NCBI GenBank assembly: GCA_025454525.1
Contig: JALOOG010000077.1
Span: 1 to 36,907 of the forward strand
Length of the DNA: 36,907 bases
Source of the DNA: Anaerolineae bacterium
GTDB lineage: Bacteria > Chloroflexota > Anaerolineae > Aggregatilineales > Phototrophicaceae
Reading direction: 5' to 3'
Of this stretch, positions 1 to 36,907 are shown piece by piece (within the stretch, counting starts at the first letter, position 1; each line of letters starts with the position of its first letter). The position numbers and the translations under genes were made by a program. The notes beneath the pieces are model-generated. The model had not been told where the DNA came from and searched no databases. It saw nothing but the letters and a program-made list of their open reading frames with translations.

Positions 1-26
1 TCTCTCTGCTCTGTACAAGCCATCCC

Positions 27-58
27 ACACCCCACCTAAACAGTGGGGTGTTTTGTTT
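27..58 (+). terminator. Rho-independent terminator of a gene left of the window
   Basis: A 9-bp perfect stem (ACACCCCAC at 27-35 and GTGGGGTGT at 43-51) with a 7-base loop is followed by TTTGTTT on the plus strand. It has a T tract only in the plus direction, so it should end a plus-strand gene lying before base 1 rather than the minus-strand gene at 68-352. Confidence 0.75.
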
Positions 59-67
59 GGGAGCAGA

Positions 68-352
68 TTAATCAAGTAACCCTTGCGATCGCATCCAATG
101 ATCCAACTCATAATCGGTATCGAAACACATCCACTCAGGTTGATACGTCCAATAGCGATACCACGACTCAAGGGTACTGACTCGAATTGGCGCACAAGTT
201 AATTCTAGCCCCTCCTGTTCCAATTGTTCCATCGTGATCAACCGCCCATAATAGTCAACCATCTGGGGAGGGATCACACGCCCCCCGCTGATGACGAACA
301 ATCCTACGCACAAAATCAACAAGATCACAGCGTATATTTTAAAATTTTTCAT
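68..352 (-). CDS. Small exported or membrane-anchored protein, function unknown
   Basis: This 94-residue protein has a short basic start (MKNFK) and one hydrophobic stretch at about residues 6-22 that would act as a signal peptide or membrane anchor. The remaining 70 residues should be outside the membrane; they are rich in Trp and Tyr and hold two Cys (about 53 and 76) that could form a disulfide. A good ribosome binding site (AGAGGG) lies about 7 bases before the ATG, and a promoter-like pair lies upstream at 410-439. I do not recognise the family. It stands alone, separated from the glycoside hydrolase gene at 602 by that gene's terminator. Confidence 0.65.
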   Translation of the reverse strand: MKNFKIYAVILLILCVGLFVISGGRVIPPQMVDYYGRLITMEQLEQEGLELTCAPIRVSTLESWYRYWTYQPEWMCFDTDYELDHWMRSQGLLD

Positions 353-409
353 GTCATTCCCTCTTAATCAAGCAACTTATTCGCGATCATCCACTGATTT
401 ATTTCGGCC

Positions 410-439
410 ATTGTATCAAAACAGATCAAGGATGATCAA
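410..439 (-). promoter_or_regulatory. Candidate sigma-70 type promoter for the small exported protein
   Basis: On the minus strand a TTGATC (-35, 434-439) and a TACAAT (-10, 410-415) are 18 bases apart, about 58 bases before the start codon at 352. The -10 matches the consensus at five of six positions. This is inferred from sequence match alone. Confidence 0.5.
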
Positions 440-552
440 GCTCTGCGACCGTTTTTCACTCACTTCAAATGGACATGCTTTTCTCATCCCCTCATTCTCC
501 CATTTATTAAATTTTTTTATGGATGGATCTATTGAGGCAATTTTTCCTTATC

Positions 553-590
553 TAAAAACAAAAAAGGCGGATGATCTGTTCTCATCCGCC
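553..590 (-). terminator. Rho-independent terminator after the first glycoside hydrolase gene
   Basis: A 9-bp perfect stem (GGCGGATGA at 566-574 and TCATCCGCC at 582-590) with a 7-base loop is followed on the minus strand by TTTTTTGTTTTTAG. It lies 11 bases after the stop codon of the minus-strand gene at 602-2038 and is a strong intrinsic terminator for it. Confidence 0.9.
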
Positions 591-601
591 TTTGAGGTCA
601 A

Positions 602-2038
602 TTAGGGGCGATTTAAGCGGCCTTGTTGCCATTGGATTAACGCATCATAGACCGGACGATGCACCCAATCGGGGCCGATGATCGAATAGGCTACGTTGTC
701 GTTTCCAGCATCCCAACCCGCTTGTGGGCCGTAGTTATAATTCCACAAAAACGCGAGACGCACAAAGCCCCATGATTCCATGTTGTTGAGTGCTTCAATT
801 GTCCATGTGGCTTGCTCATCTAGACTGTTATCGTTGGCAAATTCAAAACCCTGCACCACTTGGCCTTCTAGATCTTCGGTGGAGGGCCAGCCGAACTCGG
901 TGACACACAGCTTTTGATCCCCCCCCGCTAATCGGATCTGGTTGTGATACCCTTCAAGGGTGCTACGAAAACTCCAACTGGGATGATCGTTATCAAATGG
1001 CCCCCGAAAAGTAGCAGTCGGATCAGGCGGCACTTGATCCCAAGTCACGCTAGGGCCGATGTTATACCCGTTGTGATGTGCGCCGACGCAATCCGTATAG
1101 TTAAGTAATCCGGCAGCGATCATCTGTTCCATGTAGCGTTGATCGTTGATCGCGCCGATCCCGTCATCAAAGCCGGTTGGGGCAAGCGCACCACTGATGA
1201 TTATGATGTTGGGGTTGATCGCTTTGACGGCCTGATAGGTATCGCGCAACAGCGAGACGTAATTGGCCGCGCTTAAGCCTTCGGTGGAAGTCCATTCGCG
1301 ATCTAGGTTCTGCTCATTCCAGACTTCGATCGCGTGGATGTCGGTTGGATAGCGGCGGATCAAGGTGGTCACAAAGTCTACATAATCGGCGTTATCGGCG
1401 GGTGGGCCGTGTTCAGTGAGATCTACGCCCGGTTCACGCGCCCAAGCGGGGGCAGTGACCACGGAGATCATCACTTTGAGGTTGAATTTACGGGCAGAAT
1501 TAAACACAAATGCGGGGACGCGCCAACGGTGTTGATCGCGTGCTAATTCAATGTCCTCCCAACGAACTTGATACTTAAACCACCCTAGTCCCATCCTTTG
1601 CGACACATCACGCAAGTAACCGTCCATGTTTTCTTCGTCTAAGTCAAGGCTATATTGAACTTGAATACCGGCCTCAAACCCTTCATATTCGATCGGGTTG
1701 ACGGTCGGAGTCCAGGTGGGAGGGACATTTTCGGTAGGTGCGGACGCGATCGCAGCCGTATTTACCGCAGGGGTTTGTGACGGCGGGGGCGCAACGGTGA
1801 CGACCGTGGCAGTGGGATTCCCTACAGCGCGAGTGGGTGGGACAGTGACTTCAGCCGCGATCTGACGGGCCGCGGTACGGGTGGGCAACGGCACAGAAAT
1901 GCTATCACCCGCGCCGATCAGGTTATCATAGGTCAAATAAATCGCGAAAAAAGTAGCGGCCGCAATGATCAAGGTGAGTGTCGTCCAAAACACCACGAAA
2001 CCGCGTAATTGTCGTTTTACAATCGTCCTTGATGCCAT
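602..2038 (-). CDS. Membrane-anchored clan GH-A glycoside hydrolase (cellulase/GH39-like barrel)
   Basis: This 478-residue protein has a single N-terminal membrane segment (about residues 13-36), a Thr/Pro/Val-rich linker (about 45-115) and a TIM-barrel glycoside hydrolase domain (about 120-475), so the enzyme should sit on the outside of the cell on a tether. The barrel shows the two clan GH-A catalytic glutamates: acid/base E242 in VWNEQN and nucleophile E381 in CVTEFGW. The substrate cannot be read from the sequence; beta-linked polysaccharides are usual for such enzymes. It is the most divergent of three neighbouring paralogues (the others are at 2103 and 5203). The start ATG at 2038 follows a purine-rich GAGGAACGAG. 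A strong terminator follows. Confidence 0.85.
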   Translation of the reverse strand: MASRTIVKRQLRGFVVFWTTLTLIIAAATFFAIYLTYDNLIGAGDSISVPLPTRTAARQIAAEVTVPPTRAVGNPTATVVTVAPPPSQTPAVNTAAIASAPTENVPPTWTPTVNPIEYEGFEAGIQVQYSLDLDEENMDGYLRDVSQRMGLGWFKYQVRWEDIELARDQHRWRVPAFVFNSARKFNLKVMISVVTAPAWAREPGVDLTEHGPPADNADYVDFVTTLIRRYPTDIHAIEVWNEQNLDREWTSTEGLSAANYVSLLRDTYQAVKAINPNIIIISGALAPTGFDDGIGAINDQRYMEQMIAAGLLNYTDCVGAHHNGYNIGPSVTWDQVPPDPTATFRGPFDNDHPSWSFRSTLEGYHNQIRLAGGDQKLCVTEFGWPSTEDLEGQVVQGFEFANDNSLDEQATWTIEALNNMESWGFVRLAFLWNYNYGPQAGWDAGNDNVAYSIIGPDWVHRPVYDALIQWQQGRLNRP

Positions 2039-2070
2039 AAGTTCTCGTTCCTCATCTCAAGATACAAAGC

Positions 2071-2090
2071 GGGAGGGATCACGCCCTCCC
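2071..2090 (-). terminator. Hairpin between two glycoside hydrolase genes
   Basis: A 7-bp perfect GC-rich stem (GGGAGGG at 2071-2077, CCCTCCC at 2084-2090) lies just after the stop of the 2103-5069 gene and before the start at 2038. The following minus-strand bases (GCTTTGTATC) are only weakly T-rich, so it may be a partial terminator or an mRNA-stabilising element. Confidence 0.5.
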
Positions 2091-2102
2091 ATGGGTGAGC
2101 GT

Positions 2103-5069
2103 TTAACGTGCGCCCGCGATCGTGTCACAGGCCGGACATCCTCCACCTGGTCGCACCATCGCGAAACCGGCCATCGGATCATTGGCGTTGAAGTTGGTGA
2201 AGTCCACATTCCACACGATGATCATGCGGATTTTACCACTTTGCGAACCAATGGCGATCGCTTCAGCTAAATTGGCGGCCTGTTGGCCAACGGTGGTATT
2301 TTGCGCCCATCCCCAATTTGTCCCCTCTAACGATCCGTAGCCTTCGGGTGAAAGATAACCCAATTCGGTGAAACAGAGCGGTTTTTGGCCGCCAAAGGCA
2401 CCATGATATAAGTTGACCATCGTCCAAAAGTAACGTGAGTAGAAGTTATCACGCGGATCGCCACTGGTGCGACTTGGGGGTACGATCCCCTCATTATAAT
2501 GGACTCCGACGCAATCCATGTAATTCACTGCGCCAGCAGCGGCCATCTCTTGCAAGAAGCCGTCATCATTGCGAACACGATCGCGCCCGAAGAAGTTTTC
2601 TGCTCCTGTGGGTGCGAGTCCCGCACTGATCACCAACACATTCGGGTTTACCGCTTTGATCGCGGTATAGGCTTGCGCTAACATGCTGGTATAGTTTGCA
2701 CCGCTGATCGCACCCGTAGGCCATTCGCGATCGATATTCGGCTCATTCCATACTTCGATCGCATCAGCACCTTGTGCGGCGATCCCGGCCACATATTGCG
2801 CGTACCCTTGAATATAGTCCGCGCCCCCATTGGCGAGATCATTGGGGTTGCCTACCACGCCTAACAAGATCTTAAAACCACGCCCATGCGCCGCAGAGAT
2901 CACCGCGGAGGCCGCGCCGGGGTCATTACCAGGCCCGTAGCGCCATTGAACTTTCATCCAACGCATTCCGGCGCGTTGCATCGCCCCAATCGCCACTTCA
3001 CTTGATGCGCCGGTGACATGCCCACCATATTCAAAGCCGGCCGCAATACTGCCCGGCCCCACATTGACCACTGGAATCCCACTCCCGCCGCCCCCGGTCG
3101 AGCCACCTCCGCCGCCCGTGTTATTGCTGGGTGCTGTGGGGACAATCGGCGCTAAAGTGGGAGTCGCGGTTGGGATCGGAGTCGGAGTCGCGGTCGGGAT
3201 CGGAGTCGGCGTTGCAGTCGGTTGGAATTGTGCGATCGCCACACCGCTTCGGGCGCTGCTAGATGCGCCTTTGATCACTTCTACGTTGATCGCAATATTG
3301 CCTTCAACCGCCTCTAATGTAACGACCAGATCCTCATTAAGTTCAGTTTCGACTTCGCTGATCAGTCCGTTCGCATCTTGAATCCGCCAACGGAGCGCCA
3401 ATTCGCTACTCGTCCCCGGATTCGGCATTTGGAGTTGGTAGTTAAACACCGCGTTTACGATGTCTTCGGCCACACCACTATGATTGATCGCGGCGAAATT
3501 CATGCCGCGTAAGGCGAATCGATCCAGTTGATCCAACCGAAAACGCAAGGCATCCCCGGTCATTAACCAGACTTTTGAGGACGGTGTTTGATCTGCGTTG
3601 AGGTATTCGATAAATGGCATTTGCAGTTGGGTATCAAGGCCCGGAAGCGCGTCGAGTCCGTCTAAACTAGCGCGGATCGGCGTGCCGGGGATCACGATGC
3701 CGTTTTCGGTTTGTGGGGCTTCAAACGTCACATCGCCTAACAGAGCGAGTCCCTCATCAAAACTGACGGAAGTAAATTCACCGTTGATCTGACGTACCGA
3801 GAGTGTATTAAGGCCGGCGATCAACTTGTAACGACTAACTTCACCCACGCCCCAACGCATCATGGCTTCGATCAAACGATCTTCACCGGGGGTGAATACG
3901 GTGGGATCAAGCGGAAATTCCACCTGAACATAATCGGCATACCGGCCGATCGAGCGCCAATCATACGCACCAGTCACCCAAACTCCGTTGGCATTTTCGG
4001 CTGCGGGGACGATCACGCCTAACTCTAGGCCAAAGTCGTCTAAGCTGTCTTTCAAATCACGGATAAACACACTGAAATTTTCGCGTTGATCCGAAGGCAG
4101 GTCGCGGTAATCGATAAACACACCGTTGAAGTTTTGCGCGGCCGTAAACGCGGTCAATTGTTCAATGTGGGTCGCCCGCAATGCACGATTATTCAAGATC
4201 GTGATGACGGTTTCAGTATCAATGGCGCTTGGCTCAAAGTAATTGCGGATCGCGGGCATCACGCGATAACTGCTCACCACATCAAAACCCGCCGCTAACA
4301 CCCCCACCAATTCACCCGTGACTTTAGGTTGCATCCCAGACGGGATCACAATGGTGGCGATGTTGGCCGCTTCATCCGTCAACGTCTCGGTGACATCGAT
4401 CGGCACAATCACGACAGGATCCGGTAGACCCGCGGTGAATAAAGCCACCCGTTCCGGCACCATTAGACTGGTGACGGTGAGCGATCCATCAATATTGAGC
4501 TGTGACGGGAGAAATGTCCAACGTCCGGTGCTGATCTGGTAGCCATACACATCTAACCGATCCCGATCCGGCACATCCGCCGGAAGTTGAAGGATAAAGC
4601 TCACTTCATTCGGTTGCCGGCCGGTGGTCTGAATGTCATACACCGCGCTTTGTAAGGTGAGATAGGGGGGAATGGCGGCACGCGCGGCCGCAATCCAATC
4701 ACCCGCGGCGGGATTTTGACTCTGGAAGTCTTGGGCAGAGACGGTCGTAAGCGCTACTCCAAAATCGCGGCCCACATCGGCCGGATTTAAGACCAATTGC
4801 AGCCCATTATCGCTAGACGCGGCCGCATTGCGCGCTGTGTCTAACATGACGTATTGCGTTCCAAAAAGGCGATCGTACAAGCTGATCGGCGGCAAAAACA
4901 ACCCAACCCCGATCAATACCAGTGCGATCAAAACGGCCAAGATTAGCGGAATCCAACAACCACAACCTCCGCCACGCTCCGGGGGAGGGGGCGGTGCCGA
5001 TCGGGTGACAGGTTGTGGATGGTTGGTGATGTCTTCACCGGATGATGATGTCCGTTGTTGTTCGCTCAT
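2103..5069 (-). CDS. Membrane-anchored two-domain protein: degenerate GH18-like domain plus clan GH-A glycoside hydrolase
   Basis: I place the start at ATG 5069 (protein begins MSEQQRTSSS, 988 residues) because AGGAAAACCT precedes it; an open frame continues upstream to 5240 without a good start. The order is: a Pro-rich cytoplasmic tail, one membrane segment (about 39-60), an unassigned beta-rich region, a GH18/YaaH-like region (about 255-500), a TPTPIPTAT repeat linker and Gly-rich spacer, then a GH-A barrel (about 700-988) with acid/base E776 in VWNEPN and nucleophile E902 in CFTELGY. In the GH18-like part the usual DxxDxDxE strand reads FNGVFIDYRD (314-323), where the catalytic Glu is Arg322, so this domain probably binds sugar rather than cuts it. 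The C-terminal barrel is a close paralogue of that at 5203. Confidence 0.82.
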   Translation of the reverse strand: MSEQQRTSSSGEDITNHPQPVTRSAPPPPPERGGGCGCWIPLILAVLIALVLIGVGLFLPPISLYDRLFGTQYVMLDTARNAAASSDNGLQLVLNPADVGRDFGVALTTVSAQDFQSQNPAAGDWIAAARAAIPPYLTLQSAVYDIQTTGRQPNEVSFILQLPADVPDRDRLDVYGYQISTGRWTFLPSQLNIDGSLTVTSLMVPERVALFTAGLPDPVVIVPIDVTETLTDEAANIATIVIPSGMQPKVTGELVGVLAAGFDVVSSYRVMPAIRNYFEPSAIDTETVITILNNRALRATHIEQLTAFTAAQNFNGVFIDYRDLPSDQRENFSVFIRDLKDSLDDFGLELGVIVPAAENANGVWVTGAYDWRSIGRYADYVQVEFPLDPTVFTPGEDRLIEAMMRWGVGEVSRYKLIAGLNTLSVRQINGEFTSVSFDEGLALLGDVTFEAPQTENGIVIPGTPIRASLDGLDALPGLDTQLQMPFIEYLNADQTPSSKVWLMTGDALRFRLDQLDRFALRGMNFAAINHSGVAEDIVNAVFNYQLQMPNPGTSSELALRWRIQDANGLISEVETELNEDLVVTLEAVEGNIAINVEVIKGASSSARSGVAIAQFQPTATPTPIPTATPTPIPTATPTLAPIVPTAPSNNTGGGGGSTGGGGSGIPVVNVGPGSIAAGFEYGGHVTGASSEVAIGAMQRAGMRWMKVQWRYGPGNDPGAASAVISAAHGRGFKILLGVVGNPNDLANGGADYIQGYAQYVAGIAAQGADAIEVWNEPNIDREWPTGAISGANYTSMLAQAYTAIKAVNPNVLVISAGLAPTGAENFFGRDRVRNDDGFLQEMAAAGAVNYMDCVGVHYNEGIVPPSRTSGDPRDNFYSRYFWTMVNLYHGAFGGQKPLCFTELGYLSPEGYGSLEGTNWGWAQNTTVGQQAANLAEAIAIGSQSGKIRMIIVWNVDFTNFNANDPMAGFAMVRPGGGCPACDTIAGAR
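3155..3225 (-). repeat. Short tandem repeat coding for the TPTPIPTA linker
   Basis: Imperfect repeats of a unit encoding TPTPIPTA make up the linker between the GH18-like and GH-A parts. On the plus strand the repeat appears as GGAGTCGGAGTCGCGGTCGG-type runs. Such Thr/Pro linkers are common in secreted Chloroflexota proteins and are prone to length change by slippage. Confidence 0.7.
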
Positions 5070-5167
5070 AGGTTTTCCTTGAAAATCAAAGGGGGAAACA
5101 TCACATCGCCCCAATTTACGATCGTACAGTCTACCTAGCAGATTTCGATTCAGGTAGGGGCGAAATT

Positions 5168-5193
5168 GGGAGCAGAGGTTGAACTCTGCCCCC
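5168..5193 (-). terminator. GC-rich hairpin after the SH3b-glycoside hydrolase gene
   Basis: Inverted repeat GGGAGCAGAG (5168-5177) and CTCTGCCCCC (5184-5193) with a 6-base loop and one mismatch follows the stop of the gene at 5203. On the minus strand it is followed by AATTTCG, a weak T tract, so termination is plausible but may be incomplete, letting the next gene at 5069 be co-transcribed. Confidence 0.5.
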
Positions 5194-5202
5194 GATGTTG
5201 AT

Positions 5203-6558
5203 TTATTGCGAAAGTGCGCGGCAAGCGGGGCAATCCCCACCGGGGCGGATCAAGGCAAAACCGGCCATCGGATCTGACCCATAATTGGTAAAATCGACAT
5301 TCCACACGATCAACAACCGGACGCGCCCGCTGTTGCGTGCAAGGTTGACGACTTGATCGATCCAAGCGGATTGTTGAGCAACGGTGACATTACCGGCCCA
5401 ATCGAAACCGGGAGGCAAGGGTCCATAGCCTTCGGGGGTGAGGTAGCCTAATTCGGTGAAGCACAGCGGTTTACGGCCGCGGAAAGCATTGTAATAGGTG
5501 CTAACCATAGTTGGATAGTAGCGGGTGTAATGGCTGCTGTTGCCACGCGGATCACCACTGCTGGCAGTTGGGGGTACGATGCCCTCGTTATAATGCACAC
5601 CGACGCAATCCATGTAATTCGCTGCACCGGCGGCCGCCATACGGGAGACAAACAGGTTGTCATCACATCCCACACCTGTACAACCCCCGAAGAATCCGGT
5701 AGGGGCTGGCGCGCCACTGATCACCATAACATTCGGATTCGCCGCTTTGATCGCAAAATAGGATTGACGTAACAATTCTGTGTAATTTTCCGGACTGATA
5801 GTGCCGGCCTGCCATTCGCGATCGATATTCGGTTCATTCCAGACTTCGATCGCGTCCACACCTAAGGCTGCGACACCGCCGACAAATTTAGCGTAATCCT
5901 CAAAATACCCGCCATCGTTGATCTGATTGCCATCGCCGACGATGCCCAACAAGATCCGAAAACCGTAAGAATGCGCTTCATTAATCCACCCCGCGGTTGC
6001 GCCGGGGTCTTGGCCGCGCTCGTAACGCCATTGTTTTTTGACCCAAGTCATATTAGCGACCCGCATCCAATTGATCGTCGCTTCGCTATATCCGGCGATA
6101 TGGCCGCCGAGATTAAACCCGCGCACAGTGGTTCCACCAGTGACGGGTGGCGCAACCGGAGCAGTTGGGGCAGTGGGATCGGTGGGTGTGGTCGGATTAG
6201 CTGGCGGCGGAGCGGCTAAACTACCGTCTTGGCCGGGTGCGGTCAAGGTAAACGGTTCTTCTACCCAGATCTCCCGTAAACCGGCCGCTTGTTCACGCGA
6301 AAGATTTAAGTTGTCAGTAAACATCCACCCGGTGATCCCGGTGGAGGTGATCCCGCGCACCCATGTCCCGCCGAAAGCTTGGCCATCGAGTCGAATGGTG
6401 GTGCCGGTTTGGGCCGTGCCGAGGACTCGCCATTCAGTGCCGGGGCCAGCGCGTAGGTTAACAATGGTTTTGGCCGAAGTGAGCAGATCGGCTAACTGGG
6501 CATGGGCGGGAAGTGCAAACAACAGCATTAAAAGCACGATCAGTACACGGTGTTTCAT
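5203..6558 (-). CDS. Secreted SH3b-domain clan GH-A glycoside hydrolase
   Basis: The start is ATG 6558 (MKHRVLIVLL, 451 residues), with AAGGA 9 bases upstream; the longer frame begins with TTG and lacks this support. A classic signal peptide (residues 1-20, ending PAHA) is followed by a bacterial SH3 domain (about 31-85, with VNLRAGPG and GWMFTDNL), a region ending in a Pro/Thr linker (about 112-142) and the GH-A barrel (about 145-451). Acid/base E242 (VWNEPN) and nucleophile E369 (CFTELGY) are both present. SH3b domains usually bind cell-wall material, so this enzyme may be held on peptidoglycan or glycan. It is a close paralogue of the barrel at 2103 (both end in a PGG-CPAC motif) and has its own promoter at 6631-6659. 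Confidence 0.87.
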   Translation of the reverse strand: MKHRVLIVLLMLLFALPAHAQLADLLTSAKTIVNLRAGPGTEWRVLGTAQTGTTIRLDGQAFGGTWVRGITSTGITGWMFTDNLNLSREQAAGLREIWVEEPFTLTAPGQDGSLAAPPPANPTTPTDPTAPTAPVAPPVTGGTTVRGFNLGGHIAGYSEATINWMRVANMTWVKKQWRYERGQDPGATAGWINEAHSYGFRILLGIVGDGNQINDGGYFEDYAKFVGGVAALGVDAIEVWNEPNIDREWQAGTISPENYTELLRQSYFAIKAANPNVMVISGAPAPTGFFGGCTGVGCDDNLFVSRMAAAGAANYMDCVGVHYNEGIVPPTASSGDPRGNSSHYTRYYPTMVSTYYNAFRGRKPLCFTELGYLTPEGYGPLPPGFDWAGNVTVAQQSAWIDQVVNLARNSGRVRLLIVWNVDFTNYGSDPMAGFALIRPGGDCPACRALSQ

Positions 6559-6582
6559 CAGGGCAATCCTTCTTCTCAAATC

Positions 6583-6611
6583 ACATAAGCCCCACTATGA
6601 GGTTCTTATGT
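6583..6611 (-). promoter_or_regulatory. Hairpin in the 5' leader of the SH3b-glycoside hydrolase mRNA
   Basis: Perfect 7-bp inverted repeat ACATAAG (6583-6589) and CTTATGT (6605-6611) lies between the promoter at 6631-6659 and the ribosome binding site. The inner bases can extend pairing (CC with GG). It could affect translation or mRNA stability; no known riboswitch is recognised. Confidence 0.35.
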
Positions 6612-6630
6612 AATATTTATCTTTAGCTGC

Positions 6631-6659
6631 ATTCTAGCAAATCAACCGCTGTTTGACAA
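6631..6659 (-). promoter_or_regulatory. Sigma-70 type promoter of the SH3b-glycoside hydrolase gene
   Basis: On the minus strand TTGTCA (-35, 6654-6659) and TAGAAT (-10, 6631-6636) are exactly 17 bases apart; each matches the consensus at five of six positions. The start codon at 6558 lies about 70 bases downstream, which leaves a leader containing a hairpin. Confidence 0.7.
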
Positions 6660-6821
6660 CCGATGATGGGACTATTCACCTTAACGAATGTTTTCTGGTT
6701 TCAAAACTCCTTTGGCTTATCTTTTCAGCGTTTGGTAGTTAGCTTTTTTTATAAAAAAGCTTATCACCAAGGGAAAGGAGTCCACGATTATCTCCACTTA
6801 CGTCCATATAATTACCGGTCA

Positions 6822-6995
6822 TTAGTTCCAAACCGCCTCACCAGATAAAGGTGTGTTGATCCAAAAGGCTGGAGACGGATCAAAGTTTTGTTCATTCCCA
6901 CATTTCTGAATAACCTTGTGAATTTCTTGAGCTTTATGTGAAGATACTACGGAAAACAACGCCAGAATAAGCATTGAAATTAAAACCTTTTTCAT
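6822..6995 (-). CDS. Very small secreted peptide or protein fragment, function unknown
   Basis: A 57-codon frame starts at ATG 6995, seven bases after a strong GAGGAG ribosome binding site, and stops at TAA 6822-6824. It begins MKKVLISMLILALFSVV, a clear signal peptide with likely cleavage near residues 19-23, leaving about 35 residues with one Cys and a Trp-rich end. I do not recognise a family. The strong start and signal peptide argue that it is, or recently was, a true gene. It follows the short frame at 7015 by 19 bases and so may be in an operon with it. Composition is AT-rich compared with the glycoside hydrolase genes. Confidence 0.6.
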   Translation of the reverse strand: MKKVLISMLILALFSVVSSHKAQEIHKVIQKCGNEQNFDPSPAFWINTPLSGEAVWN

Positions 6996-7014
6996 CTTTT
7001 AGCTCCTCAAATAC

Positions 7015-7161
7015 TTATGGGGTAGGCGTAGGGGTAAGTGTTGGACATGGGTTAAGCTTAATATCTCGATCTTGACACCAAGTGTATATTTCAAATGGAA
7101 CATCTTCATCGCGAAATACGACAGTTCTTGTTCTTTGAAAACCAATCCAAAGACAAATCAC
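7015..7161 (-). pseudogene. Remnant or small ORF with a TPTPTP tail
   Basis: A minus-strand frame, open from 7188 and with a possible GTG start at 7161, ends at TAA 7015-7017. The end encodes FEIYTWCQDRDIKLNPCP followed by TLTPTPTP, the type of Thr/Pro tail typical of exported proteins in this window. No good start codon, ribosome binding site or signal peptide is seen, and an in-frame stop lies at 7189-7191. The best reading is the 3' end of a decayed secreted-protein gene; a short functional protein is less likely. Confidence 0.4.
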
Positions 7162-7229
7162 GATCCATTTTTCTCTAAGATTAGATACTTACAGAACATA
7201 TACTATAATCTTCCGTTAAATACCCACTG

Positions 7230-7255
7230 CACCACGATCTGTGAAGATCGCGGTG
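7230..7255 (-). terminator. Hairpin after the 7271 gene
   Basis: CACCACGATCT (7230-7240) and AGATCGCGGTG (7245-7255) pair over 11 positions with one mismatch and a 4-base loop, 15 bases after the stop of the minus-strand gene. There is no T tract on either strand, so it may be a weak terminator or a 3' stabilising stem. Confidence 0.35.
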
Positions 7256-7270
7256 GACTCAAACAATTTG

Positions 7271-8347
7271 CTATTGTCGCACGGGCAGAATGTATAGGAA
7301 CGATCGCACATTAAACAGAGCTTCACGATCTAACAAAGCCATCCAACGTCCGTTTGGTGAAAACCACGCATAATCGACCCAACTGGAATTGATGCTCTCG
7401 TCTAATAATTTCAATGCATCAGTCGTTAAGTCATATTGCCATAACCCTGTCGGATCAATGTACAAAACCTCTTGATCCTCATTGACGAAATCCGCGGAAA
7501 TGAAATTTGCCATCTCTCCGCCATAAACGATCACTTGGCTTTGAGAGGTATCATGCAGATCCCAAATCATCAAATTATATTCCCCTTGCCTGAAAATCAC
7601 GTCTAACAGTAAGCGATTACCATCAGACGATATACCTGTCACACCTACCCCTGCATAAATGGTTCGTCCATTAAAATTCAGTTCGCTGATCCGTGTCACG
7701 ATAAGTTTTTGCGCTATTTCATCCCGGTCAGAAGCATATCCTGTTACATGAAATTTACGGTCATCTCCGAAACCTGTATTAAAATCCACCACAAAAGCCG
7801 AACTATCCGCGCTCCAGTTCAGTTGATAAATCCTAGCAAGAACCGAAGGCGAAGAGATAAAAATTTCTTCAGTCATCCCTGTCCAACCCGTTGCAATCTC
7901 AGTAATTGCTAAGGGAAAATGTTGTTCACCCTCAATGAAATCTTGAGCGGCATACACCACGTAGCGTTGATCTGGTGATAAGATGATCATACCGCGCTCT
8001 CCATCATCATCCATTGCGACGGGAAGACGTGCTAGGGCCTGTTGTAAAGTTGGATTGAACGGGGGTTGAGAACTTTTATTCACCTCATGTTGTGCAGAAG
8101 TATTTATTGTAACATTATACCATTTAGTGCTATCATCGAAAGGATCAGGCCCCTGCACTGAAAAGTGAGGCGGATAAATTTCCTGAAAGCTGAGCGTCTG
8201 GCTGTCTTCTGACCATCTGACATTGAGGATGTAACCAAAAGTGTTCAAAATTGGTGTGTAGGGAACGGGCGCTTGTGAGAGTGTAAATGAGATACAGAGA
8301 TAACTAATGGCCAACAAAAGCATTAAGTTTCTAACAGGACGAGTCAT
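7271..8347 (-). CDS. Secreted beta-propeller (WD40/TolB-like) protein
   Basis: The start is ATG 8347 (MTRPVRNLML, 358 residues), nine bases after GGAGGAG; the frame can be read from a TTG two codons earlier. A signal peptide (about 1-25, ending TLSQA) leads into repeated blade-like segments with the SPDQRYVVYAA, SADSSAFVVDF, SSDGNRLLLDV and SPNGRWMALLD pattern, which is typical of TolB/WD40 propellers that are built of four-stranded blades. It should be secreted and likely binds other macromolecules; no catalytic motif is visible. It is followed by the two small AT-rich frames and preceded, after a gap of about 200 bases, by the duplicated WD40 genes. Confidence 0.75.
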   Translation of the reverse strand: MTRPVRNLMLLLAISYLCISFTLSQAPVPYTPILNTFGYILNVRWSEDSQTLSFQEIYPPHFSVQGPDPFDDSTKWYNVTINTSAQHEVNKSSQPPFNPTLQQALARLPVAMDDDGERGMIILSPDQRYVVYAAQDFIEGEQHFPLAITEIATGWTGMTEEIFISSPSVLARIYQLNWSADSSAFVVDFNTGFGDDRKFHVTGYASDRDEIAQKLIVTRISELNFNGRTIYAGVGVTGISSDGNRLLLDVIFRQGEYNLMIWDLHDTSQSQVIVYGGEMANFISADFVNEDQEVLYIDPTGLWQYDLTTDALKLLDESINSSWVDYAWFSPNGRWMALLDREALFNVRSFLYILPVRQ

Positions 8348-8523
8348 GATCAAATTCTCCTCCCGGTGATGGGGTTTTTATAAGCGGTGATACAAGTGAA
8401 CAATTAAAAGGTGCATATACAACAAACCCACGATAAGCATCGGTTGTCTGGGTAATTTAATTACAGGGCTTTGGGTCGAGAAAATGATACAAACGCGCCA
8501 TGTTTTCGATCGTTTCATTAGAA

Positions 8524-8557
8524 ATTGGGGATCGGATCGAGTCTCCCTCTCCCCAAT
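8524..8557 (-). terminator. Hairpin after the first WD40 gene
   Basis: Inverted repeat ATTGGGGA (8524-8531) and TCCCCAAT (8550-8557) starts just after the stop codon of the WD40 gene at 8562. The following minus-strand bases are only weakly T-rich (ATTTCT). A matching hairpin lies after the paralogous gene at 9959-9989, so it is part of the duplicated unit. Confidence 0.5.
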
Positions 8558-8561
8558 AATT

Positions 8562-9782
8562 TTATTCGTCCGCTTTAAGCGCTTCGGCAATTGCTAACAG
8601 ATCCGCTCTGCATCCAGGTGGGATCTGATCATCGCTTAACGCTTCGATCTGCGTGGTGAACTCCCTTAGATTGGCATCAGTCGCGGTCATGATAGGGTTA
8701 GGTGTGGTGACACAGGTTTCTCTAAGGCGGTTTAAACGCTCAAGTGATGGCGTAGGAACCATAATCATGAGTTCTGCCGACGCGCTATTCGCATCAAACT
8801 TTCCTTCGATCTGCGCGGTTGCGTTTGGGGATCTCAAGATGGCTAATCTCTCAGCATAAGGACTCCAAGCTACCCCATACAAAGCCCCGATTTGGGTTTC
8901 TTGCACAATTGTACCCGTTGCAACCTCCCATTCCCTTAAAGTGCCGTCACCGCTAATGGCGCGTACCGTCTCGCCGTCGGAAGCAAAGACCACATCTCGT
9001 ACCCACGACAAAGACAATTGATCAATGTCTCTACTATCGGTTTGGTGGTAAGGATTAGCGACCCACTGACTGATCATTGCTCCTGTGTTTGCATCCCAAA
9101 GGGTAACTAGACCATTGGTGCTACCCGTAACCAATTGATTGTTATCAGGACTCCACGCAATCGTGTACATTGTGTTAGTACAACAAATCACTCTTGGTGT
9201 ATTTACTATTACGGTAAAGTCTACCGTATTCAAAATATGAACAGATAATGGGGTAGAAACCACAAGTTTTCGCCCGTCAGGGCTGAACGCTATGTCGCTA
9301 GCTGTTCCACCATTATGTGCGGAGATCTGACGACCGGTTTGAGCATCCCAGACAAATAAATTAGGCGGTGTGTCAAAACCAAAGCTAAGCAGATGAATGC
9401 TATCTGGCATCCAGATCGCTTGTACCACCGCTTCAGGGTGTCCTGATAAAGTATGAAGTAGAGCGCCATCCACCGCGCTCCACACTTTTACCGTTTGATC
9501 AAAGCTTGGAGTCGCAATCAGTCTGTTATCAGGACTCCAAGCAATCATCGGGATAAAATCCGTGTGACCTGTTAAGACGTAAAGCAGTTGACCGGTAGAA
9601 GCATCGTTGACTTCAACCTCATGCCCGATCACGACAGCCACTCGACTCCCATCGTTGCTCCAACTCGGTGGGATCACATAATCGCCTCTGCCGATTTGCG
9701 CGTGATTGAGCGCAACTGTGCCTAAGAGCAGCACCCCTATCATCAGCACGACTCGAAAATTCACGGAAGATCTGAACATCAT
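8562..9782 (-). CDS. Secreted WD40 repeat protein, copy A
   Basis: This 406-residue protein starts at ATG 9782 (a second ATG follows directly), with GGAG about 6 bases upstream. A signal peptide (about 1-29, ending ALNHAQ) precedes at least six WD40 repeats, with GH and WD dipeptides clear in LTGHTDFIPMIAWSPD, VKVW, LSGHPEAVV and LFVWDAQTG. The C-terminal 35 residues (SDDQIPPGC) form a small extra module shared with copy B. Secreted WD40 propellers serve as protein-binding platforms; no enzymatic motif is seen. It is the downstream member of the tandem duplication and has no obvious promoter of its own: the DNA before it is the orphaned tail of another gene. It may therefore depend on read-through or be poorly expressed. 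Confidence 0.82.
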   Translation of the reverse strand: MMFRSSVNFRVVLMIGVLLLGTVALNHAQIGRGDYVIPPSWSNDGSRVAVVIGHEVEVNDASTGQLLYVLTGHTDFIPMIAWSPDNRLIATPSFDQTVKVWSAVDGALLHTLSGHPEAVVQAIWMPDSIHLLSFGFDTPPNLFVWDAQTGRQISAHNGGTASDIAFSPDGRKLVVSTPLSVHILNTVDFTVIVNTPRVICCTNTMYTIAWSPDNNQLVTGSTNGLVTLWDANTGAMISQWVANPYHQTDSRDIDQLSLSWVRDVVFASDGETVRAISGDGTLREWEVATGTIVQETQIGALYGVAWSPYAERLAILRSPNATAQIEGKFDANSASAELMIMVPTPSLERLNRLRETCVTTPNPIMTATDANLREFTTQIEALSDDQIPPGCRADLLAIAEALKADE

Positions 9783-9791
9783 ATAAGCTCC

Positions 9792-9956
9792 TTACCAGCC
9801 ATTTTGAGTGAAAATCTGACGCATACGCCCATCAAAATCCCAGTGACGTACATCTCCGGATAATGAAGCATCTGGCGTACCAGGAATACCGCGGCTGTTA
9901 GCCACAAAAATAGGATGTGGTGTTGCGCTCCATGCTTGATTCAAAAATCCGGTAAG
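9792..9956 (-). pseudogene. Orphaned 3' end of a duplicated metallopeptidase gene
   Basis: In frame, the bases encode TGFLNQAWSATP through to IFTQNGW and a stop, matching the C-terminus of the 11233-13485 protein (GYLNREWSATP through to IFVQRGW). Shared anchors are WSATP, a GTPDA motif and a DFD motif before the end. A longer frame back to 10049 only overlaps the coding end of the WD40 copy B gene and its hairpin, with no credible start signal. It is therefore a truncated copy produced by the tandem duplication, sitting 9 bases before WD40 copy A as the full gene sits before copy B. Confidence 0.8.
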
Positions 9957-9958
9957 AT

Positions 9959-9989
9959 CGGGGAGACACGGATCATCTACATCTCCCCG
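9959..9989 (-). terminator. Hairpin after the second WD40 gene, at the duplication junction
   Basis: Perfect 8-bp inverted repeat CGGGGAGA (9959-9966) and TCTCCCCG (9982-9989) begins a few bases after the stop codon at 9998. No strong T tract follows on the minus strand (ATCTTACC); the duplicated gene tail starts there instead. The original T tract may have been lost at the junction. Confidence 0.5.
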
Positions 9990-9997
9990 ATATAGGT

Positions 9998-11233
9998 TTA
10001 TTCGGTCGCTTGGATCGCTTGTGCGACCGCTAACAGATCGGCTTTGCATCCAGGTGGGATCTGATCATCGGATAACGCTTCGATCTGGGTGGTAAATTTA
10101 GGGAGTATAGTGAGATCGGTAACAGGAGGGAGAACCTGTTCCAAGCTGGTCACCCGTACACACACTTGGGTAAGAGATTGTAGATATTCCAGTGAAGCAT
10201 AAGGTGTGACAATTTGCAGTAAAGAGTTTGAGCTTGCCGAAGTTGTAGGTAAAGAGGGATCAGCCAATCCCTGTATGGCCAACCGCGCACCGTATGGACT
10301 CCATGCAGCGGTCGTAAGCTGTCCGATCTGTATTTCCTCAATTAAACGTCCATCCAAACTCAACCGACGAATTGTACCGTCGCCACTTACTGTCTGAAGT
10401 GATCCATCGCTACCAAAGGTGAGATCTCGTACAAATGATAGGGTCAGATCAGGGATATTATAAGCATCTGGCTTATAATGTACGTTTGCGGGAAATTGGT
10501 TGATCTCTAAGAGAGTGGCAGCATCCCAAACGATTATGCTTCCACTGATGCTTCCGGTAACAATTTGATTGCCATCAGGACTCCATGCCAGCGCTTCCAT
10601 ACGATTATCGCAACACAATTTGGGTGATTGGTGAATCGTTCGTTGAAGGGTTTGTCCATTATGTAGAGATAATCCCAAAGAGTAGGATATGGCTAATACT
10701 TCTCCATTGGGACTAAAGGCAGCGTCAACAATCGTTCCCGCCTGAGTCGACCCTTTAAGCACGCCCGTTTGTGAATCCCATACCAATAGATTAGGATTAT
10801 TTTCAACACCAGAACTAATGAGCTGTGTTCCATCTGTCGACCAAATAACGTGGATTACTTCCTCGTTGTGTCCGGTCAAATTATGTAGCTGTATTCCTGT
10901 ATCTCCGTTCCAAATCTTGACCGTTTGATCAGCGCTGGCACTAGCGAGATTAAGGGTCGTTGGACTCCAGTTCACACGATTGATCCTATCCGTATGCCCT
11001 TCCAAACGATGAAGCAGAGATCCGGAAACCACCTCGTAGATGAGAACAGTCGTTTCATCGATAAGAGCCACACGACTTCCATCGTAGCTCCATGCTGGCG
11101 GAGCGATAAACAGTGACGCATTTTGCATCATACTCCTTTCTAAACGTAATGCGAGGAGTGAAACGATTACCACAATGCATAAAACTAGGCGATATATCAA
11201 TCCATTCATCAGAATTTTTCCCTTTGTTCTCAT
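9998..11233 (-). CDS. Secreted WD40 repeat protein, copy B
   Basis: The ATG at 11233 overlaps the stop codon of the metallopeptidase gene (TAATG), with GAGG 6 bases before it, giving 411 residues; an ATG at 11209 is an alternative. The N-terminus (MRTKGKILMNGLIYRLVLC) has a basic start and a hydrophobic stretch to about residue 34, so it is exported or anchored. WD40 repeats follow, with GH/WD motifs in LEGHTDRINRVNWSP, VKIW, LTGHNEEVIHVIW and LLVWDSQTG, and the same SDDQIPPGC C-terminal module as copy A. Stop-start overlap shows tight translational coupling with the metallopeptidase, so the two products probably work together, perhaps the propeller binding the enzyme or its target. Confidence 0.83.
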   Translation of the reverse strand: MRTKGKILMNGLIYRLVLCIVVIVSLLALRLERSMMQNASLFIAPPAWSYDGSRVALIDETTVLIYEVVSGSLLHRLEGHTDRINRVNWSPTTLNLASASADQTVKIWNGDTGIQLHNLTGHNEEVIHVIWSTDGTQLISSGVENNPNLLVWDSQTGVLKGSTQAGTIVDAAFSPNGEVLAISYSLGLSLHNGQTLQRTIHQSPKLCCDNRMEALAWSPDGNQIVTGSISGSIIVWDAATLLEINQFPANVHYKPDAYNIPDLTLSFVRDLTFGSDGSLQTVSGDGTIRRLSLDGRLIEEIQIGQLTTAAWSPYGARLAIQGLADPSLPTTSASSNSLLQIVTPYASLEYLQSLTQVCVRVTSLEQVLPPVTDLTILPKFTTQIEALSDDQIPPGCKADLLAVAQAIQATE

Positions 11234-13485
11234 TACCAACCTCGCTGAACAAAAATGCTACGAACACGCCTATCAAAATCCAAGTATCTGCGATCGCCCG
11301 GAAGACGTGCATCAGGGGTTCCAACAAGTCCGCGACTGTCGGCCACAAATCCTGATGCAGGTGTTGCGCTCCATTCACGATTTAAATAACCGAGGCCTGA
11401 CCAATGATTGTGTGTTGGCAACGGAGTCAACAAACACGTATCTGTTGCGTTAGCTCCGCCGCTGCTATTAAGACGGTAAACCCAATTTAGAAATGAGTCA
11501 GCGGCAGTTTCTATGGCGGTATCCTCCGGGTTTTGCTGAAAATCTGTGATCAGTGGTACTGGAGTCTGAGCAAAGTTGTAATATTGCTGTGGTCCTGTCC
11601 CCCACCCCCGTCTGCCACGCGTAAAGGCCCCAATCATTACACTTGCCCCGCTACAATCTGTTAGCAAAAATACACCATTGTCGATTGGTCCTGACAATCC
11701 ATACAATGTACGATAGTCAAAAAGGTGCCCCAACTCATGAACGATGGTGTACTCACTCGCTTCTAAAATGGGTATTGTACCGCTGTACTGGTCCGTTAAG
11801 GCCCCATTGCAGACCACCGCCGCCGGACGTATCAAGGTACTGGTCACACTTTCTTGGAAGGTGAAACACGATCCCTGTGGTATACCGGGATAGGTAAAAT
11901 TGGCACTTTGTCCGGCTCGGCTCCCGTGTTGGTATTGGTAATTGTTGATCGACACGCTAGCCACACCTGTTTGTTGCGTTCGGATAAATAGAATTTCCGT
12001 GCCGCTATTTTCAAGCATAGCGAGATTGAAAGCGGCTTGGGGTGAATTGACGGTCATGGCCAGATAGTCGAAGGCACGCCCCACGTTAGAGACACCGGTG
12101 TTAATGGCAATCTGTTCTGCGCTAGACCATTGCCTAGAGCCATCACTGATCACATTGATCTTATAAATGTCCTGTGATAATGGTGGAGGGGGTGGCGGCG
12201 CAGGAACTGGGCAATTAAGGGGTGTATTGACTGTACCAGATGGGTTTTGTTGGCCAAAAGTGACGTTGAAAGATGCATTCAGCGCTGAGCGAAGCATATC
12301 CGAGGTGTATAATGGACTCCAAAAACTTCGATTGACTGGATAATCTGGGTTTTCGGGGCGGTTATAGATCCCACCCCAACGAATGGCACCATTGTTGATG
12401 AATTGACTGTAACGGAGGTTGAAGAACGCACCTATGTCGTTGTAAATTACCCCACCTTCTAGGGTCAAAGTTCCGCCCCTGCTTGCACCATTTGCTTCAA
12501 AGCGGTTGCAGTAGGTCCGATCGGTGGCGGTGGGTAAAATTGTGACCGTGCCGCCTTGTTGATTATAGATCGCTGCCCCATACCCCCGATCGGTGGTTCG
12601 GTTGCGGAAAAAGGTCGTCTGTGCGAGTTGCACCACCCCTCCGTTCCAATTCATAATCGCACCACCAAATTTATTTGCCCAATTTTCTGATAAGATCACA
12701 CGATACAGGTTGACCACGCCAAAGTTGAAGATCGCGCCACCGTGCTGTCTACGCGGTGGGGTGTTCAATGAAGAGTATACGCCCCCTTGATTCAGAGTGA
12801 GATCGTACAAGGTCAAATTCGCTTTACCATTGATGTTTCCTTCCACAAAGAAAAAGCTGAAAGCAAAGCGCGCCGTAGATGCACGTTGCAAAACCACCTG
12901 ACCGGGTATTGCGGGCGTGTTGCCATCGCCTTGTACACCGCGAATGATGACACTTCTACCGATAGCGATCGACTCTACCGCACTCCAATGGACGCACCCT
13001 TGGCTCGTTTGCCCGATACAATCCGTAAAGATGTAGGTACCTGGTTTAAGCAAGATCACAAACGGATCGGGATTGGTTCGCGTTTCCACGATCGCTTGGC
13101 GCAGGGCAGCCACATCCCCACCTTCAATTATGCGATAAACATAGTTGAGGTTGCGTGTGGGATCAGGTGGGATGTAACCGACCGTTGGCATCGGTGATGG
13201 AGTCCAAGTCGGTTCGGCTTCGATCACATCTAAATTCGCCGCACCCGTCGGATCGATCAGCGGTGCTTCGGGTCCGATCAGCGTCGGGGTTTGGGTGGGC
13301 GTGAAGGAAAACACAGGGGTGTCAGCGGTGGGTGTTTCGGTGATGAACATCGGCGTGAACTCCAGATCAGCGGTGCTTTCATTCGTGGGCAACGGGATCA
13401 AGTCGTCTTGTGCGATAGAACGTGCGAACAAGGTCGCAATCACCAACAGCAAGAGCGGGACGATAGCGCGGTAATAGTGTTTCAT
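11233..13485 (-). CDS. Secreted beta-helix plus zinc metallopeptidase-like protein
   Basis: This 750-residue protein starts at ATG 13485 after GAAGGAC. A signal peptide (about 1-26, ending ARSIAQ) is followed by a Thr/Pro-rich stretch, a right-handed parallel beta-helix of the Pmp/polymorphic repeat type (about 110-400, with GGAIFNFG, GGAIMNWNGG and GAAIYNQQGG), a Pro-rich hinge, and a C-terminal domain with the zinc motif HELGH (583-587) in YTIVHELGHLFDY. A possible third ligand is E659 in ETAADSF, as in gluzincin-type peptidases. It should act outside the cell on proteins, with the beta-helix as binding or adhesive part. It is translationally coupled to WD40 copy B. Its promoter and leader are repeated, inverted, at 36338 and beyond. 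Confidence 0.8.
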   Translation of the reverse strand: MKHYYRAIVPLLLLVIATLFARSIAQDDLIPLPTNESTADLEFTPMFITETPTADTPVFSFTPTQTPTLIGPEAPLIDPTGAANLDVIEAEPTWTPSPMPTVGYIPPDPTRNLNYVYRIIEGGDVAALRQAIVETRTNPDPFVILLKPGTYIFTDCIGQTSQGCVHWSAVESIAIGRSVIIRGVQGDGNTPAIPGQVVLQRASTARFAFSFFFVEGNINGKANLTLYDLTLNQGGVYSSLNTPPRRQHGGAIFNFGVVNLYRVILSENWANKFGGAIMNWNGGVVQLAQTTFFRNRTTDRGYGAAIYNQQGGTVTILPTATDRTYCNRFEANGASRGGTLTLEGGVIYNDIGAFFNLRYSQFINNGAIRWGGIYNRPENPDYPVNRSFWSPLYTSDMLRSALNASFNVTFGQQNPSGTVNTPLNCPVPAPPPPPPLSQDIYKINVISDGSRQWSSAEQIAINTGVSNVGRAFDYLAMTVNSPQAAFNLAMLENSGTEILFIRTQQTGVASVSINNYQYQHGSRAGQSANFTYPGIPQGSCFTFQESVTSTLIRPAAVVCNGALTDQYSGTIPILEASEYTIVHELGHLFDYRTLYGLSGPIDNGVFLLTDCSGASVMIGAFTRGRRGWGTGPQQYYNFAQTPVPLITDFQQNPEDTAIETAADSFLNWVYRLNSSGGANATDTCLLTPLPTHNHWSGLGYLNREWSATPASGFVADSRGLVGTPDARLPGDRRYLDFDRRVRSIFVQRGW

Positions 13486-13517
13486 AGCTGTCCTTCGGAT
13501 CGATCAACATTAATCCT

Positions 13518-13546
13518 ACTTTACGCCGCTTTGATCTGACACGCAA
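13518..13546 (-). promoter_or_regulatory. Promoter of the metallopeptidase-WD40 operon (copy 1 of a repeated cassette)
   Basis: On the minus strand TTGCGT (-35, 13541-13546) and TAAAGT (-10, 13518-13523) are 17 bases apart, about 30 bases before the start codon. The whole 67-base stretch before the ATG is repeated before the gene at 36405 with only three differences, which supports function better than the box matches alone. Confidence 0.65.
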
Positions 13547-13549
13547 CCG

Positions 13550-13582
13550 ACGATTGCCCTACGATTGTCCTACGCTTCCCTT
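13550..13582 (-). repeat. Three imperfect 11-bp tandem repeats upstream of the promoter
   Basis: On the plus strand the units read ACGATTGCCCT, ACGATTGTCCT and ACGCTTCCCTT, end to end, directly upstream of the -35 box of the metallopeptidase promoter. The first two differ at one base. Helical-turn spacing and position suggest an operator or activator site, which is inference. Confidence 0.4.
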
Positions 13583-14000
13583 AAGCACCGCCACGGATCT
13601 TCTATGCTCTATCCCACTCCCACGCCTCTTGATGTTCTTTTAACTTACAAAGCACTTAACCTTACATGATTTATCCGATTCAAACGGGGAAATATGGACA
13701 AGTGTTACGACTTTTTCACCGCTATCATGATAAGATCAGAGTCGGTAATAACAGGGTTTTTAAATCCGGGTGCTGTTTTCTTGCGTGTCACCTTCATCAC
13801 TGCTGATGCGGCTGCAACCTCAAATAGTTCCATTGTTGTCAATAGCGGATCGGGTTGGATGATTATTCGATCTTGATAAGATGTTTTGTCAACACATTTA
13901 AACAACTCATCAACAAATTCGTGGGGATAATCCAGGTAGAATCAGGTAAGATAAGGACAGACCACAAAGGCTTTTCGTTCGTTATATCAAGGGTTGAATT
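13583..14000. other. Divergent intergenic region without a recognised gene
   Basis: This stretch separates the minus-strand metallopeptidase operon from the plus-strand giant pilin gene. The open frames in it (for example 13694-13876 plus and 13705-13905 minus) have no ribosome binding sites or family features. I see no clear sigma-70 promoter; a GATAAT at about 13924 lacks a convincing -35 box. It most likely holds the control region and leader of the pilin gene. Confidence 0.5.
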
Positions 14001-17000
14001 ATGCCTATTCAAAACTCGGATACACCCTTTCAAAAATCACCGGAGAGCGGTCAAGCACTGGTCGAATACGCATTGATCGCGGTGTTGGTCGCGTTAGCGT
14101 TTGGTTTTGCGCTGGCTGCTACTGGCCCTGCTTTAGGGAATGTGTTTAGCAATTCGATTGATGACTTGCTCCGCCAAACAGAAATCGCCAATGAAGACAT
14201 CCCGGGACGTGAGGGATTTTGGGAGACGGTAACACACGCGTTTGAAAATCCACCCCAAGAGCGTGGTCTACCGACCAATACACCGGCCCCACCCACGACT
14301 GAACCCACCGCCGGGCCATCACCGACACCGACTAACACGGTCGCGACCAACACACCCATGCCTAGCCGCACCCCCCGCCCTACTGCGACCCAAGTCGATA
14401 TTATTCATAATGCTCCCTTCTATGACTCGATCGATCAGCCATTGCTTTGGCGCGCCGATCCGAATATCAATCTCTTGGGACGGCCTTGGGAAGCGGACTT
14501 CTATAACGGTACGAACACCACCATTACCACAAATACGCGCGTCAATCCCGCCCGCGTAACGGGGATCTGGACAGTGGACTTTAATACCGCGCCGCTGTAT
14601 ACCTCTCCTAGTGGCACACCGCAAAATTCGACCAACTTCTCCGCAAGTTTTTCGCGCTACATCGAATTAAGCGAACGCCGCAGCATTGCGGTGCGTGTTT
14701 TGACCACGGGACGTATCCGCATCTTGGCGCGTAGCGGCACAAATCCTCCTACCGAGTTACTCACTTGGTCAAGCGCGGGGGGCGCGGAACGTTGGTATTA
14801 TGCTTCGGTCGTTTTAGATCCGATCGCCAATCCCGAATACCATGAATTGATCGTGGAGTATATCCATACCACTGGCCCAGTGCGGCTTTTGGCTTTGGTT
14901 CATGCCGCCGGTGCAAATCCCGATGATACCTATATCGACGGGGGTGGCAATGCCAGCACGGCCCAAGCATTCGGTTGTAACTGGGGACGTAACGATTATA
15001 TCAATGGCAACAACGCCAACACCGAAACGATGATGTGGGATGAGTTCTTTGATGATACCAGCGAGGACAATCGCTTACCCACCAGCTCACGTTGTTACCT
15101 AGAATTGCGCGGTGGTGTGCAGATTCCCACCACGGCAGTAACCCCACAATTGGTATTTTGGTCAGTTTGGGATCTAAAGACAGGTGCGGAGGCATGGCTA
15201 GAGGTCTCGCAATATGTACGTGTTTCGGGTGGTGGTACCATCCCGATCCCCGATCGTGGCGCGATGAGTCTGTTGTGGAGGCGCGTTAATGTCGGGATTA
15301 CGGCCAACTCCCGTAACTATAACTGGACACGTCATGTCGTTGATCTACGCTCTGTCACTTTGAGCAATGGCGCAGCGATTGACTTTAATCAACCTGTCAC
15401 TTTCCGATTGGTGATCGAAAACCGTGGCGCATCAAATAGCGTTAACCGTTGGTATGTGGACGACGTTGAGGTGCGTGATGCAGGTGCGGCGCGGGTATTC
15501 ACCATGAATGAACCGATCTTCACCATGGATCGCGATGAAGACTTGCTTAGCTTCATTCGCACGGGTGGACGGAGCAACAACGGCTTGATCAGCGGTTGGC
15601 ACTTGGTCTCGAACAACAAATTCGGCGCAGGTGGACGCTCACTCCATGAAAGCGTGGGGCCATCTGATCCGACGGATAGTGTAGCCGAAGTGGGACGTTA
15701 TACGGAATATAAACGGCACACCCAAGCGCCCACCTCATCGGATAACCGCGATGTCCGGGTGCATTACGTCGAATTTAACGGCTTTGTTGACCTGACGCAA
15801 GCCAATACCGCCGATGTCTTAGGCAATACCGGCCCGATCGCCCTCTCCTTCTATCATGCTTATGATTTGGGACGGAATACGGGTCTGGCGGTGCAATATA
15901 CTACGGATGCGTATTCGGTCGCAGTTCCCACTTGGACGGATCTACCTGAAGGCCGACTCCGTGCGGTGGATGCAAGCAACACGATTACTAATATCACCAT
16001 GCAAGAGCATGTGATCCCGTTGGCTACCTTGCCCGCAAGCGGAATCAACCGTATTCGTATTCGGTTTGCGATGTTTGTTCGTACTGACGCGGATCGGCGT
16101 GATGGCTGGTGGATCGATCAAATCCGTTTAGGCCGTGAAGAGTCGCCCCAATGGATCGATTACCCCTACTATGACAACGCACAACGCTTTGTGACAGGGC
16201 CATGGCGTTATCGTGGCAATTGGGCGCAAACCAACGAGACCGGTCGTCCGAACTTTGATGAACCGACCGACGCGGGGTATCGCCGTCAATCGTATTCGTC
16301 GTCACCGCGTGGTAATTACACGCCCAACCAAAAAACCGATATGCTGTTGCGCTTCCCGTTGGATGTCTTTAATGACACCAGCACCAAGACCGTGTTTGAA
16401 AAAACCACCAATCCCACCCAAAACACGGGCGGTGATATGCGGGCAGCGGCTAATCCGATTCTCTCGTTCTATCACACTCGGGATCTCGCTTCAGGTGATG
16501 ACTTCTATGTGGAATGGAAACGAGTTAGTGAACCGGACACCGATACCAATTGGCGACGCTTATGGATCTACAAGTCGGGCATGTCTACCGATCCCACGGT
16601 GACCAATGCGGAAACGCGCCGTCAACTGGGTTGGGAACGGGTACAAATCCCGCTTGCGCCGATGATCGCGACTTTAGTGGCCGCCAACGATGCGACCCTC
16701 ACCGATGACGATGTGGTATTCCGTTTTGTGTTGCATGGCAAATCGATCAACTCTGGCAGCGGGATCTATATTGACGACATCGCCGTTGAAAATGGCCCGA
16801 ACTTTGCCGCTGATCCGGTTGATTTCCAATTGTGGGTCGGAAGTCGCACGAACCCGATCGGGGGTGGTGCATTACCGACAGGCAATGGTGCGGCCCTGTT
16901 TGATGACCCAGATGCGTCATCAACCAATCGTTCATGGGATCGGAGCTGGTTCAATGGTGGTCACTGGATGGCCGTGGATTATGAAGCCCGCTCTGGGACA

Positions 17001-18770
17001 AGCAGTTTCCACGATAGCCCCACCGGAACTCAATTCCGTGATGAAAATGCTGAAGCACCAAACGCGGTGACGTTCGGTGGTACGGTGAACATCGGTGAGC
17101 CGGGTTGGTTCACGATCAACGACTCATTTAGCGTCTTGGAACTCAATAACGTGATCGATTTGCGCGCTACGAATCGTGAAACCGAAGCCCCTGTTCTCAG
17201 ATGGTGGCATCGGTATCATATCGGCAATGGTACGACGATCGCGGTTCAAATTTCGACAGAAGACACGGTAGAGACTGAAACACAATTCAGAACACGTTGC
17301 CGTTTGGTCTCAGGTGAAACGACCACCGATTGTTATGAACAACGGCGTGGTTGGTCACGCTGGAACACGGTATGGTCTGTCACCACCGCCAGCAATCGTG
17401 AAGCGCGTGCGTATGGTTGGGAACGTGAACAGATCAACCTAAATGACTATGCCCCTGATCCTTCCAGCAACACTCCCGGGCGACGGATTCGCGTGCGCTT
17501 TGTCTACAACACCTTGATTGGTGGATCGAATCAATTTGACGGTTGGTATCTGGATCGCATCAGCGTGCAACACTCACTTCCACCAACAGTCGATCCGGTG
17601 GTATTACGCAACGTAGCCAGTTGGTCAGCGCCGATCGATCGTTTGCTGGGTTGGGTGACTGAAGGCAGTTGGGGTCTTGACCCGAACATCTATATCGGGA
17701 CGGGCGGTTCACCGGTTACGTTCGGTGTGTGGAATGTTCGTTGGTTCGATTGTTCTTGGTTCGATTGTTCGGGAAGAAACAGCGCGGCGCGTTGCGGTGG
17801 ATCTTCGTTTAACATCACCAATGTCGGTAATTTCTTCAATAACGAAAGCAACTGGACTCAGTTTGAATATCAACAAACTGTCACCGGCTTGCGCTACAAC
17901 TTAGGCAACGGTGCGCCTCCTGGAGCGCCCACAGGTGCCTTTAGATTTAGTGGTAGTGATGCGATTGAATTTGGGGCGGTCGCAACCCTAGATACTCCCG
18001 TGATCGATCCTGCAAACGGCTTCCCAGCCGGGAATCGCGCCTTGTTCCTCACTTCCGACGATGGATCGCGGGCATGGTTCTATGAAATTGACGCGGGTGG
18101 GAATCGTGTCGGGGCAAAAAGTAACATCGTCAACCAATGGCAAAATCAAGCCCCGACGTTAGCGGTTGGCCCGATGTTCTTTGACCTAGGCAAACGCTAT
18201 CGGATCGAGGTGCATTACTTTGAAGGCTCAGGCGGTGCGGTCTTGTTGGCAGAAATCGGCGAGGGGCGTTATTCGTTTAGCGACAGCCCACGCTATGGGG
18301 GGGTGAGTGTGCCGGACGCACAACCGCTTTCGTATGATCTGCGTGGGTTAAGTTCACCGACGGTCGTCTATCTGGAATACCTGACGCAATATCGTTTTAG
18401 CTCATCTACCAATGCTGTGTTTGAAGTCAGCACCGACGGTGGCTTTACTTGGCGCACTGATGGACTCGGTAACGATATTGGATCGGTCAATATGGATGGT
18501 GCATCATTTAGCGACGGTACACAACCCAGCATTGGCCCTGGCTCGCCTGGTGCCAACAACAGTTGGAACACTAGACGGCATAACCTGACCGAATACCTCG
18601 GCGCGCAATTGACCTTCCGTTTCCGCTATGATCGGCAAAACGTATCCTGTTTACGGACTCGTGGAGATAGCATCAGTAATAGCACCCGTTGCGAACCGCT
18701 ATCAGGGACACCCTCGAATGGTTTCTACGACGGATGGTGGATCGGATCGGTGGTGATCTACCGTCAATAA
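14001..18770 (+). CDS. Giant Flp-type pilin fused to a multi-module beta-rich ectodomain
   Basis: The 1,589-residue protein begins with a Flp (type IVb) prepilin signal: a short leader ending in G17, then Q18-A-L-V-E22-Y23, which is the G/xxxxEY processing motif, followed by a hydrophobic helix (about 20-45). A Thr/Pro linker (about 90-130) leads to about 1,450 residues of beta-rich sequence. Five closing-strand motifs of the immune-inhibitor-A/MAM-like type occur: RWYVDDVEV, GWWIDQIRL, GIYIDDIAV, GWYLDRISV and GWWIGSVVIY (near 15450, 16100, 16760, 17540 and 18730). I infer a pilus-linked or membrane-anchored adhesin. Normal Flp pilins are only 50-80 residues. No Tad assembly genes are in the window. 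AAGGG precedes the ATG and a strong terminator follows. Confidence 0.82.
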   Translation: MPIQNSDTPFQKSPESGQALVEYALIAVLVALAFGFALAATGPALGNVFSNSIDDLLRQTEIANEDIPGREGFWETVTHAFENPPQERGLPTNTPAPPTTEPTAGPSPTPTNTVATNTPMPSRTPRPTATQVDIIHNAPFYDSIDQPLLWRADPNINLLGRPWEADFYNGTNTTITTNTRVNPARVTGIWTVDFNTAPLYTSPSGTPQNSTNFSASFSRYIELSERRSIAVRVLTTGRIRILARSGTNPPTELLTWSSAGGAERWYYASVVLDPIANPEYHELIVEYIHTTGPVRLLALVHAAGANPDDTYIDGGGNASTAQAFGCNWGRNDYINGNNANTETMMWDEFFDDTSEDNRLPTSSRCYLELRGGVQIPTTAVTPQLVFWSVWDLKTGAEAWLEVSQYVRVSGGGTIPIPDRGAMSLLWRRVNVGITANSRNYNWTRHVVDLRSVTLSNGAAIDFNQPVTFRLVIENRGASNSVNRWYVDDVEVRDAGAARVFTMNEPIFTMDRDEDLLSFIRTGGRSNNGLISGWHLVSNNKFGAGGRSLHESVGPSDPTDSVAEVGRYTEYKRHTQAPTSSDNRDVRVHYVEFNGFVDLTQANTADVLGNTGPIALSFYHAYDLGRNTGLAVQYTTDAYSVAVPTWTDLPEGRLRAVDASNTITNITMQEHVIPLATLPASGINRIRIRFAMFVRTDADRRDGWWIDQIRLGREESPQWIDYPYYDNAQRFVTGPWRYRGNWAQTNETGRPNFDEPTDAGYRRQSYSSSPRGNYTPNQKTDMLLRFPLDVFNDTSTKTVFEKTTNPTQNTGGDMRAAANPILSFYHTRDLASGDDFYVEWKRVSEPDTDTNWRRLWIYKSGMSTDPTVTNAETRRQLGWERVQIPLAPMIATLVAANDATLTDDDVVFRFVLHGKSINSGSGIYIDDIAVENGPNFAADPVDFQLWVGSRTNPIGGGALPTGNGAALFDDPDASSTNRSWDRSWFNGGHWMAVDYEARSGTSSFHDSPTGTQFRDENAEAPNAVTFGGTVNIGEPGWFTINDSFSVLELNNVIDLRATNRETEAPVLRWWHRYHIGNGTTIAVQISTEDTVETETQFRTRCRLVSGETTTDCYEQRRGWSRWNTVWSVTTASNREARAYGWEREQINLNDYAPDPSSNTPGRRIRVRFVYNTLIGGSNQFDGWYLDRISVQHSLPPTVDPVVLRNVASWSAPIDRLLGWVTEGSWGLDPNIYIGTGGSPVTFGVWNVRWFDCSWFDCSGRNSAARCGGSSFNITNVGNFFNNESNWTQFEYQQTVTGLRYNLGNGAPPGAPTGAFRFSGSDAIEFGAVATLDTPVIDPANGFPAGNRALFLTSDDGSRAWFYEIDAGGNRVGAKSNIVNQWQNQAPTLAVGPMFFDLGKRYRIEVHYFEGSGGAVLLAEIGEGRYSFSDSPRYGGVSVPDAQPLSYDLRGLSSPTVVYLEYLTQYRFSSSTNAVFEVSTDGGFTWRTDGLGNDIGSVNMDGASFSDGTQPSIGPGSPGANNSWNTRRHNLTEYLGAQLTFRFRYDRQNVSCLRTRGDSISNSTRCEPLSGTPSNGFYDGWWIGSVVIYRQ
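17742..17771 (+). repeat. Perfect-class 15-bp tandem duplication inside the pilin gene
   Basis: Two adjacent 15-base units (TGGTTCGATTGTTCT then TGGTTCGATTGTTCG) differ only in the last base and encode WFDCSWFDCS. It adds five residues with one extra Cys and looks like a recent slippage event. Confidence 0.75.
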
Positions 18771-18797
18771 CGGTGGATGGAAACAAATAGTTAGATC

Positions 18798-18838
18798 AAC
18801 AGGCAGACTCGTACCAGAGTCTGCCTGTTTTATTTTTT
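18798..18838 (+). terminator. Strong Rho-independent terminator after the giant pilin gene
   Basis: A 13-bp perfect stem (AACAGGCAGACTC at 18798-18810, GAGTCTGCCTGTT at 18817-18829) with a 6-base loop is followed by TTATTTTTT. It starts 28 bases after the pilin stop codon. Confidence 0.95.
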
Positions 18839-18907
18839 CCTCATCGTATTTAACGTTCCGTAATGGTAAACTAGCAGGAGTATAAACTCATCAGGTGAGC
18901 AGAACTC

Positions 18908-19507
18908 ATGACCATGCAAGGTTTAATCTTTATCCTCGTTGGGCCGGGCGGTGCGGGCAAAAACTCGTTGATGAAAACGGTCTTGCCGCGCTTTGATCAC
19001 TTGCGTCAGATCCCAACCGCAACCACTCGTCCCCCGCGCCCCGGTGAAGAAGAGGGACGAGAACACCTCTTTGTCAGCACAGAAGGTTTTCATGACTTGA
19101 TCACACAAGGCGCATTGATCGAACATGAGGAAGTGCATCCGGGCAAATTCTACGGCGTGCCGCGAATGGTGGTAGAGGCCGCGATCGCCGAAGATCGCGA
19201 TCTAATCGCCGATGTCGAATTGGCCGGTGCAGCCAAAATCCGTACCGCTTATCCTAAAAACACCGTATTAATCTTCATTGCCCCGCCGTCCTTAGACGTG
19301 CTAGAATCGCGGATGCGTGAGCGTGGCGAGAATGATCACGGCATTGCAGAGCGCGTCGCACGGGCCGAACGCGATATGACCTTTCAGGCCGAATGTGATT
19401 ATGTGATCGTCAACACCGAGTTTGAACAGGCCAGCGAACAACTCTATCAGATCATCGCCACGGAGCGGAGTCGCCGCCATGAGCGCGCTTTAATCAACAT
19501 GGGATAA
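18908..19507 (+). CDS. gmk: Guanylate kinase
   Basis: This 199-residue protein matches guanylate kinase along its length; the enzyme makes GDP from GMP and ATP in the cytoplasm. Visible features are the P-loop GPGGAGKNS (12-20), the GMP-binding TTRPPRPGE, FYGVP, the DVELAGA strand-helix, IFIAPPS before the lid region, and YVIVNTEFEQA near the end. The P-loop has Asn19 where many kinases have Ser or Thr; some true guanylate kinases have Gly there with the hydroxyl residue next, as Ser20 is here, so activity is likely. It is shorter at the N-terminus than some and starts at ATG 18908 (or 18914). It is 23 bases upstream of the NACHT gene. Whether it is the only gmk in the genome, or a paralogue, cannot be seen. 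Confidence 0.85.
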   Translation: MTMQGLIFILVGPGGAGKNSLMKTVLPRFDHLRQIPTATTRPPRPGEEEGREHLFVSTEGFHDLITQGALIEHEEVHPGKFYGVPRMVVEAAIAEDRDLIADVELAGAAKIRTAYPKNTVLIFIAPPSLDVLESRMRERGENDHGIAERVARAERDMTFQAECDYVIVNTEFEQASEQLYQIIATERSRRHERALINMG

Positions 19508-19530
19508 GATCATCATCACACGGGGGACGG

Positions 19531-21807
19531 ATGACCGCCGCATTAACACAGTATTTAGAGGCTCAGATCGGGAAATTTAAGGAGGAACAAACCGCCTTTA
19601 TCCCGCTCACCTTGCAACACACGATCACCCACACCTATTTCGACACCCAACGCGATCAAACGTGTGGGATCGAGGACATTGACTATCCTCAATATGTGTT
19701 GATCGGCGATCCGGGCGCGGGTAAATCGACCACCTTGCGCGATCATTTCATCCGTCAAGCGAAAACTTGGCTTCGCGAGGGTAACAAGGCCCCGATCCCC
19801 TTTTGGATCAATCTGGGTTACAGCGAAAACCCGATCGATGCTGAGAAGTTGATCGATTACTGGTGGGCGATGATGGGTTTGGCGGCCGATGCGTGGTGGG
19901 TGCATTTGCGAAACCATCAATTGATCCTCTACCTTGACGGACTCAATGAGATGCCCGAAAACGACCGCGGTTCACGTCATCAGCGCGCCGAGTCGCTGAA
20001 AGCCTTTTTATACCGACAAGGCCAAGACTGGGGTTTGCGTGCATTGATCACCTGTCGCATCCGTGATTATGAGGATGACGAAAAGCTCCGCCTCGGAGAT
20101 CAGCTCCCCGTGGTGAGCGTCTTGCCATTGGATGTCACCCAACGCGATCAGATCATCCAAGGCATGTTAGGCACGTTACCGTCGGAACTGCTCACCACAA
20201 TTGAACGCCATGAACCCCTCCAAAAGATCAGCCTGAACCCGTTGAATTTGTCGATGTTAGTGACGGTCTATCAGGAAAATCCCCAAGCGATCGAGTCGAT
20301 CGATTTACGCAACCTGTACGGGCGTTATTTGCGTTCACGTCATCGGGATTTTGCGCGTCAAAACAAACTCTCATTGCGTTTATCCCCGCGTTTGAGTCCC
20401 GAACAGATCGAAAAGCGGATCGATCGCCATTGGCAACAGACCGAACGCGGCTTGCGTTATCTCGCTTTCCGCATGTTAAGCGAAGGACAAGGCACAACCG
20501 CCGATCGGGATTGGATCTATGGTTTCATCCCTTTAAAAGCAAAACAAGAAATAATGAGATTACTATCACCAATTTTTTGGTACAAGGAAAAAATATCCCC
20601 ATCTGATATTTTAGGCATAGTTTCAGAGATTTTTCTCTTTTTGCTTCGTCCGCTACGTTACCGTTACGCTTTAAAGGACGGTTTTAATCTTGGCGCAGTT
20701 ATTCAAGATCAAAATACCATTCATTTTTATCATCAATCAATTCAAGGCTACCTTGCCTCTCCCTTGCTATCAGAGGCATTAAGTGACGAACGAACTTTAA
20801 ACGATCGGGTTCAACTTATCCGTCAGTTAGGAGATCTAGAGGAAGCTGGTTCCGAAGCTATTCCTGCTCTAATGAGTTTACTTAATCATCAGGATAAAGA
20901 AATTTATCTCGCAGTGATGAATGCGTTAAGGCAAATTGGTCAACCCAGCATACCCATATTGATTCAAACATTAAATAATACCGATAGAACTATGTGTGGT
21001 CGTGCAGCAGTTATTTTAGGAAGAATCGGGGATGAAACATCGGTGCAATCCTTAATCACTTTAATAGAACATCGTGACGGGGGTGTAGTAGCCTGTGCGA
21101 TCGATGCCTTGGGCAATCTTGCACATAAAAGTGCTGTTTCACCCTTAGCAACCAAATTACTTGATCATAGAAGCTATCTACGGAGTCGAGCTGCTATTAC
21201 ATTAGGTAAAATCGGTGATGTAAGGGCCGTCCAACCCTTAATCGTGGCGTTAAACGACTCAAGTTACCATGTACGTAGACACGCAGCAATATCATTGGGT
21301 ACATTAGGAGATATAGCTGCTGTTCAATCATTACTGACTTCTCTAAGTGATCCTAATGAAGATGTACAAGCTTGTGTTGTTGCTGCGTTAGGTAAGCTTG
21401 GTCATCCAAGCGCAATTCAACCGCTTATTGGCTTGTTCAATAACGGCCATCAAGCAGTCATTCGTAATACGGTTACTGCTTTGGGACAAATAGGTGAAAC
21501 TGCTATAGCACCATTAATCAAAGCTTTAAGCGCACCAGAAGCCTCTCTTCGCTATTGTTACAAGATAAGACAGGCCTTAGCCGCCATCGGTGAACCTGCC
21601 TTACATCCCCTGATTGCGTGTTTAGATGATACCAGCATCAATGCTCGATATATCGCAGCACAACTTCTAACAAAAATAGGCACAATTGACGCATTAAATG
21701 CCGTTAAAAATTATAATGAGCGTTACCCGAATGATTTTGATGAAATACTGATGAAAGACATGGCAGAAAGCCTTGCTCAAACGATACTATCAATCCGCGT
21801 AAGATAA
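19531..21807 (+). CDS. NACHT-family STAND NTPase with C-terminal HEAT repeats
   Basis: This 758-residue protein has a NACHT NTPase module near its N-terminus: Walker A GDPGAGKST (59-67), Walker B LILYLDGLNE (131-140) and a sensor-like ITCRIRDY (173-180). A helical region follows to about residue 420, then about nine HEAT/PBS-lyase repeats (about 430-735) with the alternating RRHAAISLGTLGD and AVQSLL pattern. STAND NTPases of this kind switch on when their repeat domain binds a trigger; many bacterial NACHT proteins act in phage defence, others in signalling. No separate effector domain is seen before the NTPase. From about 20530 on the gene turns AT-rich and GATC-poor, so the sensor half seems to have been replaced. 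It lies between gmk and ygfZ on the same strand. Confidence 0.85.
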   Translation: MTAALTQYLEAQIGKFKEEQTAFIPLTLQHTITHTYFDTQRDQTCGIEDIDYPQYVLIGDPGAGKSTTLRDHFIRQAKTWLREGNKAPIPFWINLGYSENPIDAEKLIDYWWAMMGLAADAWWVHLRNHQLILYLDGLNEMPENDRGSRHQRAESLKAFLYRQGQDWGLRALITCRIRDYEDDEKLRLGDQLPVVSVLPLDVTQRDQIIQGMLGTLPSELLTTIERHEPLQKISLNPLNLSMLVTVYQENPQAIESIDLRNLYGRYLRSRHRDFARQNKLSLRLSPRLSPEQIEKRIDRHWQQTERGLRYLAFRMLSEGQGTTADRDWIYGFIPLKAKQEIMRLLSPIFWYKEKISPSDILGIVSEIFLFLLRPLRYRYALKDGFNLGAVIQDQNTIHFYHQSIQGYLASPLLSEALSDERTLNDRVQLIRQLGDLEEAGSEAIPALMSLLNHQDKEIYLAVMNALRQIGQPSIPILIQTLNNTDRTMCGRAAVILGRIGDETSVQSLITLIEHRDGGVVACAIDALGNLAHKSAVSPLATKLLDHRSYLRSRAAITLGKIGDVRAVQPLIVALNDSSYHVRRHAAISLGTLGDIAAVQSLLTSLSDPNEDVQACVVAALGKLGHPSAIQPLIGLFNNGHQAVIRNTVTALGQIGETAIAPLIKALSAPEASLRYCYKIRQALAAIGEPALHPLIACLDDTSINARYIAAQLLTKIGTIDALNAVKNYNERYPNDFDEILMKDMAESLAQTILSIRVR

Positions 21808-21840
21808 AAAAACAATTTAAAGAAAAACAGAGGAGACCCC

Positions 21841-22908
21841 ATGCACTTACGCGATTATCATACCCGTCATGGCGCACAAGTTGCGCCCGACGGCATCCCT
21901 TTACAATATCACGCGCCGGAAGTCGAATACCGCGCCGCGTTGAGCCAAGCGATCCTCTTAGATCGATCGCATGAAGGGCGGATCGCGCTCACTGGAGCGG
22001 ATCGCGCCGCGTTGATTCAGCGTATGTCCACCCATGAGATCGAACAGTTGGCGATCGGCGTAGGGACTCCGACACTGTTTTTGACTCCGAATGGACGGAT
22101 CATCGATCGCGTGTTGGTGTATCGCGATACACCGGACTCGCTGTTGATGATCACCGGGCCGGGGCGCGGTGGCGCGGTCGCTGATTACTTGCGTCGCAAC
22201 ATCTTCTTTCGCGATCAAGTGACGCTCACCGATCAAAGCGCATCAACCGCTCAATTTAGCCTACATGGCCCCACATCCGACGCGATCCTAGAGTCGATCG
22301 CGCCGGGGATCAGCGCCCTCGCGCCGCTACACGGTCAATCGATCGCGATCACGGGCGGATCGGTGTGGGTAGCGCGGCGTAAGTCGTATTCGGGGCCGCA
22401 TTGGTTGATCGTTACCCCGTCCAATCAAGCGGAGACGGTATGGGGCGCGATCATGACGGCCGGGGCATCGCATGGATTGCTTGCGGCCGGATCGCTCACC
22501 TTTAACACCTTGCGAATCTGTGCCGGACGACCGGGAGTTGGGCGCGAATTGACCGCTGATCACATCCCGCTAGAGTTGGGCTTATGGGATGAAGTCAGCT
22601 TTCAGAAAGGCTGTTACACCGGCCAAGAGATCATCGCCCGCATGGAGAGTCGCAATAAATTAGCGAAAACCTTGGTCACCTTGCAACCAGAGTCACCGAT
22701 CACGCCCCCCGCCGATATTTTCGCACAAGGCAAGCGCATCGGCACGCTGACCAGCAGCGTCACTGCACCGGACGGGGTGAACTATGCACTAGGCTTAGTC
22801 AAGGTGAGCCATGCGGTGATCGGCCAAAGTGTCATGATCGGCACGATCCCGACGACGATCACCGGACTCCCCGGTGTGCAACCGCCCAACCTCGCGCAAG
22901 AGGACTAA
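21841..22908 (+). CDS. ygfZ: YgfZ/GcvT-like folate-binding protein
   Basis: The 355-residue protein has the GcvT-like aminomethyltransferase fold and the YgfZ signature KGCYTGQE (256-263) with its conserved Cys, followed by the RMESRNKL segment. Members of this family bind tetrahydrofolate and help build or repair iron-sulfur clusters, in the cytoplasm. The strong GAGGAGA ribosome binding site 5 bases before ATG 21841 fixes the start. It lies 33 bases after the NACHT gene and its last four bases overlap the end of the convergent moaA, itself an iron-sulfur enzyme. It is the gene with the most obvious GATC excess. The gene name is by family signature, and annotation as a glycine cleavage T-protein paralogue would be an alternative. 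Confidence 0.88.
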   Translation: MHLRDYHTRHGAQVAPDGIPLQYHAPEVEYRAALSQAILLDRSHEGRIALTGADRAALIQRMSTHEIEQLAIGVGTPTLFLTPNGRIIDRVLVYRDTPDSLLMITGPGRGGAVADYLRRNIFFRDQVTLTDQSASTAQFSLHGPTSDAILESIAPGISALAPLHGQSIAITGGSVWVARRKSYSGPHWLIVTPSNQAETVWGAIMTAGASHGLLAAGSLTFNTLRICAGRPGVGRELTADHIPLELGLWDEVSFQKGCYTGQEIIARMESRNKLAKTLVTLQPESPITPPADIFAQGKRIGTLTSSVTAPDGVNYALGLVKVSHAVIGQSVMIGTIPTTITGLPGVQPPNLAQED

Positions 22909-23912
22909 CCGCCGATGTGATACATTTCGACTTTATGACGCGCTTCACGCAAGGAGGCGCGTTCTTCGGAATACCGATCCGTCCGTTTGCGCCATAACCC
23001 GCGGATAAACGTGGCCAATTCGTCATCCGATGCGCCGGCGCGCAACGGCTCACGCAGATCCGCGCCTTGTGTGCCGAATAGACAGGTGAACAATTGACCT
23101 TCCGGTGATAAACGCATCCGGGTGCATGATCCGCAAAAGGGCTTGGTGACTGATGTGATCAAGCCGATCTCACCCGCACCATCCCGAAAGCGATAACGTT
23201 TGGCCACTTCCCCTTGATAATTTTCTTCAATCAATTCTAACGGCAATTCAGTATCGATCCGCGAGACGATCTCATCAGCGGACACCACCTGATCCCATTG
23301 CCATCCGTTCAGATTGCCCACGTCCATGTATTCGATGAATCGCACGATGTATCCATGATCATGGCAATAGCGCGCTAGATCGACCACCGTGTGATCATTA
23401 ACTCCGCGTTGCACCACGGCATTGATCTTGATCGGCGTGAGTCCGGCGCGTTCTGCTGCGGCGATCCCCTGTAACACCCGCTTGACTCCGGCACGCCCCC
23501 CGTTCATCTGACGAAAGATCGCATCATCAAGGGTATCAAGGCTCACGGTGACACGCTGTAAACCCGCGTCTTTCAGCGCTTGCGCCTTTTGTGGCAATAA
23601 ATAGCCGTTGGTGGTGAGCGCGATGTCCTCTACGCCGTCAATCGCGGTGAGCATCTCGATCAACACCTCTAATTGTTCGCGGACTAACGGTTCACCTCCG
23701 GTCAAGCGCAATTTGACCACGCCTAAGGCCACCATCACCCGCGCAATCCGGGTGATCTCCTCATAGGTCAAGATCTCATGACGGGGCAAAAATTGATAGC
23801 CTTCGCCGAACACTTCGGCCGGCATACAGTAAGTGCAACGGAAGTTACAGCGATCGGTGACAGAGATCCGGAGATCGCGCAAAGGACGGTTAAATTTATC
23901 GGTGAGTGTCAT
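22905..23912 (-). CDS. moaA: GTP 3',8-cyclase (molybdenum cofactor synthesis)
   Basis: This 335-residue radical SAM enzyme turns GTP into 3',8-cyclo-7,8-dihydro-GTP, the first step of molybdopterin synthesis. The N-terminal cluster Cys are C22, C26 and C29 in CNFRCTYC; LRLTGGEP is the SAM-binding GGE motif; the C-terminal second cluster Cys lie in FCGSCTRM and FTCLFG; and the chain ends in the Gly-Gly tail (HIGG) needed for catalysis in this family. Length is as usual for MoaA. The start is ATG 23912, with no strong ribosome binding site. No other moa or mog gene is in the window. It converges with ygfZ, overlapping by four bases. Confidence 0.95.
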   Translation of the reverse strand: MTLTDKFNRPLRDLRISVTDRCNFRCTYCMPAEVFGEGYQFLPRHEILTYEEITRIARVMVALGVVKLRLTGGEPLVREQLEVLIEMLTAIDGVEDIALTTNGYLLPQKAQALKDAGLQRVTVSLDTLDDAIFRQMNGGRAGVKRVLQGIAAAERAGLTPIKINAVVQRGVNDHTVVDLARYCHDHGYIVRFIEYMDVGNLNGWQWDQVVSADEIVSRIDTELPLELIEENYQGEVAKRYRFRDGAGEIGLITSVTKPFCGSCTRMRLSPEGQLFTCLFGTQGADLREPLRAGASDDELATFIRGLWRKRTDRYSEERASLREARHKVEMYHIGG

Positions 23913-23994
23913 GATCAGATGAATTTCGCTTATCTTGATTTTCTTTATTGTAGATCGGATCGCGCCGCAAAACCTTACATTTTGGTGAGTTCCG

Positions 23995-24897
23995 TTAACA
24001 ACCCGGCCGCCATGCCGGACTCAATTCCATCCATGGAGTACGAGTGATCGGGCGGCGCGTCCCGTTCGCTAACGACGCGGTGATGATCTCCGAGTCGCTA
24101 TTGCCAATCGACACAAACGCGATCCGCGTCCCATCGCTTGACCAGGCGGGCGAAGAGTCAAAGATCGTGTTTTGACTCACATCGCGATAGGTATGGGTTT
24201 GCAGATCATACACATAGATATCTAGATCGGTGATCGCCCGCGTTTCCATGCCTTCAAAGGCCAAAAAGCGCCCATCCGGTGACCATGCCAATTGATAGAC
24301 ATTGTTAAAGCTGTCGGTGATCATCCGCGTGCGTCCGGTCTCTAAATCATAGCGGTTGATCCGGTACTCGGTCAGATTGTTACCGATCGTGGTGAAACTG
24401 GACACATACGCGATCGCATTCCCTAACGGCGACCATGCCGCGCCGTTTTCGATCTCCAGTGTGGCCGCGATCGGTTGGATTGATCCGCTGATCAGATCGT
24501 GGATCATCACATCATTTTCGACACTATACACGATCGTGCGGTGATCCGGTGACGCGCTTAACATAAACGGATCGATCCCGCCTTGTGTGATCAGTTGCGC
24601 TTCTCCGCCACGAATAGGCTGTAAATACACATTAAACAGCCCTTCTTCCGACCGATCCGATACCCAAGCGATCCGATCCTTACCCAACCATAGCGGGGTG
24701 AGGTCTTTTGCAGGATGTTGCGTGACGTTAATCCAATGTCCGCGCTCCCAAAGATAGAGATCAAAATTGTCCCGTTGTTCGGATGCAAAGGCCACAGTCT
24801 CACACGGCACAAAACGCCCCAGCGTGATCATCAGACTCATGATCACGCTGAATAATGGCACACTCAACACAGAGAAGATCAGCGTCCCGCGCAACAT
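23995..24897 (-). CDS. Membrane-anchored TolB-like beta-propeller protein
   Basis: With the start at ATG 24897 (MLRGTLIFSVL, about 300 residues) it begins four bases after the stop of the ABC transporter gene; ATGs at 24924 and 24945 overlapping that gene are alternatives. One hydrophobic segment (about residues 4-26) anchors it, and the rest is a TolB/PD40-type propeller with blade motifs such as LTPLWLGKDRIAWVSD, NGAAWSPLGNAIAYVS, YQLAWSPDGRFLAFE and SSPAWSSDGTRIAFVS. It should be extracytoplasmic and bind a partner, perhaps connected to the exporter it is coupled to. No enzymatic residues are seen. Confidence 0.78.
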   Translation of the reverse strand: MLRGTLIFSVLSVPLFSVIMSLMITLGRFVPCETVAFASEQRDNFDLYLWERGHWINVTQHPAKDLTPLWLGKDRIAWVSDRSEEGLFNVYLQPIRGGEAQLITQGGIDPFMLSASPDHRTIVYSVENDVMIHDLISGSIQPIAATLEIENGAAWSPLGNAIAYVSSFTTIGNNLTEYRINRYDLETGRTRMITDSFNNVYQLAWSPDGRFLAFEGMETRAITDLDIYVYDLQTHTYRDVSQNTIFDSSPAWSSDGTRIAFVSIGNSDSEIITASLANGTRRPITRTPWMELSPAWRPGC

Positions 24898-24901
24898 CGG
24901 T

Positions 24902-26716
24902 TTAACCGATCGCTTGCGGTTCATCTTCGCGGAATTGCATCTCATACAACTTGGCGTAGAGTCCGCCTTGCGCTAACAATTGTTCATGCGTGCCAAGCTC
25001 CACGATCTGCCCTTTGTCTAACACCGCGATCCGATCGGCCACGCGGATCGTACTCAAGCGATGTGCGATGATCACGGTGGTGCGATTTTGCATCAAGCGC
25101 GCTAACGCCTCTTGTACCAGATGCTCACTCTCACTATCAAGGCTAGAAGTGGCCTCATCCAACAGCAAGATGCGCGGATCTTTGAGCAAGGCGCGGGCGA
25201 TCGCGACTCGTTGACGTTGACCCCCGCTTAAACGTACCCCGCGTTCTCCGACGATCGTCTCGTAGCCTTGGGGTAAGCTGGTGATAAAATCATGCGCGTT
25301 AGCCGCTCTCGCCGCTTCAATCAAGTCGTCTTCACTCGCATCCAAACGACCATACAAGATGTTTTCGCGGATTGTGCCACCGAATAACATCGTCTCTTGT
25401 GGGACGATGCCCACTTGTTGACGCAAACTCGCTTGTGTCACCGTTTTTGCATCGATCCCATCGATCCGTAGTGTGCCGGCTGTCGGATCATAAAAGCGCG
25501 GGATTAGGTTAAACATCGTGCTTTTGCCGGCCCCGCTCCGTCCCACCAACGCGATCACCTCACCGGGCGCGATCGTCAAGTCAATGTCTTGTAACACCGG
25601 AGTCGGCCCATCATAACTGAATGACACACGCTCAAAACTAATGCGTCCTTCGATCCGACCTAAAGCGGATGCGTTCGCACGATCTTCTACATCCGGCGCG
25701 GTATCTAAGAGTTGAAACACGCGCTTGGTTGCACCTAACGCTTGTTGGAATTGGGTGTATAAACCCACTAATGAGAAGAAACTGCCCGCCACGCTGATCG
25801 CATAAAACAGGAAGGTGATCAAATCGCCTTCGCTTAAGCGGCCCTCTAATACCTCCCGTCCACCAAACCAGAGGAATAACGCGATCGATCCAAAACCCAA
25901 AAAGGCCATCAACGCCCCGAACGCGGCATTTACCCGGGCCAATGCCAACGCTGATTGAAAGGCTTTGGTGATCTCGTTCTCATAGCGCCCGATCTCATAC
26001 GGTTCACGCGCAAAACTCTTGACCTCGCGAATCCCCTGCAACACTTCCTCAGTGACGACATTGGATGACGCGATCTCATCCTGTACCCGCGTGCTGATCC
26101 GCCGAATGTAAAACCCGAAACCAAAACCTACCGCGGCCAAAATCGGCACCCAGATCACAATAAATCCGGTCAAGCGCCAATTGAGGATCACCATCAGCGC
26201 GATCGATCCGATCATGATCAGGGTTTGTTGTAACAAGGTGTTGATGTTACTGGTCAACACCCCACGCATCACCGTCACATCATTCGAGATTCGCGACATC
26301 AGTTCACCCACGCGCCGCGACGTGAAAAAGCCTAACGAGAGGCTTTGTAAGTGTCGGAATAATTGCAAACGCACATCTGCGACGATGCGCTCACCGATGA
26401 AATTGAGGTTATATGACTCGATCATGGTGGTGAACGATCGCAACAAAAACACCCCTAATAACAGCAAGGTGATCTGATTCAGCATCGTCTCACCGCCCGT
26501 TACCGGATCAAAAATCGAATCGACCACCGATCCGATCACGGCCGGAAACACCAAGCTTAGACCCGCACTCCCGATCAAGGCGAGTAAGGCCACCCCTAAG
26601 CGCCATTTGTACGGAGTAAGATACCCGATAAACCGTCGCCATTGTACCGGCAAATCCTTAAGATCATCCGGTGCTTCATCCCCGGCCGGCACATTCCGTC
26701 TACGTCCACGCATCAT
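24902..26716 (-). CDS. ABC exporter with fused membrane and ATPase domains (MsbA-like)
   Basis: This 604-residue half-transporter has an N-terminal six-helix exporter domain (about 30-325) and a C-terminal nucleotide-binding domain. Clear motifs are Walker A GRSGAGKST (about 392-400), signature LSGGQRQR (about 494), Walker B ILLLDEATSSLD and the switch IAHRLS. Such proteins work as homo- or heterodimers that export lipids, drugs or peptides; the substrate cannot be read here. Its stop codon nearly abuts the start of the TolB-like gene, which suggests co-translation. The upstream MFS gene ends 64 bases before, so both may be in one transcript. The start ATG 26716 (or 26713) follows AAAGG. Confidence 0.92.
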   Translation of the reverse strand: MMRGRRRNVPAGDEAPDDLKDLPVQWRRFIGYLTPYKWRLGVALLALIGSAGLSLVFPAVIGSVVDSIFDPVTGGETMLNQITLLLLGVFLLRSFTTMIESYNLNFIGERIVADVRLQLFRHLQSLSLGFFTSRRVGELMSRISNDVTVMRGVLTSNINTLLQQTLIMIGSIALMVILNWRLTGFIVIWVPILAAVGFGFGFYIRRISTRVQDEIASSNVVTEEVLQGIREVKSFAREPYEIGRYENEITKAFQSALALARVNAAFGALMAFLGFGSIALFLWFGGREVLEGRLSEGDLITFLFYAISVAGSFFSLVGLYTQFQQALGATKRVFQLLDTAPDVEDRANASALGRIEGRISFERVSFSYDGPTPVLQDIDLTIAPGEVIALVGRSGAGKSTMFNLIPRFYDPTAGTLRIDGIDAKTVTQASLRQQVGIVPQETMLFGGTIRENILYGRLDASEDDLIEAARAANAHDFITSLPQGYETIVGERGVRLSGGQRQRVAIARALLKDPRILLLDEATSSLDSESEHLVQEALARLMQNRTTVIIAHRLSTIRVADRIAVLDKGQIVELGTHEQLLAQGGLYAKLYEMQFREDEPQAIG

Positions 26717-26780
26717 AAAAAAATTGACCTTTGCCTATGTTCAATGTCATGTGTACGGGCTTGCGAACGAAAAGTTTTAG

Positions 26781-28016
26781 CTAGACCAATTCTTTTAATT
26801 CGCGCAAGCGTGGGAACTGCCATGCGATCACGGCTACAACCAATAACGTCCCGATCCCACCCGTGACCACTGCGCCGATGGGGCCTAAAAGTGCGGCCGC
26901 TACTCCCGACTGAAAGCTCCCTAACTCATTAGACGCGCCGATGAACACACTGTTTACGGCCGAAACTCGCCCCCGCATCTGATCGGGGGTGCGAATCAAC
27001 AATAACGTTTGACGGATCACCACGCTGATGTTGTCCAACGCGCCTAACAAGAATAACATCAACAGCGAGAGCCAGAAGGATTGTGAGATCCCAAAGATAA
27101 TCGTTGCGATCCCAAAGCCAGCTACCGCCCAAAGTAAGGTTTGACCCGCGTGCCTAAACGGGGGTAAATTCGCGATCAAAAAGGCCATCAACAATGCACC
27201 GACCGACGGGGCCGCCCGTAGCCAACCGAGTCCATCTGGGCCGACTTGTAAGATGTCTTTGGCATAGATCGGGAGTAGCGCCGTCGCACCCCCTAACAAG
27301 ACCGCGAACATATCCAAGGTGATCGCGCCGAAGATCACCCGATCTTGACGAATGTAATCGATCCCGGCCATCAGGGTTTTTCGTGAAAGTGGCTCATTTT
27401 TACGCTGGAAAGGACGCGGCCGAATCAGGAGCAGAATCGCCACAAACACGCTACAACTCACCATATTCAAGAGATAGATCTCATCAGCGCTTTCAAACAG
27501 CGCGATCAACAATCCGCCCAACGCCGGCCCAATCATTGAAGCCAATTGCCATGAGCTGCTTGTCCAAGTGGCTGCATTCGGGAAGTGTTCCGGTGGCACA
27601 GTTTGTGTGGACAACGCTGAAAGGGCAGGCGAATTAAAGGCCGCGCCGATCCCCGTCACCAATAAGATCAAGTAGAACACCCAGAGCGATCCCTGTGTGG
27701 ATGAGATCAACGCTAAGCCTAAAGCGGATAAGGCTAATACGGTTTGTGTTACCAGCAATACCCCCTTGCGTGGAAACCGATCCGCCACATGGCCGGCGGG
27801 GATCGCCAACATGATCACGGGTAATACTTGCACCAAGCCGACGATCCCTAAAGCCAACGGATCTCCGGTGCGCTCATAGATCTCCCAACCTACGGCCACA
27901 TTGAGCATCTGTTCGCCTAATTGCCAAATGAGCCGCCCGATAAATAACAGTCGAAAATCACGAAAACGCAATGCGGCATACGCATCGCGAGAAGGAGAAG
28001 GAGGGTTTATCTGCAT
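26781..28016 (-). CDS. Major facilitator superfamily transporter
   Basis: The 411-residue protein has about twelve membrane helices and the MFS loop motif in GHVADRFPRKG between helices 2 and 3. The opening FRDFRLLFIGRLIWQLGEQM and the overall arrangement resemble EntS-like exporters (MFS_3 type), which move siderophores or drugs out of the cell. Substrate is unknown. No clear ribosome binding site precedes ATG 28016. It is followed on the same strand by an ABC exporter, and so may belong to an export operon. Confidence 0.9.
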   Translation of the reverse strand: MQINPPSPSRDAYAALRFRDFRLLFIGRLIWQLGEQMLNVAVGWEIYERTGDPLALGIVGLVQVLPVIMLAIPAGHVADRFPRKGVLLVTQTVLALSALGLALISSTQGSLWVFYLILLVTGIGAAFNSPALSALSTQTVPPEHFPNAATWTSSSWQLASMIGPALGGLLIALFESADEIYLLNMVSCSVFVAILLLIRPRPFQRKNEPLSRKTLMAGIDYIRQDRVIFGAITLDMFAVLLGGATALLPIYAKDILQVGPDGLGWLRAAPSVGALLMAFLIANLPPFRHAGQTLLWAVAGFGIATIIFGISQSFWLSLLMLFLLGALDNISVVIRQTLLLIRTPDQMRGRVSAVNSVFIGASNELGSFQSGVAAALLGPIGAVVTGGIGTLLVVAVIAWQFPRLRELKELV

Positions 28017-28068
28017 AAAATGGTTTCTAAAGGGTATACACGAGTCAATAAAGCGGATCTTAACCCGT

Positions 28069-28437
28069 TTAGCTGAGTCCGTGTAAGTCCATTATCACAG
28101 CATGAAAGTCCCCGTTAAAAGTTTTAAAACCGCAGAAGTAATCGCAGGAAAGTTTCTTGCACCCAACCATGGGTAGGGAATTGGCCTGAGTAAGATGGAC
28201 TGCTCCGTCTGCATGGGTGGGCTGCTTTTGAGGAAAAACATAGAGAAAGAACAATTGTGAACCGTTAAAATCGATTTTTGGCCTTTGTGAGCTTAAATCA
28301 TAATCCCACCCTAATCCTGTCGGGAATCGGCGCGCATAGGGGGATGTATGTCTAAGTGATACATCCGATAAATAGTTAAAATATATGCCGTCGTCGGAAC
28401 AGGCGGCGGTGTTGCTTCCAAAGATCCGTTTGAGCAT
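28069..28437 (-). CDS. Small protein of unknown function
   Basis: This 122-codon frame starts at ATG 28437 with AAGAAAAAG 2-10 bases upstream. It encodes a soluble protein with six Cys, several aromatic residues and no signal peptide or repeats. I recognise no family. It is the first frame of the minus-strand run that leads to the MFS gene 52 bases later. It may be genuine, but the codon pattern is not decisive and the region could hold a non-coding RNA instead, since a plus-strand terminator lies just beyond it. Confidence 0.45.
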   Translation of the reverse strand: MLKRIFGSNTAACSDDGIYFNYLSDVSLRHTSPYARRFPTGLGWDYDLSSQRPKIDFNGSQLFFLYVFPQKQPTHADGAVHLTQANSLPMVGCKKLSCDYFCGFKTFNGDFHAVIMDLHGLS

Positions 28438-28472
28438 ATCTTTTTCTTAAACTACTTCTAAGATATTTTTCT

Positions 28473-28513
28473 GAGACCACTTGGGTAATGGGTAGGGTGG
28501 TCTCCTATTTTTC
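28473..28513 (+). terminator. Plus-strand intrinsic terminator with no known upstream gene
   Basis: An 8-bp perfect stem (GAGACCAC at 28473-28480, GTGGTCTC at 28497-28504) with a 16-base loop is followed by CTATTTTTC. The T tract is on the plus strand only. The nearest plus-strand coding gene ends at 22908, so the transcript it stops is unexplained. Confidence 0.6.
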
Positions 28514-28538
28514 AAGAAAACACACTGCTCACCCTCAC

Positions 28539-28567
28539 TTGACGTTCAGGCTAGGAACATGCAGAAT
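28539..28567 (+). promoter_or_regulatory. Sigma-70 type promoter of the era operon
   Basis: TTGACG (-35, 28539-28544) and CAGAAT (-10, 28562-28567) are exactly 17 bases apart, just downstream of the terminator and about 40 bases before the start codon at 28608. It should drive the three-gene run ending in era. Confidence 0.65.
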
Positions 28568-28607
28568 CAAAGCATCATGAGTCCAAATAAAATAAGGAAG
28601 TGACACT

Positions 28608-28979
28608 ATGGCAGGTCATGAAGTCGAAAATCCCACCGGAGTCCATGAAACCGGACAAAACTCCCTCACCTTAAGCATGTCGTTGATCGCAGGCGGCGGA
28701 GTCGTGTTGATGATCACAGCACTCGCAATTGGCGTGATCAACGGGCAATCTAGCTTGATCGGGATCTTGTTTATCGGCGGGTTATTGGCGTTTATCGCGG
28801 GGACGGCCGCTTGGTTCGGGCTAGTGCAACCGCATAAGAACTTTGATGACATCAATCGTCCCTTGTATCATGGAGAACATCACGACGATCACGCCGTGGC
28901 TGAACACCCTGAACAACCGGGGGAAGTGCATGTCACCGAACCGGATCATCAACCCACCATTCACGGATCGCATCACTAA
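28608..28979 (+). CDS. Two-helix membrane protein with a His-rich tail
   Basis: This 123-residue protein has two hydrophobic segments (about 23-45 and 50-73) with both ends on the same side, and a 45-residue tail with about 13 His plus many acidic residues (HGEHHDDHA, near 88, and IHGSHH at the end). The tail could bind zinc, nickel or copper, but this is inference. A good AAGGAAGTG ribosome binding site precedes ATG 28608. It opens a run with the unknown protein at 28982 and era. I recognise no named family; small proteins of this shape occur near era in related bacteria only as far as I can guess. Confidence 0.75.
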   Translation: MAGHEVENPTGVHETGQNSLTLSMSLIAGGGVVLMITALAIGVINGQSSLIGILFIGGLLAFIAGTAAWFGLVQPHKNFDDINRPLYHGEHHDDHAVAEHPEQPGEVHVTEPDHQPTIHGSHH

Positions 28980-28981
28980 AG

Positions 28982-29488
28982 ATGATCCCTAAGCGGGCCC
29001 CTATTGGTGATCAGTTTCATGGTGCCTTGATCCGCGTTGATCAAGATGACCTCTTGATCGATCAAGTGCCGTTATCGGTTGAGCCGTTGTATCAAGGGAC
29101 GATCACCTTACGTTACGGCGTGCGGTTATTGGGCAAACCGCAACTGGCGATTGTCCCCGGTCTGTTGGCGTTGGATTACGGGGATTTTTTGACGGGTGAG
29201 GACGCATGGATGTTTATCCTTAAAAAGAGCAACCTCTATCCTCGTGCCGACGTGGTGGGTTACATGCACGACGGCGCTGATGAGATGTTGCCCGTAAAAA
29301 AATTGGATCTGGCCTTGCCGATCATGGTATTGGCTTATGTGGATGATCACGCTACACGCCCGATCGCTCAACCGCAAGCGGTGATCGCGGTGGATGCTAA
29401 CGCGATCGCGCCGCGCCTATTGGACTATTTGCCTCATTTCCCAACGTTGGCATTATGGCGGGATAACGATGAACGAGAAAATTTGTGA
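28982..29488 (+). CDS. Unknown soluble protein between a membrane protein and era
   Basis: The 168-residue protein starts at ATG 28982, two bases after the previous stop, and its stop overlaps the era start (TGATG), so translation is tightly coupled in both directions. It is soluble, mostly beta-strand in look, and has no catalytic or nucleotide motif I know. The context suggests a role next to ribosome assembly or a membrane partner, but nothing firmer can be said. Confidence 0.75.
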   Translation: MIPKRAPIGDQFHGALIRVDQDDLLIDQVPLSVEPLYQGTITLRYGVRLLGKPQLAIVPGLLALDYGDFLTGEDAWMFILKKSNLYPRADVVGYMHDGADEMLPVKKLDLALPIMVLAYVDDHATRPIAQPQAVIAVDANAIAPRLLDYLPHFPTLALWRDNDERENL

Positions 29489-30423
29489 TGAATGACCTTG
29501 ATACTGTGTTTAACGACGATGTTCCAGAACATCACCGATCGGGGGTGGTCGCGGTGGTCGGTCGCCCGAATGTGGGTAAATCGACCCTGATTAACGCGAT
29601 CCTTGGGCAAAAAGTGGCGATCGTATCGCCCAAGCCCCAAACCACCCGTAAGCAACAATTGGGGATTTATACCCAACCCGACGCGCAACTCTTGTTTATG
29701 GACACGCCGGGAATCCATAAACCCCAACATAAACTCGGTGAATACATGGTGGAAGTGGCCCGACAAGCTTTGCGTGATGCGGATGTGGTCTTATGGGTAT
29801 TAGATGTCAGCGCGCCACCGAATGCGGCAGATCGGGCGATTGCCGAACAGCTTCAGATCACCCGATCCCCGGTGATCCTCGCCCTTAACAAGATCGATGC
29901 CGCGCCGGAAGGCGATCGGAGCGAACATCTCGCATTGGTCAATCACACGGCGGCGTTTGAAGTGAGCGCACTAAAGGGACTCGGCGTGCGCGAAATCTTA
30001 GAAGATCTGATCGCCCGAATGCCGGAAGGCCCGCGTTACTATCCGATCGATCAGGTGAGTGAAGCGAATATGCGCTTTATCGCGGCCGAAATGATCCGCG
30101 AAAAGATCATGCTCCATACCGATCAAGAAGTGCCGCACGCCGTGGCGGTGGAAGTACAAGAATACAAGGAACGGGCCGAAGGCGCGCATTATATCAACGC
30201 GGTGATCTATGTCGAACGCGACTCACAAAAAGGCATCATCATCGGCAAAAGCGGCGCGATGATCAAACAGATCGGGTCAGAGGCACGCCAAGACTTACAA
30301 AAGTTGGTAGAAGCGCCCGTGTACATCGATCTGCATGTCAAAGTCCTTAAAAATTGGCGAAGTGATGAGGCCTTGATGCAACGCTTGGGCTATCGCGTCC
30401 CGAAAGACTCGGATGATCGTTAA
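29488..30423 (+). CDS. era: GTPase Era
   Basis: This 311-residue protein is the ribosome-assembly GTPase that binds the 3' end of 16S rRNA in the cytoplasm. GTPase motifs are G1 GRPNVGKST (25-33), the switch region KPQTTR, G3 DTPG (72-75) and G4 NKID (134-137). The C-terminal KH domain shows IIIGKSGAMIKQIG and the family ending VLKNWR. I take ATG 29488, which overlaps the previous stop, rather than GTG 29485. It ends one base before the convergent stop of the DUF5996-like gene. Confidence 0.96.
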   Translation: MNDLDTVFNDDVPEHHRSGVVAVVGRPNVGKSTLINAILGQKVAIVSPKPQTTRKQQLGIYTQPDAQLLFMDTPGIHKPQHKLGEYMVEVARQALRDADVVLWVLDVSAPPNAADRAIAEQLQITRSPVILALNKIDAAPEGDRSEHLALVNHTAAFEVSALKGLGVREILEDLIARMPEGPRYYPIDQVSEANMRFIAAEMIREKIMLHTDQEVPHAVAVEVQEYKERAEGAHYINAVIYVERDSQKGIIIGKSGAMIKQIGSEARQDLQKLVEAPVYIDLHVKVLKNWRSDEALMQRLGYRVPKDSDDR

Positions 30424-30424
30424 G

Positions 30425-31147
30425 CTAGAGACGCGGCATGAGACGCTGATAGATCGTGTCTAAGGTGTCCTCTAATGCGCCGGAAGGATCAGCAACGACC
30501 CGTAAGGGATCGTAATCGATCACGATTCCTTTCCAAGTATCAGTATACCAACGTGCGAGAGGTGGTAAATCGCCGTCGGTGATCGTCGGAGAAGCGTAGA
30601 TATATATATACGGACGCGGAAATCCGACGCTCATGGGCGAAAACCCGAAATTGAGATGCGGTTGATGATGTTCATCGGGATCGTGGCCTTTGAACGCTAA
30701 AAACGAGAGATCAAAGCCATGTGACCATACGACGGCCGGAGTCATCGTGCCGAATAAGCGCCCCCGAAAGCGCGCTAACGCCGTGTAAATCGTCTGGAGG
30801 GCCGCTTGATATTCCGCGATATGATCGATCGTTAAGGGGGTGGGCAGTGGATGTGCTAAGGGTGGAATCGCACGATCCAACTGGTTGATCAAGTGGGCCG
30901 GGTTAAATGACGCATCGATCGGAAAGCTTTCCCCCTGATGATCGATCGTCGCTTGTTGCAGGTTTAAGATCACGGGGCCAAGTGGTAATGACCCGGTGGT
31001 GAGGCCTTGTGGCACAACAGGTAACGCAAGATGAACCGCATTCGGCAACGGGGCGAGATAAGCCTTGCGGATCATCGCTAACAATCGGGTCAAACCGTGT
31101 AAAGTTTCGCGGGTGGAAGTCCACTCCGTTAAGGCGGGTAAGGTCAT
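30425..31147 (-). CDS. DUF5996-like protein
   Basis: This 240-residue protein matches the pattern I know for DUF5996: a start on TEWTSTRETLHGL and LAMIRKAYLAP, a mid-section with VVPQGLTTGSLPL, and VVWSHGFDLSFLAFKG near a HLNFGFSP and YIYIYASP strand. The biochemical role of the family is not known to me. I choose ATG 31147, seven bases after GGAG; ATG 31150 is also possible. It lies alone on the minus strand, convergent with era with only one base between the stops. Confidence 0.75.
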   Translation of the reverse strand: MTLPALTEWTSTRETLHGLTRLLAMIRKAYLAPLPNAVHLALPVVPQGLTTGSLPLGPVILNLQQATIDHQGESFPIDASFNPAHLINQLDRAIPPLAHPLPTPLTIDHIAEYQAALQTIYTALARFRGRLFGTMTPAVVWSHGFDLSFLAFKGHDPDEHHQPHLNFGFSPMSVGFPRPYIYIYASPTITDGDLPPLARWYTDTWKGIVIDYDPLRVVADPSGALEDTLDTIYQRLMPRL

Positions 31148-31391
31148 CATATTTCTCCTTAGGTGAGTGATCATCAGCATGACGGCAAAACGTTACAAAA
31201 GTCTCAAAAAAAGTTATAAAACTTAGCGGTTATTCACCCCTGTTTTAAACTCTATCCCTAACGGCTATCATGTGCCGTTCATGTGAGCGTGCTAACATGC
31301 ACCATAACAGCCTCATTAAGCATCTTGCTTAGGAAACGCTCATCTTTTTTTATCGTTGGTTGAACACACAGATTAGATAATAGGGAACAGC

Positions 31392-32114
31392 ATGGCTCAA
31401 CAATCACCACTCGTCACCATTCAAACGCTCACCAAAACGTACACCGAAGGCGACAAAGCTCGTCAGATCCTCGATCAAGTGGATCTCACGATCTATGCAG
31501 GCGAGTTTTTTGTGATGTTGGGGAAAAGTGGCAGCGGTAAGAGTACCTTGTTAAATCTTCTGTCTGGGATCGATAAACCGGACGGCGGATCGATCCAGAT
31601 CCAAGGAACAGAGATCACCACCCTGAATGAGCGTGAACTCACCTTGTTTCGCCGCGATCATATTGGGATTGTATTCCAATTTTTTAACCTGATCCCCACG
31701 TTGACCGTGATCGAAAATATCACCTTGCCGCTAGAATTGCGTGGAAGTGATCGCCGTCAAGTGGAAGTGACGGCCCGACGGTTGTTAGCGCGTGTCGGGT
31801 TGGCGAACCGTGCAGATACCTTTCCCGATCAGTTGAGCGGTGGTGAACAGCAACGAGTGGCGATCGCTCGTGCGCTGGTTCATGCCCCGGCGATCGTGTT
31901 GGCAGATGAGCCGACCGGAAATCTTGATGAAGAAACTGGGGAAGTGGTCTTAAAATTGTTGTTAGAACTCACCCGCGAAATCGGCAAAACGTTGATCATG
32001 GCGACCCATAACCCGGCCGTCGTGCCGTTAGCGGATCGGGTGTGTCGGATTCATGAAGGTAAGTTGTTTGTAACATCTGGGCAAGAAGCAGAATTGGAAC
32101 TTGCACAAGTGTAA
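31392..32114 (+). CDS. LolD/MacB-type ABC transporter ATPase
   Basis: This 240-residue ATPase has Walker [10 protein letters not shown] (44-52), Q loop VFQFFNLIP (94-102), signature LSGGEQQR (148-155), Walker [13 protein letters not shown] (168-179) and switch His in MATHNP. The [10 protein letters not shown] string and ELRGSDRR are typical of the LolD/MacB/FtsE-like group, which powers mechanotransmission-type transporters. The partner permease is not adjacent, which is unusual. AGGGA precedes the ATG at 31392. Confidence 0.9.
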
Positions 32115-32160
32115 CAAACCGCTATCATGGAAGTAGTGGGTAGTCTATCCATACATTATC

Positions 32161-32219
32161 GACAGTAGTCCGTTTCCGCCTTGTCAGTGATTATTAGCGG
32201 AACCTCCGTTTCTACTGTC
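32161..32219 (+). promoter_or_regulatory. Nested inverted repeat in the leader of the small HEAT gene
   Basis: Outer arms GACAGTAG (32161-32168) and CTACTGTC (32212-32219) pair perfectly over 8 bp, and inner arms TTCCGC (32174-32179) and GCGGAA (32197-32202) over 6 bp. It ends 21 bases before ATG 32241. It looks like a structured 5' leader; no known riboswitch class is recognised. Confidence 0.5.
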
Positions 32220-32240
32220 CAGTTTGAAAGGTTTGCTGCA

Positions 32241-32681
32241 ATGTCAGACCCTGACCCCAAAGTGGTTAAACAGCTTCTGGCAGAACTACGCGACGTAAAC
32301 AAAGACAAACGTCGTACCGCTGTCATGAAGCTCGGTATGGTGGGTGGTGATCAGGCCGTGCGTGCCTTAATCAACACCGTTCAGAATGAACACGAAGATC
32401 TTATCGTTCGTGGACGCGCCGCTCTGATGCTCGGCAACCTCAAAGACCATCGCGCCGTAGAACCCTTGATCCGCGCTTTAGATGCGCCCGGTTTTCAAAC
32501 TCCGCTGTATGCCGCTGAAGCGCTTGGCAAATTGGGCGATCGCCGTGCGATCCCACCATTGGTGAACCTTGCCACGCATGGTCGTGATAAGACGCGTGTG
32601 GCCGCCTTGGAAGCCCTGCAAAAGTTGGGCCATAATATGGAAAGTCAAGGGCAGGACTCGGATCCCGTCCTCGAAATGTAA
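32241..32681 (+). CDS. Small HEAT-repeat protein
   Basis: The start is ATG 32241 (MSDPDPKVVK, 146 residues), preceded by AAAGG; a TTG-started frame from 32181 overlaps the leader structure and is unlikely. The protein is almost all HEAT/PBS-lyase repeats (RRTAVMKLGMVGG, GRAALMLGNLKD, AAEALGKLGD and AALEALQKLG), about four in number. It is a cytoplasmic protein-binding scaffold with no catalytic part. It is not adjacent to the NACHT-HEAT gene and has normal host composition. Confidence 0.85.
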   Translation: MSDPDPKVVKQLLAELRDVNKDKRRTAVMKLGMVGGDQAVRALINTVQNEHEDLIVRGRAALMLGNLKDHRAVEPLIRALDAPGFQTPLYAAEALGKLGDRRAIPPLVNLATHGRDKTRVAALEALQKLGHNMESQGQDSDPVLEM

Positions 32682-32709
32682 TCGGGTAAGTTGGTTTAAT
32701 GGAATTGGG

Positions 32710-32736
32710 GGGGGAGCGTAGACTCCCTCTTTTTTT
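32710..32736 (+). terminator. Rho-independent terminator after the HEAT gene
   Basis: A 7-bp GC-rich stem (32710-32716 with 32723-32729, one G-U pair) with a 6-base loop is followed by seven T. It starts 28 bases after the stop codon. Confidence 0.85.
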
Positions 32737-32785
32737 AAGGCCATGTTGCAAAAAAAGTATAAAAAATTTTCGGACAAGATTACGT

Positions 32786-33076
32786 TTAGGATAACCTGAA
32801 ATTTGATTTATCGTTGGGTAAATTCATCAAATTCTCACTTTCAGCTTGTCTTTTCTCATCTTCATCTAATAAAATTTCCCATAAAGCGGCCGCTTTTTCG
32901 GGATAGGTGCTTAGCCACTGCAACGAACCCATCAAACGCGCTCGATAGACCACTGTCACATAATGGCGCAATTCCGGTGACATGACCCCTTTACGACGCA
33001 CGCATTGATCGATCCACCGGATCAAGCGAATGCCGTCGGGTGTAATCTTGCCATTCTGCACAAATACCGTTTCCAT
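32786..33076 (-). CDS. Small unknown protein coupled to CheR
   Basis: This 96-residue protein starts at ATG 33076, five bases after the stop of the CheR gene, with AAAGGG before it. It is soluble and helical, with RLIRWIDQCVRRKG and a run of aromatic/basic residues, and ends in an acidic then polar tail. I recognise no family. The spacing points to one transcript with CheR, so it may be a partner of it. Confidence 0.7.
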   Translation of the reverse strand: METVFVQNGKITPDGIRLIRWIDQCVRRKGVMSPELRHYVTVVYRARLMGSLQWLSTYPEKAAALWEILLDEDEKRQAESENLMNLPNDKSNFRLS

Positions 33077-33081
33077 TCAAG

Positions 33082-34398
33082 CTACCCTTTCCAACCATCT
33101 AATTGTTCATCTAACAAATTACCTAAGCGGGCGGCCGTCAAATCACTTAGATCCGAGAGGCGTTGCTCTGGAGTCATGGCTGCTACGATCCGTTTAGCCG
33201 TTTCCCAGAGGTTAATCGCTCGCACGATCTCTCCGCGTCCGGCGTAGAGGATGCCTAACAAATACGCCCCTAACGCATGATCGCGCCGACTATACAGGGC
33301 GGCCCGTAAGGCCTGTATCGCCTCCTCAAAGTTGCCTTCTTCCTGATAGACCAAGGCCCGCAAATAATACGCATCTGCCCACAATGGATCAAGGCGCATG
33401 GCGGTATCAAGGTAACGATGCGCCTGTTCAGTTTGTTGGCGATCAGCGTACACACACGCTAATAACGTCCATCCCGGTGCATGGTCAGGTTGTACGGTTA
33501 ACCATTGTTTTAAGAGGTATTCGGTCAATGCGCCACGTTCTTCACGGTGTGCTTTCACCGCGTCTTGATAAGTTGGCAAAGTGGGCGCAACTGATACCGA
33601 GGCGGCTAATTGGCCGGTTTCGATCCGCTTCTGATAGACGGGTAAGCCCGGAAACTGATTCAAGATCCAGCCATTGCGCTGTTGACGCACGCTTTCCGAT
33701 GCCCCTAACACCAACCATCCGCCCGCGATCAGCGCTTCATGTAACATCGCCTCAATGCGGACGGCGCGGGTAGGCGCGAAATACAACAACACATTGCGAC
33801 AAAAGATCACATCCACTTGTGTGTAGGGCGTGGGATCTAAGAGATTAGCATATTCAAATGTCACCATATCACGAATCGTGTGCTTGACCTGAATGCCGTT
33901 GGCGGTCTCTTCAAAATAGCGTCCGGATTGCTCACCGCGTTGTCGAAATGACCATGGGCGATAGATCCCATGACGGGCGATCTCTAATGCGCGGGTCGAT
34001 ATATCTGTCCCGATCAAGCGGATTGTCCATGCCGATCGATCGGGTAACAATTCATCTAAAGCGATCGCGATCGAATAGACTTCTTCACCGGTTGAACAGC
34101 CAACGCACCAGATCGTCAGGGTTTGTTTGTTGCGTTGGGTTTGCAAGAGGCGCGGAAAAAGGTGGGTACGGTAGTGCGGATCGCGAAAAAAATAGGTTTC
34201 ACCGATCGCTAAGGTGCGGATCACCTTCTGCCAGAGCGCTGAAGTCAGATCATCCGACCGTAAGTGGTGTGCTAATTCAGCAAGATCCCCGCGTGTCAAC
34301 GATTGTAATAAGGGAGCGAGATCGGGGTAACGTTGGGGATGTACCGCGAGTCCGGTGCGCGTTTCGATCACATTGGCAAGGTCGGTTAGGGTGGTCAT
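33082..34398 (-). CDS. cheR: CheR-type protein methyltransferase with C-terminal TPRs
   Basis: This 438-residue protein has the all-helical CheR N-domain (about 1-75), a SAM-dependent methyltransferase domain (about 80-270) with the binding motif VGCSTGEEVYS and the family strings AIGETYFFRDP, GTDIS and VIFCRNVLLYF, and then a C-terminal part with TPR repeats (about 290-420). CheR methylates glutamates on chemoreceptors or on regulator proteins. No chemoreceptor, CheB or CheA is in the window, so a signalling role outside classical chemotaxis is possible. A TPR tail is known in some CheR proteins that bind receptors or polarity factors. The start ATG is at 34398. Confidence 0.9.
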   Translation of the reverse strand: MTTLTDLANVIETRTGLAVHPQRYPDLAPLLQSLTRGDLAELAHHLRSDDLTSALWQKVIRTLAIGETYFFRDPHYRTHLFPRLLQTQRNKQTLTIWCVGCSTGEEVYSIAIALDELLPDRSAWTIRLIGTDISTRALEIARHGIYRPWSFRQRGEQSGRYFEETANGIQVKHTIRDMVTFEYANLLDPTPYTQVDVIFCRNVLLYFAPTRAVRIEAMLHEALIAGGWLVLGASESVRQQRNGWILNQFPGLPVYQKRIETGQLAASVSVAPTLPTYQDAVKAHREERGALTEYLLKQWLTVQPDHAPGWTLLACVYADRQQTEQAHRYLDTAMRLDPLWADAYYLRALVYQEEGNFEEAIQALRAALYSRRDHALGAYLLGILYAGRGEIVRAINLWETAKRIVAAMTPEQRLSDLSDLTAARLGNLLDEQLDGWKG

Positions 34399-34515
34399 AG
34401 AGTCATCAGCATGTGCGAGTGATAGGGGTATTATGCTATGTTTTTGCGCTTTAAGCCAAGTGATCGGTAAACGGCCGCCGCTCCATCCAAAAGGCTAGAA
34501 CAGCGGCCAACTAAT

Positions 34516-36228
34516 TTAAGCGAGTTGGGCTTCTAATTGATCGATCGTCTGTTCGATCAACTTGGTCGCGTGGGCCATGGTTTCCGCATCAAATGCGAAT
34601 TTGACTCCGGTGGCGGCGTATAACTCATGTAGGTTTTTTGTGCCACCTAAGGCGAGTCCACGGCGGTAGGCCTTGACGGCCTCGGCTTGATCGTGTCGGG
34701 CGTTGGCCCACACTTGCACCGCGCCTAATTGTGCTAGACCATATTCCACATAGTAGAACGGATAGCGGTAAATATGCTGCTTGCGATGCCAGCCGGTCAT
34801 CTTGATGTCCTCTAGGCCGGTGTAATCGGCAGCGACCATAAAACGATCCCACAATTCGGCCCATTTTTGATCACAGGCAGCGGGATCGGCCGCCGCGTCT
34901 CCTCCGCCATAAGCCCAATGTTGGAAGCTATCGACCACCGCCATATAGGGCCAGAAGAACAGGATTTTTTCCAGGTGTTCGATCCGATCCCGGGCGGCCT
35001 CTTGATCCGTGAAATACCCACCATTGGCGTGATTCAAATAGGGTGCGGCCAACAATTCCATTGCCATTGAAGCGACTTCCGCATATTCGATCGGATAATC
35101 GCGTTGTTGACGGTATGGCAATTGTGCTAAGGTCTCGAAGTTGTGGAAGGCGTGTCCGATCTCATGCAACAAGGTTCGCACATCTTCACGAGTGCCAACC
35201 GCATTCATAAATACAAAGGGTCGTTGTGTGAGTGGATACCCCGTGCAGTAGGCACCGGGGCTCTTGCCTTTGCGATTCGGCAAGTCCAAAAGATCCTCTT
35301 GACGCATGATCGCATAATACGCACCTAATTGTGGGTCGACATGATTGAAGATCGCTTCGGCTTTAGCGGCGAACTCATCGATCGTCTCGTAGGGGCGGAT
35401 GATCTCACGGCCTTCTGGGTCAACCGCTAAATCCCATGGACGCAAGCGCTCCAAGCCTAAGCGCTCGCGGCGGCGTTCATTGCGTTTACGGACGGCCGGA
35501 ATCACCACGGTTTCGATCGCATGATGAAAGGTTTCGCAATCCTGGGGGGTGTAATCATAGCGGTGGAATTGTTGCCAACGGAAATCACGATAGTTATCGA
35601 ATCCCGCGTTACGGGCCATTTCAGCGCGGTTATGGAACAATTGTGACCAGATTGTATTGATCGCGGTACGATCTTGTAACCACCGCCCCATCATTAACCG
35701 CCATGCTTGTTCGCGTACTGGGCGATCTCGGTCTTGTAGGGCTTTGTTCAACTGTAATAGGGTGACTTCCTCACCTTGCCATTGCACCGTTTGTGCGCCA
35801 GTGATCTTGGCATATTCCAAACCTAACTCTTGTTCTTTGGTGCTAAGTGGGATGTTGGCCTCACGGAACAAGGCGACCTCAGTCCGCATCTTCTTCAAGG
35901 GGAGTTCGAGTCCGTCCGGAGTCAGGCCGCTCTGGAGTAGTTTTTTATTCATCTCATTCGCGGCCTGAGTCACTTTGGGATATACCGTAGCTAAAAGGTG
36001 TTTGAGGCGGGCTTCGGCTGCGTTATCAGCGGTGTCTTGAGTGGTCGCAACGCGGGCGCGAGAGAAGATCTCACCGATAATGTTTTCTAACGCTGTCCAA
36101 TCAGTTAGCCATTGTTCAATGTTGTCGGGGCCGATCTCGCAATTGAGTAACACTTGATAATACGGCTCAATTTCGGCGATCGTCCATGATTTTACCGCGT
36201 CAAACGTCTTGGGAAGGGTATCAAACAT
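34516..36228 (-). CDS. M3 family oligoendopeptidase
   Basis: The 570-residue enzyme has the M3 zinc motif HEIGH (355-359) with third ligand E384, 29 residues after the first His as in thimet-type peptidases. The N-terminal helical part and MFDTLPKTF start fit the PepF (M3B) subfamily. It should be a cytoplasmic oligopeptidase that trims short peptides. A promoter is seen at 36270-36298, on the opposite strand to the gene at 36405. AAAGGA lies a little far (11 bases) from ATG 36228. Confidence 0.93.
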   Translation of the reverse strand: MFDTLPKTFDAVKSWTIAEIEPYYQVLLNCEIGPDNIEQWLTDWTALENIIGEIFSRARVATTQDTADNAAEARLKHLLATVYPKVTQAANEMNKKLLQSGLTPDGLELPLKKMRTEVALFREANIPLSTKEQELGLEYAKITGAQTVQWQGEEVTLLQLNKALQDRDRPVREQAWRLMMGRWLQDRTAINTIWSQLFHNRAEMARNAGFDNYRDFRWQQFHRYDYTPQDCETFHHAIETVVIPAVRKRNERRRERLGLERLRPWDLAVDPEGREIIRPYETIDEFAAKAEAIFNHVDPQLGAYYAIMRQEDLLDLPNRKGKSPGAYCTGYPLTQRPFVFMNAVGTREDVRTLLHEIGHAFHNFETLAQLPYRQQRDYPIEYAEVASMAMELLAAPYLNHANGGYFTDQEAARDRIEHLEKILFFWPYMAVVDSFQHWAYGGGDAAADPAACDQKWAELWDRFMVAADYTGLEDIKMTGWHRKQHIYRYPFYYVEYGLAQLGAVQVWANARHDQAEAVKAYRRGLALGGTKNLHELYAATGVKFAFDAETMAHATKLIEQTIDQLEAQLA

Positions 36229-36269
36229 CAGGTTATTCGTCCTTTAAAACAATTTTAACGTTTAAAGGG

Positions 36270-36298
36270 AGTATAACCGATTTGAGGCGCGTTGACGA
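36270..36298 (-). promoter_or_regulatory. Promoter of the M3 oligoendopeptidase gene
   Basis: On the minus strand TCGTCA (-35, 36293-36298) and TATACT (-10, 36270-36275) are exactly 17 bases apart, about 42 bases before the start codon. The -10 matches consensus at five of six positions. Confidence 0.6.
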
Positions 36299-36343
36299 CT
36301 GTTTTTGCGATCACAGTGGGGTTAGCCATGGGGTAAGCGTCGG

Positions 36344-36372
36344 TTGCGTGTCAGATCAAAACGGCGTAAAGT
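36344..36372 (+). promoter_or_regulatory. Promoter of the right-edge secreted protein (copy 2 of a repeated cassette)
   Basis: TTGCGT (36344-36349) and TAAAGT (36367-36372) are 17 bases apart. The 67 bases before the ATG match the region before 13485 (opposite strand) with three differences, so the same regulation is likely. Confidence 0.65.
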
Positions 36373-36404
36373 AGGATTAATGTTGATCGATCCGAAGGAC
36401 GGTT

Positions 36405-36907
36405 ATGAAGCGCTATGACCGCATCCCGATCCCGCTGTTACTCTTGTTGATCATCGTCCTGTTCGCACGCTCCGCCGCGCAAGACGACTTGATCCCTCTG
36501 CCCACCGATGAAAGCACCGCCGATCTTGAGTTTACGCCGCTGTTCATCACCGAGACTCCCATCGTCGAAACCAGACCCATTATCACAGATCCGCTAACCT
36601 TGATCACGCCATTGGATAGCACCACGACGATCTTGTCTTGGACAGCACATCCCGACGCGGTGATGTACCGCGTGATCTTCTCGCGAGAGGGTCAAACGGT
36701 GTTACGAGTTCGCGTGAATCCGATCAGTTGTGCAAATGGGATCTGTACGTTAGACCTCACAGCGCATCCGCGCACGATTGGTTTGCAAAGGGGTATACGT
36801 TACCGTTGGCATGTCCAAGCGATCTTACCGGATCAACGAGTCACGAGTCCCGTTTCACGGATTCGACTCTATTCTCCCGTCATCTCTCTGAGTTCAGGGT
36901 GCGAAAT
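36405..36907 (+). CDS. Secreted protein, partial; leader copied from the metallopeptidase gene, then FN3-like domain
   Basis: The gene starts at ATG 36405 with AAGGA before it and runs off the window. A signal peptide (about 1-26, ending ARSAAQ) leads to QDDLIPLPT and FITETP, which match the 11233-13485 protein at 24 of 26 residues between 26 and 51. After this it differs fully: about residues 65-165 look like a fibronectin type III-like beta sandwich (TTTILSWTAHPDAVMYRV, then RYRWHVQA). The function is unknown; the rest of the protein lies to the right of the window. Confidence 0.75.
   Translation, partial: MKRYDRIPIPLLLLLIIVLFARSAAQDDLIPLPTDESTADLEFTPLFITETPIVETRPIITDPLTLITPLDSTTTILSWTAHPDAVMYRVIFSREGQTVLRVRVNPISCANGICTLDLTAHPRTIGLQRGIRYRWHVQAILPDQRVTSPVSRIRLYSPVISLSSGCE

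Follow-up and report, generated by a model that had tools for sequence, protein, structure and literature searches.

A giant modular pilin of the Flp class in Aggregatilineales (Chloroflexota): a candidate Tad-assembled, probably glycan-binding adhesin

How Tad pili adhere to specific targets despite their small, nearly featureless subunits is an open question, for which recent work in diderm bacteria implicates tip complexes of the TadE/F/G class. The window analyzed here, a 36,907-nucleotide stretch of contig JALOOG010000077.1 from an Anaerolineae bacterium, poses this question for the Flp class, as a pilin start is followed within one gene by a protein approximately 25 times the usual Flp size. 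It also raises the question of whether the Tad motor, suited to very small subunits, could cope with one of 1,600 residues. A first-pass annotation made from the sequence alone had described an ORF of 1,589 residues at 14001-18770 (+), and this is indeed a single, uninterrupted reading frame with an ATG start and no internal stops. We describe its product as a giant modular pilin of the Flp type, belonging to a family present in 78 of the 141 genomes of the order.

The N-terminus carries the hallmarks of a Flp pilin, as the annotation had proposed. Residues 1–60 are MPIQNSDTPFQKSPESG/QALVEYALIAVLVALAFGFALAATGPALGNVFSNSIDDLLRQ, and the class III signal residues G17, E22 and Y23, whose positions had been given correctly, are located within SPESGQALVEYALIAVLV. 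The hydrophilic leader, residues 1–16 (14001-14048, +), is predicted to be removed by cleavage after G17 and is only 16% identical within the family, as is typical of leaders; the leader of the window copy lacks a net positive charge, which counts against a Tad-pilin reading. Within the signal G17/Q18-A-L-V-E22-Y23 (14049-14069, +), Q18, E22 and Y23 show no variation among 22 family members and position 17 next to none, being G in 26 and A in one of 27 sequences. The pilin helix, residues 18–59 (14052-14177, +), includes the segment GPALGNVFSN and is modeled as two helices at residues 18–40 and 42–59. Residues 17–53 are approximately 60% identical to the small Flp pilins of the host genome itself, of which a genome-wide Flp_Fap search detected only two. 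BLOSUM62 alignment of the pilin region with these two Flps gave scores of 111 and 109, whereas 500 shuffles yielded means of 22–25 (standard deviation 4.4–4.8) and a best score of 44, indicating that the likeness to Flp is beyond chance. Pfam Flp_Fap (PF04964) matches residues 15–53 with E=2e-4 in a whole-protein search, and in the genome-wide search the giant pilin scores 27.4 bits (E=1.9e-5) compared with 27.0 and 26.2 for the small Flps, all three alike missing the Pfam gathering score of 32.2. Pfam detected neither a TadE nor a Tad (TadG) N-terminal domain in the window protein, nor, at E up to 1, the N-methylation motif of the IPR012902 type, and the pilin region aligns with the 832-residue TadE of the host with a score of 51, versus 111 for Flp. 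Thus, by all tests applied, the first 60 residues are a Flp pilin.

The protein as a whole is distinctly larger than a canonical Flp, with 1,589 residues against 50–80, and is for this reason classed as a Flp-class modular pilin rather than as a canonical Flp. It has two of the properties by which modular type IV pilins are recognized, an N-terminal pilin module with a class III signal and a linker-joined module of a kind not restricted to pilus biology. The pilin helix is followed by a short modeled helix, residues 70–82 (14208-14246, +), with an invariant F73-W74 pair (FWxTV), and by a Thr/Pro linker, residues 85–135 (14253-14405, +), for which pLDDT is below 50 at positions 85–129. Structure prediction, which the annotation had recommended with the first 60 residues included, places the two pilin helices ahead of a row of beta-sandwiches; sequence and models alike bear out the Thr/Pro linker and the beta-rich region of approximately 1,450 residues beyond it.

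The identity of the ectodomain domains, on which the annotation was silent, emerged from two structure models that used 22 family members as alignment and covered residues 1–940 (mean pLDDT 71.4) and 930–1589 (71.1). At a mean pLDDT of ∼71, the models are reliable for each domain and silent on the mutual arrangement of domains, and the borders given below carry an uncertainty of some 10 residues or more. Models and profiles resolve the ectodomain into a predicted order of a PA14 domain, four jelly rolls of the MAM/InhA type, a second PA14 domain and a last MAM-like domain. PA14-like domain 1 extends over residues ∼136–315 (14406-14945, +); residues 159–303 resemble the PA14 domain of RsgI3, 6qe7 (VIA Z 12.9), and 6m8m (Z 10.8), and the family profile matches 6qe7 in the PDB with E=1.8e-27 over profile positions 171–313. 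Jelly roll 1, residues ∼316–495 (14946-15485, +), closes with RWYVDDV and is identified from the model and from matches of the reelin/MAM type. Jelly roll 2, residues ∼496–715 (15486-16145, +), closes with DGWWIDQI and is assigned by model and fold comparison. For jelly roll 3, residues ∼716–936 (16146-16808, +), closing with GIYIDDI, residues 720–934 match the MAM domain of meprin beta, 4gwm (VIA Z 13.9, rmsd 2.6, 148 residues aligned), and for jelly roll 4, residues ∼937–1195 (16809-17585, +), closing with DGWYLDRI, residues 961–1193 match meprin beta (VIA Z 13.2) and InhA2, 4yu5 (Z 11.2). PA14-like domain 2 occupies residues ∼1196–1426 (17586-18278, +), residues 1242–1425 aligning with the PA14 domain of an RTX adhesin, 6m8m (VIA Z 13.3, rmsd 2.8, 146 aligned). 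The C-terminal MAM-like domain, residues ∼1427–1589 (18279-18767, +), closes with DGWWIGSV and is the least certain, being based on modeled strands and a weak InhA-like_MAM match at 1474–1543 (E=0.017). Of 22 family members, profiles detect InhA-like_MAM in 19 and PA14 in 16.

These assignments account for the five module-closing motifs that the annotation had spaced at about 650, 660, 780 and 1,190 bases. The motifs are found at residues 483–489, 702–708, 921–927, 1181–1187 and 1578–1584, spaced by 657, 657, 780 and 1,191 bases. An Asp is present in the first four (487, 706, 925 and 1185) and is replaced by Gly in the fifth (GWWIGSV). Models and sequence profiles agree in identifying the motif as the last strand of the MAM/InhA-type jelly rolls, and the 1,191-base interval arises because PA14-2 sits between two jelly rolls. 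The two PA14 domains differ in their ligand motif. In PA14-2, Asp1353-Asp1354-Gly1355 (18057-18065, +), the calcium/sugar motif of PA14 lectins, falls in invariant columns and is kept in 24 of the 24 sequences that reach this region, while the Asp-Asp motif of PA14-1 is missing from the window copy and from several relatives, a loss that counts against the glycan-binding reading and suggests that PA14-1 may be structural. In MpPA14 (6m8m), the DcisD motif coordinates a calcium ion through which vicinal hydroxyls of sugars are bound (PMC8092209). As judged from its domains, the giant pilin probably binds glycans.

A phmmer search with the window protein alone against PDB sequences returned nothing, the PA14 relatives being found only with the family profile, and NCBIfam holds no family for the window protein; the labels that it assigns to relatives, M36-protease or choice-of-anchor J, are read as reflecting the shared MAM-like jelly roll. 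Whole-chain Foldseek hits to reelin, Cry and Vip3 have low TM-scores that reflect jelly-roll composition only, and a kinship with toxins is not inferred.

The annotation had suggested that the same layout in related genomes would support its reading, and such a family exists. A search of 60 relatives detected co-linear proteins of ∼1,270–2,000 residues with the same pilin start. Of 141 genomes of the order, 78 have pilin plus ectodomain, a tally counted from listed rows over draft genomes of related lineages; it comprises 72 genomes in which a single match spans pilin and PA14, and six with pilin and linker in frames of more than 960 residues. Relatives share 63% of residues with the window protein over the pilin helix, 46% over the linker and 25–35% over the ectodomain; in the sequences compared, conservation is thus highest in the helix with its GPAxGNVFSN segment. 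The gene is usually located between a divergent folD and gmk-gcvT, across several families, with gmk adjacent in 18 and folD in 17 of 22 loci (folD and the amidohydrolase neighbor were named from their sequences). In the window, the guanylate kinase gene gmk, identified by Pfam, lies downstream at 18908-19507 (+) and serves as a synteny marker rather than as part of the pilin. One relative, OLB13, was found in a search of genome contigs; among the matches listed (E to ∼1e-13) in a 400-genome sample of the phylum, there were no further pilin-plus-PA14 proteins outside the order.

The annotation had named a genome devoid of Tad peptidase and assembly genes as one finding that would overturn its proposal. 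The search for Tad genes that it had proposed recovered CpaB, TadZ, TadA, TadB, TadC, TadE, a TadG-like protein, an A24 peptidase and the two small Flps. Host contig 78 carries CpaB/RcpC, a TadZ-like protein, TadA, TadB, TadC and a two-component system in one cluster, contig 79 carries TadE, a TadG-like vWA protein and a second TadE, and contig 161 encodes an A24 prepilin peptidase, the only one found in the genome. No match to a secretin was obtained in the host genome; Chloroflexota Tad systems have likewise been reported to be without a secretin (PMC12488501). The giant-pilin gene itself adjoins gmk, outside the tad cluster, which is counted against a Tad-pilin reading. At L041:4278-11357 in the host genome, a TadE of 422, a TadG-like vWA protein of 1,082 and a TadE of 832 residues, with Thr/Pro linkers, are further oversized Tad minor pilins that may possibly form a tip complex. 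Downstream of the tad cluster, L040:10218-14138 encodes a 1,306-residue protein with a weak match to a DyP-type peroxidase N-domain.

Across the order, the giant pilin and the Tad machine are found together. TadB/C are present in all 78 genomes with a giant pilin, and none of the 38 genomes lacking TadB/C is among these 78. Taking genomes as units, the association has a Fisher p of 7e-18, a value which overstates it as the lineages are not independent, the absences of TadB/C falling in about four lineages (g2, g11, g17 and g19). Within genus g17, a single genome, G502, has TadB/C and is also the only one with a giant pilin, its sisters lacking both. TadE was absent from all six Tad-minus genomes tested. 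At the locus itself, gmk or gcvT adjoins folD or its neighbors in these genomes and the giant-pilin gene is missing; wherever folD and gmk lie side by side the locus is closed, gmk beginning approximately 55 bases after folD in G010. Single matches to the A4 profile (E ∼1e-18) in G001 and G500, which lack TadB/C, are taken as PA14-only on grounds that come from G001, where the full protein gives one weak match and the gmk locus is without the gene. Several TadB/C-positive genomes, including G003, G014 and G491, lack the giant pilin, indicating that it is an accessory rather than a core part of the system. Small Flp pilins persist in G033 and G035 (L083 and L084), where searches recovered neither TadB/C nor TadE.

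The same ectodomain also occurs on a different carrier. In G039 and G046, both of genus g27, it stands behind a TadE-type N-terminus (GQALVEFALILPVVLFLIFGILDFGR) in place of Flp, in proteins encoded at L086:4774-10317 (-) and on L148 from 1233 (+). These homologous ectodomains are co-linear with residues 111–1586 of the window protein (E 3e-52 and 7e-54). This suggests that the ectodomain is mobile among Tad pilin carriers, and the swap provides the strongest single hint that its task is tied to Tad pili.

Combined, these results make it probable that the gene product is a modular minor pilin of a Tad (type IVc) pilus with a Flp-class carrier, likely situated at the tip and binding glycans. 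From what is known of the pathway, the helix would enter the membrane and the single A24 prepilin peptidase would cut after G17, as the motif and the presence of the enzyme suggest. The mature Flp helix, with its Glu+5, would then be taken up by the TadA/TadB/TadC motor in the same manner as the small Flps, a step with which the restriction of the giant pilin to TadB/C-containing genomes is consistent. According to the literature, Chloroflexota have no outer membrane. With neither secretin nor outer membrane, the filament would have to cross the wall only, and the flexible Thr/Pro linker would keep the ∼1,450 residues of PA14 domains and jelly rolls outside the filament. The jelly rolls would act as a stalk for the PA14 domains, of which mainly PA14-2 would attach, with calcium, to glycans of surfaces, polysaccharide or neighboring cells. 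We infer the role as an adhesin and the location at the tip, both of which draw support from the restriction to TadB/C genomes and from the presence of PA14 and MAM-type domains. More generally, we lean toward the view that Flp subunits, regarded so far as no more than the small building blocks of Tad pili, too carry giant multi-domain, lectin-like ectodomains, that monoderm Chloroflexota have a Tad tip or shaft adhesin made of a single polypeptide, and that its ectodomain can be swapped between Flp and TadE carriers.

The position within the pilus follows less directly. The tip is favored by the TadE swap and by size, which should impede packing within the shaft, while the flexible linker permits a place in the shaft. 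The Tad-assembled pilin could be inserted at intervals, its ectodomain hanging sideways off the filament; approximately 50 disordered linker residues would allow this, the carrier belongs to the shaft subunit class rather than to TadE/F/G, and Raynaud et al. consider a location in the pilus body possible for modular pilins given a sufficiently flexible linker (PMC8179133). We regard such decoration as unlikely, as a filament built of small helices would become crowded by subunits bearing ∼150 kDa each, and one genus has a carrier of the tip class under the same ectodomain.

A tip-exposed, Tad-assembled pilin is also to be weighed against a surface adhesin that is held in the membrane and never polymerized, its Flp helix being a mere signal anchor. 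The annotation itself had named an ordinary signal anchor in the first 45 residues as a second finding that would overturn its proposal; this refutation, like the first, fails. The helix could suffice to anchor the protein in the membrane, the gene lies outside the tad cluster, and the survival of small Flps in genomes without TadB/C suggests that Flp helices may serve outside pili. A plain anchor, however, is not expected to retain Q18, E22, Y23 and GPAxGNVFSN, to disappear along with TadB/C or to be swapped for a TadE pilin, and we consider this explanation doubtful at best.

The ectodomain could alternatively capture or degrade polysaccharide as food, with adhesion being secondary, since PA14 and jelly-roll modules are also known from glycosidases, sugar sensors of anti-sigma factors and surface glycan-binding proteins. 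Pfam, NCBIfam and fold comparison detected no catalytic domain in the window protein, and a pilus would be an odd carrier for feeding, rendering this reading improbable. In a 230-contig draft, misassembly or misannotation could conceivably have fused a Flp gene with that of an unrelated surface protein. Such an artefact is refuted by conserved synteny and by intact, single-frame ORFs of the same architecture across dozens of genomes, including cases on long contigs and the single-contig genome G027, and its probability is negligible.

The favored reading, a Tad-assembled minor pilin with a glycan-binding ectodomain, extends concepts that are established for other pilin classes. Modular type IV pilins were described from PilB and PilC of Streptococcus sanguinis together with an InterPro survey (Raynaud et al. 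2021, PMC8179133). The survey, keyed to motif IPR012902, lists more than 1,200 proteins in 264 architectures, with PA14 among the grafts and 860 residues in the most extreme example (PMC8179133). Like the giant pilin, these proteins combine a pilin module, a linker and a functional module of non-pilus type, and tip exposure has been proposed for them; unlike them, the giant pilin has a Flp-class carrier, ∼1,270–2,000 residues and six or seven grafted domains. Variable domains at Tad tips have likewise been documented, in the TadE/F/G class, for KilL/M/N of Myxococcus and CpaJ/K/L of Caulobacter (PMC12075869, PMC12607857). These Tad-dependent minor pilins have large variable or vWA domains and a proposed tip location; however, they are TadE/F/G-like and modeled as heterotrimers, whereas the N-terminus of the giant pilin is a Flp, the shaft class. 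With Flp/Fap pilins (PF04964) it shares the signal, Glu+5-Tyr+6, the helix and GPAxGNVFSN, but canonical Flps stop at 50–80 residues and the giant pilin continues for another 1,500.

The grafted domains have similar precedents. MpPA14 and the RsgI3 PA14 domain share the fold and the Asp-Asp-Gly of PA14-2, but are carried by RTX adhesins and an anti-sigma factor rather than by a pilin. InhA-type MAM domains (PF20773), the jelly rolls of meprin and reelin and the cleaved adhesin domains of gingipains have the same fold and the closing motif W(W/Y)(I/V/L)D; the giant pilin differs in having no protease domain and in bearing five copies per chain on a pilin. A full-text literature search, with most subscription journals outside its scope, found no published description of a Flp-based giant pilin. 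Modular pilins and TadE/F/G tips being known, it is the Flp-based version that appears to be new. The family suggests that a Flp subunit of a large monoderm lineage bears a ∼150-kDa, probably glycan-binding ectodomain, which would extend the modular-pilin concept to the Flp class and provide a candidate adhesin for the Chloroflexota of this order.

The surroundings of the gene in the window depart from those in related genomes. On the upstream side, WD40-type genes stand where relatives carry folD: at 7271-13485 (-), two WD40 propeller proteins, a 360-residue protein without a family and a 750-residue protein with a weak match to repeats of the Chlamydia PMP type take the place of folD and the amidohydrolase. 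Downstream, gmk and gcvT, direct neighbors at most related loci, are separated by the gene for a NACHT-ATPase with HEAT repeats (758 residues, 19531-21807, +); the PADLOC match to this protein is only of the HEAT-repeat type. Further upstream, at 2103-6579 (-), a 1,045-residue protein that matches glycosyl hydrolase 18 is encoded beside a 458-residue protein with a bacterial SH3 domain.
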